In this document: positions 1 to 64,000 of the stretch, one piece after another
How positions within the stretch are numbered: position 1 is the stretch's first letter
Layout of the letters: each line of letters begins with the position of its first letter
Source: Achromobacter ruhlandii
Lineage (GTDB): Bacteria > Pseudomonadota > Gammaproteobacteria > Burkholderiales > Burkholderiaceae_B
Reading direction: 5' to 3'
Assembly (NCBI RefSeq): GCF_902859695.1
Contig: NZ_CADIJL010000026.1
Location: 1 to 64,000 of the forward strand
DNA: 64,000 bases
The notes under the pieces: generated by a model
What the model saw: only the letters and a program-made list of their open reading frames with translations
The model's database searches: none
What the model was told of the DNA's origin: nothing
Position numbers and translations under genes: made by a program

Positions 1-59
1 CCCGCGAGCGCCGCGACCCGCATCCGGCGGGCCGCGCGCCGCCCCATCGGCGGGGGCAT
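1..59 (-). CDS. N-terminus of an unidentified protein, cut by the left window edge
   Basis: An open frame reads leftward from ATG at 59 (alternative in-frame ATG at 47) off the window. The 19 visible residues are rich in arginine and then turn hydrophobic (RRAARRMRVAALA), which would fit the start of a signal peptide. The gap to the stop of the upstream gene at 100 is about 40 bases, so it could belong to the same minus-strand operon. Bug-type periplasmic receptors are common in this kind of neighbourhood, but nothing visible proves the family. The Shine-Dalgarno sequence is weak. Confidence 0.3.
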   Translation of the reverse strand, partial: MPPPMGRRAARRMRVAALA

Positions 60-99
60 CAATCCGGCGGCGGCGCGCACGCCCTTGCCCGGCCTGGCG

Positions 100-1035
100 T
101 CAGAACGCCACGTTGTCGCCGCCCTTCAGGCCCAGCTTGGCGCGCGTATCGGCGGGCGTGGCCACTTCCAGGTTGAGCGCCTCCAGGATGGTGCGGATGC
201 GCTCGACCTGCGAGCGGTTCGACTCGGCCAGTTGGCCCGGCCCGATCCACAGCGAATCCTCCAGCCCCACCCGCACGTTCGAGCCCATGGCCGCGCCGAT
301 GGTGGCCAGCGGCATCTGGTTGCGGCCGGCGCCCAGGATCGACCATTCGTATTCGTTGCCGAACAGGCGGTCGGCGGTGCGCTTCATGTGCATCAGGTCT
401 TCGGGGTGCGGGCCGATGCCGCCCAGGATGCCGAACACCGACTGGATGAACGGCGGCGACTTCACCAGGCCGCGGTCGACGAAATGCGCCAGGTTGTACA
501 GGTGGCTGATGTCGTAGCACTCGAACTCGAAGCGGGTGCCGTTGGCGTTGCCCAGCTCCAGGATCGACTCGATGTCCTGGTAGGTGTTGCGGAAGATCAG
601 CGAACGGCTGTTCTCCAGGTGCTCGCGCTCCCACTCATGCTTGAAGTCCTGGAAGCGGCCCAGCATCGGGAACAGGCCGAAGTTCATCGAGCCCATGTTC
701 AGCGACGCCAGCTCCGGCTTGAAGGTGGTGGCCGGCCGCATGCGCTCCTGCACCGTCATGTGCGGGCTGCCGCCGGTGGTGATGTTGATGATGGCGTCGG
801 TCTCGGCCTTGATGCGCTTGAGGAACGGCTCGAACAGCGCCGGGTCCTGCGACGGCTTGCCGGTCTCGGGATCGCGCGCGTGCAGGTGCAGCACGGCGGC
901 GCCGGCGCGGGCCGCGCCGATGGCGGCCTCGGCGATCTCGTCGGCCGTCACCGGCAGGTGCGGCGACATGCTGGGGGTATGGATGGCGCCCGTCACGGCG
1001 CAGGTGATCACGACCTTCTGTTTCGGCTTAGCCAT
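100..1035 (-). CDS. Beta-keto acid cleavage enzyme (BKACE, DUF849 family)
   Basis: BKACE enzymes condense a beta-keto acid with acetyl-CoA and cleave it to acetoacetate and a new acyl-CoA, using a divalent metal. The 311-residue protein has the usual family length. It begins with the TCAVTGAIHTPSMSPHLP block, carries the HLHARDP metal-binding pair near residues 50 and 52, and has the conserved NVRVGLEDSLW stretch near the C-terminus. The ATG at 1035 lies 8 bases inside the end of the upstream dehydrogenase gene, so the two are translationally coupled. With that dehydrogenase, a hydroxy acid could be oxidised to a beta-keto acid and then cleaved, as in carnitine degradation by carnitine dehydrogenase plus BKACE. 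The true substrate cannot be read from the sequence. Confidence 0.88.
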   Translation of the reverse strand: MAKPKQKVVITCAVTGAIHTPSMSPHLPVTADEIAEAAIGAARAGAAVLHLHARDPETGKPSQDPALFEPFLKRIKAETDAIINITTGGSPHMTVQERMRPATTFKPELASLNMGSMNFGLFPMLGRFQDFKHEWEREHLENSRSLIFRNTYQDIESILELGNANGTRFEFECYDISHLYNLAHFVDRGLVKSPPFIQSVFGILGGIGPHPEDLMHMKRTADRLFGNEYEWSILGAGRNQMPLATIGAAMGSNVRVGLEDSLWIGPGQLAESNRSQVERIRTILEALNLEVATPADTRAKLGLKGGDNVAF

Positions 1036-1990
1036 TTTCGTCTCCGTTGTCTTGCTGTTGCTTGTGGCGCATCAGGCGCATCAGTTGTTCGTCGCGCCAG
1101 TAGCGGCGCGTCGTCAGGTCTTCGGCGGGCAGCAGGCCGCGCCGCTCGGCCGCCAGGGCCTCGACCAGCGCGCCGTCCCAGGGCACGGGTTCGCGCTGGC
1201 TGGCGCCGATGGATTGGTACAGCCCGCCGTAGCGCGCGCAGTAGTCGGCAAGGCCGCCGGGCGCGTTCAGGTCGATGGTCTCGAACGGCCCCATGAACGA
1301 CCAGCGCAGGCCCAGGCCGTCCTTGACCGTGGTGTCGATGTCCTCGGCGCTGGCGATGCCGGCGGCGGCCAGGCGGAAGGCCTCGTGCAGCAGCGCGCCC
1401 TGCAGGCGGTTGAGGATGAAGCCCTCGATCTCGCGCCGCATCGTCACCGGCTTCTGGCCGATATCCAGCATGATGTCGCGCGCCGCCTGCATGGCGGCCT
1501 CGCTGGTCCAGGGCGCCGGGCACAGCTCCACCACCGGGATCAGGTACGGCGGATTGACCGGATGCGCCACCAGGCAGCGCGCCCGGCCGGGCAGGTCTTC
1601 GGTGAATTCGCTGGCGGGAATGCTGGACGTGGAACTGCCGATGATGGCGTCGGGATCGGCCGCCGCGTCCAGTCGCGCGAACAGCTCGCGCTTCAGATCC
1701 CGCCGCTCGGGCGAGTTCTCCTGGATGTAGCGGGCGCCGGCCAGCGCCTCGGGCAGGCTGGCGGCCACTTCGATGCGGGCGGCGGCCGCCGCCGCGTCGC
1801 GCAGCAGGCCGTGCGCCTGCAATGCATCGAGCTGGCGCCGGATCAGCGCGCCGGCCTCGGCCAGCATGGCGGCGTCGACGTCGTACAGCCGCACCTGCCA
1901 GCCCTGGCGCGCGAACACGATGGCCCAGGCCTGGCCGATCAGGCCGGTGCCGATGATGGCGGCATGGCGCCGCCGCGGATCGGCCGCCAT
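1028..1990 (-). CDS. 3-hydroxyacyl-CoA dehydrogenase family protein, lambda-crystallin/L-gulonate dehydrogenase-like
   Basis: A 320-residue NAD-dependent dehydrogenase. It has an N-terminal Rossmann motif (GTGLIGQAWA, residues about 13-22), the ENSPERRDLKRELF segment, the VAHPVNPPYLIPVVEL block with the catalytic His, and a C-terminal helical domain containing GFILNRLQ and RRYWRDEQLMRL. These last blocks match the lambda-crystallin/L-gulonate 3-dehydrogenase and carnitine dehydrogenase branch better than fatty-acid beta-oxidation enzymes. The frame is open further upstream, but the ATG at 1990 overlaps the SDR stop by one base (TGATG) and gives a normal N-terminus. Its likely job is to oxidise a beta-hydroxy acid to the beta-keto acid used by the BKACE gene that follows. 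The substrate is unknown. Confidence 0.85.
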   Translation of the reverse strand: MAADPRRRHAAIIGTGLIGQAWAIVFARQGWQVRLYDVDAAMLAEAGALIRRQLDALQAHGLLRDAAAAAARIEVAASLPEALAGARYIQENSPERRDLKRELFARLDAAADPDAIIGSSTSSIPASEFTEDLPGRARCLVAHPVNPPYLIPVVELCPAPWTSEAAMQAARDIMLDIGQKPVTMRREIEGFILNRLQGALLHEAFRLAAAGIASAEDIDTTVKDGLGLRWSFMGPFETIDLNAPGGLADYCARYGGLYQSIGASQREPVPWDGALVEALAAERRGLLPAEDLTTRRYWRDEQLMRLMRHKQQQDNGDENG

Positions 1991-2772
1991 CAGTAGAGCT
2001 TCTGCGTGAAGCCGTCCACCACGATGGCCTGCCCCGTGACGCTGCGGGCGGCCTCGCTGGCGTTGAACAGCACCATGTTGGCGATGTCGCGCGCGGTGAC
2101 CATGCGGCCCAGCGCCGCCTGGTTCTCGTAGAGCGCGGCGATTTCCTCGACCGGCTTGTCCAGCGTCCTGGCCTTGGCCTCGATCACGGCGCGGATGCGC
2201 GGCCCTTCGACCGCGCCCGGCAGGATGGCGTTGACGCGGATGCCGTGGCCGCCCAGCTCGATCGCCAGCGACTTGGTGAAGCCGATCACCGCCCACTTGG
2301 ACGCCGAATAGACCGAGCGCCCGGCAAAGCCCAGGTGGCCCGCGGCCGAAGACAGGTTGATCATGACGCCGGCGCGCGACTGCTTGAGCAGCGGGATGGC
2401 CTGGCGCGCGCACAGGAACTGGCCGGTGATGTTGACCGCCAGGGTGCGGTCCCAGTCGGCCTTGGACAAGGTCTCGACGAAACCGGTGGGGCCGGCCACG
2501 CCGGCGTTGTTGACCAGGATGTCCAGGCCGCCCAACTGCTGGCGCACGGCGTCGAACAGGGCCGCCACGCTATCTTCGTCCGACACGTCGGCATGCACCG
2601 CGCGCACGCCGGGCAATTCGGCCGGCAGCGCCGCCAGCCGCTCGCGGTTGACATCGCACACCAGCACCGACGCCCCGGCCCGGTGGAACACCTGGGCCAT
2701 TTCCAGACCCAGCCCATCGGCGCCGGCGGTGATGAGTACTTTTTTTCCGGCGAAATCCACTTCCTCGAACAT
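1990..2772 (-). CDS. SDR family oxidoreductase
   Basis: A classical short-chain dehydrogenase of 260 residues, first gene of the minus-strand operon. It has NNAG near residues 88-91, the catalytic Ser in LSSAAG near 141, YSASK (Tyr155, Lys159) and a C-terminal VTGQAIVVDGF. The cofactor loop reads TAGADGLG, with Ala where the usual TGxxxGxG has Gly. I chose ATG 2772 over the more upstream 2817 because AGGAGA lies 8 bases before it and the extra 15 residues look non-coding and overlap an operator-like repeat. Immediate coupling to the dehydrogenase gene suggests a step in the same pathway. Confidence 0.85.
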   Translation of the reverse strand: MFEEVDFAGKKVLITAGADGLGLEMAQVFHRAGASVLVCDVNRERLAALPAELPGVRAVHADVSDEDSVAALFDAVRQQLGGLDILVNNAGVAGPTGFVETLSKADWDRTLAVNITGQFLCARQAIPLLKQSRAGVMINLSSAAGHLGFAGRSVYSASKWAVIGFTKSLAIELGGHGIRVNAILPGAVEGPRIRAVIEAKARTLDKPVEEIAALYENQAALGRMVTARDIANMVLFNASEAARSVTGQAIVVDGFTQKLY

Positions 2773-2814
2773 GCTCTTTGTCTCCTGGATTCTTATGCTC
2801 GAACGCCTTTTGAA

Positions 2815-2829
2815 CATATAGGATATATG
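2815..2829. promoter_or_regulatory. Inverted repeat, operator candidate copy 1
   Basis: The sequence reads CATATA-GGA-TATATG, a perfect 6-bp inverted repeat with a 3-bp spacer, 43 bp upstream of the SDR start. It is almost the same as the element at 3029-3043, which suggests one dimeric repressor binding at both ends of the divergent region. Small AT-rich palindromes of this kind are typical of GntR-family regulators, but no regulator gene lies in the island, so the protein is unknown. Confidence 0.5.
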
Positions 2830-3028
2830 ATTTAAAGGGGAATTTTCTTGCCATCAGAGCAGCCATGAAAAGGTCCGAGAAACAGCGCCCGGACAGCGGA
2901 ATTTGACCTGCCACGCAGGCGAAAACCGCCCGCAAACGCTTTATTCATGCGGCTTGAGGGAAATCCCCGATTCAGCCGGCCAAGTCCGGCACTAGAATCC
3001 AGGACGAGGTTCTCACACCCCGCCGGCG

Positions 3029-3043
3029 CATATATCATATATT
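3029..3043. promoter_or_regulatory. Inverted repeat, operator candidate copy 2
   Basis: The sequence reads CATATA-TCA-TATATT, with one mismatch from a perfect inverted repeat, and shares arm sequence and spacing with the site at 2815-2829. It lies 62 bp before the GTG of the substrate-binding-protein gene. Two copies 214 bp apart would suit co-ordinate control of both divergent operons. Confidence 0.5.
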
Positions 3044-3104
3044 CAAAAACAGACGGACGACTCAGACAACAGTCCGCATCCAAACCCACAAAGGAGCGTA
3101 GACA

Positions 3105-4304
3105 GTGTTCAAGATCAAACAATTCGCCATCGCGCTGGGCCTGTGCGGCGTCATGGCCAGCGGCACCGCGGCGGCCGACATCAAGGTGGGCGCCCTCTTC
3201 CCGTTCAGCGGCGCGCTGGCGTTGCTGGGGCAGGAGAGCTATCGCGGCCTGGAACTGGCCGTCAACGAAATCAATGCCGCCGGCGGGATCAACGGCGAGA
3301 AGATCCAGATCATCAAGGCCGACGCGGTCGATCCGACCCAGGCGGTGTCCGAGACCAAGCGATTGATCTCATCGAACGTGGTCGGCGTGTTCGGCAGCTA
3401 CGCCTCGGGCATCTCGTACGCGGCCTCGCCCGTGACCGAGCTGGCCGGCGTGCCCTACTTCGAGCTGGGCGCCACCGCCCACAAGATCACCACGCGCGGC
3501 TACAAGTACCTGTTCCGCAGCAACCCCAACACCGCGCTATACGGCGTGTCGGTGGTCAACGCGCTGCACGACATCATCGGGCCGGGCATGGGCCTGAACC
3601 CGAAGGAAGTGCGCATCGGCATCATCCACGAGGACGGCCCCTACGGCACCGACGTGGCCGCCACCGAGAAAAAGCGCGCCCAGGAACTGGGCTACACCGT
3701 GGCCGAGGTGCTGCCCTATTCGGCCAAGACGGTCGACCTGTCCTCGCTGATCCTGCGCCTGAAGGGCGCCAAGGTCGACGTGGTGCTGCAGACCGCCTAC
3801 CAGAACGACGCCATCCTGTACTTCAGCCAGGCGCGCGCCGCCGGCTTCAAGCCCAAGGTGGTGATCGGCGCCGGCGGCGGCTATTCGCTGGCCGACACCG
3901 CCAAGGCCGTGGGCGCCGACATGAACGGCGTGTTCGACCTGGACTTCCCGCAGGCGTCCATCAATCCGGCCGGCGCGCCCGGCCTGGACAAGTTCCTGGA
4001 AGCCTACAAGACCACCTACAAGAGCGACCCGCAGTCCGGCCACAGCCTGACCAACTATGTCGGCGCCAAGGCCTTCTTCGAAGCCATCGCCAACGCCAAG
4101 TCGACCGACAAGGACAAGATCCGCGCGGCCGTGCTGGCGTACAAGAAGCCGGCCGGCCAGACCGCCAACGGCTGGGCCTTCGACTTCGGCGAGGACGGCC
4201 AGAACAACGCCTCGACCTTCTACGTGATGCAGTGGCAGGATGGCAAGCTGGTCACCATCGCGCCTGACAACCTCGCGCTGGGCAAGCCCGTCTTCAAGAA
4301 ATAG
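3105..4304 (+). CDS. Branched-chain amino acid-type ABC transporter substrate-binding protein (LivK/Peripla_BP_6 family)
   Basis: A 399-residue periplasmic binding protein. It starts with a signal peptide (about 24 residues, cleaved after GTAAA) followed by DIKVGALFPFSGALALLGQ, the standard opening of the LivK fold. AELAVNEIN-type and NPGG-type features of the family are recognisable (GLELAVNEINAAGGING). The GTG start has AAGGAG 8 bases upstream. It is the first gene of a complete Liv-type importer operon. In this family the ligand may be an amino acid, an aromatic acid, an amide or another small organic acid, so the catabolic genes across the promoter are the better hint to the substrate. 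Confidence 0.9.
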   Translation: MFKIKQFAIALGLCGVMASGTAAADIKVGALFPFSGALALLGQESYRGLELAVNEINAAGGINGEKIQIIKADAVDPTQAVSETKRLISSNVVGVFGSYASGISYAASPVTELAGVPYFELGATAHKITTRGYKYLFRSNPNTALYGVSVVNALHDIIGPGMGLNPKEVRIGIIHEDGPYGTDVAATEKKRAQELGYTVAEVLPYSAKTVDLSSLILRLKGAKVDVVLQTAYQNDAILYFSQARAAGFKPKVVIGAGGGYSLADTAKAVGADMNGVFDLDFPQASINPAGAPGLDKFLEAYKTTYKSDPQSGHSLTNYVGAKAFFEAIANAKSTDKDKIRAAVLAYKKPAGQTANGWAFDFGEDGQNNASTFYVMQWQDGKLVTIAPDNLALGKPVFKK

Positions 4305-4351
4305 AACGCCGGGGCCGCCATCGGGCAGGCCCGGCACGGCAAGCCAGCAAA

Positions 4352-4373
4352 CCGGACGCTCGGGGGCGTCCGG
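4352..4373 (+). other. Intercistronic hairpin downstream of the binding-protein gene
   Basis: CCGGACGC and GCGTCCGG pair around a 6-base loop in the 149-bp gap between the binding-protein and first permease genes. A second GC hairpin follows near 4382-4400. Neither has a T-tract, so they look more like mRNA-stabilising or attenuating structures that allow more binding protein than permease to be made. Confidence 0.4.
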
Positions 4374-4453
4374 CGTTTCACTGGGGCCCGCGGCCCCGGC
4401 CCCGCCGGCGACGGCGCGCGGCCGGGACGCGCCCCGTTCCAAGAGGTTGCACC

Positions 4454-5320
4454 ATGGATATCTTCATTCAACTGGTCATCAACGGCCTGTTGCTGGGCGG
4501 CGCCTACACCATCATCAGCCTGGGGCTGACGCTGATCTTCGGCGTGGTCCGCGTCGTCAACTTCGCGCATGGCGAATTCCTGATGATCGGCATGTACGCG
4601 GTCTACCTGATCGCGGCGCAGTTCGGCGTGCACCCGTACATCGGCCTGGTGCCGGTGGCGGTCATCCTGTTCGCGCTGGGCGCGCTGACGCAGAAGGGCA
4701 TCATCCAGCCGCTGCTCAACGCCGACCAGCACATCCAGATCTTCGCCACGGTGGGCGTGTCCACCATCCTGCTGAACCTGGCGCTGGTGATCTTCGGCGC
4801 CAACGTGTTCCGCGCCCCGGTGCAGCTGGGCACCAGCACCCTGGACGTCGGCAACTACTCCATGGTCACCGGCCAGCTGGTGACCTTCGTGGTCGGCCTG
4901 AGCCTGGCCGTGCTGCTGCACCTGTTCATGCACCGCACCTACCTGGGCCGCGCGCTGCGGGCGGTGGCGCAGCACCGCTACGCCGCCACGCTGATGGGGG
5001 TGAACGTCAACAACGTCTACGCCATCGCCTTCGGCCTGGGCACCGCCTTCGTCGGCATCGCCGCGGGCCTCCTGGCGCCGCAGTATCCGGTGTTCCCGAC
5101 GGTGGGCACGTACTTCGTGCTGACCGCCTTCGTGATCGTGGTGCTGGGCGGCCTGGGCAGCCTGTACGGCGCGGTGGCCGGCTCCATGATCATCGGCATC
5201 GTCGATACGCTGGCCGGCTACTACATCGCCCCCGACCTCAAAGAGGTCGTCTATTTCGGGATCTTCCTCTTGATCCTTGTCCTGCGTCCGACCGGCCTGT
5301 TCGGCGTCGGCACAGAGTGA
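4454..5320 (+). CDS. Branched-chain amino acid-type ABC transporter permease (LivH family)
   Basis: A 288-residue inner-membrane permease of typical LivH length with about eight predicted membrane segments. Family features visible are GAYTIISLGLTLIFGVVRVVNFAHGE near the N-terminus (positions about 15-40) and the cytoplasmic ALRAVAQHRYAATLMGVN loop around residues 165-185 that contacts the ATPase, and the VVLGGLGSLYGAV segment near 230. AGAGGTTG lies before the ATG. It forms the transmembrane pore together with the LivM half of the next gene. Confidence 0.92.
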   Translation: MDIFIQLVINGLLLGGAYTIISLGLTLIFGVVRVVNFAHGEFLMIGMYAVYLIAAQFGVHPYIGLVPVAVILFALGALTQKGIIQPLLNADQHIQIFATVGVSTILLNLALVIFGANVFRAPVQLGTSTLDVGNYSMVTGQLVTFVVGLSLAVLLHLFMHRTYLGRALRAVAQHRYAATLMGVNVNNVYAIAFGLGTAFVGIAAGLLAPQYPVFPTVGTYFVLTAFVIVVLGGLGSLYGAVAGSMIIGIVDTLAGYYIAPDLKEVVYFGIFLLILVLRPTGLFGVGTE

Positions 5321-5342
5321 TCAGAGCCACAAGGAGCGAGAC

Positions 5343-7124
5343 GTGTTTCCCGACTTTCGAAGCCCCAAAGCCTACGTCAGCCTGATTCTGCTGATCGTCA
5401 TGTTCATCGTGCCCGTCGTCACGGGCACGCCGTTCTGGACCAACCTGTTCGTCCTGCTGTTCGTCTTTTCCGCGCTGTCGGTGGCCTGGAACATCGTCGG
5501 CGGCTACGCCGGCCAGTTGTCGCTGGGCCATGCGGTGTTCTACGGCATCGGCGGCTACACCGCCACCCTGCTGACGCAGAACTTCGGCATCTCGCCGTGG
5601 TTCGGCATGCTGGCGGGCGCGGCCATCTCGGCGGCCGTGGCCATCATCATCAGCTATCCCACGCTGCGGCTGCGCGGGCCGTTCTTCGCGCTGGCCACCA
5701 TCGCCATCCTGGAAGTGGTGCGGCTGCTGGTGATCCACGAGGAAAGCTGGACCGGCGGCTCCAGCGGCATCAGCCTGCCGCTGAACATCGGCTGGGCCTG
5801 GATCGTGTTCCGCGAGAAGATCAACTACGTGATCATCGCCTTCGGCCTGTTCCTGCTGGTGACCTGGGTGTCCTGGTACATCCGCAAGTCGCGCATCGGC
5901 CATTACCTGATCGCCATCCGCGAGCGCGAGGACGCGGCGCTGGCGGTGGGCATCCACACGGTGCGCGTCAAGATCATCGCCGCGGTGGTGTCGGCCATGC
6001 TGACCAGCGTGATCGGCACCTTCCACATCACCTACCTGACCTTCGTCGATCCCAGTTCGGCATTCTCGCTGGAACTGTCGATCCAGGTGGCGATGTTCGC
6101 GCTGATCGGCGGCCTGGGCACGGTGGCCGGCCCCATCGCCGGCACTTTCCTGGTGCTGCCGATCGCCGAGCTGGCGCGCGGCTGGCTGTCCAGCGTGGGC
6201 AACGGCATGCACGGGCTGATCTACGGCCTGATCCTGGTGGCGGTGGTGCTGACCATCCCGCGCGGCCTGGCCGGCGCTTTCGGTCCGGCCATCGAGCGCG
6301 CCCTGGCGCGGCTGCCCTACCTGGGCACGCCGCGCGCCCGGCGCCAACTGGTCGAACCGGCCCGTCCGACCGACGCGGCGCGGCGCGAGCAGCCGGTGCT
6401 CAAGGCCGAGAACCTGTTCAAGAGCTTCGGCGGCCTGCGCGCCACCAACGACGTGTCGCTGACGCTGAACCAGTACGAGATCCTGGGCATGATCGGCCCC
6501 AACGGTGCCGGCAAGACCACGGTGTTCAACCTGCTGTCCGGCTTCCTGTCGCCCGACAAGGGCGCGGTGTCGATGATCGACGCCAAGGGCAACTGGGTCT
6601 CGTGCAGCACGCCGGACGAGTTCGCGCACCAGGGCCTGGGCCGCACCTTCCAGATCGCCAAGCCGTTCACCGGCCTGACGGTATTGGAGAACATCATGCT
6701 GGGCGCCTTCATCCGCACCGCCGACCGCGAGGAGGCCGAGCAGATCGCGCTCAAGGTGGCCGAGGAAACCGACCTGCTCAAGTACCTGAACACCGAGGCC
6801 CGCAGCCTGACGGTGGGCGGCATGAAGCGGCTGGAGATCGCCCGCGCGCTGGCGATCCGGCCGCGCATCCTGCTGCTGGACGAGGTGATGGCGGGGCTGA
6901 ACCCCACCGACATCGAGAAGTCGATCAAGATGATCCGCCGCATCCGCGATTCGGGCGTGTCGGTGCTGCTGATCGAGCACATGATGCAGGCCACCATGGC
7001 GCTGTCTGACCGCATCATCGTGCTGAACGAAGGCGCGGTGCTGGTGAGCGGCGCGCCCAAGGACGTGGTCGAGAACCCCGCCGTCATCGAGGCCTATTTG
7101 GGCAAGGAGTACCAGGATGCTTAA
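5343..7124 (+). CDS. Fused ABC permease (LivM) and ATPase (LivG)
   Basis: One 593-residue polypeptide joins a LivM permease (about residues 1-330, with VAWNIVGGYAGQLSLGH and the AIREREDAALAVGI coupling loop) to a LivG ATPase (about 345-593). The ATPase has Walker A GPNGAGKT near residue 385, Walker B ILLLDEVMAGLNP and the switch His in LLIEHMM. Its signature reads LTVGGMKR where most ABC proteins have LSGGQ. GTG 5343 is chosen because AAGGAG sits 6 bases before it; an in-frame upstream ATG at 5277 lies inside livH. Some Burkholderiales encode livM and livG fused in this way. It pairs with the LivH- and LivF-like proteins next door. Confidence 0.9.
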   Translation: MFPDFRSPKAYVSLILLIVMFIVPVVTGTPFWTNLFVLLFVFSALSVAWNIVGGYAGQLSLGHAVFYGIGGYTATLLTQNFGISPWFGMLAGAAISAAVAIIISYPTLRLRGPFFALATIAILEVVRLLVIHEESWTGGSSGISLPLNIGWAWIVFREKINYVIIAFGLFLLVTWVSWYIRKSRIGHYLIAIREREDAALAVGIHTVRVKIIAAVVSAMLTSVIGTFHITYLTFVDPSSAFSLELSIQVAMFALIGGLGTVAGPIAGTFLVLPIAELARGWLSSVGNGMHGLIYGLILVAVVLTIPRGLAGAFGPAIERALARLPYLGTPRARRQLVEPARPTDAARREQPVLKAENLFKSFGGLRATNDVSLTLNQYEILGMIGPNGAGKTTVFNLLSGFLSPDKGAVSMIDAKGNWVSCSTPDEFAHQGLGRTFQIAKPFTGLTVLENIMLGAFIRTADREEAEQIALKVAEETDLLKYLNTEARSLTVGGMKRLEIARALAIRPRILLLDEVMAGLNPTDIEKSIKMIRRIRDSGVSVLLIEHMMQATMALSDRIIVLNEGAVLVSGAPKDVVENPAVIEAYLGKEYQDA

Positions 7125-7821
7125 GGTTTCGGATCTGTCGTCGGGCTACGGCAAGAGCCAGGTGCTCAACGGCCTGAACTTCGAGGTCAATGCCGGCGAG
7201 ATCGTGACGCTGATCGGCGCCAACGGCGCCGGCAAGACCACCACCCTGAAGACGCTGTGCGGCGTGGTTCCCGCCACCGCCGGCCGGGTCGAGTTCGAGG
7301 GCCGCGACCTGACCAACCGCACGCCCTACGACATCGTCGACGCCGGGATCACCATGATTCCCGAAGGCCGCCAGTTGTTCCCGCACTTCACGGTGCGCGA
7401 CAACCTGCTGATGGGCTCGTACAAGCGCGCCGCCCGCCCCATCGTGCAGCGCAAGCTGGAGGAAGTGCTGCGGATCTTCCCGCGGGTGCGCGAGCGCCTG
7501 GGGCAGTACGCCGGCTCGCTGTCCGGCGGCGAGCAGCAGATGGTGGCGATCGCGCGCGGCATGATGGCCGACCCCAAGCTGCTGGTGTTCGACGAGCCCT
7601 CGCTGGGCCTGTCGCCGCTGCTGGTGCAGCAGATGTTCGACATCATCCGCGACGTCACCTCCCACGGCGTCACGGTGCTGCTGGTGGAGCAGAACGTGTT
7701 CCGCACCCTGCGCTTGGCCGACCGCGGCTACGTGCTGGAGAACGGCGCCATCGTGCGCACCGGCACCGGCGCCGAGCTGCTGGCCGATCCCCATGTCAAG
7801 AAGGCCTATCTGGGCCACTGA
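7117..7821 (+). CDS. Branched-chain amino acid-type ABC transporter ATPase (LivF family)
   Basis: A 234-residue ATPase of normal LivF length. It shows Walker A GANGAGKT near residue 36, a normal signature LSGGEQQM, Walker B LLVFDEPSLGLSP and the family-typical MIPEGRQLFPHFTVRDNL stretch. It overlaps the LivM-LivG gene by 8 bases, so it is translationally coupled. It supplies the second nucleotide-binding domain of the importer; with the unusual signature in the fused partner, this subunit may carry the more active ATP site. Confidence 0.93.
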   Translation: MLKVSDLSSGYGKSQVLNGLNFEVNAGEIVTLIGANGAGKTTTLKTLCGVVPATAGRVEFEGRDLTNRTPYDIVDAGITMIPEGRQLFPHFTVRDNLLMGSYKRAARPIVQRKLEEVLRIFPRVRERLGQYAGSLSGGEQQMVAIARGMMADPKLLVFDEPSLGLSPLLVQQMFDIIRDVTSHGVTVLLVEQNVFRTLRLADRGYVLENGAIVRTGTGAELLADPHVKKAYLGH

Positions 7822-7840
7822 AATCCGAAGGACCGCATTC

Positions 7841-8836
7841 ATGTCTCTACGCTGCACATTCATCGACCACGGCACCGGCGGCGCGCCCGATTGCCTGCGC
7901 CTGGCCGAACGCGAGATGGCCGCGCCCGCCGGCCGCCAGGTGCTGATCGAGGTGGCCTACGCCGGCGTCAACCGCCCCGACGTGCTGCAACGCTCGGGCT
8001 CGTATCCGCCGCCGCCCGGCGCCTCGCCCTACCTGGGACTGGAGGTCGCCGGCACCATCGTCGCCGTCGGTCCCGACGCCACGCGCTGGCAGGTTGGCGA
8101 CCAGGTCTGCGCGCTGACGCCCGGCGGCGGCTACGCGCAGTACTGCCTGGCCGACGAGCGTCACTGCCTGCCGGTGCCGCGCGGCCTGGACCTGCTGTCC
8201 GCCGCCGCCATCCCGGAGAACTACTTCACCGTCTGGACCAACGTGTTCGAACGCGCCCGCCTTGCGGCCGGCGAGAAGTTCCTGGTGCACGGCGGCTCCA
8301 GCGGCATCGGCCTGACCGCGATCCAGCTGGCGCGCGCCTTCGGCGCCGAGGTCTGGACCACGGTGGGCAACCAGGAAAAGGCCGAGGCCTGCCTGAAGGC
8401 CGGCGCGCAGCACGCGCTGATCTACCGCGACACCGACTTCGAGGCCGACATCCGCCAGGCCACCGGCGGCCAGGGCGTGGACGTGATCCTGGACATGGTC
8501 GGCGGCGCCTATATCAACAAGAACCTCCGCCTGCTGGCGGTGAATGGCCGGCTGGTGCAGATCGCCTTCCTGGAAGGCAGCAAGGCCGAAATCGACGCCC
8601 TGCCCATCATGACCAAGCGACTGTCGTTCACCGGCTCCACCCTGCGTCCGCGTTCCGACGAAGACAAAGGCGCCATCGCCCAGGCGCTGGCCGACAAGGT
8701 GCTGCCGCTGATGGAACAGGGGCGCTGCCTGCCGCTGATCCACCAGGTGTTCCCGCTGGAAGAAGCGGCCCAGGCCCACGCGCTGATGGAAAGCAGCCGG
8801 CACATCGGCAAGATCATGTTGAAGGTGCGGGCATGA
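7841..8836 (+). CDS. NAD(P)H-quinone oxidoreductase-like MDR protein (PIG3/Qor type)
   Basis: A 331-residue zinc-free medium-chain dehydrogenase/reductase. It contains the GroES-like N-terminal domain with YAGVNRPDVLQRSG, then EVAGTIVAVG and GDQVCAL, and the Rossmann domain with VHGGSSGIGLTAIQLA near residues 145-160. The C-terminal HIGKIMLKV is typical of PIG3-type quinone oxidoreductases. ATG 7841 is preferred over 7793 because GAAGGA is 8 bases upstream and 7793 lies inside the LivF-like gene. It continues the transporter operon and overlaps the next SDR gene by 4 bases, so it probably acts on an enone, enoyl or quinone intermediate of the same pathway. Confidence 0.85.
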   Translation: MSLRCTFIDHGTGGAPDCLRLAEREMAAPAGRQVLIEVAYAGVNRPDVLQRSGSYPPPPGASPYLGLEVAGTIVAVGPDATRWQVGDQVCALTPGGGYAQYCLADERHCLPVPRGLDLLSAAAIPENYFTVWTNVFERARLAAGEKFLVHGGSSGIGLTAIQLARAFGAEVWTTVGNQEKAEACLKAGAQHALIYRDTDFEADIRQATGGQGVDVILDMVGGAYINKNLRLLAVNGRLVQIAFLEGSKAEIDALPIMTKRLSFTGSTLRPRSDEDKGAIAQALADKVLPLMEQGRCLPLIHQVFPLEEAAQAHALMESSRHIGKIMLKVRA

Positions 8837-9600
8837 GCGCGCGCTTCCAGGATCAGGTCATCATCGTCACCGGCGCCGTCGGCGGCATCGGTTCGGCCAT
8901 CGTCGAGGGCTTCCTGGCCGAAGGCGGCAAGGTCGGGCTGATCGACTTCAATTCGCAGGGCGGCCAGGCCTACGAGAAGGAACTGAAAAAGCGCGACCAT
9001 GCCGTGACCTTCGTGCACGCCGACGTCTCGCACTTCGACCAGTGCCAGGCTGCGTATGACCGCATCACCCGCGACCTCGGCCCGGCCACCATCCTGGTCA
9101 ACAACGTCGGCATCTCGCCCAAGACCGACGGCCGCGCGCTGAAGGTGTGGGAGATGACGCCGGGCGAATGGGACAAGGTGGTGGCGGTCAACCTGAACAG
9201 CGTGTTCTACATGACCCACCTGGCCACGCCGCACATGGTGCGCCAGCGCCAGGGGCGCGTGATCAACATGTCGTCGGTGGCGGGCAAGGCCTATTGCGAC
9301 ATCGTCGCCGCGCACTACGCCGCCACCAAGGCGGCGCTGCTGGGGCTGACGCGCCACTGGGCCGCGGAACTGGGCGAGCACGATGTCACCGTCAATGGCC
9401 TGGCGCCGGGGCGCATCAGCACGCCGTTGTTGAAGAGCGTGCCCAAGGAGATCAACGACGCCGTGGCCGAGGTTACCGCGCTGCGCCGGCTCGGCACGCC
9501 CGAGGAAGTGGCCGACGCCTGCCTGTTCTTCGCCTCGGACCAGGCGCGGTTCGTGACCGGGCAGGTGCTGGACGTGGCGGGCGGCTGGTTGATGACCTGA
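8833..9600 (+). CDS. SDR family oxidoreductase
   Basis: A 255-residue classical SDR, last gene of the plus-strand operon, coupled by ATGA to the preceding MDR gene. It has TGAVGGIG near residues 13-20, NNVG in place of NNAG (90-93), the catalytic Ser in NMSSVAG (147/148), Tyr162 and Lys166 in HYAATK, and a C-terminal VTGQVLDVAGGW. It resembles the BadH/FabG-like SDRs that oxidise 2-hydroxyacyl or 3-hydroxyacyl intermediates. The island thus has three separate dehydrogenases plus one cleavage enzyme. Confidence 0.86.
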   Translation: MSARFQDQVIIVTGAVGGIGSAIVEGFLAEGGKVGLIDFNSQGGQAYEKELKKRDHAVTFVHADVSHFDQCQAAYDRITRDLGPATILVNNVGISPKTDGRALKVWEMTPGEWDKVVAVNLNSVFYMTHLATPHMVRQRQGRVINMSSVAGKAYCDIVAAHYAATKAALLGLTRHWAAELGEHDVTVNGLAPGRISTPLLKSVPKEINDAVAEVTALRRLGTPEEVADACLFFASDQARFVTGQVLDVAGGWLMT

Positions 9601-9719
9601 CCGTGCACGGCCGGCCCGCGTCCTGGCGGGCGAGCCGCGGCGCGGCGGACTTCGTGCGAACCCGCGCGAACGCCGCGAGGGTAGGCGGACAGGCGCGCAT
9701 CACATACCCGATCGCGATG

Positions 9720-9739
9720 CCCGCCCGGCAGCGGGCGGG
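9720..9739. terminator. GC hairpin between convergent genes
   Basis: CCCGCCCG and CGGGCGGG pair around GCAG, just before the stop of the convergent TonB-receptor gene. There is no T-tract on either strand, so it is at best a weak or factor-dependent terminator. The rest of 9601-9746 shows no gene. Confidence 0.3.
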
Positions 9740-9746
9740 ATGGCGA

Positions 9747-11945
9747 TCAGAAGTCCATGCTGGCGCTCAACGAGAAGGTGCGCGGGCCGCCCAGCACCAG
9801 GTAACCGTTGCCCGGGTAGCCGCCCACCGAGGCCCAGTAGTTGCGGTTGGCGATGTTCTCGACGCGGGCGCGCAGCGTCACCACGTGGCCGTCCACGTCC
9901 ATCATGTAGCGCAGGCCGGCATCGAAGCGGGTCCAGCCGGGCACCTTGAGGGTGTTGGCGTCATCCGCGTAGGAGGCGCCGGTGTAGACCACGCGGCCGT
10001 CCACGGCCAGGCCCTGCACGCCGGGGATGTCCCATTCCGCGCCCAGGTTGGCCTGGAAGCGCGGCACGCCGATGACGCGGTTGCCGTCGATGGCGGTATT
10101 GCCGGTGGAACGCTGCTTGGCGTCCAGGAAGGTCAGGCCGCCCAACACGCGCACGCGGTCGATCGGCTCGCCAAACACGGTCAGCTCGATGCCCTGGTGG
10201 CGGTCCTTGCCGGAGGCGGTGAACCGATTGGACGCGTCGTAGGCCGCGCGCGGCTTGTCGGTGGAGAACAGCGCCAGGCCCGCGCCCAGGCCGCCGCCGT
10301 CGTACTTGACGCCGATTTCCTTTTGCTTGGAAACGTAAGGCTGCAGGCTCTCGCCTACGTTTGGCACGGGTTTGCCATTAGCGATTGCAGGTGCCGTATC
10401 GCCAGCGACGAGTGCCTCAATATAGTTGGCGTATAGCGATACGCTAGGAGTTACCTTGAACACAATGCCTGCCGCTGGCGAGTTGCGACTAGCACTGTAC
10501 GCGGACGTCTCACTACCAGTCACATAGTCATAGCCCCGAGAAACCAAGCGTTGATGTCGGATACCTAGCGTCAGTAGCACCTTATCGTCCACAAAGGACA
10601 GCGTATCGCCCAATGCATAGCTGCTAGTCTGCACACGTCCGGTCAGCAGAGGGGAATCCAAGTCTCCGCCTTTGGTCTGAAACGCACCAAAGCTCGGTCG
10701 ATCGTAAGAGATCGGGCTGTAAATGTTGGTCGCAAAGCTCCCAGAGTAATCGTAGGCATTTTTCTTCTTGAGCTGAAAGAATGCAGCGGACGCAACGATT
10801 TCATGACCAATTGAGCCAGTGCGCAGCTTCGCCCGCAGCCCCAACTCCCCAGTATCGACCGAATCTTTGCGCGTGTTATCAAAACGATAAAAGCTAGCAT
10901 CGCCGGTACGACCGTTATTAACAGTCACGTTAGCCAACGAATTCGCTTCATCGCTCCGACGCAGGCCGTAAGCCGCCCAGCCAGTAAGCTTGTCGCTGAA
11001 GTCATGCTCAGCGCGAAACGTACTGAACACGTCGCGCTCGTTTGAATAGGACCACGGTTGCGCGTAATTGGAACTGGCATCCGGTGCGTCAGGCACATGC
11101 GTTACGCCAGCGGCCAGCGTCACGTTCGGACGCGCGCGCTTGAGCTTGTTCTCCTGCCAGCCGATATCCGCCGACAACCGCGTGTCGGCCGAACGCCAGT
11201 CCAGGCCCAGCGACACCAGGCTGGTGCGCGAGTGCTCGTCGTCGATGGCGGTGTCGCCGCTGCGGTTGGCCACGTTCAGGCGGATGCCGGTGCTGTCGCC
11301 AGGGCCGAAGCGGCGCGCGATGTCGGTGGAGACCGAGAACTGGCCGCCGCTGGAGATGCCGGTGGTGAAACGCGTGAGCGGATCGTTCGGGGCGCGCTTG
11401 GGCACCAGGTTGACCGTGCCGCCAATGCCGTCGCCGCCGGGCGAGGCACCCGTCAGGAAGGTCGACGCGCCGCGCAGCACTTCGACGCGCTCGAACAGTT
11501 CCGTGGCGATGTACTGGCGCGGCAGCAGGCTGTACAGGCCGTTGTAGGCCACATCATCCGAGCTGAGGATGAAGCCGCGGATGAAGTACGACTCCTGGAA
11601 ATTGCCGAAGCCGCGCGCCACGCGCACGCCCGGATCGTTCTGCAGCACGTCGCCGACGCTGCGCGCCTGCTTGTCCTGGATCAGCTCGTTGGTGTAGCTG
11701 GTGATGCTGAACGGCGTGCTCATGATGTCCTGCGTACCCAGCACGCCGACGCGGCCGCCGCGGGCCACCTGGCCGCCCGCGTAGGGCTGGGCCAGGCCGC
11801 CGGCCGACGCGTCGGCGCTGGCCTCGACCTTGATCGCTTCCATCGAAACGACGGAGCCGTCGGCGGCGGGCGCGGCGGATTGGGCGTGGACCAGCGCGGT
11901 GTACGGCAGGGCCGCAACCACGCATGCAAGAGTTCGTATTTTCAT
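9747..11945 (-). CDS. TonB-dependent siderophore receptor (FhuA/FpvA-like)
   Basis: A 732-residue outer-membrane receptor. It has a 21-residue signal peptide ending VHAQ, a TonB-box-like MEAIKVEA, a plug domain (DVLQNDPGVRVARGF, FIRGF, ERVEVLRGAS, GGTVNLVPKRA) and a 22-strand-type barrel ending in Phe (SLSASMDF). The N-terminal signalling domain seen in ferripyoverdine-type transducers is absent. Ferric hydroxamate-type ligands are a reasonable guess from the family. The central barrel (residues about 265-540) is encoded by DNA of about 45-55 percent GC, against 70-75 percent on both sides, which indicates a recombined segment. A Fur-box-like site lies about 175 bp upstream. Confidence 0.9.
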   Translation of the reverse strand: MKIRTLACVVAALPYTALVHAQSAAPAADGSVVSMEAIKVEASADASAGGLAQPYAGGQVARGGRVGVLGTQDIMSTPFSITSYTNELIQDKQARSVGDVLQNDPGVRVARGFGNFQESYFIRGFILSSDDVAYNGLYSLLPRQYIATELFERVEVLRGASTFLTGASPGGDGIGGTVNLVPKRAPNDPLTRFTTGISSGGQFSVSTDIARRFGPGDSTGIRLNVANRSGDTAIDDEHSRTSLVSLGLDWRSADTRLSADIGWQENKLKRARPNVTLAAGVTHVPDAPDASSNYAQPWSYSNERDVFSTFRAEHDFSDKLTGWAAYGLRRSDEANSLANVTVNNGRTGDASFYRFDNTRKDSVDTGELGLRAKLRTGSIGHEIVASAAFFQLKKKNAYDYSGSFATNIYSPISYDRPSFGAFQTKGGDLDSPLLTGRVQTSSYALGDTLSFVDDKVLLTLGIRHQRLVSRGYDYVTGSETSAYSASRNSPAAGIVFKVTPSVSLYANYIEALVAGDTAPAIANGKPVPNVGESLQPYVSKQKEIGVKYDGGGLGAGLALFSTDKPRAAYDASNRFTASGKDRHQGIELTVFGEPIDRVRVLGGLTFLDAKQRSTGNTAIDGNRVIGVPRFQANLGAEWDIPGVQGLAVDGRVVYTGASYADDANTLKVPGWTRFDAGLRYMMDVDGHVVTLRARVENIANRNYWASVGGYPGNGYLVLGGPRTFSLSASMDF

Positions 11946-12118
11946 ATCGGGAATCGGTAGGCGGGCGCTTCGCGGGAAGCGGGGATCGCAACAATCCCGA
12001 TGGGGGTCACGCGGGATAACGGCTTGCCACTCGAACGGCCGCAGCGCCAGCCATGCCGGTCTTGTGGAGTCCGTTCACAAAGGGAGATTGAGATCGTGCG
12101 GGGTTGATTCTATATAAA

Positions 12119-12136
12119 ACGAAATCATTCTCATTG
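12119..12136 (-). promoter_or_regulatory. Fur-box-like site
   Basis: Read on the minus strand, AATGAGAATGATTTCG resembles the TGAGAATGATT core of Fur boxes. It lies in an AT-rich patch (12109-12155) upstream of the receptor gene. Iron repression of a siderophore receptor would be expected. The distance to the ATG (about 175 bp) implies a long leader. The rest of 11946-12235 contains no recognisable gene. Confidence 0.5.
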
Positions 12137-12235
12137 CGTCCCTTAATATAGATGACAGCTTTGTTGCCCGTTTACAACGATTGGTTTCCGATAACCGTCC
12201 GCGACGCCCGCTTGCGCCCGGTCCGCGGGGTCTCG

Positions 12236-13207
12236 TCAACCCGGCAGGTCCGCCGCGTCGCGCAGTCGGCCGAATTCCCCGGCTTCGTAGGCCGCCATGG
12301 TCTGTCCGAGGGCCCGCGCGTCCGCCATGACCAACGGCCCGCGCTGGATCACGGGCTCGTCGATGGCCCGCCCCGCCACCAGCAGGAAGTGGCCCGGCGC
12401 TCCGGCGGCCAGCAATTGCAGCAGCCCATCGCGATCCGCCGTGGCCGTCAGCGCCGCCCCCGGCGGCAGGATGGCAAAGTCGGGATCGGCGGGGCGCCTG
12501 TCCGCCACCGCCCCCCGGCCGCGCGGCCGGAACGGCGCCATCGGGCGCGTCCCGAGATCCGCCGGCGGGCGCGCCGGCGCCGTGATCTGGTGGCGGGCCC
12601 GCACCCCCAGTTCGCCGTGGACCGCGTATAGCCAGGCGTTCCAGCCGGCCGGCAGCATCACCAGCCGCGACGCTCCCGGGCGCAGCCAGCCATCCAGGAT
12701 CAACAACGGCTCGGGGGTGGCCAGCGGCGCCTCCCAGCCATCGTAGCGGCCCGACACCACCCGCACGCGGCCGGCGTCACCCTGCAGGACCGGCATCTCC
12801 CAGGCGCGCAGCAGCGAGGCCTCGGGCGGCAGCGACTTGAGCCGCTGCGGCAGGTTGACGTACAACCGCACCCCGTTCAGGCGCGACTCTCCCACGGGCT
12901 GCTGGTCGTGAATCACGCCGTGTCCGGCCACGGTCCAATGCAGGTCGCCGGCCCGGATCTCATGGTCGTTGTCCAGGCTGTCGCGGCTGCGCAGGGCGCC
13001 GTGGCTGTCTTCCAGCAACAGCGTCACGGCCGACATGCCGGCGTGAGGGTGCGGCGCGAAGCTGGGGCCGGTCATAACGAAATGCTCCGCCAGCACCAGC
13101 GGCGACATGCCGCGCGGAAAATCGGGTTGGCGGAATTGCCGGAACGAACAGGCGTCGCCCGCGGGCTCGAACGGTTTGGCCACGGGCGGACTGAGGCGGA
13201 TGGTCAA
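12236..13207 (-). CDS. Pirin family protein
   Basis: A bicupin pirin-like protein. The metal site of the N-terminal cupin is visible as HPHAGMSAV, then HGALRSRDSLDN and TVAGHGVIHDQ, the pattern HPH-H-H-D/E typical of pirins with quercetinase-like or unknown activity. The frame is open to 13327, but that would overlap the divergent LysR start. I place the start at TTG 13207 (leading to LTIRLSPPV), giving about 323 residues; this is the least certain point. It is divergent from a LysR gene across a perfect palindrome, an arrangement that usually means the LysR protein controls the pirin gene. Confidence 0.8.
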   Translation of the reverse strand: MTIRLSPPVAKPFEPAGDACSFRQFRQPDFPRGMSPLVLAEHFVMTGPSFAPHPHAGMSAVTLLLEDSHGALRSRDSLDNDHEIRAGDLHWTVAGHGVIHDQQPVGESRLNGVRLYVNLPQRLKSLPPEASLLRAWEMPVLQGDAGRVRVVSGRYDGWEAPLATPEPLLILDGWLRPGASRLVMLPAGWNAWLYAVHGELGVRARHQITAPARPPADLGTRPMAPFRPRGRGAVADRRPADPDFAILPPGAALTATADRDGLLQLLAAGAPGHFLLVAGRAIDEPVIQRGPLVMADARALGQTMAAYEAGEFGRLRDAADLPG

Positions 13208-13286
13208 GGAGCTGCTGCCTGGATTTTTGGGTGGCGCAGAGCTTATGGGTTCCGCGTCCGACACAGTAGATGCCAATTTCAGGAAT

Positions 13287-13311
13287 AATTGTCCTGCCGC
13301 ACAGGACAATT
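13287..13311. promoter_or_regulatory. Perfect 10-bp inverted repeat, LysR operator candidate
   Basis: AATTGTCCTG and CAGGACAATT face each other across the 5-bp spacer CCGCA, ending 14 bp before the LysR ATG. It contains a T-N11-A-type core. Position in a divergent LysR/target spacer and perfect symmetry make autoregulation and control of the pirin gene likely. Confidence 0.65.
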
Positions 13312-13325
13312 CCCCAACCTGGCCC

Positions 13326-14234
13326 ATGCACTCCTATATCCATCATCTCGACGACCTGCTGCTTTTCACCGAAGTGGTGGAAAAAGGCGGTTTCTCCGCC
13401 GCCGCCCGCGTGCTCAATATGCAACGCTCCAAACTCAGCCGGCGCGTGGCCGAACTGGAGACGCGGCTGGGCCTGCGGTTGCTGCAACGCAACACCCGCC
13501 GCGTCTCGCTCACGCCCATGGGCGAGCAGATCTACGTGCATGCGCTGGCGATGGCGCGCGAGGCCCGCAGCGCTTTCGACCTGGCGGCGGCGATGGGCGA
13601 CACGCCCAGCGGCCTGCTGCGCATGACGGCGCCCTCCGCCCTGGCCGTGACCCTGCTTGGCGAATTGGTGTCGCGCTTCTGCCTGAAGCACCCGGGCGTG
13701 CGGGTATTGCTGGACACCCGCGACCAGATCATCGACCTGGTGGGCGAAGGCTACGACCTGGCCTTCCGCGCCCAGGGCGCCTCGCTCACCGATTCGAGGC
13801 TGGTGGCGCGCGAGCTCGCGCCGGTGCCGCTGATCCTGGTGGCGGCCCCGGAGATGGCCCGCGCCGCGCCGCGCCATCCGCGCGAACTGAGCGCGCTGCC
13901 GCTGCTGGCCCATGCCACCCAGGACAGCCCGCAAAGCTGGCATTTCACCGGCACCGCGGGTGAAGCCGAGTCGATCGAATTCCGCCCCCGCTGCCTCAGC
14001 ACCAACCTGGCGGCGCTGCGCGAGATGGCGCGCGCCGGCCTGGGCGTGGCGCTGCTGCCCCACTATCTGTGCGCCGGTTCCCTGGCCAGGGGCCACCTGG
14101 CGCAGCTGCTGCCCGCCTGGCGCGCCGCCCCGGCGCGCATCTACGCGGTCATGCCCGCCCGGCGCGGCGCGCCGCTGGCCCTGCGGCGTTTCCTGGATTT
14201 CGCGGCGGCGGAAATGCCGGCCTTGCTGGCCTGA
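13326..14234 (+). CDS. LysR family transcriptional regulator
   Basis: A 302-residue LysR regulator. The winged HTH occupies residues about 8-65 (FTEVVEKGGFSAAARVLNM, then KLSRRVAELETRLGLRLLQRNTRRVSLT). The effector-binding domain runs from about 95 to the end, with SGLLRMTAPSAL and a typical C-terminal LALRRFLDFA. ATG 13326 is chosen because upstream in-frame starts would read through the palindrome and give an unrelated N-terminus. It probably controls the divergent pirin gene; the inducer is unknown. Confidence 0.9.
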   Translation: MHSYIHHLDDLLLFTEVVEKGGFSAAARVLNMQRSKLSRRVAELETRLGLRLLQRNTRRVSLTPMGEQIYVHALAMAREARSAFDLAAAMGDTPSGLLRMTAPSALAVTLLGELVSRFCLKHPGVRVLLDTRDQIIDLVGEGYDLAFRAQGASLTDSRLVARELAPVPLILVAAPEMARAAPRHPRELSALPLLAHATQDSPQSWHFTGTAGEAESIEFRPRCLSTNLAALREMARAGLGVALLPHYLCAGSLARGHLAQLLPAWRAAPARIYAVMPARRGAPLALRRFLDFAAAEMPALLA

Positions 14235-14241
14235 CGAGCGG

Positions 14242-14394
14242 CGCCTGGATCACCAGGCCTTGGGCCTGGAAGCGGTCGCGGAAATCCGCCTGGCGCATCA
14301 CCGCGGCCACGGCCTCGCGCAGCCTGTCCGCCTCGGCCCCGGGCGTGTCGCGCGGCACGGCCCGGCCTCTCGCCGCCATGCGCTTGTAGGACTT
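14242..14394 (-). pseudogene. Probable C-terminal remnant of a Bug-type tripartite tricarboxylate transporter receptor
   Basis: On the minus strand the translation includes VPRDTPGAEADRLREAVAAV and ADFRDRFQAQGL. These resemble the C-terminal APxxTP...V.RL...i..al..p.vr.rl.aqG pattern of Bug receptors. The match ends about 10 bases from the LysR stop, and nothing upstream continues the protein, so this looks like a leftover of a deleted gene. The remainder of 14235-14626 holds only the palindrome described next and the acnA leader. Confidence 0.35.
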
Positions 14395-14510
14395 CTTTGT
14401 TAAAAAAAGGGGACTTGCAGGGACGACGCGGCTGCCGCACAGTAGGGGTTTGCGCGACCGCCGCGCAACCCGCAGGCCGGCGCGGGCGGGAACTTTGACG
14501 CGCCCCTCAA

Positions 14511-14531
14511 GTCTTATATAAGATATAAGAC
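14511..14531. promoter_or_regulatory. Perfect palindrome upstream of acnA, GntR-type operator candidate
   Basis: GTCTTATAT-N3-ATATAAGAC is a 9-bp perfect inverted repeat located 96 bp before the acnA ATG, in an AT-rich island of an otherwise GC-rich spacer. TCTTATATAAGA-like palindromes are typical of FadR-subfamily GntR regulators. This would place acnA under a TCA-cycle or propionate-responsive regulator, by inference only. Confidence 0.55.
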
Positions 14532-14626
14532 ACAGACCGAACCCGCGCCGCTGTCGCCCGGAATGACAAACGCGCCGAAACGCCTGAAAATGCCGGCTTT
14601 ACGCGGGCAAAACCACGGAGTCCATC

Positions 14627-17332
<2,706 letters not shown>

Positions 17333-17352
17333 CGCGCGGGCCGCAAAGGCAA

Positions 17353-17388
17353 AGCCCCTGGAACCGCGAGGTTCCAGGGGCTTTTTTT
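17353..17388 (+). terminator. Rho-independent terminator of acnA
   Basis: A 13-bp perfect stem (AGCCCCTGGAACC with GGTTCCAGGGGCT) closes on a GCGA loop and is followed by seven T residues. It lies 20 bases after the acnA stop. Confidence 0.92.
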
Positions 17389-17436
17389 CAGGGCCGCGCG
17401 CCGCCTGCCATCGCGGCGCGTGGCAGGCTCACCGCA

Positions 17437-18402
17437 TCATTGCGCGACCAGTTCGACCCGGCGGTTCTTGGCGCGGCCGGCCTCGGCGTCGTTGGCCGCC
17501 ACCGGCGCCAGCGACGCCACGCCCCGCGCCGACAGGCGCGCGGCCGGAATCTTGTAGCCCGACTCCAGCGCCTTGACCACGGCGTCGGCGCGCTTTTGCG
17601 ACAGGTCCAGGTTGCCGGCCAGCGTGCCCTGGTTGTCGGTGTGGCCGACCACGTAGACCTTCAGCTTCGGGTTGGCGTTGAGCAGCTTGCCCATCTCGTC
17701 GAGCGCGGCCTTGGACTCGGGCTTGACCTCGGCCTTGTCGGTATCGAAGTAGACGCCGTAGACCGCGACCCGGCCGGATTCGGCCAGCGATTTCTGCATG
17801 GCGGCCATGTCCAGCACCTTGACCTGCCCGGTCTGCATGGGCTTGGTCTCGATCACCTGCTGGAACACCGGCGTGATGTTGTTGGAGGTGTCGTCCATCA
17901 CGTCCAGGAACACGTAGATGTCGCCGGTGGGCGCCTCTTTCTTGGCCAGCACCGCGTAGTACTTGCCGCCGAACGCCGCGTCGCCCTGCCCCGGCTGGCT
18001 GACCTTGCCGCTGTTCAGGACGAACGACTGGAAGTCGCCGCCGCACTGCTCGTCGCCCTTGCATTCGAACAGGGTCTTGAAGCCGCCGGCCTGCAGCGCG
18101 CCCTGGTAGTTGCGATAGACCTCCAGCGCCGACTTCTTGCCATCGATGCGATAGGCGATGCGCGTCAGCTTGCCTTCCAGCGTCATGCCCTTGGCCTCGC
18201 TTTCGCGGGTGATGGGCTGGTTGGGCATCACGGCTTCGTCGTAGTCCTTGAATTCGTAGGCACGGATCTCGGCGCCCTCGAAACGCGTCAGGGCGGGATG
18301 GTCGCGGGAACCCTTGACGTCTTCGGCCCAGGCGGACGAAGCCGCCGCCAGCGTGGCGGCGACGATGGCCAGACTCGCGGATTTCACGATATGCGCATTC
18401 AC
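17437..18402 (-). CDS. OmpA family protein with DUF4892-like N-terminal domain
   Basis: A periplasmic or outer-membrane-associated protein of about 321 residues. It has a clear signal peptide (SASLAIVAATLAAASSAWA), a DUF4892-like region (about residues 25-190, with Cys pairs CKGDEQCGGD) and a C-terminal OmpA peptidoglycan-binding domain (VYFDTDKAEVKPESKAALD, VVGHTDNQGT, SQKRADAV, ending AKNRRVELV). I prefer GTG 18402 with GGGAG upstream; the ATG at 18435 adds 11 residues before the signal peptide. The minus-strand gene runs convergent with acnA. Confidence 0.82.
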   Translation of the reverse strand: MNAHIVKSASLAIVAATLAAASSAWAEDVKGSRDHPALTRFEGAEIRAYEFKDYDEAVMPNQPITRESEAKGMTLEGKLTRIAYRIDGKKSALEVYRNYQGALQAGGFKTLFECKGDEQCGGDFQSFVLNSGKVSQPGQGDAAFGGKYYAVLAKKEAPTGDIYVFLDVMDDTSNNITPVFQQVIETKPMQTGQVKVLDMAAMQKSLAESGRVAVYGVYFDTDKAEVKPESKAALDEMGKLLNANPKLKVYVVGHTDNQGTLAGNLDLSQKRADAVVKALESGYKIPAARLSARGVASLAPVAANDAEAGRAKNRRVELVAQ

Positions 18403-18554
18403 GATCTCTACACTCCCGACCGGCGGCGCCGGCATGCGTCCAGAACAAGGAAACGCCCGCGATGCGGGCGGCAGCCATTATGCATAGACGCAGCGGTGGT
18501 TGGAACCGCATGGGGTAACCAAACGTTGACGGCGGTAAGCGGCGTCAACAGGCC

Positions 18555-19328
18555 TCAGTTGAACGCATAGGCGTCCATCGCCAGCGCGCCGTACGAGATC
18601 TCGTCCGTCAGGCGGGTGGCCTGGCCACCGCCCGCGCCCAGCGCCACGTAGAGCGGCATCAGGTGGTCGTCGTGCGGATGGGCCTGCGCCGCGCCCGGCG
18701 CGCGCGCCTGCCAATCGAGCAGCGCCGGCACGTCGTTGGCGGCCAGGTGTTCGGCATACCACGCCTGGAACGCCGGCACGTAAGGCGCCGGCGGCGCGTC
18801 CTGCGGCATGCGCACGTCGCGCAGGTTGTGCGTCAGCGACCCCGAGCCGATGATCAGCACGTCCTCGTCGCGCAGCGGCGCCAGGGCGCGGCCTAGTTCC
18901 AGCTGGCCGGCGGCGTCGCGGCCCATGTCCAGCGACAGTTGCACCACCGGCACGTCGACCTCGGGATAGAGATAGCGCAGCGGCACCCAGGCGCCGTGGT
19001 CCAGCGGGCGGCGCGGATCGCGGTCGGCGGCAATGCCGGCCTCGGCCAGCAGGGCCTGCGTGCGCGCCGCCAGCTCGGGCGAGCCGGGCGCGGCGTATTG
19101 CAGCGTGTAGAGCTCGGGCGGGAAGCCGCCGAAGTCGTGCCAGGCCACCTGCTGGTCGCGGGTGGACAGGGCCAGGCCGTGGCCCATCCAGTGCGGCGAC
19201 ACCACCAAAATGGCGCGCGGTTTGCGGCCCAGGGACTGGCTCCAGGCGGCCAGCGCGGGGCCGGTGGAACCGGGTTCGACGGCCAGCATGGGGGAACCGT
19301 GGGAAACGAAAAGCGTAGGCCAGCGCAT
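18555..19328 (-). CDS. Extradiol dioxygenase-like protein of the LigB/DODA (YgiD) family
   Basis: A 257-residue class III extradiol-type dioxygenase, related to bacterial YgiD and plant 4,5-DOPA dioxygenase. Metal-ligand motifs visible are FVSHGSPML near the N-terminus, SPHW around residue 46, LDHGAWVPLRYLYP around 110 and the C-terminal HPHDDHLMPLYVALGA. ATG 19328 has GGAG 9 bases upstream and gives the standard MRWPTLFVSHGSP start; the frame is open further but without family resemblance. The gene stands alone. The natural substrate (catechol, DOPA or another aromatic diol) cannot be told. Confidence 0.87.
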   Translation of the reverse strand: MRWPTLFVSHGSPMLAVEPGSTGPALAAWSQSLGRKPRAILVVSPHWMGHGLALSTRDQQVAWHDFGGFPPELYTLQYAAPGSPELAARTQALLAEAGIAADRDPRRPLDHGAWVPLRYLYPEVDVPVVQLSLDMGRDAAGQLELGRALAPLRDEDVLIIGSGSLTHNLRDVRMPQDAPPAPYVPAFQAWYAEHLAANDVPALLDWQARAPGAAQAHPHDDHLMPLYVALGAGGGQATRLTDEISYGALAMDAYAFN

Positions 19329-19576
19329 GGCGATGACTCCAGGAAAGCTTGATGATGGGTCCATTGTCGGTCGAATCCAATCAGCAATAAATCCCCTAAA
19401 CAGGCACGATCTGTTGCCAGAACGGCACCAATCCCCGGCCAAGGCGGGGGCTCCGCCTGGCCGCCCTGCACGCCCTTGTCCCGCTCGATTCGCGGGCGCC
19501 AGAGCGCCACGGCGACCAGCGCCGTGGCGGGCGTTAAACTACGTCGTTACACACTTACTGGACGCCCTCCGAAGTC

Positions 19577-20779
19577 ATGGCCCGAACCCGCAGCCAATCC
19601 GCTCCCCGCTTGACCCGCGACGCCACCCGCCTCATCACGCTTGCCCAATCGCTCAACCGCTCGGGCAGCCGCGTCGAAGACGTGTACTGGGAGAATCAGC
19701 TTGGCGAAGCGATTCCGAAACTGCTCAAGGCAGGCCAGGATGCCCCGCTGGAAGCCGCGCTGGACCATCTCGCCCAGGGCGACGTGGGCGCCTACGAAAT
19801 CCTGATCGAGCAGGCCGAGACGCTGTCCGAGTCGATGAAGATCGACAAGAACGGCGTGCGCCACGACGTCCTGCTGATCGTCGCGCCCGTGGTCGCCTGG
19901 ACCCGCTACGCGATTCCCACCGGCCCGGTCCCGGCCGCCGCCCAGCAGGCGCTGCTGGCGCAGCTGCATGGCCATGTGCTGTCGAGCCAGGCCCGCAGCG
20001 CGCTGATGCCCTACCTGGTCAGCGTCGACCAGATGCCGCGCACGTTCTCGGAAACCTGGCAATGGCTGCAACGGCTGGGCACGCAGGCGCTGGGCGCCGA
20101 GACCACCAAGCCGGCGCTGAACACCGAGGCCGAAACCGCCAACATGCTGGCCGACACGCGCTATATCGTGGCGGCCGTGGCGGTGCCCGAGTTCGCGCCC
20201 GTGTTCCGCTGGCAGGAGCAGATCGGCGAAGCCGAGGCCAGCCGCGACGCCTGCCTGGCGCAATGGGCCGCGCAGGCCCAGCCGACGCTGGCCGGCCTGC
20301 TGCCGGGCTGCGGCTTCGAAGCCCTGCTGCCCGACGCCTACTACGTCAGCAACCGCGAGGCCGACCGCCGCGTGCGGCCGCTGTCGCTGCGCGCCGCCAT
20401 CAGCTGGCTCGAAGGCGCGGTCAGCCTGGAAGCCTCGCAACTGCGCGCCGTGGTGGCCGGCTGCGGCGAAAGCCGCGTCGACGAATACCGCGTCAGCTTC
20501 ACCGCGCGCAACAGCAACGACGTCTACTACGGCTGCGTCTGGCCGCTGTACGGCCGCGAGGAAGACCTGCCGGCCGACGAGAGCCAGCCCGACGTGGTCG
20601 ACGAGATCGCGGCGCTGCTCAAGGAATACGGCGTGAGCGACGTGCGCCGCATTCCCGGCGTGCTGCCCCCGGAATACTGCGAGGATTGCGGCGCGCCCTA
20701 CTTCCCCAACCCGCTGGGCGAACTGGTGCACGCCGAACTGCCCGAGGACGCCGAGGCCGCGCCCGCCAAGTTCCACTGA
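19577..20779 (+). CDS. DUF2863 family protein
   Basis: A 400-residue protein of a family I know only from betaproteobacteria and without a defined function. It is soluble, with no signal peptide or membrane segment. The C-terminal tail has a CEDCGAPYFPNPLGE knuckle that looks zinc-binding. It lies 9 bases before earP and is followed by efp, so it is probably co-transcribed with the EF-P modification gene. The spacer 19329-19576 in front of it must hold its promoter; nothing else is visible there. Confidence 0.8.
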   Translation: MARTRSQSAPRLTRDATRLITLAQSLNRSGSRVEDVYWENQLGEAIPKLLKAGQDAPLEAALDHLAQGDVGAYEILIEQAETLSESMKIDKNGVRHDVLLIVAPVVAWTRYAIPTGPVPAAAQQALLAQLHGHVLSSQARSALMPYLVSVDQMPRTFSETWQWLQRLGTQALGAETTKPALNTEAETANMLADTRYIVAAVAVPEFAPVFRWQEQIGEAEASRDACLAQWAAQAQPTLAGLLPGCGFEALLPDAYYVSNREADRRVRPLSLRAAISWLEGAVSLEASQLRAVVAGCGESRVDEYRVSFTARNSNDVYYGCVWPLYGREEDLPADESQPDVVDEIAALLKEYGVSDVRRIPGVLPPEYCEDCGAPYFPNPLGELVHAELPEDAEAAPAKFH

Positions 20780-20788
20780 GCCGCGTCG

Positions 20789-21904
20789 ATGCAAGCGGAC
20801 CTCTTCTGCCGCGTGGTCGACAACTACGGCGACATCGGCGTCTGCTGGCGTCTGGCGCGGCGGCTGGCGCACGGCCATGGCTGGGACGTGCGCCTGTGGG
20901 TCGACGACCTTTCCAGCTTCGCGCGCATCCAGCCCGGCATCGACGCCGGCGCCGCGCGTCAGGTCTGCCAGGAAGTGGATATCGTGCACTGGTCGGCCGC
21001 GCCCGATCCGGCGCTGGCCGCGCGCGACGTGGTGATCGAGGCCTTCGCCTGCGATCCGCCCGAGGCCTTCCTGGCCAGCATGCGCCAGCGCCACCCGGTC
21101 TGGATCAACCTGGAATACCTGAGCGCCGAGGCCTGGGTGGAAAGCTGCCACGGCCTGCCGTCGCAGCGGCCCGACGGGCTGGTCAAACATTTCTTTTTCC
21201 CCGGCTTCACGCCGGCCACCGGCGGCCTGCTGCGCGAAACCGGCCTGTCGGCCGAACGCGACGCCTTCCAGGCGGATCGCGACGCGCAGGAGGCATTCCT
21301 GCGCGGCCTGGGCGTGGCGGACAGCCTGCTGTCGCTTCGCCGCAACGGCGCCCGCACGGTGTCCCTGTTTTGCTACCCGAGCGCCCCGGTCGACGCGCTG
21401 GCCCGCGCGCTGGCGGCGACCCCTGGCGCCACCCTGCTGCTGGTGCCGGAAGGCGTCGCCCCCCGGCTGGAAGCGGCCTGCGCCGTGCCCGGCGGCCCGG
21501 CCGTGGCGCGCCTGCCGTTCGTGGCCCAGCCTGACTTCGACCGCATCCTGTGGTGCGCCGACCTGAACTTCGTGCGCGGCGAGGACTCGTTCGTGCGCGC
21601 GGCATGGGCGGCGCGGCCGCTGGCCTGGCAGATCTACCCGCAGGACGAGAACATCCACCTGGAAAAACTCGACGCCTGGCTGGCGCGCTATCCGGCCCCG
21701 GAACCGGCCGCGGATCTCATCCGCGCCTGGAATCAGGAGGATGCGGGCGCCGCCGCCGAGGCCGCGCTGGCGGCGGCCCTGCGACCCGGCCCCTGGCAGG
21801 CCTGGAACCAGGCGGCCCGCGACTGGGACGCGGCGCAGGCCGCCCGGCCCGACCTGGCGGAGAATCTGGCTGGTTTTTGCGCAGAGTTGGCCAAGAAACG
21901 CTAG
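20789..21904 (+). CDS. earP: EF-P arginine rhamnosyltransferase EarP
   Basis: A 371-residue glycosyltransferase that attaches rhamnose from dTDP-beta-L-rhamnose to Arg32 of elongation factor P, which then relieves ribosome stalling at polyproline. The N-terminal VVDNYGDIGVCWRLARRLA carries the conserved Asp pair (Asp11, Asp15). The C-terminal nucleotide-binding block is VRGEDSFVRAAWAARPL followed by YPQDENIHLEKLDAWL, typical of EarP. It follows the DUF2863 gene by 9 bases and precedes efp by 212 bp, so enzyme and substrate are encoded together, although efp probably has its own promoter too. Confidence 0.95.
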   Translation: MQADLFCRVVDNYGDIGVCWRLARRLAHGHGWDVRLWVDDLSSFARIQPGIDAGAARQVCQEVDIVHWSAAPDPALAARDVVIEAFACDPPEAFLASMRQRHPVWINLEYLSAEAWVESCHGLPSQRPDGLVKHFFFPGFTPATGGLLRETGLSAERDAFQADRDAQEAFLRGLGVADSLLSLRRNGARTVSLFCYPSAPVDALARALAATPGATLLLVPEGVAPRLEAACAVPGGPAVARLPFVAQPDFDRILWCADLNFVRGEDSFVRAAWAARPLAWQIYPQDENIHLEKLDAWLARYPAPEPAADLIRAWNQEDAGAAAEAALAAALRPGPWQAWNQAARDWDAAQAARPDLAENLAGFCAELAKKR

Positions 21905-22116
21905 AATAGAGAGTTTTCTGAGTCGCCCTGGATTGTCGGCGCCTCAACTATGACGCCTCCCGGGGTGTGCATGAAGCCAGATGCGCGGGCTCGTTCTGAC
22001 GGGTTCCGCGCGAATCTCCAGGCTGATGTCGATGGGCCTTGCGGCCCGTCGCCAGGCGCCTTCGGCGGCTTTCTGCAAGCACGGCGAGTGCACCCTTTCC
22101 CCCCGGAGTTTTATCG

Positions 22117-22677
22117 ATGAAAACCGCTCAGGAATTGCGAGTCGGCAACGTGGTCATGGTCGGCAAGGATCCCCTCGTGGTCCAGAAGGCCGAATACAAC
22201 AAGTCCGGCCGTAACGCCGCCGTCGTCAAGCTGAAGTTCAAGAACCTCTTGACCGCCTCGGCCAGCGAATCGGTCTACAAGGCCGACGAAAAGTTCGAAG
22301 TCGTGCAACTGGATCGCAAGGAGTGCACGTACTCCTACTTCGGCGACCCGATGTACGTCTTCATGGACGAAGAGTACAACCAGTACGAAATCGAAGCCGA
22401 AAGCATGGGCGACGCGCTGAACTACCTGGAAGAAGCGATGCCCGTGGAAGTGGTCTTCTACGACGGCCGCGCCATCTCGGTGGAACTGCCCACGACCATC
22501 GTGCGCGAAATCACCTACACCGAACCGGCCGTCCGCGGCGACACGTCGGGCAAGGTGACCAAGCCCGCCAAGATCAACACCGGCTACGAACTGAACGTGC
22601 CGCTGTTCTGCGCCATCGGCGACAAGATCGAAATCGACACGCGCACCAACGAATACCGCAGCCGCGTCAACAACTGA
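22117..22677 (+). CDS. efp: Translation elongation factor P
   Basis: A 186-residue EF-P of standard length with three OB-like domains. It binds between the P and E sites and stimulates peptide-bond formation at consecutive prolines. The tip loop of domain I reads [11 protein letters not shown] with Arg at position 32, the residue rhamnosylated by EarP, rather than the Lys used by EpmAB. The C-terminal [19 protein letters not shown] is typical. ATG 22117 has CCGGAG upstream; the frame is open to 22039 but the extra residues are not part of the family. The 212-bp leader shows no other gene. Confidence 0.97.
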
Positions 22678-22693
22678 TCCGGCGGCAGGTACG

Positions 22694-22731
22694 AAAAAGC
22701 GCCAGCCCTTCGGGGTCTGGCGCTTTTTTTT
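22694..22731 (+). terminator. Rho-independent terminator of efp
   Basis: AAAAAGCGCCAG pairs with CTGGCGCTTTTT around a short loop that can pair further (CCC with GGG), followed by a T-run. It begins 16 bases after the efp stop, and with its A-run on the other side it may also stop minus-strand transcripts of the DUF1178 gene. Confidence 0.9.
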
Positions 22732-22761
22732 GCCTGGCGCGGCGGACAAGGCCGGCCGCGG

Positions 22762-23220
22762 CTATTGCAGGCGCTCGTCGTCCAGGAAGTCGGGCACGGC
22801 CATGACGTCGATGCCATCCTCGGCCAGGGCCTCGCGCTCTTCGCGCGTGGCGGTGCCGCGGATGGGGCGGTCGTCGGCGTCGCCCTCGTGGATGCGGCGC
22901 GCTTCCTCGGCGAAGCGCGCGCCGACGTTTTCGGTATTGCGCAGCAGCGCGCGCACCTGGCGCATCACCACCGCCTGCAGCGCCGACATCTTCTCGGCGT
23001 CGGTGGCGCCGGCCGGCGCCGCCGACGGCACCGCGGGCGCGTGCAGGTGCGCCACGTTCAGGCGCGGCGCCGACAGGCGCTTGGTGATGCTGGCCGAGCC
23101 GCAGACCGGGCACGACACCAGTCCACGCGCCTGTTGCGCGTCATAGTCTTCGTGCGAGCCGAACCAGCCTTCGAAGATGTGGCCGTGCTCGCACTGGAGG
23201 TCGAAAACTTTGAGAGCCAT
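22762..23220 (-). CDS. DUF1178 family protein
   Basis: A 152-residue small protein with a putative zinc ribbon at the N-terminus: FDLQCEHGHIFEGWF, then VSCPVCGS around residues 36-41. The middle is helical and charged, with the C-terminus ending FLDDERLQ. DUF1178 proteins are widespread in alpha- and betaproteobacteria and have no established role. ATG 23220 gives the standard MALKVFDL start; the longer frame to 23337 has no family resemblance. It lies convergent with efp. Confidence 0.85.
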   Translation of the reverse strand: MALKVFDLQCEHGHIFEGWFGSHEDYDAQQARGLVSCPVCGSASITKRLSAPRLNVAHLHAPAVPSAAPAGATDAEKMSALQAVVMRQVRALLRNTENVGARFAEEARRIHEGDADDRPIRGTATREEREALAEDGIDVMAVPDFLDDERLQ

Positions 23221-23370
23221 GATGGGAATATGGGGGCTGGCATCCAGAATACAAGAAAGCGCGCACGCGCCGCCGGATACCGGGCCGCGAACGGGGTTTT
23301 CGGCCGATTCCGGGCGGTTTGGCGGCATTCGCGCCACACACCGGCGGCGGCTTCCGCCCCGCGCCCAACG

Positions 23371-23393
23371 AAAAGCGGGCCCGGGGGCCCGCT
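23371..23393 (-). terminator. Terminator of the DUF2968 gene
   Basis: On the minus strand AGCGGGCCC pairs with GGGCCCGCT over a two-base spacer and runs into TTTT. It lies 19 bases after the stop of the gene at 23412. The short loop means the actual stem would open by one or two pairs. Confidence 0.65.
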
Positions 23394-23411
23394 AGCTGGC
23401 GTGCGAGGCGC

Positions 23412-24119
23412 TTACTTGCCGCGCCTGGGCGTGGCCGGCGCCTGGCCGATCTGCGCCTGCTGCGCCTGCAAGGCGTCGATCTGGCGTTGCAGGTCGCGCA
23501 GTTGCTGGCGCACGTCCTTCTGCTGGTCGGCCAGCGCGGTGGCTTCCTGGCGCGACTGCTCCTGGCGCGCGGCGACCTGCTCTTCCTGCTGCATGCGCAG
23601 GGTGCGGTCGGCCTGCAGCGTGCTCAGTTCAGCGCTGCGGCTGGCCAGCAGCTTCTCGGCGTGGGTGTATTCGGCCTGCAGCTTGATGCGCTTGATGTCC
23701 ACTTCGGCCAGGTCGGCCGACTGGGCCGCAAAGGCGCGGTAGGTGGCCTCGGCCTGCTTGTCCGACTTGGTCTTGAGCACCCGCCAGAAATCCTTCTGCT
23801 GGAACAGGGCCACGTAGTAGGTCAGATCGTCCGGCTTGAACAGCAGGCTGGCGCCGTACGTGCCGTTGTAGCTCGTACGCAGCTCGGAAACCTGGCGGTT
23901 CTGGATCAATCCCTGCAGCTCGGCCACCGTCGACGACGGGCGCGCGGCGGGCGCCGGCGCGGGCGGAGTCACCGGCGTGGAGGCAGCCTGCTTGTCCTCG
24001 ACCTGCTGCACCGTGGGGCGCGGGGGCTCGGATTGCGCGCTGGCGCAGGCCGCCAGGCCGGACAGGGCCGTACCCAACAGCGCCATGCGCGCGGCGGCAC
24101 GGATAAAGTGGACGTTCAT
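23412..24119 (-). CDS. DUF2968 lipoprotein
   Basis: A 235-residue predicted lipoprotein with lipobox LSGLAAC near residue 25. A Pro/Ala-rich linker follows, then a globular part (TVAELQGLIQNRQVSELRTS, residues about 64-130), and a long coiled coil from about 145 to 225 rich in Gln, Glu and Ala. The family is known from Burkholderiales without a defined function; the layout suggests an outer-membrane-anchored periplasmic helical protein. A hairpin at 24193-24209 (GCGCGA/TCGCGC) and a TATAGT box on the minus strand lie in the 139-bp gap upstream. Confidence 0.82.
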   Translation of the reverse strand: MNVHFIRAAARMALLGTALSGLAACASAQSEPPRPTVQQVEDKQAASTPVTPPAPAPAARPSSTVAELQGLIQNRQVSELRTSYNGTYGASLLFKPDDLTYYVALFQQKDFWRVLKTKSDKQAEATYRAFAAQSADLAEVDIKRIKLQAEYTHAEKLLASRSAELSTLQADRTLRMQQEEQVAARQEQSRQEATALADQQKDVRQQLRDLQRQIDALQAQQAQIGQAPATPRRGK

Positions 24120-24258
24120 GCCTTCCCCAAAAAAATCGTTGCGGAACTATAGCAATTTATTTCGCTCGCGGCTGACGCGCTTACATAGCACAGCGCGATA
24201 CTGTCGCGCGCTAAGGGCCATTCCCTATTGCGCCACGCCGGGCCCACGGCAGAAGGCC

Positions 24259-25665
24259 TCATGAGGCCTCCACGATGCCATCGGCGGTTTCGCCCTGGCC
24301 GCCGCCCAGGTGCAGCTTGCGCATCTTTTCCCACAGCACCTTGCGGCTGATGCCCAGGGTGTTGGCGGTGTCCTGGCGGCGCCAGCCGTTGACGTCCAGC
24401 GCCGCCAGGATACGGGCCCGTTCGGCGCGCTCGGCGTCGGTGAAGACTGGCGGTTCACACTGGCTGCTGGCGCCGGCCGTGGCCAGCGCGCCTGGCGCCC
24501 GCAGCGGCTCGGCCAACTGGTCGAAAATGCGCTCGATGCGCGGCTGGTCCCAGGCCTGGAACTGGCGACGCACGATGGCCACGCGTTCGGCCACGTTGGA
24601 CAATTCGCGCACGTTGCCGGCATAGCGGGTGCGCGCCACCCGCTCGACCAGCCAGCCCGGCGGCTCGCCCTCGGCGCCCAGCCGTTCGAGCAGCGCGCGG
24701 AAGATCGCCGCCTTCTCCTCGGGGCCGCGCTGCTCCAGGTTGGGAATGCGCAGCTCGATCACCGCCAGCCGGTAGTACAGGTCGGCGCGGAACTCGTCCT
24801 GGCCCACCAGCACCCGCAGATCCTTGTTGGTGGCCGCGACCAGGCGGAAATCGACCGGCACCTCGACGGTCGAGCCCAACCGCGTGACCGCGCTCTGCTC
24901 CAGCACCCGCAGCAGCTTGACCTGCTGGTAGAGCGGCAGGTCGCCGATTTCATCCAGGAACAACGTGCCGCCGCTGGCCTGCTCGAAGTAGCCCTTGTGC
25001 GCCCCCACCGCTCCTGTGAAGGCGCCCTTGGCATGGCCGAAGAAGTGCGCTTCGAACAGGCCCTCGGGGATGGCGCCGCAATTGACCGCCACGAACGGCC
25101 CGTCCGACCAGGCGGCGCGGTCGTGCAGCAGGCGCGCGATGCGTTCCTTGCCCACGCCGGTCTCGCCGTGGATCAGCACGTTGCTGCGGCAGTCGGCGAA
25201 CATCTCGGCCTCGGCCAGCAGCGCCCGCATCGGTTCGGACACCGCGATCAGCGGCTGTTCGCGGCGCGGCGCGCCGCGGCTGAACTGGTCCAGCGTGCCG
25301 AGCAATTCGAACAACAGCTTGCGCAGGTCCGACGTGGTGAAGGCCAGCGGCAGTGTGTAGGAGTATTCGGGCGGGTAATAGCGCGGATCGCGGCCGCGCG
25401 CCTCGGCCGCCACCCAGATCACCGGCATGGCCTGCCCCGACAGCCAGTCGTAGCCGCTGAAACGGTTGTCGCCCATGACCGAGACCGAAACCAGCGCCAC
25501 GGCCGGGCGCGACGGATCGCGCGGCGGGGGAAACGCGGTGCCGGCATCGGCCCGCACCAGCGAGACGTCCATGCCGGCCAGGCAGCGCTCGGCGCGGCTG
25601 GCGATGTCGGAGGTGCCCTCCCAGACATAGACGTCGAATTCTTCGCGCGAGAATTTCTGGGTCAT
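24259..25665 (-). CDS. Sigma-54-dependent activator with a degenerate receiver-like N-terminus
   Basis: A 468-residue enhancer-binding protein. The AAA+ domain has Walker A GETGVGKE near residue 164, the sigma-54-contacting GAFTGA near 213 and FLDEIGDLP, and a Fis-type HTH ([20 protein letters not shown]) ends the protein. The first 120 residues resemble a response-regulator receiver, but the place of the phospho-Asp reads [12 protein letters not shown], so phosphorylation looks lost. ATG 25665 is preferred to 25764, which lies inside the upstream gene. It sits 49 bases after the last Tad gene and probably controls pilus genes, though no sigma-54 promoter is obvious upstream of flp. Confidence 0.85.
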
Positions 25666-25714
25666 GGCGACCACCGCGCCGGCCAGGGTTGGGCAGGAAT
25701 CAAGGGCTTCATCA

Positions 25715-27817
25715 TCAATACACCAGACGGGGCTTGCCGCAGTCCACCGACAGCAGCGATACATCGGTTTGGCCGACGCTCAGGCCAAGCAGGTCCAGCA
25801 ACTGCTGCAGCAGGGTCGATAGCATGCCCAGCAGCGGCTGCAGCAGGGTCACCACGATCGACAGCACGCCGCCCACCTGGTTGCCGCCGCTCAGCGCCAG
25901 CGTGGACACCGCGTTGACGCGGCATTGGCGGATGGCGTCCGGCGTAATCGCCAGCAGACAGGTCACGTCGCTCAGCGGCGCCAGCAACAGCGAATTGAGG
26001 AGGTTGCCGACCAGTTGCAGCGTGCCGCCCAGCACCCCGGTCAGGCCGCCGGTGGACATGCGCTGGCCCAGCTGGTTGAGCGCGGTCGAGGACCACTGCA
26101 TGTCGTTGACCACCTGCGAAATGGACTTGCCGGGATTGCTGCCCCCGCCGCCGACCAGGGTGGTGGCCAGCGAGGCGCGCTGTTCCGGCGTCAGCGGCGT
26201 GCCGGTGCCGATCAGGTCGCCCAGGATGCCGCCGACCACGGCGTCGGCCAGGTTCGAGGCCAGCGCGCCCAGGTTGATCGAGGTGGCGTTGACGGTGGCG
26301 GTGGAATTGGGCGACGGCGGTTCGGTCAGCGTGACCGACACGGGCGCGGTCGAATTGAAAATCGGCAGCGTGACCTTGCTGGTGAGCGGCAGGATGCCGA
26401 GCACGTTCAGCACCTGGTAGCGCTGGATCGCCGCGAACGAACTCGGCTGGCAACTGTTGGTGATGGACAGGAAATTGGCCTGCACGTTGTCGACGGCCGA
26501 CGACATGCCGGGAAAGCGTCCCAGGCAGATGTTGGCGACGGACGAAGTCACGTCGATGGTGGCCTGCGACTCGGTCAGCGGCGCCTGGCACAGCTTGGAA
26601 ACGGTGCCGGTCGATTGCGCCACGTCGATGATGATGGGCAGGTCGATCTTGGTGCCCAGCGTGTTGGCCAGCAGCGGCCCGACCAGCGGGATGTTGCTGG
26701 TGTTGGCCCGCAGATAGACGCGGATGCCGGCGCTGGTGGCCTGCGTGCCGACGCCGCCCACGCCGATGGAGGGCGGCTCGACGATGCGCACCTGCGACTG
26801 CACGCCCAGCAGCGGCACGTTCAGGCCCAGGTTCACCAGGTTCTGGCCGTTGGCGATGACCAGCGCGGTTTCCAGCACATTGAGCGCGTTGATGTTGGCC
26901 TGCAGCGCCGAATTGATGTCGCCGCTGATCACGTTCAGGTCGAGCACGCCGCCGTCGCCGAACAGCTTGACCGGCAGGTTCACCGGCATCACGTTCAACA
27001 CCACGTTGATGGCGTTGGTCAGCAGCCCGAGGCTGGCGCCGGCGGTGTCGCCGGCCTTGTTCATGACCGTCAGGGTGGCCTGCAGCAGCTGGCCCAGCGT
27101 CAGGTTGTTGAGCGCGGCCAGCTGCGCCGGCGTGCCCACGCCGGTGGCTACCGACACCGGCAGGCCCAACGCTTCCAGCAGGCCGGACGGCGTGATGTTG
27201 ACGCTCGCCAGGCCGGCGGCGTCGAGAATGTCCAGCTGCGCCGGCGTGGCGCCGACGGTGGCCAGCAATTGCGACAGCAGGCCGCCCTTCTGCAAACGCA
27301 GCAGGCGCGAGCCGACCGTGAACACGGCCACCGGCTGGGTGTTGGCCGCCACGGAGATGGTCTGCACCGGCGTGCCGCCCACGATGAACGCCGGCAGCAG
27401 GCTGCTCAGGGTCTTGTTGAGCGTGATGCGCAGCGCGTTCGGCACCTGCCCGCTGCTCGGATCGAACAGGTACATGCCGCTGGCGTCGGGGCGCGAGGTG
27501 TCCCAGAGCTTGCACTCGACCGTCACGTCGCCGGCGGCGAAGGTGTCCAGGATGTTGGGCACGTTGGCCAGCACCGCGGCCTGTCCGGCGGCCTGGGCCC
27601 GGGCGCAATCGGCGGGCGCGCCCATCCCCAGCACCTGCACCGCCGACAGCGCGGCCAGGTCCGTGGCCTTCTGCATCTCGCGCTTCATATAGTAGGCATA
27701 GCCCAGCTGGGCCACGCCCAGCAGCACCAGGCCGACGATGACCGCGAAAACGATGGCCACCGTCATGCTGCCTCGCTGCCGCGGGCAGATTGCAGAACGG
27801 GAATGCGTGGCTGGCAT
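25715..27817 (-). CDS. tadG: TadG-like pilus assembly protein
   Basis: A 700-residue protein whose N-terminus has a basic leader, QRG, and a single hydrophobic segment ([20 protein letters not shown], residues about 18-40), as in TadE/TadG-like N-terminal domains. [17 protein letters not shown] follows, the hallmark of the DUF2134/TadG group. The long remaining part is rich in Leu, Asn, Val and Thr, predicted extracytoplasmic, and contains a few Cys. It lacks the Glu at +5 of true pseudopilins. It is the last structural gene of the Tad operon and may anchor or cap the pilus machine. Confidence 0.8.
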
Positions 27818-27857
27818 GATCGCGGCTCCGTGACTCGATGAGACAGGTCCTGCCCAA

Positions 27858-28304
27858 TCAATTCGTGTTGTTGGTCTGCACCCGCTTGTCGAACCATTCG
27901 GGGATCGGCCGGGTGAAGCTGTCGATGTAGCGGTTCCAGGCGGCGGTGGATGCCGCGCCCAGCACCGGCAGCGCCGCGCCCGCGCGGCGGCCGTCGGCCT
28001 GGGCGGCCAGCAGGCCGCGCGTGATGTCGCCGAATTCCTCCCGGGCCTGCTCGGGCTGCGCGGCCGCCTGGGGCGCCGGCTGCGGCATGGGCGTCTGTAC
28101 CTGCTGAACCACTGGCCGCGCCGGCATCTGCGCGGCCGGCGCGGCCGCTGGCGCGGTGGCGGGCACCGGCGCGGCCTGGGCCACGCCGCCCCCGCTCATG
28201 GCGCCGGTCAGGGGCGTATTCGATTGCGCCTGGCTGGCCCAGGGCGCGGCCCCGGCCAGGAACAGCAGCAGGGAAAGCGAAGCGTATGAAGCGGTTCGAG
28301 ACAT
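27858..28304 (-). CDS. DUF3613 domain-containing protein of the Tad locus
   Basis: A 148-residue secreted protein with a signal peptide (SLSLLLFLAGAAPWASQAQ), a Pro/Ala/Gln-rich low-complexity middle (about 35-85) and a conserved C-terminal block GAASTAAWNRYIDSFTRPIP. The C-terminal block is the DUF3613 domain that travels with Tad loci in Burkholderiales. Its role is unknown. It is 15 bases from tadD, inside the operon. Confidence 0.78.
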   Translation of the reverse strand: MSRTASYASLSLLLFLAGAAPWASQAQSNTPLTGAMSGGGVAQAAPVPATAPAAAPAAQMPARPVVQQVQTPMPQPAPQAAAQPEQAREEFGDITRGLLAAQADGRRAGAALPVLGAASTAAWNRYIDSFTRPIPEWFDKRVQTNNTN

Positions 28305-28319
28305 GGTCGGGGTTCCTGG

Positions 28320-29213
28320 TTAGCGCATGATCGGGCCGTTGCCCAGTCTGTCCATCAAGGGGCTCATGACCGGCATCACGATGCCCTCGCCCCGCGACAC
28401 GCGGGTGCTCGACACGTCGGCCGCGGTGGCCCCGGCGCTCGCCGAGGTGACCGCCGGGGCGGAGGCCTGGCTGCGGATCTCGGTGGCCAGGCGCAGCACC
28501 TGGCCGCGCGCCTCGTCGCCGAGCTTGGCGCGGTCCATCACGTTCTGGGCCCGCACCGGTTCGCCTTCGACCAGCAGCAGCAGGGCCAGGTTGGCCAGCA
28601 CCTTGGCGCTTTCCGGCGCCAGCTCGGCGGCCTGGCCCAGCGGCACGCGCGCGCCGGCCGGATCGCCGGCGCGCAGGCGCGCATAGCCCAGGTCGCCCAG
28701 GATGCGCGGGTCCATCGGCGACAGCTTGGCGGCGCGCGCGAAGTAGTCGGCGGCCTGGTCGAACTGGCCGCGCGAGCCGGCGATCAGTCCCAGCCCGTGC
28801 CAGCCATCGGCCGCTTGCGCGGTGCCGATCAGGGCGCGGTAGGCCTGCTCGCTGGAGGCGGTCTGGCCCGTCTGGCGCAGCGCCTCGGCGCGCAGTACCG
28901 CGATACGCGGATCGTTGCCGAACTTCTGCTGGAATGCCTCGATATAGGCCAGCGAGGCGAAGTAGCGCTCCTGCCGCTGCGACTCGGCAATCATCGACAG
29001 CATCATGTCCGGCTCGGTCGGCTTGCGCCGGTTCTCGGCTTCGTCCTCGCGCTGGCGCATCAACGCCTGCTCCTGCTGCTGTTGCTGGATCAGCTGCCAG
29101 GCGGTCTCGGCGTTGTTGGTCTGGCACCCGGCCAACGTCCCGGCGCCCGCGGCCACCGCCGCCACCAGGGTCCAACGCCACGCGCACCGCGCATTTCCCA
29201 TACCGCCCGCCAT
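28320..29213 (-). CDS. tadD: TPR lipoprotein TadD
   Basis: A 297-residue lipoprotein with lipobox GTLAGC near residue 30 and several tetratricopeptide repeats (residues about 80-230; for example WHGLGLIAGSRGQFDQAADY and DPRILGDLGYARLRAGD). TadD is the pilotin-like partner required for secretin assembly in Tad systems. The ATG at 29213 overlaps the tadC stop in TGATG; ATG 29201 four codons later is a possible alternative. The frame is open further upstream inside tadC, which I reject. Confidence 0.87.
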   Translation of the reverse strand: MAGGMGNARCAWRWTLVAAVAAGAGTLAGCQTNNAETAWQLIQQQQQEQALMRQREDEAENRRKPTEPDMMLSMIAESQRQERYFASLAYIEAFQQKFGNDPRIAVLRAEALRQTGQTASSEQAYRALIGTAQAADGWHGLGLIAGSRGQFDQAADYFARAAKLSPMDPRILGDLGYARLRAGDPAGARVPLGQAAELAPESAKVLANLALLLLVEGEPVRAQNVMDRAKLGDEARGQVLRLATEIRSQASAPAVTSASAGATAADVSSTRVSRGEGIVMPVMSPLMDRLGNGPIMR

Positions 29214-30217
29214 CACATGCCCCCCATGCGCGACAAACCGCGCAATACCGCCACGAAGCCCGCGCCGCCTGTCACGATCAACAGCGCCGGCAACAAGGTC
29301 ACGATCATGACCGCCGTCATCTTGACGGTGGTCTTGCCCACTTTTTCCTTCAGTTCCAGGCGGCGCTTCTCGCGCAGGCGTTCGCCAAAGCGGTTCAGCG
29401 GCTCCTGCACCGCGCCGCCGTGCTGGTCGACCTGCGCGATCAGCCGGCAGATGGCCGACAGGTCGTCGTTGTCGAAGCCGGCCGCCAGCCGCGCCAGCGA
29501 TTGCTCGCGGGTCCGGCCCCGCACATAGAGCTCGGACGCCAGCCGCAGCTCGTACGCCAGCACCGGCAGCACCTGGTCGAATTCCTTGGTCAGCACCTGC
29601 AGGCTCTGGTCGATCGACAGGCCGACCCCTTGCAGCAGGCGCAGCAGGTCGATCAGCAGCGGCAGTTCGTTGGCGGCCTGCTTGCGGCGCCGCGACAGGC
29701 GCCGGCGCACGAACCACTTGGGCAGCATGTAGCCGATGGCGAAACCGAAAAACGCCGCCACGAACAGGCCCAGCGACGAACCGCCGACCTTGCGTCCCAG
29801 GTCCAGCGCCACCGCCGCCGCCGGCAGCAGCAGCGCCAGGGTGAAGCGCGCCACGATGAAGCGCAGCCGCGCCGTGGCCGGATTCTGGTAGCCCGCCATG
29901 TCGACCAGCTTGCGGTCCTCGCCCGCCAGCAGGGCCTCGGCGAAACGGCCTTCGCTCAGGCGCTTGCCGAACGAATCGGCGGCGCGCGTGGCCGCGGCCA
30001 GGCGTCCCTGCATGCCCTCGGCCGGCGGCGCGGCCGCGGCCTGCGCCTTGGCGCGCCCCTCGCGCGTGGCCAGGGCCTGGTCCACCACCTGGCGGCTGCG
30101 GTCCTGCCCGCGCAGGCGCCGGGTCATGCTCAGGCCCACCACCAGCATGGCGGCGGCGACCAGCATCAGCGCCACCGCCAGCACCGTCGAGACATTCCAG
30201 GATTCGATCGCTTGCAT
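29213..30217 (-). CDS. tadC: Tad inner-membrane platform protein TadC
   Basis: A 334-residue type II secretion F-domain protein. It has membrane segments near residues 10-30, 130-150 and 155-175, and a C-terminal one around 305-325. The cytoplasmic T2SSF domain includes LPLLIDLLRLLQGVGLSIDQ and EKRRLELKEKVGKTTVKMT. Together with TadB it forms the platform that couples the TadA ATPase to pilin assembly. ATG 30217 is 11 bases after the tadB stop. Confidence 0.9.
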   Translation of the reverse strand: MQAIESWNVSTVLAVALMLVAAAMLVVGLSMTRRLRGQDRSRQVVDQALATREGRAKAQAAAAPPAEGMQGRLAAATRAADSFGKRLSEGRFAEALLAGEDRKLVDMAGYQNPATARLRFIVARFTLALLLPAAAVALDLGRKVGGSSLGLFVAAFFGFAIGYMLPKWFVRRRLSRRRKQAANELPLLIDLLRLLQGVGLSIDQSLQVLTKEFDQVLPVLAYELRLASELYVRGRTREQSLARLAAGFDNDDLSAICRLIAQVDQHGGAVQEPLNRFGERLREKRRLELKEKVGKTTVKMTAVMIVTLLPALLIVTGGAGFVAVLRGLSRMGGM

Positions 30218-30228
30218 GCGCGGCGCCC

Positions 30229-31157
30229 TCAAATGGCCTTGGCCATGCGGTACAGGATGTACGAGCCGCCCAGTTGCAGGCAGACCGCCGTCATCAACAT
30301 CTTGAAGCCCAGCGGATCGACCCACAGTCCCATGAACAGGTCATTGTTGGCCACCATGATGAAGCCGGCGATGCCCAGCGGCAGCAGCGCCAGGATCCAG
30401 GCCGACAGCCGGATCTCGGCCGAACTGGCCGACAGCTCGGCGCGCGCCTGGCCGATGTCGCGCATGAATGCGGCCATGCGCTCGAGCACCTGGTCGCTGC
30501 GGCCGCCAAAGCGCAGCGCCACGGAAACCACCGCCGCCACCATATAAAGCTCTTTCATGTCGTACTGGCGCGAAACCTGCACCAGCGCCGCGTCCAGTTC
30601 CTTGGCCGAACGGCTCAGCGCGGCCGCGGTCTCGACCACTTCGCGCAGCGGCTCGTCGGTGGCGGCGGCCGCGGTCTGGAAGGCGGAAGCCATGCTGTTG
30701 CCGATGGTGACCAGGCGCACGATGTTGTCCAGGAACGCCGGCAGTTGCGACACGCGCCGCCGCTGGCGCCGGTCGGCCCGCAGCCACAGCAGGAAATAGG
30801 CGAACACGGACAGCAGCACCAGCGCCACCAGGGCCGACAGCCAGCCCAGAAAGGCCCAGGCCAGCAGCGCGCCCGCCACGATGGGCAGGATCAGCCGGGC
30901 GTAGAAACCGGGACTCTGGCGCACGCCGCCCTGCAACAGCAGCATGTCCCAGCGCGAAAAGCCGCTGCGCAAGGCGCGCGCGCCCTGCGCGAACGGCAGC
31001 TTGCCGCTGACCGGCGCGCCGCGGCTTCGGCGCAACTGGTCTTCGAGGAAAGCGGAACTGGCGGCCCGCCGCTGGCCGCTATTGGCGTGCCGCCACAGCA
31101 GCACCGCCGCCAAGGCCAGCACCAGCGCCAGGCCACCGATCACCCCGGCTTGCAGCA

Positions 31158-31158
<1 letters not shown>
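30229..31158 (-). CDS. tadB: Tad inner-membrane platform protein TadB
   Basis: A 309-residue protein with an N-terminal membrane segment (3-23), two adjacent segments around 90-125, the T2SSF domain (RVSQLPAFLDNIVRLVTIGNSM and SRQYDMKELYMVAA) and C-terminal segments around 255-300. It pairs with TadC. Its start overlaps the tadA stop by one base. Confidence 0.9.
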
Positions 31159-32513
<1,355 letters not shown>

Positions 32514-32534
32514 GTGGGATCCCGCCGCCTTGCG

Positions 32535-33866
32535 TTACTCGACCACCATGCGGCGGTGCACGCCGGGCAGCCAGGTGGCCAGCCAGCTTGCCCGCCCGCC
32601 GGGCGTGTTTTCTTCCGCGCTCAATTTCTCGGCCAGCGCCTGTACCGCGCGCACATAGACGTCGCGCTCGGCCTCCTCGTGCAGCAGGTGGCCCTGGTTG
32701 GTGCAGACCATCAGCGCCAGCGTGCGGTCCGGCAGCGTGCCCACCAGGTCGAGCTGGAAGCGCTCGGCGATCTGCTGGGCCGTCATGCCGTAGCGTTCGT
32801 CGTAGCGGTTAACGATCAGGCCCAGACTGCGGCGGTCCACATGCAACTGCTCCAGTTCCTGCAACAGCCCGGCCAGCGACACCAGCGCGCCCACGCTCTG
32901 GTCGGTGACGATCCAGTTCTGCTGCGAGGCGCGCGCCAGGCCGGCCACGAATTCGGGATTGGTGAACCCGCCCGAGTCGGCCACCACCACGCCGAAGTGC
33001 TGGCGCATGCGTTCGAACACCAGCAGCGAATCGGATTGCGACACGTCGCGCATCTGGCCCAGGTCGCGCGGCAGCGCCAGTACGCTCAGGCCATTCGCGG
33101 TATGCGACATGGCCGAACTCAACAAGGTCGAATCGAGACGGCGCAGATTGCGCGCGGCCTCGGCGAAATCGAAATCGCCGCCGATGTTCAGGTACAACTG
33201 GCAATCGCCCACCGGCCAGCCTAGATCCATCAGCGCCACCCGGCTGCCCAGGGGCAGGTGGCTGCCGCTGTCCGCGGCCGGCTTGGCGCTCTTGGCGCCC
33301 GAGGCCGCGGCGCGCGCGCCATGCTGCTGCTTCAACCGATCCTGCACCATGCCGGCCAGGTGCACCGCCAGCGTGCTGGTGCCCACGCCCGGCCGCGCGC
33401 CCAGCAGCAGCACGCTGCGGCGCGAGCCGTCCATGCGGCCGCCGCCGGCCGGCACGTCCAGCAGGCGCTGCACCACGTCCTTGACTTCCTGCGGCGCCAC
33501 GGTCGGATCGACGAAGTCGCTGACCCCCGCGCGCAGCGCGGCGATGGCGCCTTCCGGCTGGCTCAGCAGGCCCACCGCGACGCGCGGGATCGTCGGCGCG
33601 ATGCGCGCCAGCAGACGCGCCAGTTCGGCCGACTTGAACAGCTTGCCAGGTTCGTCCTCGCTCAAGGTGAAGTCCAGGAACACCACCTGCGGCTCGATTT
33701 CGGACAGGCGCCTGCCCAGTTCCTCGACGCCCGGGACTTCCTGGGTCAACAAGCCCATGTCGCCCAGCGCCTGCCCGAGCTGCGCGGCGACGCCGTCGCC
33801 CTTGGAACAAAACAGAAACCGATTGCCGTTCTGCAAGCCAACCCACTCCCTGGCATGTGTCTTCAT
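32535..33866 (-). CDS. tadZ: Tad localisation ATPase TadZ (CpaE)
   Basis: A 443-residue protein with an N-terminal receiver-like domain (about 15-130; VVFLDFTLSEDEPG keeps an Asp) and a C-terminal MinD/ParA-like ATPase domain (about 150-400). The deviant P-loop reads LGARPGVGTSTLA, where the usual Walker A Lys is missing. DLGWPVGDCQLYLNI and VNRYDERYG are further ParA-like features. TadZ/CpaE positions the Tad machine at a cell pole or focus. ATG 33866 lies 5 bases after the secretin stop; the open frame to 33932 overlaps it. Confidence 0.88.
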   Translation of the reverse strand: MKTHAREWVGLQNGNRFLFCSKGDGVAAQLGQALGDMGLLTQEVPGVEELGRRLSEIEPQVVFLDFTLSEDEPGKLFKSAELARLLARIAPTIPRVAVGLLSQPEGAIAALRAGVSDFVDPTVAPQEVKDVVQRLLDVPAGGGRMDGSRRSVLLLGARPGVGTSTLAVHLAGMVQDRLKQQHGARAAASGAKSAKPAADSGSHLPLGSRVALMDLGWPVGDCQLYLNIGGDFDFAEAARNLRRLDSTLLSSAMSHTANGLSVLALPRDLGQMRDVSQSDSLLVFERMRQHFGVVVADSGGFTNPEFVAGLARASQQNWIVTDQSVGALVSLAGLLQELEQLHVDRRSLGLIVNRYDERYGMTAQQIAERFQLDLVGTLPDRTLALMVCTNQGHLLHEEAERDVYVRAVQALAEKLSAEENTPGGRASWLATWLPGVHRRMVVE

Positions 33867-33871
33867 ATCGC

Positions 33872-35254
33872 TCACCGTGAGAAACCCGGCATTTGCTGCC
33901 CGCCTACTGGGCCCATCAGGTAATAACCCCAAGCATTGAACGCGGTGTCGGTCGCTTCCTGTTTGGCCCCCGGCAGCGGCAGGGTCACGCCGCGCGCAAT
34001 GGGCCGCACCAGGCGCGGCGTCACCACGATCACCAACTCGGTATCCTCCTGGGTGTAATCGACACTACGGAAAAACGAACCGATGATGGGCAGGTCGCCC
34101 AGCATGGGGACCTTGTTGACCAGCGCCTTGGTCTGGCGCGACACCAGGCCGCTGACGACGAAGCTCTCGCCGTCGCCCAGTTCCACCGTGGTGTCGGCGC
34201 GGCGCGTGCGCAGCGCCGGGATCAGCGTGGTCGAATTGGTGCCATTCGAGATCGCGATGGCGTTGCTGTAGTCGAGCTCGCTGGCCTCCGGCGCCACCTT
34301 CAACGCGATGCGCTCGCGCGACAGCACCGTGGGGGTGACCGTCAGGCCGATGCCGAACGGCTTGAACGTCACCGTGGTCGTGCCCAGGCCGCCGGCCTCG
34401 GGAATCGGCAGTTCGCCGCCGGCCAGGAAACTGGCGCTCTGTCCGGTCAGGGCCACCAGCGTGGGCTCGGCCAGCACGCGCGCCATGCCATTGTTCTGCA
34501 GCAGCCGCAGGCGCGCGCTGAAGTCATTGGAGTCGTAGAACAGCGAGAAGCCCGAGGCCAGGGCCGCGGTCTTGCTGAACCCCAGCGGCGCCGGGAAGCC
34601 GTCGGGCGTGATCGAGTTGGTGCCGCCCCACGGCCCGCTGCGGCCGGCGAAGCTGATGCCGGCCTGCTTCATGACCGAGCGCGACACCTCGACCACCTTG
34701 ACCTCGACCTGCACCACGCCGCCGGTGCCGGCGGTCGACACGTCGACCACGTTCTTGTCGCCCACCACCGCGCCGGCCGCGGCCACCGAGGCCTGGTGCG
34801 ACAACGGGGAATCGGCCTGGCCCGAGACCACCGCGCGGTCGCCCGCCACGTCGACGTTGGCGCCGCCGCTCATGCCGCGCCCGGCCATCACCTGCTGGAC
34901 GTTGCCCGCCACCCGCACGTTCCACAGCTGCGGCGCGGCATTGGCGCCGGTCCAGACCTGCAATTGCGTGGTGCCGGGCTTCTTGCCATACAGCAGCAGC
35001 GAGGCCTGCCGCTTGCCGGAAGCCGGCAGCACCTTGACGTCGGCCACGTCCGGATCGCCAATGGCGATGCGCGCCGGCGCGCCATCCAGCATGAGCGTCT
35101 GCTGGCCTTTGACCGCCACGGCGATGTCGCGGGCGGGCGCGGGCGCGCCCGGCGCGGTCTGCAAGGCGGTCTGCGCCAGGCCGGCCGCGCCGTGGGTCAT
35201 TGCCGCTGCGGCCGACAGGACGCAGATCAGGGTGGTGCGCTGAAATCTCTTCAT
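33872..35254 (-). CDS. rcpA: Tad secretin RcpA (CpaC)
   Basis: A 460-residue outer-membrane secretin. It starts with a signal peptide (ending GAAGLAQ), then the pilus-formation N-terminal domain (GQQTLMLDGAPARIAIGDP), a BON-like region (NVDVAGDRAVVSGQADS) and the secretin domain (VEVKVVEVSRSVMKQAG, NNGMARVLAEPTLVALTGQ, FLAGGELPIPE, GLTVTPTVLSRERIALKV, PMLGDLPIIGSFFRS). It forms the pore for the Flp pilus. ATG 35254 gives the signal peptide directly; the frame extends to 35323 without SD support. Confidence 0.93.
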   Translation of the reverse strand: MKRFQRTTLICVLSAAAAMTHGAAGLAQTALQTAPGAPAPARDIAVAVKGQQTLMLDGAPARIAIGDPDVADVKVLPASGKRQASLLLYGKKPGTTQLQVWTGANAAPQLWNVRVAGNVQQVMAGRGMSGGANVDVAGDRAVVSGQADSPLSHQASVAAAGAVVGDKNVVDVSTAGTGGVVQVEVKVVEVSRSVMKQAGISFAGRSGPWGGTNSITPDGFPAPLGFSKTAALASGFSLFYDSNDFSARLRLLQNNGMARVLAEPTLVALTGQSASFLAGGELPIPEAGGLGTTTVTFKPFGIGLTVTPTVLSRERIALKVAPEASELDYSNAIAISNGTNSTTLIPALRTRRADTTVELGDGESFVVSGLVSRQTKALVNKVPMLGDLPIIGSFFRSVDYTQEDTELVIVVTPRLVRPIARGVTLPLPGAKQEATDTAFNAWGYYLMGPVGGQQMPGFSR

Positions 35255-35319
35255 TTGCTGGATCTGGTTGACAGGTAAGGTCCAGCCGCGGGCGGCACCA
35301 GGCCACGCGCAGCCACGTT

Positions 35320-36273
35320 TCAATAGCGCACGCGCTCGGATTTGTCTCCTCGCAGTATTTCCACCGTGCGGCCGCCCGCGCCGCCGGCGGCGCGGGCCGG
35401 CGCGGGCCTGGCCGCGGGTGTCGGGGCATCCAGCTGCGCCAGGCTGTCGCCGGCGTAGGCGCGGTTCGGACCGCTTTGCAGTTGTTCGCGCTGTTCCGGC
35501 GTCAGGTCGGCGCGCGCCGGCAGCACGGCGCTGCGCTGCGCGAACAGCTGGGTATCCGGCTTGCCCTCGTCGCCCACCGGCCGCAGCGCCAGTTGCAGGC
35601 GCCCAGAACGGCTGGCCAGCACCAGTTCATTGACCTGCTCGACCGGCACCGCCAGCACCGCGGTGCGGGCCGGCTGCCCGGGCGGGCCGGGCAGCGTGGA
35701 CTTTTCCTCGGGACCGTCGACCGAGGCCGCGCCATACGCCAGCACGCGCACCTGCGATTGCAGCAGCCGGGCCTGTCCGCCCTGGATCTCGACGCCCTTC
35801 TCCAGCAGGAAGAACACATCCACCAGGTCTCCCGGCGCGATGCGGTTGCCGCCGCCCACCACCTCGTCAACAGCGATCGCCAGCGCGCGCTCGCCCGGCT
35901 TGAGCTGGCGCGCCAGGCCCTGCGCCAGCATGCTGGGCAGCAGCGGGTCGCCCGCGGCCACGTCGACCCGCGTGTAGGCGCCCTGCAGCGGCGTGGTCGC
36001 GCTGTAGCTGCCCGATAGCGCCACCTGCCACTGATCCACCCTGAGCATCTTGTCGCTGTCGATGCGCGTGCCGGCAGGGATCGCCGCGGCCGCCACCACC
36101 ACCGGATAGCGCTTGACCGGCGTCTCGGCCGGCGGGGTCGCCGTGGCCGCCACCGGACCGGCCGGCGCCGCCGGCGGCGCCGACGGTTCCGACGCCAGGC
36201 GCCAGGCCACGAACGCCAGCACAATGCCCGCCGCCAACAACACGCCCGCGATGATCTTGCTCAGACTGCTCAT
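35320..36273 (-). CDS. rcpC: Flp pilus assembly protein RcpC/CpaB
   Basis: A 317-residue protein with one N-terminal membrane segment (about 7-26), a Pro/Ala linker, and an SAF domain (VVVAAAAIPAGTRIDSDKML, residues about 55-115). DEVVGGGNRIAPGDLVDVFF and ARTAVLAVPVEQVNELVLA follow, both typical of CpaB/RcpC. The C-terminus is Ala/Pro-rich. ATG 36273 overlaps the preceding tadE stop by 4 bases. Confidence 0.9.
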   Translation of the reverse strand: MSSLSKIIAGVLLAAGIVLAFVAWRLASEPSAPPAAPAGPVAATATPPAETPVKRYPVVVAAAAIPAGTRIDSDKMLRVDQWQVALSGSYSATTPLQGAYTRVDVAAGDPLLPSMLAQGLARQLKPGERALAIAVDEVVGGGNRIAPGDLVDVFFLLEKGVEIQGGQARLLQSQVRVLAYGAASVDGPEEKSTLPGPPGQPARTAVLAVPVEQVNELVLASRSGRLQLALRPVGDEGKPDTQLFAQRSAVLPARADLTPEQREQLQSGPNRAYAGDSLAQLDAPTPAARPAPARAAGGAGGRTVEILRGDKSERVRY

Positions 36274-36767
36274 GGTGTCCCTTGGGAGATTTGCACGATG
36301 GCTTTGGACGACAGCCGGGTCGGAATCCAGTTCTTGTCGGTCCCCGGCAACATGGCGATGAACGCCTGGAAGGTCGAGAGCACCGGCCAGGCCTGCACGT
36401 TGAAAGTCATGGCGACCGTGCTGCACTGAGCTGTCTGTCCGCCCGAGCCGCTCCACGCGCACGGCGCGCTGGTGGCGGCGCAGGCCACCGCCGAGCCGCT
36501 GCCGAACACGCTCATGGCCGCCGAGCAGGCCGCGCCGGGCACATCCGCCTTGCCGGAAAAGCGCGCGTAGACCGCGGCCCGCGCCCCTTCCGAGGCGGCC
36601 GAGGCCAGTTGCTGCTGCATCCAGAACAGCACGCCGTAGCCCACCACCGCGCAGACGAACATCAGCAGCATCGTCACCATCAACGAGAACTCGAGCGTGG
36701 CGATGCCGCGCTGGCCGTCTGCGCGGCGACGGCCGGTGGCGGCATCGAAGGCGGCGCGCTCGTTCAT
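36270..36767 (-). CDS. tadE: Pseudopilin TadE
   Basis: A 165-residue TadE-family pseudopilin. A basic leader ends in QRG, and the mature part starts IATLEFSLMVTMLLMFVCAV with the Glu at +5 needed for class III prepilin processing by TadV. The extracytoplasmic domain has a disulphide-prone set of Cys residues. ATG 36767 is one base from the stop of the next tadE-like gene upstream. Confidence 0.88.
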   Translation of the reverse strand: MNERAAFDAATGRRRADGQRGIATLEFSLMVTMLLMFVCAVVGYGVLFWMQQQLASAASEGARAAVYARFSGKADVPGAACSAAMSVFGSGSAVACAATSAPCAWSGSGGQTAQCSTVAMTFNVQAWPVLSTFQAFIAMLPGTDKNWIPTRLSSKAIVQISQGTP

Positions 36768-36768
36768 G

Positions 36769-37248
36769 TCAGGGGCTCCCGTCCAGCGCGTTGCCCAAAT
36801 GGACCGTGGCGCGCGCGCTCAACACGCTGGTGGGCGGCATCAGCGCCTGCGCCAGGAACGGAAAATTCGGGATCAGCGGGTTGGCGCCGTAGGGATAGCT
36901 GACCGTCACCTCGATCTGGTCGGCGCTCAGCGGCAAGCCGCTGCAGGCCCCGCCCGCGGTGCTGCTGAGCGTGCCGGTGGCGCCGCACACCGCCACCGCC
37001 ACGGCGGCCGATGACATGGTGGTGATCCAGCCGGAGCGGTCCAGCGCGATATCACGGCCGGCATTGGCGCGCACGGTCAGCGAGGCGGCGCCCGGCTGCC
37101 ATTGCAGGACCTTGCGGGCGCCGTCCTGCGCGGCCAGCGTGACGGAGTGCTGCGCGGTGAACACCAGGGCATACGTCAGGATCGCGTAGAACACCAGGAA
37201 AAACACCACGAATACCAGTCCGAATTCAAGGGAATAAACACCACGCTG
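36769..37248 (-). CDS. Second TadE-like pseudopilin without an identifiable start codon
   Basis: The reading frame encodes QRG followed by VYSLEFGLVFVVFFLVFYAI, a textbook class III cleavage site with Glu at +5, and then about 135 residues of TadE-like extracytoplasmic domain ending VHLGNALDGSP. The first 73 bases of this module lie inside the end of the prepilin peptidase gene. In this frame I find no ATG, GTG, TTG or CTG from 37249 up to about 37389. The first downstream candidate (GTG 37209) would remove the cleavage motif. The coordinates start at the Gln codon before the motif. It is either made by a frameshift from tadV, or the sequence carries an indel. Confidence 0.75.
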   Translation of the reverse strand, partial: QRGVYSLEFGLVFVVFFLVFYAILTYALVFTAQHSVTLAAQDGARKVLQWQPGAASLTVRANAGRDIALDRSGWITTMSSAAVAVAVCGATGTLSSTAGGACSGLPLSADQIEVTVSYPYGANPLIPNFPFLAQALMPPTSVLSARATVHLGNALDGSP

Positions 37249-37697
37249 AGCGCGGCCGCGCCCAGGTAGGCGCCGTAGGGGATCTGGCGAGCCCGAAGCG
37301 GCAGCGCCCGGCTTCGGGAAATGAACAGGTAGAGCAGCGCGTGCAGGCCGGCCAGCAGGCTGGCGGCCACCAGCGTCATGACCAGGGGCGCAAAACCCAA
37401 CAGCAGCCCGAGGATGGCGATCGCCTTGACGTCGCCCGCGCCCATCAGACGCCGCGTCCAGAGGGGAAAGAATGGCAATGCCAGCGCGAAGCCGGCCAGG
37501 GCCATGGACCAACCCGCCCAACGCGGCGGATAGCCCCATGCGGGCGCCAGCCAGGCCGCCAGCAGCCACAGCGCCTGTCCCGCGAATCCCGCGACGATGA
37601 GCGTGTTGGGTACGCGGCGATAGCGCAGATCGGCGTATATCAACACCAGATTCCAGCATGCGAACAACAGCCACCACAGCGCTTCCCCTGGATACAA
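37176..37697 (-). CDS. tadV: Prepilin peptidase TadV (CpaA)
   Basis: A type IV prepilin peptidase-like aspartic protease with about five membrane segments. It has both catalytic Asp motifs, ADLRYRRVPN (first Asp) and MGAGDVKAIA (GxGD). It processes the Flp prepilin and the TadE pseudopilins. No ATG is usable: TTG 37697 with AAGG 7 bases upstream gives about 173 residues, while TTG 37727 adds 10 codons without an SD. The last 24 residues (after GAAAL) are read out of phase across the TadE module, so the true C-terminus may be altered. Confidence 0.85.
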   Translation of the reverse strand: MYPGEALWWLLFACWNLVLIYADLRYRRVPNTLIVAGFAGQALWLLAAWLAPAWGYPPRWAGWSMALAGFALALPFFPLWTRRLMGAGDVKAIAILGLLLGFAPLVMTLVAASLLAGLHALLYLFISRSRALPLRARQIPYGAYLGAAALSVVFIPLNSDWYSWCFSWCSTRS

Positions 37698-37819
37698 GGC
37701 AGGACCTTCTGACGGTTTCGGATTCAACCTGGCAAGACATCCCCGCGCGCGATCCGGCGCGCCACGCCGTCAATCCGCAACCGCCCGAAGTCGCTGCGCG
37801 GGAAATGTGGTCAATAAGG

Positions 37820-37838
37820 GCTCCGCGCCCGGCGGAGC
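37820..37838 (-). other. Hairpin between flp and the rest of the Tad operon
   Basis: GCTCCGC and GCGGAGC pair around a 5-base loop, followed on the minus strand by a short CCTTATT stretch. It could act as a partial terminator that lets the pilin be made in excess of the assembly proteins. The remainder of 37728-37906 shows no gene. Confidence 0.4.
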
Positions 37839-37906
37839 GGCAGGCCCGACCGTTCGACCCGCCCTGGCCGAAGCCAGGCGCGCCGAAGCGGCCGGGGCCT
37901 TCGGCT

Positions 37907-38083
37907 TCACTTGGACGCGTTGGCGAGCTTGGCCTGTAGCGACGTGAACAGGCCGCTGAGCGCGCCCGTGAATGTCGCCAACGCCGCTACCAGCGCCACC
38001 GCAATGGTGCCCGCGATCAGCCCGTATTCCAGGGCGGTGATACCTTCTTCTTCGTTCCAGAACTGCGCAAGTTTCGCTTTCAT
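37907..38083 (-). CDS. flp: Flp-type major pilin
   Basis: A 58-residue prepilin. The leader MKAKLAQFWNEEEG is cleaved before ITALEYGLIAGTIAVALVAA, with the Flp-specific Glu-Tyr at mature positions 5-6. A short C-terminal tail ends LANASK. ATG 38083 has AGGAGC 7 bases upstream; the longer frame to 38125 is not pilin-like. It is the first gene of the Tad locus and is followed by a hairpin. Confidence 0.95.
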   Translation of the reverse strand: MKAKLAQFWNEEEGITALEYGLIAGTIAVALVAALATFTGALSGLFTSLQAKLANASK

Positions 38084-38211
38084 ATCGAGCTCCTGAGGTC
38101 TCGCTTGATAATCGAGCCATGCCATCGAGATGGCGCTGGCCCCCTAAGCCCGGTGCTGCCGGCGCGTTGGCGTGTTCCACACCCCGCGCCCTCCGGGTAC
38201 CGCAACAGACG

Positions 38212-39042
38212 CTAACTCGGCCCCAGGGTGGATCCGGGCGCCCTGCCCGGCTCCACCAGGGGAGCCGATTCAATGATCGAGTCGATGCGCTGCGCCAGGC
38301 GCGCGCGGAACCGGCGCGACGCGCGCTGCAAATGCCAGCGCATCACCAGCAGCATGACGGCCGACAGCGCGAACGCGATGTACGGCAGCATCACCCCGCC
38401 GATCTGCATGCTGGAAAAATCCCTCGGCGTGGTGCAGACCACCGTTCCGGCCGCCGCGCCCGTGTAATGCATGCCGCACACGGCGATCGCCATCAAAATG
38501 GCCGCCGCGACGCGCTGTAGCTCATTGCGCGTATTGAAAGCGAGCCACAATGCGGCTGACGCGGCAATTACCGCTATCAATACCGATAAAACAACCATCG
38601 GCAGATTCCAGATAAATACGGCCGGCATGCGCATGGCGCTGATGCCGACATAATGCATCGCCGCTACGCCCAGACCCGCGGCCAGGCCACCCACCAGGCA
38701 GCGCATAAATGTGAAGCGCTCGCGGCCCACATACCAGAAGGCCCACCCGGAAAAACCCGCCGCCACCAGGAAGCTGATCGCCGTCAATCCAATCTGGTAA
38801 CCTACGCTGAACGGCAATTCCTGTGCCTGCATGCCGATGAAATGCATGCTCCAGATCCCGACGCCGCCCATCGCCAGGGCGCCGATAAGGATGTAACCGA
38901 TGCGGATCTCGCCGTCCTGCATTTCGGTACGGATGCCGACCGCCGCCAGCAGCGCGACATAGGAGCCCAAGGCCGCCATCAGGAACGACAGCGCGACCAG
39001 GCCGCCATGGAACGAGAGCGGGACGATATCGCCGGGGTTCAT
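38212..39042 (-). CDS. MHYT-domain integral membrane sensor protein
   Basis: A 276-residue protein with seven predicted membrane segments and three MHYT-type motifs: WSMHFIGM (about 64), AAMHYVGISAM (about 127) and CGMHYTGAAA (about 189). MHYT domains are thought to sense oxygen, CO or NO through bound metal. Usually GGDEF/EAL or kinase domains follow, but here only a short basic cytoplasmic tail remains. The gene lies 128 bp upstream of flp on the same strand. It might report to an unlinked partner or be an orphan sensor. Confidence 0.85.
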   Translation of the reverse strand: MNPGDIVPLSFHGGLVALSFLMAALGSYVALLAAVGIRTEMQDGEIRIGYILIGALAMGGVGIWSMHFIGMQAQELPFSVGYQIGLTAISFLVAAGFSGWAFWYVGRERFTFMRCLVGGLAAGLGVAAMHYVGISAMRMPAVFIWNLPMVVLSVLIAVIAASAALWLAFNTRNELQRVAAAILMAIAVCGMHYTGAAAGTVVCTTPRDFSSMQIGGVMLPYIAFALSAVMLLVMRWHLQRASRRFRARLAQRIDSIIESAPLVEPGRAPGSTLGPS

Positions 39043-39535
39043 TCGCGGCCCCTGTGGGTGGGCCGCCGGCGAGCTTGCGCGGCCGGCGTGCGGGCAACGA
39101 TTCCGTTGCGGTCATCCTGGTCCATCTGCGGACTCCCGAGAGCCTGTAAACCCGATGTGTTTTGAAACGTTTATATAGTCTTATCTATTAACAATTAATA
39201 CACATCAGGGTTTATACCAGTATTCGCAACACTGCGACAGCTTACTTGTAACGAATACCCGGAAATTCGCCACCTTCATTTTCCGGAATACCGGTAAACC
39301 CTGTACCGCGCATTGCCAGGATTGCGTTTCATTGCCGTCTGTTGTTATATCCACGTTTCCAGGCAGTCACATGAAATAATTTGTCATTACCCAGATGCGC
39401 TGGCAACATACCGCCTGAGCGGCGCGCGACCCGTTTTATCCATATAGCGACCCCGTATATTTAAAGCCTTTATTCAGGCCATTTACCGGACACCTGTTTA
39501 AAACGGCCTTGGCGGCAAACGAGAGACAACACGGC
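39043..39535. promoter_or_regulatory. AT-rich divergent spacer upstream of the TpsB gene
   Basis: This 493-bp region between the MHYT gene and the TpsB gene has no credible coding frame. From about 39150 to 39480 it is far AT-richer than the surroundings. It contains a long imperfect inverted repeat (39147-39214) and the perfect small repeat TATTAA-CAA-TTAATA (39186-39200). It must carry promoters for both neighbours and looks like a target for a nucleoid-associated silencer. Confidence 0.6.
39147..39214. repeat. Long inverted repeat in the AT-rich spacer
   Basis: TAAACCCGATGTGT at 39147-39160 is matched in reverse complement by ACACATCAGGGTTTA at 39200-39214, differing only by one extra base. 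The arms enclose about 39 bp that include another inverted repeat. This could be two oppositely oriented operators, or a cruciform or mRNA stem. Confidence 0.6.
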
Positions 39536-41245
39536 ATGAGACGTACGCTTCCTGCAAGTCCGCTTTCCCTCGCCCTGATCTGCACGCTGGCCGCCCTGGG
39601 CACTGCCCATGCCGATGGCCCGTTGCGTGGCAATCCCGTCGACGCCATGCCCCAGATAGAACGGCCGCCCACCGCCACCCAGCCGCCCCCGGTGGTCCAG
39701 GCGCAGACCCCGGAACAACTGGCCCTGCAGGCGCGCCTGGCGCAGCGCATCGTGCCGCGCAACTTCGACGTCACCGGCGTGCACGAAATGCCGTTCGAGG
39801 AGGTGGCCAACCTGCTTTCGCCGCTGTCCGGCAAGGAGATCAGCCTGGGCGAACTGGTGCAGCAGGTCGACAAGATCACGCAGCTGTACCGCGACCGCGG
39901 CTACCCGCTGTCGTTCGCGCTGGTGCAGAACCAGAGCTTCGCCAACGGCCTGGTGGTGGTCACCGTGGTGGAAGGCTATATCGGCACGGTGCGCATCGAA
40001 GGCGACATTGGCAACGCCCAGGACAGGCTGGAATCGCTGGCCGAGCCGCTCAAAGAAGAAAAGCCGCTCAAGCAGGCCACGCTGGAACGCGTGCTGAACC
40101 TGATGCGCACGGTGCCCGGGGTGAAATTCACGCCGTCGCTGGACCTGCCGCGGCGCGCCGACGGCGCCACCGAACTGGTGCTGGCGGCGTCGCGCCAGCC
40201 GGTCAGCCTGACCGGCGGCGTGGCGGACCTGGGCACCGGCATGCAGCCGCTGGTGAACCTGGCCACCAACAGCCTCACGCCGCTGGGAGAACAGGTCAAG
40301 CTGACGGCCTCGGTGCCGTTCAACACCGACGACGTCAAATACGTATCGGGCGAAATCCGCGTACCGCTGGGCAACGACGGCCTGGCCGTCAAGATCGACG
40401 GCTACCACTACGACGCGCGGCCCAAGGACGACGCCATCGACTACCTGGGCTTCAACCGCCGGGTCAAGAACGACCGCATCGGCATCGGTGTCAGCTATCC
40501 GTTCCTGCTCAACAACACCCGCTCGCTGACCGGCACGCTGGGCGTGTACGCCGCCAATTCCAAGGACCGCTACGAGGCCAAGGAATCCGACCGCTGGCTG
40601 CAGCAGGACGCGCAGGTACGCGCCGCCAATCTCGAAATGCGCTACATCCAGGTGTCGGAATCGGCGACCTCGGACGTGACGCTGGCGGTCGCCAAGGGCT
40701 TCAACACCGCCGGCGCCAAGAAGGAGATCAACACCAACTATGGCTACTCGGCGGTGCCGATCCTGGACCTGGACTTCACCCGCTACAACCTGAATGCCAA
40801 GCAGACCTTCGCCCTGCCGGCGCAGTTCGGCCTGACCCTGTCCGGCGCCGCGCAGTATTCGAGCAATATCCTGCCGTCCTCGGAACAGGTGTCGTATGGC
40901 AGCTGGCGGTATGCGATGGGTTATCCGCAAGGCGAGCAGAGCGGCGACAAGGGCGTCGGGGTTTCCGCTGAGGTCAATCGCCGTTTCGGCATCGGCTGGC
41001 AGTATCTGACCAACGTGCAGCCGTATGCGCTGATCGACTATGCCCGCACCTGGTACAACAATTCCGGCCTGCAGCAATTGAATCAGCGCCACCTGTCATC
41101 GGTGGCGCTGGGACTGCGATTTACCGACGACAAGTACTACCTGTTTGATTTCAACGTGGCCAAGCCGATTGGTTCGGCCACCGTCAACGACAACCGCAAC
41201 GTGCGCTTCAACGCCAATTACTCGTTGTATTACGACGCGTTCTGA
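39536..41245 (+). CDS. TpsB outer-membrane transporter (ShlB/FhaC/HecB family)
   Basis: A 569-residue two-partner-secretion transporter. It has a signal peptide (ending ALGTAHA), a Pro-rich linker and a POTRA region (FDVTGVHEMPFEEVANLL to VVEGYIGTVRIEGDIGNA, residues about 70-165). A 16-strand barrel with the GEIRVPLG motif follows, ending in Phe (NYSLYYDAF). It normally exports one large TpsA adhesin or haemolysin with an N-terminal TPS domain. No such gene is adjacent: a terminator follows, and the next gene encodes a repeat-rich lipoprotein. ATG 39536 gives the signal peptide directly. Confidence 0.9.
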   Translation: MRRTLPASPLSLALICTLAALGTAHADGPLRGNPVDAMPQIERPPTATQPPPVVQAQTPEQLALQARLAQRIVPRNFDVTGVHEMPFEEVANLLSPLSGKEISLGELVQQVDKITQLYRDRGYPLSFALVQNQSFANGLVVVTVVEGYIGTVRIEGDIGNAQDRLESLAEPLKEEKPLKQATLERVLNLMRTVPGVKFTPSLDLPRRADGATELVLAASRQPVSLTGGVADLGTGMQPLVNLATNSLTPLGEQVKLTASVPFNTDDVKYVSGEIRVPLGNDGLAVKIDGYHYDARPKDDAIDYLGFNRRVKNDRIGIGVSYPFLLNNTRSLTGTLGVYAANSKDRYEAKESDRWLQQDAQVRAANLEMRYIQVSESATSDVTLAVAKGFNTAGAKKEINTNYGYSAVPILDLDFTRYNLNAKQTFALPAQFGLTLSGAAQYSSNILPSSEQVSYGSWRYAMGYPQGEQSGDKGVGVSAEVNRRFGIGWQYLTNVQPYALIDYARTWYNNSGLQQLNQRHLSSVALGLRFTDDKYYLFDFNVAKPIGSATVNDNRNVRFNANYSLYYDAF

Positions 41246-41274
41246 TCCGCGGCGATATCCCGCGCCATGCCCTC

Positions 41275-41302
41275 GCGCCTGTTTCGACAGGCGCTTTTTC
41301 TT
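41275..41302 (+). terminator. Rho-independent terminator of the TpsB gene
   Basis: GCGCCTG pairs with CAGGCGC around a TTTCGA loop, followed by TTTTTCTT. It lies about 30 bases after the TpsB stop, so the lipoprotein gene downstream should have its own promoter. Confidence 0.88.
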
Positions 41303-41316
41303 GCCCGTTCCATACA

Positions 41317-41372
41317 CCGCGTTACGTAACGCGGCCCGTAACGTAACGGCTGATACGGGCTCGAACGTAACA
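41317..41372. promoter_or_regulatory. GTTAC/GTAAC palindrome cluster upstream of the repeat lipoprotein
   Basis: CCGCGTTACGTAACGCGG (41317-41334) is a perfect 18-bp palindrome. It is followed at once by CCGTAACGTAACGG and about 20 bases later by CGAACGTAACATTCG, so GTAAC occurs four times plus one GTTAC. It lies in the 346-bp gap between the TpsB terminator and the lipoprotein gene. The cluster looks like a multi-site operator, plausibly for the MarR protein encoded two genes on. The rest of the gap (41373-41591) is AT-rich and holds no gene. Confidence 0.6.
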
Positions 41373-41591
41373 TTCGCAGGCGGCGCGTCATCGTAAAAAT
41401 GGGGGATTCCCAATATTGGTACAAACCCTCTGTTTTTCTTTCAAATCATTGATTTACATGGACTTTATTTTATTTGAAGAGAGACTGAACAGGGCCTGAC
41501 ATCGCGTTCGAAAAATATTGGCACGGTTTATGCATGTAGGGATGTATCGGGCAGTTTCCACGCCTGACACTTCCCCCCACAGGAGCTCGCC

Positions 41592-43226
41592 ATGAATGCC
41601 AAGATTGAAACGCAGCGCGTACAACGTATTCTGACCTCCACCGTCATGGCGGCCGCGCTGATGAGCGCGCTGGCCGCATGCGGCGGGGGTGGCGGCGGCC
41701 ACAAGAGTTCGGCCGCCCTGCCCGGCACGGATATTCCGACCAACCCCGGCGGTCCGAACAATCCCGGTAATCCCAATAATCCGAACAACCCCAACAATCC
41801 CAACAATCCGGTCACGACGGGCTTGCTGCAAACCACGTTGGGTAATACCGGCAACGCCGTCGACAACACGCTGCCCCTGAACCTGGGCACCACACTGGGC
41901 GGTGTCGGCAAGGCGCTGGATCCCACCGTCAAGCCGGTGGTCGATACGGTGGTCGGCCTGACCCAGCAAGTGGGCGCCACCACCGGCCTGGGCCAACCCG
42001 TGGACGGCACGGTCAAGCAAGTGGGCGGCCTGGTCGAAGGCCTGGGCACCACGGTCAAGGGCACCGGCCTGCCCGGGGGCCTGAGCAGCGGCGTCGGCGG
42101 CCTGGTGGAAGGCCTGGGCAAGACGGTGGCCAGCACCGGCGGCCTGTTGAACGCCGATCCCAAGAACCCGCAGCCGCTGACCACGATCCTGGGCAACGCC
42201 ACCAACGCGGTGGGCGCCTTGACCGGCGGCCTGTCCGGCCAGGGCGGCCTGCTGAACCCCGTCACCCAGCTGGTCGGCGGCGTGACTGGCGGCGTGCTGG
42301 GCGGACCGTCCAAGCCTTTGCTCGAACCGGCCCTGGGCAACGTCGGCAAGACCGTCGACAACGTATTGCCGCTGGGCCTGCAGCCGACCCTCGGCGGCAT
42401 CGGCGCGGCGCTCGATCCGACGGCCAGCCCGCTGGCCGGCACGGTGGTCGGCCTGACGCAGCAGGTGGGCGCCACCACCAAGCTGGGCGCGCCGGTCGCC
42501 GGCCTGCTCAACACGCTGGGCGGCACCGTCAGCAACCTGGGCGGCCAACTGCCTGGCGGCAACGTGGCCGGCCTGAACGGCGTGCTGCAGGGCCTGGGCG
42601 GCGCGGTCAGCAGCGCCGGCGGCCTGTTGAATGCCACGCCGGGCAACACCAACCCGCTCGGCAACACCCTGGCCAATGCCACCGGCGCGGTGGCGTCCCT
42701 GACCAGCGGCCTGGGCCTGGGCGGCGCGGTGGGCGGCAACAACGGCGGGCTGCTCAGCCCCATCACCGGCATCCTGGGCGGCGTGACCGGCGGCGCCACG
42801 GGCGGCAACGGCGGCCTGCTGGCCCCGGTGACCGGCCTGCTTGGCGGCGTGACTGGTAACCTCGGCGGCGCCACGGGCGGCGCGGCCAACGGCGGTCTGC
42901 TGGGTGGCCTGCTCGGCGGCGTGACCGGCGCCACCGGTGGCGGCACGGCCGGCGGCACCACGGGTAACAACGGGGGTCTGCTGGGCGGCCTGCTCGGCGG
43001 CCTGACGGGCGGCGTCACGGCCAGCGCCGGTGCCAGCACCGGAGCGGGCGCGGGAGCCAGCGCGGGCGCCAGCGCCGGCACGTCGGGCACGGCCAGCAAC
43101 GGCGGCCTGCTCGGTGGCCTGCTGGGCGGCGTGACGGCCGGCGTCAGCGGCGGCACCAGCGCCAACGGCTCGACCAACGGCGGCCTGCTCGGCGGCCTGC
43201 TGGGCGGCCTGTCGGCCAAGAAGTAA
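41592..43226 (+). CDS. Repeat-rich Gly/Asn lipoprotein (collagen-like-repeat type)
   Basis: A 544-residue predicted lipoprotein with lipobox ALAAC (Cys30) followed by six Gly, and no Asp at +2, so probably outer-membrane directed. Residues 51-74 are an NPGGPNNPGNPNNP-type low-complexity linker. Two diverged copies of about 130 residues follow (about 81-215 and 247-374), sharing LGN.G..VDN.LPL, TLGG.G.ALDPT and VGLTQQVGATT. The last 160 residues carry GGLLGGLLGG modules at about 434, 461, 504 and 530, separated by Ala/Ser/Thr/Gly spacers. The function is unknown. Its place between a TpsB gene and a MarR gene suggests a surface structure or adhesin. Confidence 0.85.
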   Translation: MNAKIETQRVQRILTSTVMAAALMSALAACGGGGGGHKSSAALPGTDIPTNPGGPNNPGNPNNPNNPNNPNNPVTTGLLQTTLGNTGNAVDNTLPLNLGTTLGGVGKALDPTVKPVVDTVVGLTQQVGATTGLGQPVDGTVKQVGGLVEGLGTTVKGTGLPGGLSSGVGGLVEGLGKTVASTGGLLNADPKNPQPLTTILGNATNAVGALTGGLSGQGGLLNPVTQLVGGVTGGVLGGPSKPLLEPALGNVGKTVDNVLPLGLQPTLGGIGAALDPTASPLAGTVVGLTQQVGATTKLGAPVAGLLNTLGGTVSNLGGQLPGGNVAGLNGVLQGLGGAVSSAGGLLNATPGNTNPLGNTLANATGAVASLTSGLGLGGAVGGNNGGLLSPITGILGGVTGGATGGNGGLLAPVTGLLGGVTGNLGGATGGAANGGLLGGLLGGVTGATGGGTAGGTTGNNGGLLGGLLGGLTGGVTASAGASTGAGAGASAGASAGTSGTASNGGLLGGLLGGVTAGVSGGTSANGSTNGGLLGGLLGGLSAKK

Positions 43227-43254
43227 TCAACCGGATCCGTGAGGGAGCGACGCC

Positions 43255-43794
43255 ATGCTGCAACAAGAAACCATCGTCCACCACGAGCATGTGACCGTGA
43301 TGCCTGAATCTCGCAATAATGATCTGCGGCCCGGAATGCTTGACGACATCGCCCTGATGCTGGGCCGGCAGTTCGCCGTGTACAACGCGGCGTGCCAGTC
43401 GGCCCTGGCGGAGAAACTGGGTATCCCCCTGGCGGATCTGAAAGCGCTGGAACTGGTGATGGAGTTCGATGCCCTCCCCACCGGCCAGCTGGCCCAGCTG
43501 ATGGGCATCAGCTCCGGCGGCGCCACCGCCCTGATCAACCGGCTGGAAGCGGCCGGATATGTGCAACGGGGCCGCCACCCGCTGGACCGCCGCATGATCG
43601 TGATCCGGCCGGTCGAGGAGCAATGCCAGCAACTGGCCCAGGAACGCCAGTGGGTGGCCGAGGCGGTGGTGTTGATGGCCCGGCGCTACGACGCCGGCGA
43701 GCTGGAGGTGGTGCATGCCTTCCTGGCGCAATGCGTGCGCGCCCTGAGGCACGACACGCTGGTCTGGCTGGAAACCCGCAACGCCCACGACTGA
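43255..43794 (+). CDS. MarR family transcriptional regulator
   Basis: A 179-residue MarR-type regulator. The winged HTH is seen in LPTGQLAQLMGISSGGATALINRLEAAGYVQRGRHPLDRRMIVIRP (residues about 75-122), with the dimerisation helices on both sides. It starts 28 bases after the lipoprotein stop and is probably co-transcribed. It is the only regulator at this locus and a natural candidate to bind the GTTACGTAAC cluster upstream. An extended N-terminus of about 25 residues precedes the conserved part. Confidence 0.88.
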   Translation: MLQQETIVHHEHVTVMPESRNNDLRPGMLDDIALMLGRQFAVYNAACQSALAEKLGIPLADLKALELVMEFDALPTGQLAQLMGISSGGATALINRLEAAGYVQRGRHPLDRRMIVIRPVEEQCQQLAQERQWVAEAVVLMARRYDAGELEVVHAFLAQCVRALRHDTLVWLETRNAHD

Positions 43795-43815
43795 GCGCCC
43801 GCGCGACAGGCTCGC

Positions 43816-43850
43816 CGCGCCCCGATCCGCGAGGATCCGGGCGCGGTTTT
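43816..43850 (+). terminator. Rho-independent terminator of the MarR gene
   Basis: CGCGCCCCGATCC pairs with GGATCCGGGCGCG (one mismatch) around a GCGA loop, followed by a four-T stretch. It ends at the stop of the convergent ABC ATPase gene. Confidence 0.82.
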
Positions 43851-45544
43851 CATTGGGGCGCGCCGAATTGAAGCCGCGGCACCGCTTCCAGCAACCGGCG
43901 CGTCATGTCCTGGCGCGGCGCGTGCAACACCGCATCGGCCTCGCCCAACTCGACGATGCGGCCGCCGTCCATCACCGCGATGCGGTCGGCCAGGTACTCG
44001 ACCACGCCGAAGTTGTGCGTGATGAACAGGTAGGCGATGCCGAGCTCGTCCTGCAGCTCGCGCAGCAGATCCAGGATCTGCGCCTGCACCGATACGTCCA
44101 GCGCCGAGGTCGGCTCGTCGCAGATCAGCACCTTGGGCTCGACCGCCAACGCGCGCGCAATGGCGATGCGCTGGCGCTGGCCGCCCGAAAACTCGTGCGG
44201 ATAGCGCGCCAGCGTGTTGGCCGGCAGGCCGACGCGCTCGACCAGCCGCGCGGCGCGGTCGCGGCGCTCCTGCGCGCCCATGCCGCGGCGCAGCGATTCC
44301 AGGCCCTCGTCGAGAATGTCGCCGACCCGCATGCGCGGATCGAGCGAGGCGTAGGGATCCTGGAACACGATCTGGATGTCCTGCCGCAAGCGCTGCAGCC
44401 GGGCCCGATCGGCGGTCAGCAGATCCTGCCCCTGCAGCATCGCGCGCCCCGAAATGCGGGCGCCGTCGATCAGGCGTAGCAGCGCCTTGCCGGTGGTGGT
44501 CTTGCCGCAACCGGACTCGCCCAACAGCGCCAGGGTTTCGCCGGCGCGCAGCGTGAAGGTCACGCCGTCGACCGCCTTGACCCACGCGGCCACCCGCCGC
44601 AACGGGCCCTTGCGCACCGGGTAGTGCACCTTCAGGTCCTGCACGTCCAGCACCACGCCGGGCTCGCGCGGCCGGCGCCTGGCGCCTTCCGCTCCCTGGG
44701 CGGCGCGGCCGCCCTCGCTGAGCGGCGCGCCGCGCTTCTCGAAGGTGGGAATGGCGTCGAACAACTGGCGCGCGTAAGGGTGCTTGGGCGCGCGGAAGAA
44801 TTCCTCGGCGCTGGCGCTTTCGACGATCTCGCCGCCGCGCATCAGGGCCACGTGGTGGGCGACGTTGCGCACCACCGCCAGGTCATGGGTGATGAGCAGC
44901 ACCGCCATGCCGATCTCGCGCTGGATGTCGGCCAGCAGGTCCAGCACCTGTGCCTGCACGGTGACGTCGAGCGCGGTGGTGGGCTCGTCGGCGATCAGCA
45001 GCAAGGGCTCCGCCGCCAGCGCAATGGCGATCATGACACGCTGCTTCTGCCCGCCGGAGAACTGGAACGGGTAATCGTCCACGCGCCGCTCGGGCTCGGG
45101 GATGCCGACCCGCCGCAGCCAGTCGATGGCGCGCGCCCGCGCCGCGGCGCCGCGCAGCGGCGTGTGCGCCACCAGCGTCTCGATGATCTGGTCGCCGACC
45201 CGCATGACCGGGTTCAGGCTGGTGGACGGTTCCTGGAAGATGATGCCGATGCGGCCGCCGCGCACGCCGCGCATGGCGCTTTCGGGCAGGCGGTTGAGGT
45301 CTTCGCCATCCAGGTCGATCTGGCCGCCGACGATGCGCCCGGCATCCGGCAGCAGGCGCAGCAGCGCCAGCGCGGTCATGCTCTTGCCGCAGCCGGACTC
45401 GCCCACCAGGGCGAAGGTCTCGCGCTGCGAAATCGCCAGTTGCAGGCGCTTGACCGCGTGCGTGATGCCGCTGTCGCCGGCAATGTCCACGTCCAGGCCC
45501 TGCACGGCCAGCAAGGGCGAGTCCTGGCGGAGGTCCTGGCTCAT
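43850..45544 (-). CDS. Oligopeptide-type ABC transporter ATPase with two ABC domains (YejF-like)
   Basis: A 564-residue fused ATPase. Domain 1 has Walker A GESGCGKS at residues 48-55, signature FSGGQKQR and Walker B LLIADEP. Domain 2 (from about 315) has [16 protein letters not shown] and VLICDEP. Each domain has the oligopeptide-transporter extension after it. Fused DppDF-like ATPases of this type serve peptide, opine or nickel importers such as YejABEF. ATG 45544 overlaps the permease stop by ATGA; the longer frame upstream is a shadow of that gene. It is the last gene of a four-gene operon. Confidence 0.93.
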
Positions 45545-47049
45545 GGCGTGTCTCCCGGCTTGGCCGCGCGGGCATCGGCCGCCAGCGCGGCGCCCGGACG
45601 GCGGCCGAACCAGCCCGTGCCGGGCACGCGGCCCGGCTTGTAGCGGCGGGTGCGCGGGTCGAAGGCGTCGCGCACCGCATCGGCGAACAGGTTGGCGGCC
45701 AGCACCAGCGCCAGCATGAAGAGAAACGCGGTCATCAGGTTCCACCAGATCATGGGATCGCGCGACATTTCGAGGCGGGCGCCATCGATCATCGAGCCGA
45801 ACGAATTCATGCTGGGATCGACGCCGATGCCCAGGTACGACAGCACCGCCTCGTACAGCACCAGCCCGGAGAATTCCAGCACCACGGTGATCAGCACCAG
45901 ATGGGCAACGTTGGGCAGCAGGTGGCGCGTCATGATGCGCCAGTGCGATACGCCGAAGGCGCGCGCGGCCTGCACGTATTCCAGCTCGCGCAGCTTGAGG
46001 GTCTCGGCGCGCAGCAGGCGGCACAGGCCGGCCCAGCCGGTGAAGCCGAGGATCATGCACAACAGGAACAGGCGCAGGTCGGCGCGCGCCGCCGAGGTGT
46101 CGAACAGGTCGGCGTGGTTGTCGATATAGACCTGCATCATCAGGGCGCAGGCGGCCACCAGCAGCACGCCCGGGATCGAGGTGATGGTGGTGTAGAGATA
46201 CTGGATGGCGTCGTCCACCCTGCCCTTGAAATAGCCGGCCGCGATGCCGAAGATGATGGCCGGCGGCAGCATGGCGAGCGTGGTCAGGCTGCCGATGACG
46301 AGCGCGGTGCGGATGCTCTTGAGCGCCTGCCACAGCACGTCGTTGCCGATGCGGTCGGTGCCCAGGGCGTGGTAGCCGCTGGACAGCCCGGCCAGCGCCC
46401 CCGCCACCAGGCACAGCAGGGTGAAGGTGATGGCCATGGCGCGCCACGGCACCTCGGCGCGCCCGCCCAGAAGAGCCTCTGCCGCGGCCGATGCGCCGCC
46501 GCGCCGCGCCAGGCAGGCGAACAGCAGGCCGGCGCCGACCAACGACACGGCCAGCCCCGCCGCGAGCCCCAGGCCGAGGCGGTAAGAGACGTCGCCCAGG
46601 TGGTCACGATCAGGATCGGCCAGGTGCGTGCCGGCCGCCCGCAGCCGCGGGAAGTCGCGCACCGGCTTGTCGTCGACCAGCAGGGTCTCCTTGGTGAACT
46701 GGCGCACCGCCAGCGGGCTGGAATAGGTCTTCTCGGGCTGGGTCAGCACGCTGCCGCCCAGCAGGCCGTCCAGCGCCGACTTGACCGCCGGCGCGTAGAC
46801 CGGGGCGGCGTCGGCCGCCGCGCCCGGCGCGGGCGGCAACTGCGGCCGGTAGTGGACGGAATCGAGCAGGCCGACCAGCGCGAACGCCGCCAGCACCACG
46901 GCCGAGCACATCGCCGGCGTGTCGCGCGCCACCCGCGCCCAGGTCGCGCGCAGGTTCGGGCTGCGCCGCACGTGCCAGGCATAGGCCAGCGCGCCCAGCA
47001 CCATGAGCCACAGCGCGATGTCGGTCCAGAGGAATACGAACTTGGGCAT
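45541..47049 (-). CDS. Peptide-type ABC transporter permease (DppC/YejE-like) with an extended N-terminal region
   Basis: A 502-residue permease, clearly longer than the usual 300-350 residues. The core transport domain (about 235-465) has the EAA loop EYVQAARAFGVSHWRIMTRH and the DPSMNSFGSMIDGAR and AANLFADAVRDAFDPR C-terminal features of DppC/YejE. The additional N-terminal part has two membrane segments (about 8-25 and 48-65), then about 90 residues probably exposed to the periplasm, then another hydrophobic segment. It pairs with the DppB-like permease that precedes it by 5 bases. Confidence 0.9.
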   Translation of the reverse strand: MPKFVFLWTDIALWLMVLGALAYAWHVRRSPNLRATWARVARDTPAMCSAVVLAAFALVGLLDSVHYRPQLPPAPGAAADAAPVYAPAVKSALDGLLGGSVLTQPEKTYSSPLAVRQFTKETLLVDDKPVRDFPRLRAAGTHLADPDRDHLGDVSYRLGLGLAAGLAVSLVGAGLLFACLARRGGASAAAEALLGGRAEVPWRAMAITFTLLCLVAGALAGLSSGYHALGTDRIGNDVLWQALKSIRTALVIGSLTTLAMLPPAIIFGIAAGYFKGRVDDAIQYLYTTITSIPGVLLVAACALMMQVYIDNHADLFDTSAARADLRLFLLCMILGFTGWAGLCRLLRAETLKLRELEYVQAARAFGVSHWRIMTRHLLPNVAHLVLITVVLEFSGLVLYEAVLSYLGIGVDPSMNSFGSMIDGARLEMSRDPMIWWNLMTAFLFMLALVLAANLFADAVRDAFDPRTRRYKPGRVPGTGWFGRRPGAALAADARAAKPGDTP

Positions 47050-47054
47050 GGCGG

Positions 47055-48032
47055 CTACTCGAAACGGACGCGGGGGTCAGCCAGCGTGTAGGAAATGTCG
47101 GCCAGGATCAGCCCCACGATGTACAGCGACGCGCCCAGGAACACCATGGCGCGCACGATGGAGAAATCCTGCGCGTTGATGGCGTCGATGGTGTAGCTGC
47201 CCAGGCCCGGGATGCCGAAGAACGACTCGGCGATCAGGCTGCCCATGAACAGCAGCGGCAAGGCCGCGACGGTGCTGGTCAGGATCGGCAGCATGGCATT
47301 GCGCAGCACGTGGCGCAGCAGCACCACGCGCTCGGCCAGCCCCTTGGCGCGGGCGGTGCGCACGTAGTCCTTGCCGATTTCCTCCAGGAACAGGGTGCGG
47401 TAGAAGCGCGCCTCGGGGCCCAGCCGCGAGACGATCGCCACCAGCACCGGCAGGGCCAGGAACTTGACCATGTCCAGCCCGCCCTCGAAGCCGGAGAACG
47501 GCACCAGCCGCAGCAGCTTGGCGAACATCCACTGGCCGGCGATGATGTAGAACAGGCTGGAGATCGACAGCAATATCACGCACAGCACCACGCCCCAGAA
47601 ATCCAGCCGGGTGGCGCGGAAATACACCAGCGTCAATGAAAACACGATGCTGGCGAACAACCCCAGGAAGAAGGTCGGCACCGCCAGCGCCAGGCTCGGG
47701 CCCATGCGGGTCTGGATCTCGCGGCCGATGTCGCGGCCGCCGTCGGACGCGCCGAAGTCCATCGCCAGGAGCGGCACCGAGCGCTGGTAGAACACGGTGT
47801 CGGTCAGTTGCGCCGTGCCCTTGGCCTGGCCGTTGTAGAACAGCGGTTTGTCGTAGCCGTGCTCGACCTTCCATTTCTCGACCGCGTCCTGGCTGATGCG
47901 CTGCCCGCCGATGGCCAGGCGCGCCATGTCGTCGGGCGTGTTGACGGCGAAAAACAGGATGAAGGTGAAGAGGTTCACGCCGATCAGAATCAGCACGCCG
48001 TACAGCAGCCGGCGGATGACGTAGCCGATCAT
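47055..48032 (-). CDS. Peptide-type ABC transporter permease (DppB/YejB-like)
   Basis: A 325-residue permease with the N-terminal MIGYVIRRLLYGVLILIGVN segment typical of DppB. It has an extended periplasmic region before TM2, and the EAA loop DYVRTARAKGLAERVVLLRH around residues 215-240. The C-terminus reads ADISYTLADPRVRFE, as expected for the family. ATG 48032 overlaps the binding-protein stop by 4 bases. The long open frame upstream is a shadow of that gene. Confidence 0.92.
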   Translation of the reverse strand: MIGYVIRRLLYGVLILIGVNLFTFILFFAVNTPDDMARLAIGGQRISQDAVEKWKVEHGYDKPLFYNGQAKGTAQLTDTVFYQRSVPLLAMDFGASDGGRDIGREIQTRMGPSLALAVPTFFLGLFASIVFSLTLVYFRATRLDFWGVVLCVILLSISSLFYIIAGQWMFAKLLRLVPFSGFEGGLDMVKFLALPVLVAIVSRLGPEARFYRTLFLEEIGKDYVRTARAKGLAERVVLLRHVLRNAMLPILTSTVAALPLLFMGSLIAESFFGIPGLGSYTIDAINAQDFSIVRAMVFLGASLYIVGLILADISYTLADPRVRFE

Positions 48033-50266
48033 GATTGATGCTCCTTGCGGGAAGCCTGGGCGAAGGCGGTCTGCCGCTCGCGCCGCTTGAGCGCCACGTA
48101 CGACGGCCAGATCGCCAGCGCGATCAGCAGCGCGAACAGGCCCACCGGCCACCAGATGGGGGAATTCCACTCGTCGATCTTGCGTTCGCGCAGGACCGGG
48201 TCGATCTTCATGTACTGCAGCGTGTTGCGCACCATCTGGGTCGGCTTGGCGTTGCCGACCCACTGCTGATAGGCGCCGCCGGACATCGGGAAGTAGCCGA
48301 ACATCCACGGCGCGTCGCGCTGCACGATGGCGACCATGCGCTGGATCAGGGCTTCCTTTTCGGGGCCGTCGTCCAGGAATTTCATCTGCTCGAACAGCTT
48401 GTCGTATTCGGGGCTGTCGTAGTTGGCGGCGTTCTCGCCGCCGCCCTTGGCCTTGGCGTTGGGGCCGTACAGCAGGAACAGGAAGTTCTCGGCGTCGGGG
48501 TAGTCGGCGTTCCAGCCCCACAGGAAGATCTGCGCCGACCCGCGCCGCATCTTGTCCTGGAAGCGGTTGTAGTCGGTCGAGCGCACGTCCATCTGCACGC
48601 CGAGCTTGGCCATCTGCCGCCGCATCCAGTCGAACTGCGGGTTGGAACCGCCGCCCGTCATGGAGTCGTAGTACAGCACCAGCGGCGCGCCGGTCACGGC
48701 GTTGCGGCCGTCGGGGTAGCCGGCCTCGGCCAGCAGCTTGCGCGCCACCTCGATCGGCTTGCGCACCGGCTTGCCATCGATCAGGTCGTAGACCACCGGG
48801 TTCACGCCCTCGGGCGGTTCGCGGTAGCCCAGCACGCCGGGCGGCACCGGGCCGTAGGCCACCGAGGCCTGGCTGTTCTCGAACACCGCCACGTATTCTT
48901 CCCAGTCGAAGGCGATGCTGATGGCCTGGCGCAGCTTGCGGTTCTTCTCGGCCTGCTCGGGCGTGTCGCCCTTGCCCACCACCGGATCGAGCCAGTTGAA
49001 GCCCATGTACCAGTTGGCGGTCTCGACCGTGGTGGGCAGGCGAATGCCGTGCTCGGCGTACTTGCGCGCCTTGTCCTGGCTGTCGCCGGCGGCCACCAGC
49101 ATGGCCACGCCGTACTCGCCGCGCTCGATCTGCGGCATGTCGTAATAGCCCTGCATGAACTTGCCGGTCAGCGGAATGGCTTCCTTCTCGACGCTGAAGA
49201 CGGCGCGGTCGATGAACGGCGTGGGCTTGCCGCAATCGTCCAGCAGGCCGGCGGCGCGGTCGCCCGGCTCGCCTTCGCAGGGATAGGGCTCGCCGTGGAA
49301 GTTGGGATTGCGCGCCAGCACGTGGCGACGGTTCTGCAGCGACTCGGCCAGCATGTAGGGGCCGGTGCCGACCGGCCAGGTGTTGAGCGACAGGTCGTGC
49401 TCGGCCATGCCGGGCTGGTTGTAGAAGCGGTCGGCCTCCCAGGGCACGGGCGCGGTGAAGGTCATGGCCAGCCAGTACTTGAACTGCGGGTACTTGCCGT
49501 TGACGCGGATGCGCAGCGTGTGCGGGTCGAGCGCCTGCACGCCGGTGAAGCCGTCGGCCTCGCGCAGGTCCAGCCACGAGGCGCCCGCCCCGCCCGGCAG
49601 GTCGCGGCGCAGCGCCTTGTCGCGCTCGCGCAGGCGGTCGCCATATTCCTTGAGGCCGCTGACGTATTCGGCCATCAGCGAATAGATGGGCGACACCACG
49701 CGCGGGCTGGCCAGGCGGCGGAAGGCGTAGACGTAATCGTCGGCGGTGAGTTCGCGGGTGCCGGTGCGCGGGAAATCGGGGATGGCGTACTTGTCGGCCA
49801 GGTCCTCCGGCGCGATCGGGAAGTAGTCGTAGCTGCCATCGGTCTTGCGGGCGAAGGCCGGGTGCGGCGCGAAACGCATGCCGGGCTTGATCTTGATGTC
49901 GTAGACGCTTTCGGCGATCTGCTCGCCCGGCGCGTCGGCCGGCAGCACCTTGCCCTGCGCATCCAGGTAGACCGGCGGGTCGATCGAGGCCGCGGCGCGC
50001 GGGATCAGTTCGTAGGGCCGCTTGAGGTAGTGGTAGCCATACAGCGTCTCATAGATGTTGTAGGTATAAGGCGTTTCATCGCCGGAATAAGAACTGGCCG
50101 GATCCAGGTACTTGGGGGAACGCTTGACGAAGGCGGAATACAGCGTGTTCTGGCTTTCGGCGCCCGCCGGATAGGGGCTGTTGATGGGACTGCCCTCCCG
50201 GGAGCAGCCCGCCAACGCCAGCAACAGCATCATGGCCGCCGCCCAGAGCCGCATCAAAGCACGCAT
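48029..50266 (-). CDS. Family 5 extracellular solute-binding lipoprotein with a C-terminal membrane segment
   Basis: A 745-residue solute-binding protein (SBP_bac_5), longer than usual (about 530-620). It has a lipobox LLLALAGC near residue 21. The binding domain runs to about 690 and includes YIYETLYGYHYLKRPYELIP-like family opening, WPVGTGPYMLAES, LRQAISIAFDWEEYV and WGWNADYPDAENFLFLL. At the C-terminus a second hydrophobic segment, PVGLFALLIALAIWPSYVAL, is followed by a basic tail (KRRERQTAFAQASRKE). This implies anchoring in the inner membrane at both ends. It is the first gene of the importer operon; 50267-50405 upstream shows no gene. Confidence 0.9.
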   Translation of the reverse strand: MRALMRLWAAAMMLLLALAGCSREGSPINSPYPAGAESQNTLYSAFVKRSPKYLDPASSYSGDETPYTYNIYETLYGYHYLKRPYELIPRAAASIDPPVYLDAQGKVLPADAPGEQIAESVYDIKIKPGMRFAPHPAFARKTDGSYDYFPIAPEDLADKYAIPDFPRTGTRELTADDYVYAFRRLASPRVVSPIYSLMAEYVSGLKEYGDRLRERDKALRRDLPGGAGASWLDLREADGFTGVQALDPHTLRIRVNGKYPQFKYWLAMTFTAPVPWEADRFYNQPGMAEHDLSLNTWPVGTGPYMLAESLQNRRHVLARNPNFHGEPYPCEGEPGDRAAGLLDDCGKPTPFIDRAVFSVEKEAIPLTGKFMQGYYDMPQIERGEYGVAMLVAAGDSQDKARKYAEHGIRLPTTVETANWYMGFNWLDPVVGKGDTPEQAEKNRKLRQAISIAFDWEEYVAVFENSQASVAYGPVPPGVLGYREPPEGVNPVVYDLIDGKPVRKPIEVARKLLAEAGYPDGRNAVTGAPLVLYYDSMTGGGSNPQFDWMRRQMAKLGVQMDVRSTDYNRFQDKMRRGSAQIFLWGWNADYPDAENFLFLLYGPNAKAKGGGENAANYDSPEYDKLFEQMKFLDDGPEKEALIQRMVAIVQRDAPWMFGYFPMSGGAYQQWVGNAKPTQMVRNTLQYMKIDPVLRERKIDEWNSPIWWPVGLFALLIALAIWPSYVALKRRERQTAFAQASRKEHQS

Positions 50267-50405
50267 GGAAACCTTTCCTTCTATTCAGTGCGACAGAGAA
50301 TAGCAAAGGTGCATCCGCCCCAGTACCCTGGCATCCCCCTAGGGAACTTGCCGGGGCGGATCCCCGCGCACAGCAGGACGGATTACCCCCGCCGGCCCGC
50401 GGCGA

Positions 50406-51074
50406 TCAGCCGCACTGGCGCTGGCGCCAGCAGTCGTAGCGCCACTTCCAGGGCTGCATCGGGTCCTTGCCGGCCCACAGGCCGCGGCCGGCGGCCTTGG
50501 CCTGGCGCTGCAGGTCGGGCATGGCCTTGTCGTGCAGGTAATCGCCCTGGCGCGCGGTGTAGGCCCAGGCGTAGCCAGCCTCGACCTGCAGCCGGTTGGC
50601 CGAGCGGCCGTCTTCCAGGATCAGCGCGCAGACGTCGCGGCCATACTGGTCCTTTTCGTAGCACTGGGCGGTCAGGGTCTTGCCGGCCACCAGGCTGGCC
50701 AGGTGCTGGCGCGCGGCCTCGGCGTAGGGCTGCCCGGGCTGGTCGGCGCCATGGCCTTCTTCGGGCGCGTCGATGCTGTCCATGCGGATGCGGCGCTGGC
50801 CGTCGGGCGCGCGCAGCGTCACGGTGTCGCCGTCCGCCACGTTGACGATCATGCCGGTCAGGGTATAGCTGCCGGCGGGGACGCCGCCGGCCAGGGCCGC
50901 GCCGGCCTTGCCGGGCGACGCCGGCGCGCCCGCGCCGGGACGTTCGGCGAGGCGTTCGCCCCCCTGCCGGGAAGGCTGCAGCCAGTTGACGATGGCGCCC
51001 GCCGCCGCCAGGATCAGGGCGACGATGAGGGCGGTCAGCTTGCTGCCGCCGCGAAAGGGGGAATTGCCGCGCAC
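50406..51074 (-). CDS. Thermonuclease (staphylococcal nuclease) family protein
   Basis: A 222-residue protein with one N-terminal membrane or signal segment (LTALIVALILAAAGAIVNWL), a low-complexity linker, and an SNase-like OB fold (about 70-205). VADGDTVTLR, RIRMDSIDAPE and YEKDQYGRDVCALIL correspond to the Ca-binding Asp, Arg35/Glu43-like and Arg87-like positions. The C-terminus has three Cys and many Trp/Arg residues. The start is GTG 51074 with CAGGAG 8 bases upstream. It is likely a secreted or membrane-tethered nuclease. Confidence 0.87.
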   Translation of the reverse strand: MRGNSPFRGGSKLTALIVALILAAAGAIVNWLQPSRQGGERLAERPGAGAPASPGKAGAALAGGVPAGSYTLTGMIVNVADGDTVTLRAPDGQRRIRMDSIDAPEEGHGADQPGQPYAEAARQHLASLVAGKTLTAQCYEKDQYGRDVCALILEDGRSANRLQVEAGYAWAYTARQGDYLHDKAMPDLQRQAKAAGRGLWAGKDPMQPWKWRYDCWRQRQCG

Positions 51075-51176
51075 GGGCCGGGCTCCTGAGGGGAAAACGC
51101 AGGCAGTTTGCCACAGCCGCGCCGGCGCCGCGCGGCAAAGTGCGTCGCCGTCGTCACACTGCCGGCGGGCGTTGCG

Positions 51177-52187
51177 CTACAGCCAGCCCGACTTGCGGAA
51201 ACGCCAGTACAGGAACGAACAGACCGACGCGATCACGCCCAGCGTGACCGGATAGCCGAACGGCGATTCCAGCTCGGGCATGAACTTGAAGTTCATGCCA
51301 TAGATGCCGGCAATGGCCGTGGGCACCGCCAGGATGGCGGCCCAGGAGGCCAGCTTGCGGGTGGTGTCGTTCTGCGCCGCCTGGCCGATCATCAGGCTGG
51401 CTTCGAACGCGAAGGCCAGCGACTCGCGCAGCGCATTGAACAGTTCGTCGACCCGCAGCACGCGGTCGGCCACCTCGCCGAAATACGGCCGGGCGTGTTC
51501 ATCGACCGCCGACATCTCGACCCGCGCCAGGCGGCGGCAGATCTCGGCCAGCGGCGACACCACGGTGTGGATGCGCAGGAGGTCGCGGCGCTGGCGGTAC
51601 AGCCTGCGGATGTCGGCGTCCTTGGCGCCGCGGATCAGCAGCTTCTGCTCGGCGCCCTCGACCACCGATTCGATCTTGCCGGCCGCCACCACGTAGCGGT
51701 CCACCAGCCAGTCCAGCAGTTCGGAGGCGACGTAGTCGCTGCCGCGCTTGAGCAGGTCGGGCGAGGACTCCAGCCGTTCGCGCAAGGGGCTGTGGCCGGC
51801 GGTGGCGCCGCGCCGCACCGTGACCAGAAAGCCCTCGCCGATCAGGAACTGGGTCTCGCCGAAGATGGGCCGCTCGGCCTCGACCTCGACGGTGATGACG
51901 ACGATCAGCACCATGTTGCCGTAGTCGATGATCTTGGGCCGGCGGTGCGACTCCAGCATCTCTTCCTGGTTCTTGTCGCAGGCGCCCAGCTGGTTGACGA
52001 CGTCGGCCAGCCGTTCGGGGCTGGGATTGCGCAGGCCGATCCACACCATGCCGTGCTTGGGATCGACGTGCTTGCCCACCTCCTCGATGGGCACCTCGTG
52101 GTCGCGCCGGCCGTTCACATAGGCGATGGAGGCCACGACTTCGCCCTGGGGCGGCGCGGCGACGGCGGCGGTTGCTTCGGTAGACAT
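51177..52187 (-). CDS. corA: Magnesium/cobalt transporter CorA
   Basis: A 336-residue CorA-family divalent cation channel. The cytoplasmic funnel occupies most of the protein. Two C-terminal membrane helices carry the invariant YGMNFKFMPE signature (around residue 298) between them, and the protein ends FRKSGWL. ATG 52187 is preferred because AAAGG lies 5 bases upstream; the in-frame ATG at 52193 overlaps the Shine-Dalgarno. Mg uptake is the usual role; some family members export Zn or Co. Confidence 0.92.
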   Translation of the reverse strand: MSTEATAAVAAPPQGEVVASIAYVNGRRDHEVPIEEVGKHVDPKHGMVWIGLRNPSPERLADVVNQLGACDKNQEEMLESHRRPKIIDYGNMVLIVVITVEVEAERPIFGETQFLIGEGFLVTVRRGATAGHSPLRERLESSPDLLKRGSDYVASELLDWLVDRYVVAAGKIESVVEGAEQKLLIRGAKDADIRRLYRQRRDLLRIHTVVSPLAEICRRLARVEMSAVDEHARPYFGEVADRVLRVDELFNALRESLAFAFEASLMIGQAAQNDTTRKLASWAAILAVPTAIAGIYGMNFKFMPELESPFGYPVTLGVIASVCSFLYWRFRKSGWL

Positions 52188-52311
52188 AGACATCCTTTGG
52201 CGATGCGAGCCCTGCGGGTGCAGCGTATATCCAGCGTATCGGCCGATGATAGCCCACCGGCGCCGCCGCGCGGCGGCGTGCGCGCGGGGTCCGAGCCCCG
52301 GCGAACGCGCC

Positions 52312-54402
52312 CTACGCGAACAGGTTGCGCACGCGCTTGGCCACGTCCACGCTCGGCGCCTGCGGCGCCTTGGCCTCGCGCGCCGGCAGGTCCGGCAGCT
52401 TGGGCAGGTGGTCGAACAGCGGCAGCATGGCGTTGGTGATGTAGCGGGTGCGCGAGCCGTAGACGTGGCGGTCGCCCATGCCGGTCTGCTGGTGCACGTA
52501 GAAGCGCTGCGGCACGATCAGTTGCAGGCGTTCCTTGGCGCGCGTCATGGCCACGTACAGCAGACGCCTTTCTTCCTCGATCTCTTCGGCGGTGCCAGTG
52601 CTCATGTCGGACGGGATACAGCCGTCGACCACGTTCAGCACATAGACCGCCTTCCATTCCTGGCCCTTGGCCGAGTGGATGGTGGACAGGATCATGTAGT
52701 CCTCGTCGCGCGAGGGCGCGCCGGATTCGTCGCTGGTGGCGTCGGGCGGGTCCAGCGTCAGTTCGGTCAGGAAGCGCTCGCGCGACGGGTAGCCGGCGGC
52801 AATGCGCACCAGTTGGTCCAGGTCGGTCTTGCGCACGCGCGCATCGTCGTACAGCCGTTCGAGCTGGCCGGCGTACCAGCGCAGCGCCAGGTCGACGTCG
52901 GCCGGCCAGCGCAGCTTGGGGTCGGCCAGGGCCGCGTAGGTGTCGGCGAACGCGCCCCACTCCGCCTGCGCCGCCGCGCCCGGCTTGAACTCGCGCAGCG
53001 CGCGCAGCGGCTCGGCCGATTGCGCCATGGCGTCCATCAGCTTGCCGGCGGTGGCCGGGCCGATGCCGGGCAGCAGTTGCGCCACGCGGAACCCCGCCAT
53101 GCGCCCGCGCGGGTTCTCGGCCCAGCGCAGCAGCGACAACAGGTCCTTGACGTGCGCCGCCTCCAAAAAGCGCAGGCCGCCGAACTTGACGAAAGGAATG
53201 TTGCGCCGGGTCAGCTCCAATTCCAGCGCGGCGCTGTGGCTGGAGGTGCGGAACAGCGCCGCCTGCGACTTGAGCGTGGCGCCGCCCTCGCGCTGCGCCA
53301 GCACCTGGTCGGCCACCCAGCGGGCCTGGCCGGCCTCGTCGCTGACGGTGACCAGCTCGGGCAGCTGCGACGATGGCCGGTCGCTCCAGAGATCCTTGGC
53401 ATAGCGCTCGGCCGCCAGGCCGATGACGGCGTTGGAGGCGTTCAGGATGGGCTGGGTCGAGCGGTAGTTGCGGTCCAGCGTGATGACCCGCGCCGGCCGC
53501 GGGAACTGCGCCGGAAAGTCGAGGATGTTGCGCACCGTGGCGGCGCGGAACGAATAGATCGACTGGGCGTCGTCGCCCACCACGGTCAGGCCGCGGCCGT
53601 CGGGCTTCATGGCCAGCAGGATGGCGGCCTGCAGCCGGTTGGTGTCCTGGTATTCGTCCACCAGCACATGGTCGAAGCGCGCGCCGACGTCGGCGGCGAT
53701 GGCCGCGTCGCCCATCATCTCGGCCCAGTACAGCAGCAGGTCGTCGTAGTCGAGCACCTGCTGGTCCTGCTTGGCGGCGACGTAGGCGCGGAACAGGTTC
53801 TTGAGTTCGTCCTCCCATTGCGCGCACCACGGGAAGGTGGCGTGCAGCACGTCGGCCACCGGCGTCTGGCTGTTGACCACGCGCGAGTAGATCGCCAGGC
53901 AGGTGCCCTTGAGCGGAAAGCGCGACTTGGTGGACGACAGGCCCAGTTCGTGCCGCACCATGCCCATCAGGTCCTCGGCGTCGCCGCGGTCGTGAATGGT
54001 GAAGGCTTCGGACAGGCCGATGCGCTGGGCGCAGTCGCGCAGCAGGCGCGCGCCGATGGCGTGAAAGGTGCCGGCCCACGGCAGCGACGGCGCCTGCTGG
54101 GTGCCGCGCAGGTTCATGACCCGCTGCAGCACGCTGCCGACGCGGCGCTCCATTTCCTGGGCGGCGCGGCGCGAGAAGGTCAGCAGCAGCATGCGCTGCG
54201 GATCGGCGCCGTTCAGGATCAGGTGGGCAACGCGGTGCGCCAGGGTGTTGGTCTTGCCCGAGCCGGCGCCGGCGATCACCAGCAGCGGGCCGTCGTCGCC
54301 CGCGCCGCCGACGCCGAATTCGGCGGCCTCGCGCTGGGCGGGGTTGAGGTCGGCCAGGGGATCGGGACGGCTGGACGGGTGGGCGGAATTCTGGTCGGAC
54401 AT
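52312..54402 (-). CDS. UvrD/REP-family superfamily I DNA helicase
   Basis: A 696-residue ATP-dependent 3'-5' helicase. It shows LNPAQREAAEFG, Walker A IAGAGSGKTNTLAHR (about residues 42-56), LTFSRRAAQEM, motif II VLVDEYQDTN, VVGDDAQSIYSFRAA, DRNYRST, ILSTIHSAKGQEWKAVYV and the motif VI EERRLLYVAMTRAKERL. It is shorter than E. coli UvrD or PcrA and lacks a long C-terminal tail. It diverges from a DUF72 gene across a LexA-like inverted repeat, which would fit DNA-damage induction. Confidence 0.92.
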   Translation of the reverse strand: MSDQNSAHPSSRPDPLADLNPAQREAAEFGVGGAGDDGPLLVIAGAGSGKTNTLAHRVAHLILNGADPQRMLLLTFSRRAAQEMERRVGSVLQRVMNLRGTQQAPSLPWAGTFHAIGARLLRDCAQRIGLSEAFTIHDRGDAEDLMGMVRHELGLSSTKSRFPLKGTCLAIYSRVVNSQTPVADVLHATFPWCAQWEDELKNLFRAYVAAKQDQQVLDYDDLLLYWAEMMGDAAIAADVGARFDHVLVDEYQDTNRLQAAILLAMKPDGRGLTVVGDDAQSIYSFRAATVRNILDFPAQFPRPARVITLDRNYRSTQPILNASNAVIGLAAERYAKDLWSDRPSSQLPELVTVSDEAGQARWVADQVLAQREGGATLKSQAALFRTSSHSAALELELTRRNIPFVKFGGLRFLEAAHVKDLLSLLRWAENPRGRMAGFRVAQLLPGIGPATAGKLMDAMAQSAEPLRALREFKPGAAAQAEWGAFADTYAALADPKLRWPADVDLALRWYAGQLERLYDDARVRKTDLDQLVRIAAGYPSRERFLTELTLDPPDATSDESGAPSRDEDYMILSTIHSAKGQEWKAVYVLNVVDGCIPSDMSTGTAEEIEEERRLLYVAMTRAKERLQLIVPQRFYVHQQTGMGDRHVYGSRTRYITNAMLPLFDHLPKLPDLPAREAKAPQAPSVDVAKRVRNLFA

Positions 54403-54444
54403 GGGGCGTGGAATGGTCGGCGGCGGGCGCGGTCGGCACGGCCC

Positions 54445-54470
54445 GATACCTGGGGATATATCCAGGTATC
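54445..54470. promoter_or_regulatory. LexA-like inverted repeat in the helicase promoter
   Basis: GATACCTGG and CCAGGTATC are perfect 9-bp arms around the 8-bp AT-rich spacer GGATATAT. The CTGG-N8-CCAG core has exactly the geometry of SOS boxes (CTGT-N8-ACAG), with two substituted positions. It lies 42 bp upstream of both the helicase start (54402) and the DUF72 start (54513). Confidence 0.6.
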
Positions 54471-54512
54471 ATAACCGCATCGCCCCCCGCTCCCGATACG
54501 CCTGTTTTCGCC

Positions 54513-55424
54513 ATGCGCCTGCTTGCCGGCACCGCTTCCTGGACCGATCCCACGCTGCTGGCGTGCGGCCGCTTCTACCCGCGCGAGGCGCACGACGCCC
54601 AATCCCGGCTGCGCTTCTACGCCACCCGCTTCAGGCTGGCCGAGGTCGATTCCAGCTACTACGCCCTGCCCAGCGCCGACAACGCCTACCTGTGGGCGCA
54701 GCGCACGCCCGACGATTTCGTCTTCAATATCAAGGCCTACCGCCTCTTCACCGGCCACCAGACGCCGCTGGCCTCGCTGCCCGCCGACATCCGCCGCGAG
54801 CTGGCCGACTGGCCCGAGCCCGTCATCTACCACCACGCCATGCCCGACGACCTGCGCGACGAGCTCTGGCGCCGCTACACGCTGGCGCTGGAACCCCTGC
54901 GCATGGCCGGCAAGCTGGGCGCGGTGCACTTCCAGTTCCCGCCCTGGATACGGCGCGACGCGCGCGGCCACGCCCTGGTGGCCGAATGCGCGCGGCGCCT
55001 GCCGGAACACCTGCTGTCGGTCGAGTTCCGCCATCGCGGCTGGTTCGAATCAGCCGCCGCCACGGACGCCACGCTGGCGTTCGAACGGGAACTGGGCGTG
55101 GTCCACACGGTGGTGGACGCGCCCCAGGGCTTCGACAACAGCGTGCCGCCGGTGTGGGCCTGCACCCACCCCGACCTGACACTGCTTCGCCTGCACGGGC
55201 GCAACGCGGCCACCTGGAACGCCAACGGCGCCGCCTCGTCCGGGCGTTTCCAGTATGAATACTCCGAGGCCGAGCTGGCCGAACTGGCGCGCCGCTTCCA
55301 GGAGCTGGCCCGCCAGAGCGGGCAGGCGCACGCGGTGTTCAACACCAACTTCGAGGACCAGGGCATGCGCAACGCCGCGGCCTTCGCGGCGGCGCTGGGC
55401 GGTGGACAGGACCGCCCGGGTTGA
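54513..55424 (+). CDS. DUF72 family protein (YecE-like)
   Basis: A 303-residue TIM-barrel protein of the DUF72 family. Family features are AGTASWTDPTLL at the start, RLAEVDSSYYALPSADNAYLWA, FNIKAYRLFTGH, AVHFQFPPW, SVEFRHRGWF and the C-terminal AVFNTNFEDQGMRNA. No biochemical role is established for the family. ATG 54513 gives the standard MRLLAGTASW start. It is divergent from the helicase gene and may share its operator. Confidence 0.87.
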   Translation: MRLLAGTASWTDPTLLACGRFYPREAHDAQSRLRFYATRFRLAEVDSSYYALPSADNAYLWAQRTPDDFVFNIKAYRLFTGHQTPLASLPADIRRELADWPEPVIYHHAMPDDLRDELWRRYTLALEPLRMAGKLGAVHFQFPPWIRRDARGHALVAECARRLPEHLLSVEFRHRGWFESAAATDATLAFERELGVVHTVVDAPQGFDNSVPPVWACTHPDLTLLRLHGRNAATWNANGAASSGRFQYEYSEAELAELARRFQELARQSGQAHAVFNTNFEDQGMRNAAAFAAALGGGQDRPG

Positions 55425-55436
55425 GGCGTTCGGGCC

Positions 55437-55498
55437 GGGGGATCGCGGCGCTCGGACGGGGGGATCGCGGCGCTCGGACCGGGGGATCGCGGCGCTCA
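55437..55498. repeat. Three tandem copies of a 22-bp unit
   Basis: GGGGGATCGCGGCGCTCGGA is repeated with a period of 22 bp (ATCGCGG at 55442, 55464 and 55486), with small changes at the unit ends. It fills most of the gap between the DUF72 stop and the end of the convergent regulator gene. It may be a variable-number repeat. Confidence 0.85.
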
Positions 55499-55569
55499 GG
55501 CGGCAGGCGCCGGCATCCCGCCAACGGCGGTCAAGGCCCGTGCCGCGCGGCCAGCCTTGACCGCCCGCG

Positions 55570-57099
55570 TCAGGCCGGCTGCGCGGCGACCGCCGGCGCG
55601 GCCGGCGTCGTGCGCGCCACCTCGGCCAGGCTTTCCAGCAGCACCTCGAACTTGCGCGCGATGTCGTGCTCAGGCACACAGGCATAACCCAGCAGCAGGC
55701 CGGGCCGGCGGCCTTCGGCGCCGACGTAGTAGCGCGACAGCGGGCGCGTCAGCACGCCCTTGCGGCGGGCCACTTCGACCACCCGCAGGTCGTCCATATG
55801 CGGCGGCAAAGTCAGCACCAGGTGCAGGCCGGCCAGGCTGGCGTCGCGATGCAGCCACTCGGGCCCCAGGCGGCGTTCGATCAGGTTGACCAGCATGGCG
55901 CGGCGCCGGCCATACAGCATGCGCATGCGGCGGATGTGGGCGGCGTAGTGGCCCTCGGCGATAAAGGTGGCCAGCGCCGCGTGCGTCATCAGGTGGCCTT
56001 CGCGGTAGAGCTCGGCGTGGGCCGCCTGGAACGCCGCGGTCAGCGGCTTGGGCAGCACCAGGTAGCCGACCCGCAGGCCCGGATACAGCGTCTTGCTGAA
56101 GGTGCCCATGTAGATCACGGGCGCGTCCGGCTCCAGGCCCAGCAGCGAGGCAATGGGCCGGCCCGAGAAACGGAACTCGCTGTCGTAGTCGTCCTCGATG
56201 ATCCAGCTGCCATGCTGGCGCGCCACCGCCAGCAGCTGGCGGCGCCGCGCCAGCGACATCACCGGCCCCAGCGGATACTGGTGCGACGGCGTCACGAAGA
56301 TGAAGCGCGGCGGCGCCACGGCGGGCGCGGCATCCGGATCCGGCAGCCGCATGCCTTCCTCGTCGACCGGCAGGTGCACCGTGCGCAATCCATTGGCCTG
56401 CAGCACCGTGCGCGCGCCCCAGTAGCCCGGGTCCTCGACCCAGGCGGTCTCGCCCGCTTCGCCCAGGATGCGGGTGGCCAGGTCAATGGCCTGGTGCGAG
56501 CCTTCGGTGATGAGGATCTGGTCGGGGTCGCAGTCGATCGAGCGCGTCAGCGCCAGGTGCTGGGCCAGCGCCTCGCGCAGCGCCGGCAGGCCGCCGCCGT
56601 AGGCATAGGTCAGCAGATCGGGGGTGGGGTTGCGCCAGAGCGCGGAAAAGATGCGGCCGAACTTCTTGTGCGGGAATTCGGTCAGGTCGGGCACTCCCGG
56701 CATGAAGGCACCCCATTGGTAGGGCGAGGCCGACACGCCGTCGACAATGGCCGCGCCCCGGGCCGACAGCGCCGGACGCTGCTGCGGCGGCGGCGCGCGG
56801 CGCGACTGGCGGCCGCTGGCCAGGTAGGAGTCGGGCTGCGAGGCATTGACGAAGGTGCCATTGCCCTGCAGGCTGCGGGTATAGCCTTCGGCCAGCAACT
56901 GGCCGTAGACGTGCACCACGGTGTTGCGCGCGATGCCGAGTTCGGCCGCCAGGTCGCGCGAGGCCGGCAGGCGCGAGTCGGCGGCAATCGAACCATCCAG
57001 GATGGCCTCGCGGATACCATGGTACAGCCGCTTGTTCATCGGCCCGCCCGCGGCATCGGCCAGGCGCAGCTGCAGCAAGTCTCCAACGATGGACCGCAA
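55570..57099 (-). CDS. MocR/GabR-type PLP-dependent GntR regulator
   Basis: A 509-residue regulator with an N-terminal GntR winged HTH (KRLYHGIREAILDGSIAADS, then ASRDLAAELGIARNTVVHVY, residues about 22-80). A fold-type I aminotransferase-like domain (about 130-480) follows, with SHQYPLGPVMSLARR, EDDYDSEFR and the PLP-lysine region MGTFSKTLYPGLRVGYL. It diverges from gabT, the arrangement of GabR in gamma-aminobutyrate catabolism. It should sense GABA and PLP and activate gabTD, by inference from the family. A Gly/Pro-rich linker lies between the two domains. Confidence 0.9.
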   Translation of the reverse strand: MRSIVGDLLQLRLADAAGGPMNKRLYHGIREAILDGSIAADSRLPASRDLAAELGIARNTVVHVYGQLLAEGYTRSLQGNGTFVNASQPDSYLASGRQSRRAPPPQQRPALSARGAAIVDGVSASPYQWGAFMPGVPDLTEFPHKKFGRIFSALWRNPTPDLLTYAYGGGLPALREALAQHLALTRSIDCDPDQILITEGSHQAIDLATRILGEAGETAWVEDPGYWGARTVLQANGLRTVHLPVDEEGMRLPDPDAAPAVAPPRFIFVTPSHQYPLGPVMSLARRRQLLAVARQHGSWIIEDDYDSEFRFSGRPIASLLGLEPDAPVIYMGTFSKTLYPGLRVGYLVLPKPLTAAFQAAHAELYREGHLMTHAALATFIAEGHYAAHIRRMRMLYGRRRAMLVNLIERRLGPEWLHRDASLAGLHLVLTLPPHMDDLRVVEVARRKGVLTRPLSRYYVGAEGRRPGLLLGYACVPEHDIARKFEVLLESLAEVARTTPAAPAVAAQPA

Positions 57100-57100
57100 T

Positions 57101-57129
57101 TGGTTCTACCTGATTTATAAAAGTGGTTC
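57101..57129. promoter_or_regulatory. Direct repeat TGGTTC, MocR operator candidate
   Basis: TGGTTC occurs at 57101-57106 and 57124-57129 in the same orientation, 23 bp apart, i.e. about two helical turns. A short inverted repeat GTGG-TTC-CCAC overlaps the second copy. MocR/GabR proteins bind spaced direct repeats in the divergent promoter, so this is the natural candidate site. Confidence 0.5.
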
Positions 57130-57194
57130 CCACAAATGGGGCCATAGTAGCATTAAAGTAAGGGTTTACCGCCCACTTGCCATCCGAGGCTGAG

Positions 57195-58457
57195 ATGAAG
57201 AATCAGGATCTGAATACCCGCCGTTCCCTGGCCACGCCGCGCGGCGTCGGCGTCATGTGCGACTTCTATGCCGTGCGCGCCGAGAACGCCACGCTGTGGG
57301 ACGCCAACGGCAAGGAATACATCGATTTCGCGGGCGGCATCGCGGTGCTGAACACCGGCCACCTGCACCCCAAGGTCAAGGCCGCCGTCAGCGCCCAGCT
57401 CGACAACTTCACCCACACGGCCTACCAGATCGTGCCGTACGAAGGCTACGTCTCGCTGGCCGAGCGCATCAACCGCCTGGCCCCGATCGACGGACTGAAG
57501 AAGTCCGCCTTCTTCACCACCGGCGTCGAAGCCGTTGAAAACGCCATCAAGATCGCACGCTCGGCCACCGGCCGTTCGGGCGTCATCGCCTTCTCGGGCT
57601 CGTTCCACGGCCGCACCATGCTGGGCATGGCGCTGACCGGCAAGGTCGCCCCCTACAAGCTGTCGTTCGGCCCGATGCCGGGCGACATCTACCACGTGCC
57701 GTTCCCCAACGGCACGCAGTCCATCACCGTGGCCGACTCGCTCAAGGCGCTGGACCTGCTGTTCAAGGTCGATATCGATCCCAAGCGCGTCGCCGCGATC
57801 ATCATCGAACCGGTGCAGGGCGAAGGCGGCTTCAACATCACCCCGCCCGAACTGATGGTGGCCCTGCGCAAGCTCTGCGACGAGCACGGCATCCTGCTGA
57901 TCGCCGACGAAGTGCAGACCGGCTTCGGCCGCACCGGCAAGCTGTTCGCCATGGAGCACCACTCGGTGCAGGCCGACCTGATCACCATGGCCAAGAGCCT
58001 GGGCGGCGGCTTCCCGATCTCGGGCGTGGTCGGCCGCGCCGACGTCATGGACGGCCCGGCCGCGGGCGGCCTGGGCGGCACTTATGCCGGCAACCCGCTG
58101 GCGGTGGCCGCGGCCCACGCCGTGCTGGACGTGATCGCCGAGGAAAAGCTGTGCGAACGCGCGGTGCAACTGGGCGACAAGCTGCGCGCCCACCTCGAGG
58201 GCCTGCGCGCCAAGGTGCCGGGCATCGCCGATGTGCGCGGCCTGGGTTCGATGGTGGCGCTGGAACTGAACGACGCCAACGGCAAGCCCGACGCCGAGGC
58301 GGTCAAGAAGGTGCAGGCCCGCGCCATCGAGCAAGGCCTGATCTTGCTAAGCTGCGGTGTGTACGGCAACGTCCTGCGCTTCCTGTACCCCTTGACCATC
58401 CCCGACGCCCAGTTCGATCGCGCGCTGGCCATCCTGTCCGAGTCGCTGGCCGCTTAA
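57195..58457 (+). CDS. gabT: 4-aminobutyrate aminotransferase
   Basis: A 420-residue class III aminotransferase converting GABA and 2-oxoglutarate to succinate semialdehyde and glutamate. Key features are NTGHLHPKV, TTGVEAVENAIKIAR (phosphate and substrate binding), SGSFHGRT, the PLP-Asp in IADEVQTGFGRTG, and Schiff-base Lys near residue 267 in TMAKSLGGGFPISG. GGTYAGNPLA near 295-305 is also typical. The gene is divergent from a GabR-like regulator and followed by gabD, which confirms the GABA assignment. ATG 57195 is preferred to 57177. Confidence 0.94.
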   Translation: MKNQDLNTRRSLATPRGVGVMCDFYAVRAENATLWDANGKEYIDFAGGIAVLNTGHLHPKVKAAVSAQLDNFTHTAYQIVPYEGYVSLAERINRLAPIDGLKKSAFFTTGVEAVENAIKIARSATGRSGVIAFSGSFHGRTMLGMALTGKVAPYKLSFGPMPGDIYHVPFPNGTQSITVADSLKALDLLFKVDIDPKRVAAIIIEPVQGEGGFNITPPELMVALRKLCDEHGILLIADEVQTGFGRTGKLFAMEHHSVQADLITMAKSLGGGFPISGVVGRADVMDGPAAGGLGGTYAGNPLAVAAAHAVLDVIAEEKLCERAVQLGDKLRAHLEGLRAKVPGIADVRGLGSMVALELNDANGKPDAEAVKKVQARAIEQGLILLSCGVYGNVLRFLYPLTIPDAQFDRALAILSESLAA

Positions 58458-58581
58458 GCGCCAATCCGATCATCCGGTTTTCCGGCCGTCGGGCACGGCG
58501 ATTGCGGGCGTAGCGGATTTCCGCTGCGCCCGCGTCAGTTCCGCCCCGGCGGCCGCGTTCCTATATAGGAGACTATTGCAA

Positions 58582-60051
58582 ATGACGTCATTGACCCATC
58601 CCCTGTCGCGCCCCGAACTGCTGCGCGACGCCTGCTACATCGACGGCAAGTGGGTATCCGCCGGCAACGGCCCGTCGATCCCCGTGGACAACCCCTCCAC
58701 CGGCAAGACCATCGTGTCGGTGCCCAAGCTGGGCCGCAAGGAGACCGAGCAGGCCATCGCCAGCGCCCAGGCCGCCCTGCCCGCCTGGAGCGCCAAGACC
58801 GGCAAGGAACGCGCCGTGATCCTGCTGAAATGGGCCCAGCTGATGATGCAGAACCAGCAGGACCTGGCCGCCATCATGACCTCGGAACAGGGCAAGCCCG
58901 TGACCGAGGCCGCCGGTGAAATCGCCTACGCCGCCTCGTTCCTGGAGTGGTTCGCCGAGGAAGCCAAGCGCATCGACGGCGACGTGCTGCAAAGCCCCAA
59001 GGCCGGCCAGCGCCTGCTGGCGCTCAAGCAGCCGATCGGCGTCACCGCCGCCATCACGCCGTGGAACTTCCCCGCCGCCATGATCACCCGCAAGGTCGGC
59101 CCGGCCCTGGCCGCCGGCTGCACCATGGTGGTCAAGCCGGCCCAGCAGACGCCGCTGACCGCGCTGGCGCTGGCGGTGCTGGCCGAGGAAGCCGGCGTGC
59201 CGGCCGGCGTGTTCCACGTCATCACCGGCAGCTCGCGCGACATCGGCGCGGCGCTGTGCGAAAGCGAGGTGGTGCGCAAGCTGAGCTTCACCGGCTCGAC
59301 CGAAGTCGGCCGCACGCTGATGGAGCAATGCGCCCCCACCATCAAGAAGCTGTCGCTGGAACTGGGCGGCAACGCGCCCTTCATCGTGTTCGACGACGCC
59401 GACCTGGACCGCGCGGTCGACGGCATCCTGGCCTCGAAGTACCGCAACGCCGGCCAGACCTGCGTCTGCGCCAACCGCATCTACGTGCAGGCCGGCGTGT
59501 ACGAGGAAGTCGCCAAGCGCCTGGTGGCCAAGGTCAACGCCATGAAGGTCGGCGACGGCTTCGAGGACGGCGTGACGCAAGGCCCGCTGATCGACGCCAA
59601 CGCCATCGAGAAGGTGCAGGAGCACATCGCCGACGCCACCGCGCACGGCGCCAAGGTCATCGCCGGCGGCAAGCCGCACGCGCTGGGCGGCACCTTCTTC
59701 GAGCCGACCGTGGTGCGCGACGTGACCCAGTCGATGCGCTTCGCGACCGAGGAAACCTTCGGCCCGGTGGCGCCGCTGTTCCGCTTCGAGTCCGAGGAAG
59801 AAGTCATCGGCATGGCCAACGACACCATCTTCGGCCTGGCCGCCTACTTCTTCACCCGCGACTACGCCCGCATCTGGCGCGTGTCGGAGGCGCTGGAATA
59901 CGGCATCGTCGGCATCAACACCGGCCTGATCTCCAACGAAGTCGGCCCGTTCGGCGGCGTCAAGCAATCCGGCCTGGGCCGCGAAGGCTCGAAGTACGGC
60001 ATCGAGGAATACCTCGAGATCAAGTACCTCTGCGTCGACCTGGGCGCCTGA
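58582..60051 (+). CDS. gabD: Succinate-semialdehyde dehydrogenase
   Basis: A 489-residue NAD(P)-dependent aldehyde dehydrogenase that oxidises succinate semialdehyde to succinate, the second step after GabT. Landmarks are TPWNFPAAMITRKVGPALAAG, VVKPAQQTPL, FTGSTEVGR, the catalytic Glu in LELGGNAPFIV (about 258), the catalytic Cys in AGQTCVCANRI (about 294) and GPFGGVKQSGLGREG. ATG 58582 has AGGAG upstream; TTG 58576 is an alternative. It lies 124 bp after gabT and is probably in the same transcript. Confidence 0.94.
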   Translation: MTSLTHPLSRPELLRDACYIDGKWVSAGNGPSIPVDNPSTGKTIVSVPKLGRKETEQAIASAQAALPAWSAKTGKERAVILLKWAQLMMQNQQDLAAIMTSEQGKPVTEAAGEIAYAASFLEWFAEEAKRIDGDVLQSPKAGQRLLALKQPIGVTAAITPWNFPAAMITRKVGPALAAGCTMVVKPAQQTPLTALALAVLAEEAGVPAGVFHVITGSSRDIGAALCESEVVRKLSFTGSTEVGRTLMEQCAPTIKKLSLELGGNAPFIVFDDADLDRAVDGILASKYRNAGQTCVCANRIYVQAGVYEEVAKRLVAKVNAMKVGDGFEDGVTQGPLIDANAIEKVQEHIADATAHGAKVIAGGKPHALGGTFFEPTVVRDVTQSMRFATEETFGPVAPLFRFESEEEVIGMANDTIFGLAAYFFTRDYARIWRVSEALEYGIVGINTGLISNEVGPFGGVKQSGLGREGSKYGIEEYLEIKYLCVDLGA

Positions 60052-60064
60052 GCGCGTCCCGCCT

Positions 60065-60086
60065 CCCCCGGGCGCCCGCCCGGGGG
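60065..60086 (+). terminator. Strong GC hairpin after gabD without a T-tract
   Basis: CCCCCGGGC and GCCCGGGGG form a perfect 9-bp stem around a GCCC loop, 14 bases after the gabD stop. AAGATAAA follows instead of T residues, so termination would need help, or the hairpin only protects the 3' end. Confidence 0.45.
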
Positions 60087-60111
60087 AAGATAAACGGGGC
60101 TCCGGTCCCGT

Positions 60112-60165
60112 TTATCCCCAGGAATTGTGGACAACCTGGCAGATAACTCCTGCACAGGTGCAAAA
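60112..60165. repeat. Intergenic element copy 1 (paired DnaA-box-like 9-mers)
   Basis: TTATCCCCA and the inverted TGTGGACAA (a TTGTCCACA DnaA-type 9-mer) are separated by 5 bp. CAACC follows and then, 22 bp further, GGTGCAAAA. The same layout recurs at 61182-61234 on the other side of the next gene. It lies in the promoter region of the inositol-monophosphatase-family gene. Confidence 0.55.
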
Positions 60166-60249
60166 TCCCCTTTAAGTTCATGCGGTTATAAATCGCGATC
60201 AAATGCCGCCCAGGCGTGATAGATTTGCGCGTTCCCTGGACGAGCGACC

Positions 60250-61104
60250 ATGAGCAGAACCTTTACCCGTGACGACACCCGCAAGCTGGCCGGCATCCTG
60301 GCCGAAGCCGCGCAGGCGGAGGTCATGCCGCGCTTTCGCAACCTGCCCGAAGGCAGCGTGCGCGACAAGAGCTCGCCGCGTGACCTGGTCACCGACGCCG
60401 ACGAGGCCGCCGAACGCCTGATCGCCGCGCGCCTGGCCAAGCTGCATCCGGGCGCGGTGCTGATCGGCGAGGAAGCCTCGACCCGCAACCCCGCCCTGCT
60501 GAACATGCTGGTGGACGCCGAGCTGGCATTCCTGATCGACCCGATCGACGGCACCCGCAACTACGTCGCCGGCCTGCCGCTGTTCGGCATGATGATCGCG
60601 GCCTGCCATCGCGGCGACGTGATCGCTGGCGTGATCTACGACCCGGTCAACCGCGACAGCGCGCTGGCGGTGCGCGGCGAAGGCGCCTGGATGGAGTACG
60701 AGAACGGCAAGCAGGCGCCGCTGGCCGTGGCCAGCCCCGCGCCGCCCGAGGACATGGACGGCCTGATTTCCACCGGCGCCCTGCCCGAGCCGCTGCGCAC
60801 CACGGTCAACGGCAACCTGTCGCGCCTGGGCAGCACCGCCAGCCTGCGCTGCGCCGCTCACGAATACCGCATGCTGGCGGCCGGCCACAGCCACGTCGCG
60901 CTGTACAACCAGTTGACCGCCTGGGACCACGCGGCCGGCTGGCTGCTGCACCGCGAAGCCGGCGGCTACGCGGCGCGCTTCGATGGCTCGCCCTACAAGC
61001 CCACCCACCGCAGCGGCGGCCTGCTGTACGCCCCCGATGCCGGCAGCTGGCACGCGGCGCGCAAGGCCCTGCTGGGCGACGCCATTGCCGACGCCGAAGG
61101 TTGA
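60250..61104 (+). CDS. Inositol monophosphatase family protein
   Basis: A 284-residue Mg-dependent, Li-sensitive-type phosphatase fold. Metal-binding motifs are LVTDADEAAERLI (about residue 45), IGEEAS (about 75), LIDPIDGTRNYVAG (about 97-110) and the C-terminal NQLTAWDHAAGWLL. The family covers inositol-1-phosphatase, histidinol phosphatase HisN, fructose-1,6-bisphosphatase and CysQ/PAP phosphatase. DPIDGTRNYVAG resembles HisN-like members somewhat, but the substrate cannot be fixed. It stands alone between two copies of an intergenic element. Confidence 0.87.
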   Translation: MSRTFTRDDTRKLAGILAEAAQAEVMPRFRNLPEGSVRDKSSPRDLVTDADEAAERLIAARLAKLHPGAVLIGEEASTRNPALLNMLVDAELAFLIDPIDGTRNYVAGLPLFGMMIAACHRGDVIAGVIYDPVNRDSALAVRGEGAWMEYENGKQAPLAVASPAPPEDMDGLISTGALPEPLRTTVNGNLSRLGSTASLRCAAHEYRMLAAGHSHVALYNQLTAWDHAAGWLLHREAGGYAARFDGSPYKPTHRSGGLLYAPDAGSWHAARKALLGDAIADAEG

Positions 61105-61181
61105 AATACCGGGGCCAGATGACCACACAGGGGTCGAAAATAGCCCCAACTTGCTCGCAAAATCGGGGTAATCCCTAGGAA

Positions 61182-61234
61182 TTATCCACAGTATCTGTGG
61201 ACAACCCTTTGGAAAGGTCTGTAACGGCGCAAAA
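61182..61234. repeat. Intergenic element copy 2 (paired DnaA-box-like 9-mers)
   Basis: TTATCCACA (a perfect DnaA-box match) and inverted TGTGGACAA are separated by 5 bp; extended by one base the arms are 10 bp with one mismatch. CAACC follows and then, 21 bp later, GGCGCAAAA, parallel to copy 1 at 60112. It lies between two convergent genes, so here it is not obviously a promoter. Confidence 0.55.
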
Positions 61235-61297
61235 AAATCCTTACAGGGCGGGCACTTGGTTAAACCGGTCAAAAACCGGCCGCTGTCCGTCCCGCTT

Positions 61298-62125
61298 TTA
61301 TGCCGCCGTCAGCGCCTCCAGCGCCATGGCGCTGGGCAGCTCGATCTTGAGCGTCAACAGGTTGTCGGCCCGGGTGCGGCCCAGGTTGATGGCCGCTATC
61401 GGCATGCCGTTGCGGGAGGCCGCCGTGACAAAGCGGTAGCCCGAATAGACCATCAGCGACGAGCCCACCACCAGCACCGCGTCGGCCGCCATCAGGCCGG
61501 CATTGGCGCGGTCGACCCGCTCGCGCGGCACGGTCTCGCCGAAGAACACCACATCGGGCTTGACGATGCCGCCGCAGACCGGACAGGGCGGCACCTGGAA
61601 CGACGCGAAGTCCACGCCCTCCAGGTCGGCGTCGCCGTCGGGCGCGTCATCGGCCTCGAAGGCGATCCAGCCGGGGTTGTATTGGTGCAGCGTGTCCTGC
61701 CAGGCATCGCGGCGGCCGCGCCAGTCGCAGTTCATGCAGCGCACCTGGTCGAGCCGGCCATGCAGGTCGACCACGTCGCGGCTGCCGGCGGCTTCGTGCA
61801 GGCCATCGACGTTCTGCGTCACCAGGACCGACACCCGGCCGCGCTGCTGCAATTGCGCCAGCGCGCGATGCGAGGCGTTGGGTTGCACCTGGCCGAAACG
61901 GCGCCAGCCCACCATGCTGCGGGCCCAGTAGCGGGCGCGCGCGTATTCGCCGCCCATGAAAGTCTGCAGCGTCATCGGCGGCGAGCGTTTCCATTCGCCG
62001 TCGGTGTCGCGGTAGTCGGGGATGCCGGAATCGGTGCTGACGCCCGCCCCGGTCAGCACGAACAGCCGCGGGTGGCGGTCGACGAAGCCGCGCAGCGCGG
62101 CCAGATCCGAAACACGTGTGTCCAT
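61298..62125 (-). CDS. Sir2 family NAD-dependent protein deacylase (SIRT4-like class II)
   Basis: A 275-residue sirtuin. It has FVLTGAGVSTDSGIPDYRD (NAD binding, residues about 20-40), VLVTQNVDGLHEAAGS with VDLHGRL (catalytic His in LHG), and a zinc module with CMNC and CPVCGG. VKPDVVFFGETVP and VVGSSLMVYSGYRFV complete the fold. The DSGIPDYRD variant is typical of class II, SIRT4-like enzymes rather than CobB. ATG 62125 is chosen over 62197 because the extra residues are unlike the family. Confidence 0.92.
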   Translation of the reverse strand: MDTRVSDLAALRGFVDRHPRLFVLTGAGVSTDSGIPDYRDTDGEWKRSPPMTLQTFMGGEYARARYWARSMVGWRRFGQVQPNASHRALAQLQQRGRVSVLVTQNVDGLHEAAGSRDVVDLHGRLDQVRCMNCDWRGRRDAWQDTLHQYNPGWIAFEADDAPDGDADLEGVDFASFQVPPCPVCGGIVKPDVVFFGETVPRERVDRANAGLMAADAVLVVGSSLMVYSGYRFVTAASRNGMPIAAINLGRTRADNLLTLKIELPSAMALEALTAA

Positions 62126-62210
62126 CCAGGCTCCCGTATCGAGGCGCGGGCGAGCAGGCCGCCCGGGCCGGACGCGGGCGGCATCGAAGCCGCCCACCGC
62201 ACCGCGGACC

Positions 62211-63158
62211 TCAGCCGCCCAGGCCGCAATCCGGCGTGTCGCTGACCAGGCTGGCCTGGGTCACGTTGCTGCCCGGCGGCACGCTGCGCGTGAGCCAGAC
62301 GTTGCCGCCGATGGTCGAGCCCTTGCCGATGGTGACGCGACCCAGGATGGTGGCGCCCGCGTAGATGACCACATCATCTTCGATCAGCGGATGGCGCGCC
62401 AGGCCTTTCTTGAGTTCGCCGTTCTCGCCCGGCGGGAAGCGCTTGGCGCCCAGCGTGACCATCTGGTAGAGCCGCACGCGGTCGCCGATGATGGCGGTTT
62501 CGCCGATCACCACGCCGGTGCCGTGGTCGATGAAGAAGCTGCGGCCGATGGTGGCGCCGGGATGGATGTCGATGCCGGTGTCGGCGTGGGCGATCTCGGC
62601 CACGATGCGCGCCAGCATCGGCACGCCCAGGCGGTACAGCACGTTGGCCAGGCGATGGTGGATCATGGCGGCCACGCCGGGATAGCACAGCAGCACTTCG
62701 TCGACGCTGTGCGCGGCCGGGTCGCCCTGGTAGGCGGCGGTCACGTCCAGGTCGAGCGCGGCGCGCACGCGCGGCAGCTCGGCGCCGAACTGGCGCACGA
62801 TCTCGATGGCGCGCGGCTGCGAATCGGCCAGCAGCGCAGGATCGTCGCGGCTGACGTATTGCAGCTCCAGGTTGACCTGGTGCAGCAGCGCGTCCAGCGC
62901 CGCGCCGATGGTGTGGCCGACGTAGAAGTCCTCGACCTCTTCGCGCAGGTCGATGGGGCCCAGCCGCATCGGGAACAAGGCGCCACAGAGGTCCTTGATG
63001 ATCTGGCGCAGCGCCTCCTGCGACGGGAACTCGCGCAGGCCGGCGTCTTCGCGCAGGCGGCCGCGCGGGCCGCGCCAGGCCACGCGCGCCTGGCGCAGGC
63101 CCGAGACGATGCTGTCCAGGTTCCAGTGGGCGGTGGGAAGGTAGGCCGGGCCGCTCAT
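62211..63158 (-). CDS. epsC: Serine O-acetyltransferase, EpsC type
   Basis: A 315-residue serine acetyltransferase that makes O-acetylserine for cysteine synthesis. The N-terminal helical part spans about 1-190. A left-handed beta-helix follows with hexapeptide repeats: IDIHPGATIGRSFFIDHGTG with the catalytic His, VVIGETAIIGDRVRLYQMVTLG, and HPLIEDDVVIYAGATILG. It is longer than E. coli CysE (273 residues) and matches the EpsC group. The last residues, DTPDCGLGG, replace the Ile-ended tail that binds O-acetylserine sulfhydrylase in CysE. Confidence 0.92.
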   Translation of the reverse strand: MSGPAYLPTAHWNLDSIVSGLRQARVAWRGPRGRLREDAGLREFPSQEALRQIIKDLCGALFPMRLGPIDLREEVEDFYVGHTIGAALDALLHQVNLELQYVSRDDPALLADSQPRAIEIVRQFGAELPRVRAALDLDVTAAYQGDPAAHSVDEVLLCYPGVAAMIHHRLANVLYRLGVPMLARIVAEIAHADTGIDIHPGATIGRSFFIDHGTGVVIGETAIIGDRVRLYQMVTLGAKRFPPGENGELKKGLARHPLIEDDVVIYAGATILGRVTIGKGSTIGGNVWLTRSVPPGSNVTQASLVSDTPDCGLGG

Positions 63159-63341
63159 CGGGACAGCCCCTGCGGGATGCCGGCCGGGCCGGCGAACGGA
63201 TGAGAATCGAGCATGACAGTGCCTCGGTGACGGTGCATCGCGCGTGACGGCGGGGCCGCGCGGCGATGCTGCTTCGCAATATTTCCGTCAACTGTAACCG
63301 CTCGGCCCGCTTCGCGGAACCCATCCGACACGCCGTTGGGG

Positions 63342-64000
63342 TTATGGCGCCGCGGACTCCGGGTCATAGCCATGCGGATTGCCCTGTTGCCAGCGCCAGC
63401 CATCGGCGCACATGGCATCCACGCCGCGCGTGCTGCGCCAGCCCAACAGCGAGGCGGCCAGGGCCGGATCGGCCCACATCCGCTCGATATCGCCGGGACG
63501 CCGCGGCCGGGTGCGCAGCGGGATGCGGCACTGGTTGACCCGCTCGAAGGCGCGCACCAGCTCCAGCACGCTGGTGCCCTGCCCGGTGCCCAGGTTGACC
63601 GCCACGAAGCCCGGGTGGCCGGCCGCATAGGCCAGGGCCTGCACATGGCCCTGCGCCAGGTCCATGACGTGCAGATAATCGCGCACGCCGGTGCCGTCCG
63701 CGGTGGCGTAGTCATCGCCGAACACGTTCAGGAACGGCTGCCGCCCCACCGCCACCTGCGTGATATAGGGAAACAGGTTGTTGGGCACGTCGCGGGGGCT
63801 TTCGCCGATCTGGCCGCTGGGATGCGCGCCGATCGGATTGAAGTAGCGCAGCGTCACCGCGCCGAACGCCGGCTCGGCCGCGCACAGGTCGCGCAGCATC
63901 TGCTCGACCATCAGCTTGCTGCGGCCGTACGGATTGGCCGGCGCCAGCGGATGCGCCTCGGTGAACGGCAGCGAGCGCGGCTCGCCATAGACGGTGGCCG
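63342..64000 (-). CDS. galE: UDP-glucose 4-epimerase, 3' part (N-terminus outside the window)
   Basis: The visible C-terminal 219 or so residues begin within ATVYGEP and continue with NPYGRSKLMVEQMLRD, the catalytic YxxxK. They continue with LRYFNPIGAHPSGQIGESP, NNLFPYITQVAVGR, GTGVRDYLHVMDLAQGH and VNLGTGQGTSVLELV. This pattern is typical of GalE, which interconverts UDP-glucose and UDP-galactose for surface polysaccharides. About one third of the gene (the NAD-binding Rossmann start) lies beyond the right edge. The gap 63159-63341 shows no gene. Confidence 0.95.
   Translation of the reverse strand, partial: ATVYGEPRSLPFTEAHPLAPANPYGRSKLMVEQMLRDLCAAEPAFGAVTLRYFNPIGAHPSGQIGESPRDVPNNLFPYITQVAVGRQPFLNVFGDDYATADGTGVRDYLHVMDLAQGHVQALAYAAGHPGFVAVNLGTGQGTSVLELVRAFERVNQCRIPLRTRPRRPGDIERMWADPALAASLLGWRSTRGVDAMCADGWRWQQGNPHGYDPESAAP

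Follow-up and report, generated by a model that had tools for sequence, protein, structure and literature searches.

In two-partner secretion (type Vb), an outer-membrane TpsB transporter such as FhaC, CdiB or ShlB is paired with a TpsA protein, usually a giant one, which it exports. Known TpsA proteins are β-helices, and on the usual view this secretion needs the β-helix to fold outside the cell. Slam (DUF560) also combines an outer-membrane barrel with a lipoprotein, and Slam translocons have been likened to two-partner secretion (PMC9090332). In the Burkholderia cepacia complex, 'collagen-like' lipoproteins carrying the PF15984 domain (Bcc-CLPs) are regarded as putative adhesins, and BCAL1523 and BCAL1524 lie in a possible operon with the outer-membrane protein BCAL1522, beside flp genes (PMC10224339). 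The passages of that paper on this locus do not term BCAL1522 a TpsB or the pair a secretion system.

BCAL1524 has been found in outer-membrane vesicles, and its deletion leads to less autoaggregation and to milder disease in Galleria (PMC10303873). A location in vesicles alone is no proof of surface exposure. BCAL1520, BCAL1523 and BCAL1524 are induced together with flp genes upon contact with host-derived membranes (PMC7970998), and the BCAL1524-1520 and flp operons of B. cenocepacia are reported to respond to the quorum-sensing regulator CepR (PMC2753556). The passages on BCAL1522-1524 and flp genes in these four papers (PMC10224339, PMC10303873, PMC7970998, PMC2753556) contain no test of the TpsB. 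In the accessible part of a survey of the Omp85/TpsB superfamily (PMC4104836), the word 'collagen' is absent and the mentions of lipoproteins concern other matters. TasL (PMC9040878) was considered as a precedent for a TpsB acting with a lipoprotein and set aside, no TpsB being named in the corresponding part of that source. A TpsB-lipoprotein pair described as a secretion system was not found in the open-access PMC literature, a scope that leaves aside subscription papers and preprints.

The window, that is, the whole stretch of 64,000 nucleotides of Achromobacter ruhlandii that was analysed, contains a tpsB gene, a PF15984 lipoprotein gene and a MarR-family gene beside flp genes, an arrangement that recalls the Bcc-CLPs. 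Its TpsB resembles the type Vb transporters in fold, in two POTRA domains and a barrel, and in having an adjacent partner gene. Unlike a TpsA, the partner carries a lipobox, measures about 400 to about 950 residues among relatives, has no TPS domain and is modelled as helical. The transporter also belongs to a clade separate from other TpsBs. It differs from Slam in barrel family, with ShlB and POTRA_2 matches and no PF04575 (Slam barrel domain) found by a Pfam search.

The TpsB transporter and its partner gene

The tpsB gene occupies positions 39536-41245 of the forward strand, from an ATG at 39536 through 569 codons to a stop ending at 41245. The preliminary description took the gene to be intact, as this full frame with its POTRA_2 (1.9e-18) and ShlB (3.3e-16) matches confirms. 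The N-terminus is signal-peptide-like, and the second POTRA domain was read from an AlphaFold2 model built with 21 sequences (mean pLDDT 81). CdiB (6wim) and FhaC (4ql0) are the best solved-structure matches of the model, and the BamA-RcsF structure 6t1w is also among its fold matches. The protein has the ShlB-type POTRA domains and barrel of two-partner secretion, and its closest named relatives are from Achromobacter.

The Arg of the L6 motif VRGY/F pairs with the Asp of the F/GxDxG motif in β13, and activity depends on the VRGY motif (PMC5422565), which is essential. Neither motif is matched by the window TpsB, which reads AMGYP in L6 and LIDYA in β13; the Asp is kept, whereas the Arg and the Gly are not. 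A quick tree of 57 TpsBs, from which L194 was dropped as too short and in which some rows counted as canonical had no TpsA within the fetched stretch, places 29 lipoprotein-linked and four Pandoraea sequences behind a 100% branch. With the four longest rows removed, a careful tree of 53 TpsBs supports the lipoprotein-linked clade at 100/99, and the clade appears in 100% of 200 bootstrap trees; the program warned of long branches meeting in these trees, including other TpsBs with the lipoprotein-linked clade. At the L6 Arg position, 29 of 33 clade members have Leu, Met or Tyr. Arg is retained in four, namely two from the genus Pigmentiphaga together with G280 and G483, compared with 23 of 24 other TpsBs. 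For the β13 acid, 32 of the 33 have Asp and one has Glu, and the residue two positions after it is Ala in all 33, compared with Gly in 21 of the 24 others.

The lipoprotein gene (41592-43226, forward strand) begins with an ATG 346 bp after tpsB. In its 544-residue product, a lipobox (..SALAAC, Cys30) is followed by a Pro/Asn linker, then by two Collagen_mid (PF15984) copies that are 57% identical across 134 aligned positions, and by a tail in which the motif GGLLGGLLGG occurs four times. The PF15984 score is 51.3 bits, above the curated cut-off of 31.1. A glycine-rich lipoprotein without a TPS domain or FHA-type repeats had been described here before, and this characterization stands: Gly makes up 146 of the 544 residues, and the Pfam search lists neither the TPS domain (PF05860) nor haemagglutinin-repeat families at E ≤ 1. 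The collagen repeat PF01391 is likewise not listed at E ≤ 1 (the repeats themselves were not counted), and a PF05860 search of the A. ruhlandii genome gives no match at this locus. The exported protein contains no Trp, Tyr or Phe and one Cys.

The lipoprotein model is helical, with a mean pLDDT of 66.5. Block means reach 75-93 over residues 81-220 and 241-370, fall to 52-62 between them and are low beyond about residue 370. The Collagen_mid domains are modelled as helices, and no fold-search match was obtained at E ≤ 0.001. A MarR-family regulator gene, also recognized in the preliminary description, follows after 28 bp (43255-43794, forward strand; MarR_2, 2.2e-11).

Pairing of TpsB and lipoprotein across genomes

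The conservation of the pair, the distinctness of the TpsB clade and the link to Tad genes are well supported. Among 121 genomes of the family, PF15984 lipoproteins occur in 33 and a TpsB orthologue, defined by at least 45% identity to the query (with a partial sequence in G036), in 32. The orthologue is present in 32 of the 33 PF15984 genomes and in none of the 88 others (Fisher p 1.8e-28, a value that ignores kinship). The exception is G037, a draft assembly in about 300 contigs, whose lipoprotein lies on a 3.6-kb contig. The remaining matches to the query reach at most 37% identity, mostly below 30%, and split cleanly from the orthologues, apart from a fragment of 35 residues at the start of a contig in G118, a genome that has an orthologue anyway. 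In all 32 pairs the two genes share a contig and a strand; the lipoprotein gene lies downstream, and its PF15984 domain begins 387-1562 bp beyond TpsB. This constant adjacency upholds the earlier pairing of a TpsB with a lipoprotein that lacks a TPS domain, and shows the pair to be conserved. A MarR orthologue (E ≤ 1e-15) is found in 30 of the 121 genomes, all among the 33 with PF15984; it is absent from G031, G035 and G091.

Scanning GTDB species genomes with a TpsB alignment yielded 217 confirmed relatives; the best 80 of them were retained, some with loci that end early at contig ends. A lipoprotein gene adjoins TpsB in 64 of these best 80 loci of 217, downstream in 58 and upstream on the same strand in six (Cupriavidus, Burkholderia and Ralstonia). 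The other 16 are 13 Pandoraea loci and three short or early-ending contigs (L107, L109 and L156). The 58 downstream cases comprise 45 with a MarR gene, ten in which the contig ends first and three without MarR (L129-L131). The ten contigs that end first are drafts that stop inside the lipoprotein gene (L084, L085, L087, L089, L090, L094, L101, L102, L103 and L122), probably an assembly effect of its repeats. Among 369 class-level genomes, PF15984 exceeds the cut-off in two besides A. ruhlandii, G280 and G483, both of other families, where the lipoprotein lies directly upstream of a TpsB. Matches in G162 and G259 fell below the cut-off and were left out of the counts, and no TpsB is present in the G259 stretch (L082). 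A lipobox is found in all 22 lipoprotein frames of one set examined; in the larger locus set, the pattern missed the first copy of L124, L074 and some fragments.

In Pandoraea, TpsB (L141, L144-L155) lies apart from lipoprotein-MarR clusters (L178-L185). PF15984 genes are away from TpsB in 10 of 11 Pandoraea genomes searched, and G497 has a TpsB and no PF15984 match. All eight clusters read carry a MarR homologue and two or three lipoproteins, and Tad genes lie beside seven of them. Two or three lipoprotein genes are also seen in Alcaligenes and Allopusillimonas (L127, L128, L081, L123 and L124), where several of these genes are followed by a MarR gene and preceded by a sigma-54-like element and a palindrome.

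A TpsB in this setting might instead serve a TpsA encoded elsewhere, its lipoprotein neighbour being incidental. In A. ruhlandii itself a remote TpsA is conceivable, as the genome holds six TpsBs and eight TPS-domain matches, some of them not adjacent. Contig ends may account for some of the unpaired genes; C14:107308, C58:5666, C58:20892, C40:28720 and C37:47341 mark TPS-domain frames without an adjacent TpsB match and a TpsB without an adjacent TPS domain. As a general rule, a remote partner is contradicted unless the genomes concerned hold a TPS-like protein invisible to PF05860, a profile that could miss a very divergent TPS domain. PF05860 has no match in 13 of 32 relatives with PF15984, and 12 of these 13 carry the TpsB. 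The preliminary description proposed to look for pair-bearing genomes that lack a linked TpsA; 12 of 31 relatives with the pair, including the single-contig G001 and G117, have no PF05860 match anywhere, so a distant TpsA is not the general partner. Among 15 further genomes searched, PF05860 was not found in G280 and G503, both of which have the TpsB. In 10 of the 12 relatives, the TpsB is the only one found by the query P0001 at E ≤ 0.001, a search that misses divergent TpsBs and recovered three of six in A. ruhlandii. An orthologue beside a true TpsA, named earlier as a finding that would speak against the pair, was not encountered; whenever one contig of a family genome carries both PF05860 and the orthologue, they are more than 100 kb apart. 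No frame longer than 1100 residues lies on the TpsB strand in any of the best 80 loci of 217, some of which are shortened by contig ends. Service to a remote TpsA is thus very improbable.

It is also highly improbable that Slam or another route displays the lipoprotein while TpsB is merely linked to it. The single PF04575 gene of the A. ruhlandii genome would agree with such a route, but in 17 chosen pair-bearing genomes no PF04575 match lies near the pair, and 11 of them gave no match at all.

RcsF provides a precedent for a lipoprotein seated in, or threaded through, BamA-loaded porins. By analogy, the lipoprotein could be a structural partner in or through the TpsB barrel and not a released substrate, an unlikely arrangement for which the strict pairing with a single TpsB clade, an altered L6/β13 lock that could suit a resident partner and the fold match to BamA-RcsF can be cited. 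PF15984 lipoproteins outnumber clade TpsBs in some genomes, however, and at the locus itself in Alcaligenes, Allopusillimonas and Cupriavidus. The Pandoraea clusters of two or three lipoproteins and the variable frame length among relatives, which is more passenger-like, also argue against a resident partner.

The Tad/Flp neighbourhood and control elements

The tpsB-lipoprotein-MarR block abuts Tad/Flp pilus genes of the opposite strand, a link that the preliminary description missed. These genes (28320-37727, reverse strand) encode a TPR protein, TadC, TadB, a CpaF ATPase, a CpaE-like protein, a secretin, RcpC, two TadE proteins and a prepilin peptidase; names beyond the Pfam names are presumptive, and the CpaE-like assignment uses position and a weak Response_reg match. 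A 58-residue Flp pilin, named from its sequence and place, is encoded at 37907-38083, a TadG-like protein (Pfam Tad) at 25715-27817, and a sigma-54 enhancer-binding protein with Sigma54_activat and a Fis-type HTH at 24259-25764, all on the reverse strand, the last lying at the end of the Tad genes. The window resembles other Tad/Flp loci in holding Tad genes from the pilin to TadG, and we take TpsB, the lipoprotein and MarR to be extras and not core Tad components. An MHYT-domain membrane protein is encoded between the Flp pilin gene and tpsB (38212-39042), and in many loci of Achromobacter, Bordetella and Pigmentiphaga its gene adjoins the block.

Tad genes lie beside TpsB in 61 of the best 80 loci of 217, and the sigma-54 activator is present in 20 of 27 longer stretches from relatives. 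The seven stretches without it are two from Pusillimonas and four from G280 and G483, all without Tad genes, and one with an early contig end. No Tad matches were found near the pair in the two Pusillimonas genomes (about 20 kb upstream and 6 kb downstream) or in G280 and G483 (about 20 kb on each side).

Type II systems export lipoproteins, and Tad or type II-like machinery might export this one as a pilus-linked adhesin while TpsB does something else. The 61 loci with adjoining Tad genes fit such a division of labour, as do the Pandoraea lipoproteins, which stay beside Tad genes in seven of eight clusters with TpsB moved, and the joint induction with flp genes in Burkholderia (PMC7970998). 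Given the pairs without nearby Tad matches in the two Pusillimonas genomes, G280 and G483, Tad-mediated export is judged quite unlikely.

An intrinsic terminator with an 8-bp stem and a T run lies between tpsB and the lipoprotein gene (41275-41299, forward strand); the scan gave one site in the region, compared with an average of 4.2 in shuffled sequence, and the call rests on fit and place. The terminator suggests that tpsB and the lipoprotein gene do not form one transcript in the window, and a single operon of tpsB, lipoprotein and MarR genes is doubted here. A sigma-70 promoter scan returned two weak sites, both within genes. The palindrome CGTTACGTAACG (41320-41331), a candidate upstream activating sequence or MarR operator, has one exact copy in the 6.86-Mb genome, and an imperfect second palindrome, CCGTAACGTAACGG, was found by the palindrome scan at 41336-41349. 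Two sites of this type in the window compare with 0.30 expected, a number reached by three of 100 shuffles.

A promoter-like element, TTGGCACGGTTTATGCA (41518-41534, forward strand), is located 57 bp before the lipoprotein ATG. Scored against the sigma-54 -24/-12 consensus, it is the best in the window at 12/13. As 1.77 such matches are expected by chance in 64 kb, a single match is chance-level alone, and the case for the element therefore rests on conservation: a score of at least 11/13 occurs in 53 of 60 loci, compared with 48 of 2742 control windows. The motif GTTACGTAAC, within one mismatch, is present in all 45 loci with MarR, compared with 26 of 3530 control windows, in none of 20 loci without MarR and in 12 of 15 with early-ending contigs. 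Its distance from the -24/-12 element downstream is roughly 110-220 bp, which is a usual position for an activator site.

The distribution of GTTACGTAAC over loci with and without MarR at first favoured a role as solely a MarR operator. This reading was weakened because 17 of the 20 MarR-less loci have something other than the lipoprotein promoter in the stretch behind tpsB, and because GTTACGTAAC also precedes the MarR-less lipoprotein genes of Cupriavidus and B. territorii. Since the motif and sigma-54-like sites occur at MarR-less loci, they suggest control by the activator encoded in the adjoining Tad locus, and from these sequences the Tad-locus sigma-54 enhancer-binding protein would most likely activate the lipoprotein promoter at GTTACGTAAC. 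Against this assignment count Corticimicrobacter (L131), where the activator is present and the palindrome absent, one of five Pandoraea clusters scanned that lacks the palindrome and, by analogy, the CepR response of the B. cenocepacia operons. The motif was also not found upstream of the lipoprotein gene in Ralstonia L162. The earlier interpretation thus stands in part: the conserved pair holds, but a lipoprotein under its own regulator is not supported in that form, given a terminator that splits tpsB from the lipoprotein and MarR genes and a promoter-like element and motif that also occur without MarR.

A proposed route for PF15984 lipoproteins

From gene content, linkage, clade, motifs and promoter conservation, we infer a dedicated two-partner-like surface system, considered probable with appreciable room for doubt, in which this TpsB subfamily moves Collagen_mid lipoproteins outside as Tad-associated adhesins. 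The lipoprotein would start out with a Sec/lipobox signal, receive its lipid and then travel to the outer membrane; the Gly at its +2 position is no retention signal. The cognate TpsB, with its remodelled L6/β13 contact, would take it up through the POTRA domains and move the Collagen_mid domains and the Gly-rich tail outside, while the lipid anchor stays. Once exposed, the lipoprotein may act as an adhesive or aggregating coat working with the neighbouring Tad/Flp pili. The sigma-54 promoter would govern its transcription, most likely after activation by the enhancer-binding protein of the Tad locus at GTTACGTAAC, and the MarR encoded downstream may be a further regulator.

Export by TpsB appears to be the most economical mechanism. 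The B. territorii locus L158 has the gene order of BCAL1522-1524 with a clade TpsB at the place of BCAL1522, and differs from the window in having no MarR of this kind; we infer from gene order, and not from its sequence, that BCAL1522 is an orthologue of the clade TpsB. By this analogy, the presence of BCAL1524 in vesicles, its role in autoaggregation and the joint flp induction would speak for the mechanism. Against it stand the terminator after tpsB, the separate Pandoraea TpsBs in 13 of the best 80 loci of 217, the surplus of PF15984 lipoproteins over clade TpsBs and the one Slam gene of the A. ruhlandii genome. The predicted helical fold of the Collagen_mid domains, unlike the β-helix of a TpsA, would also weigh against it.

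A more specific proposal, held at somewhat below even chances, is that the clade represents a distinct two-partner class, in which TpsBs with a rebuilt L6 flip helical, aromatic-free, TPS-less lipoproteins outside under sigma-54 control shared with Tad. In that case, translocation would not need the folding of a β-helix outside the cell. Two-partner secretion is understood to need a TPS domain, and the conserved partner of this clade shows neither a TPS domain nor a β-helix; the clade would therefore test what TpsB barrels really require. Surface lipoproteins would then have, besides Slam, a second barrel family, and a group of Burkholderiales lipoproteins would have an export route; one member of that group has already been linked with aggregation and with virulence in wax-moth larvae. 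TpsB, PF15984 lipoproteins and Tad pili are joined in one testable locus, which suggests an unrecognised route for bringing an adhesive lipoprotein onto the cell surface in Achromobacter ruhlandii and many of its relatives.
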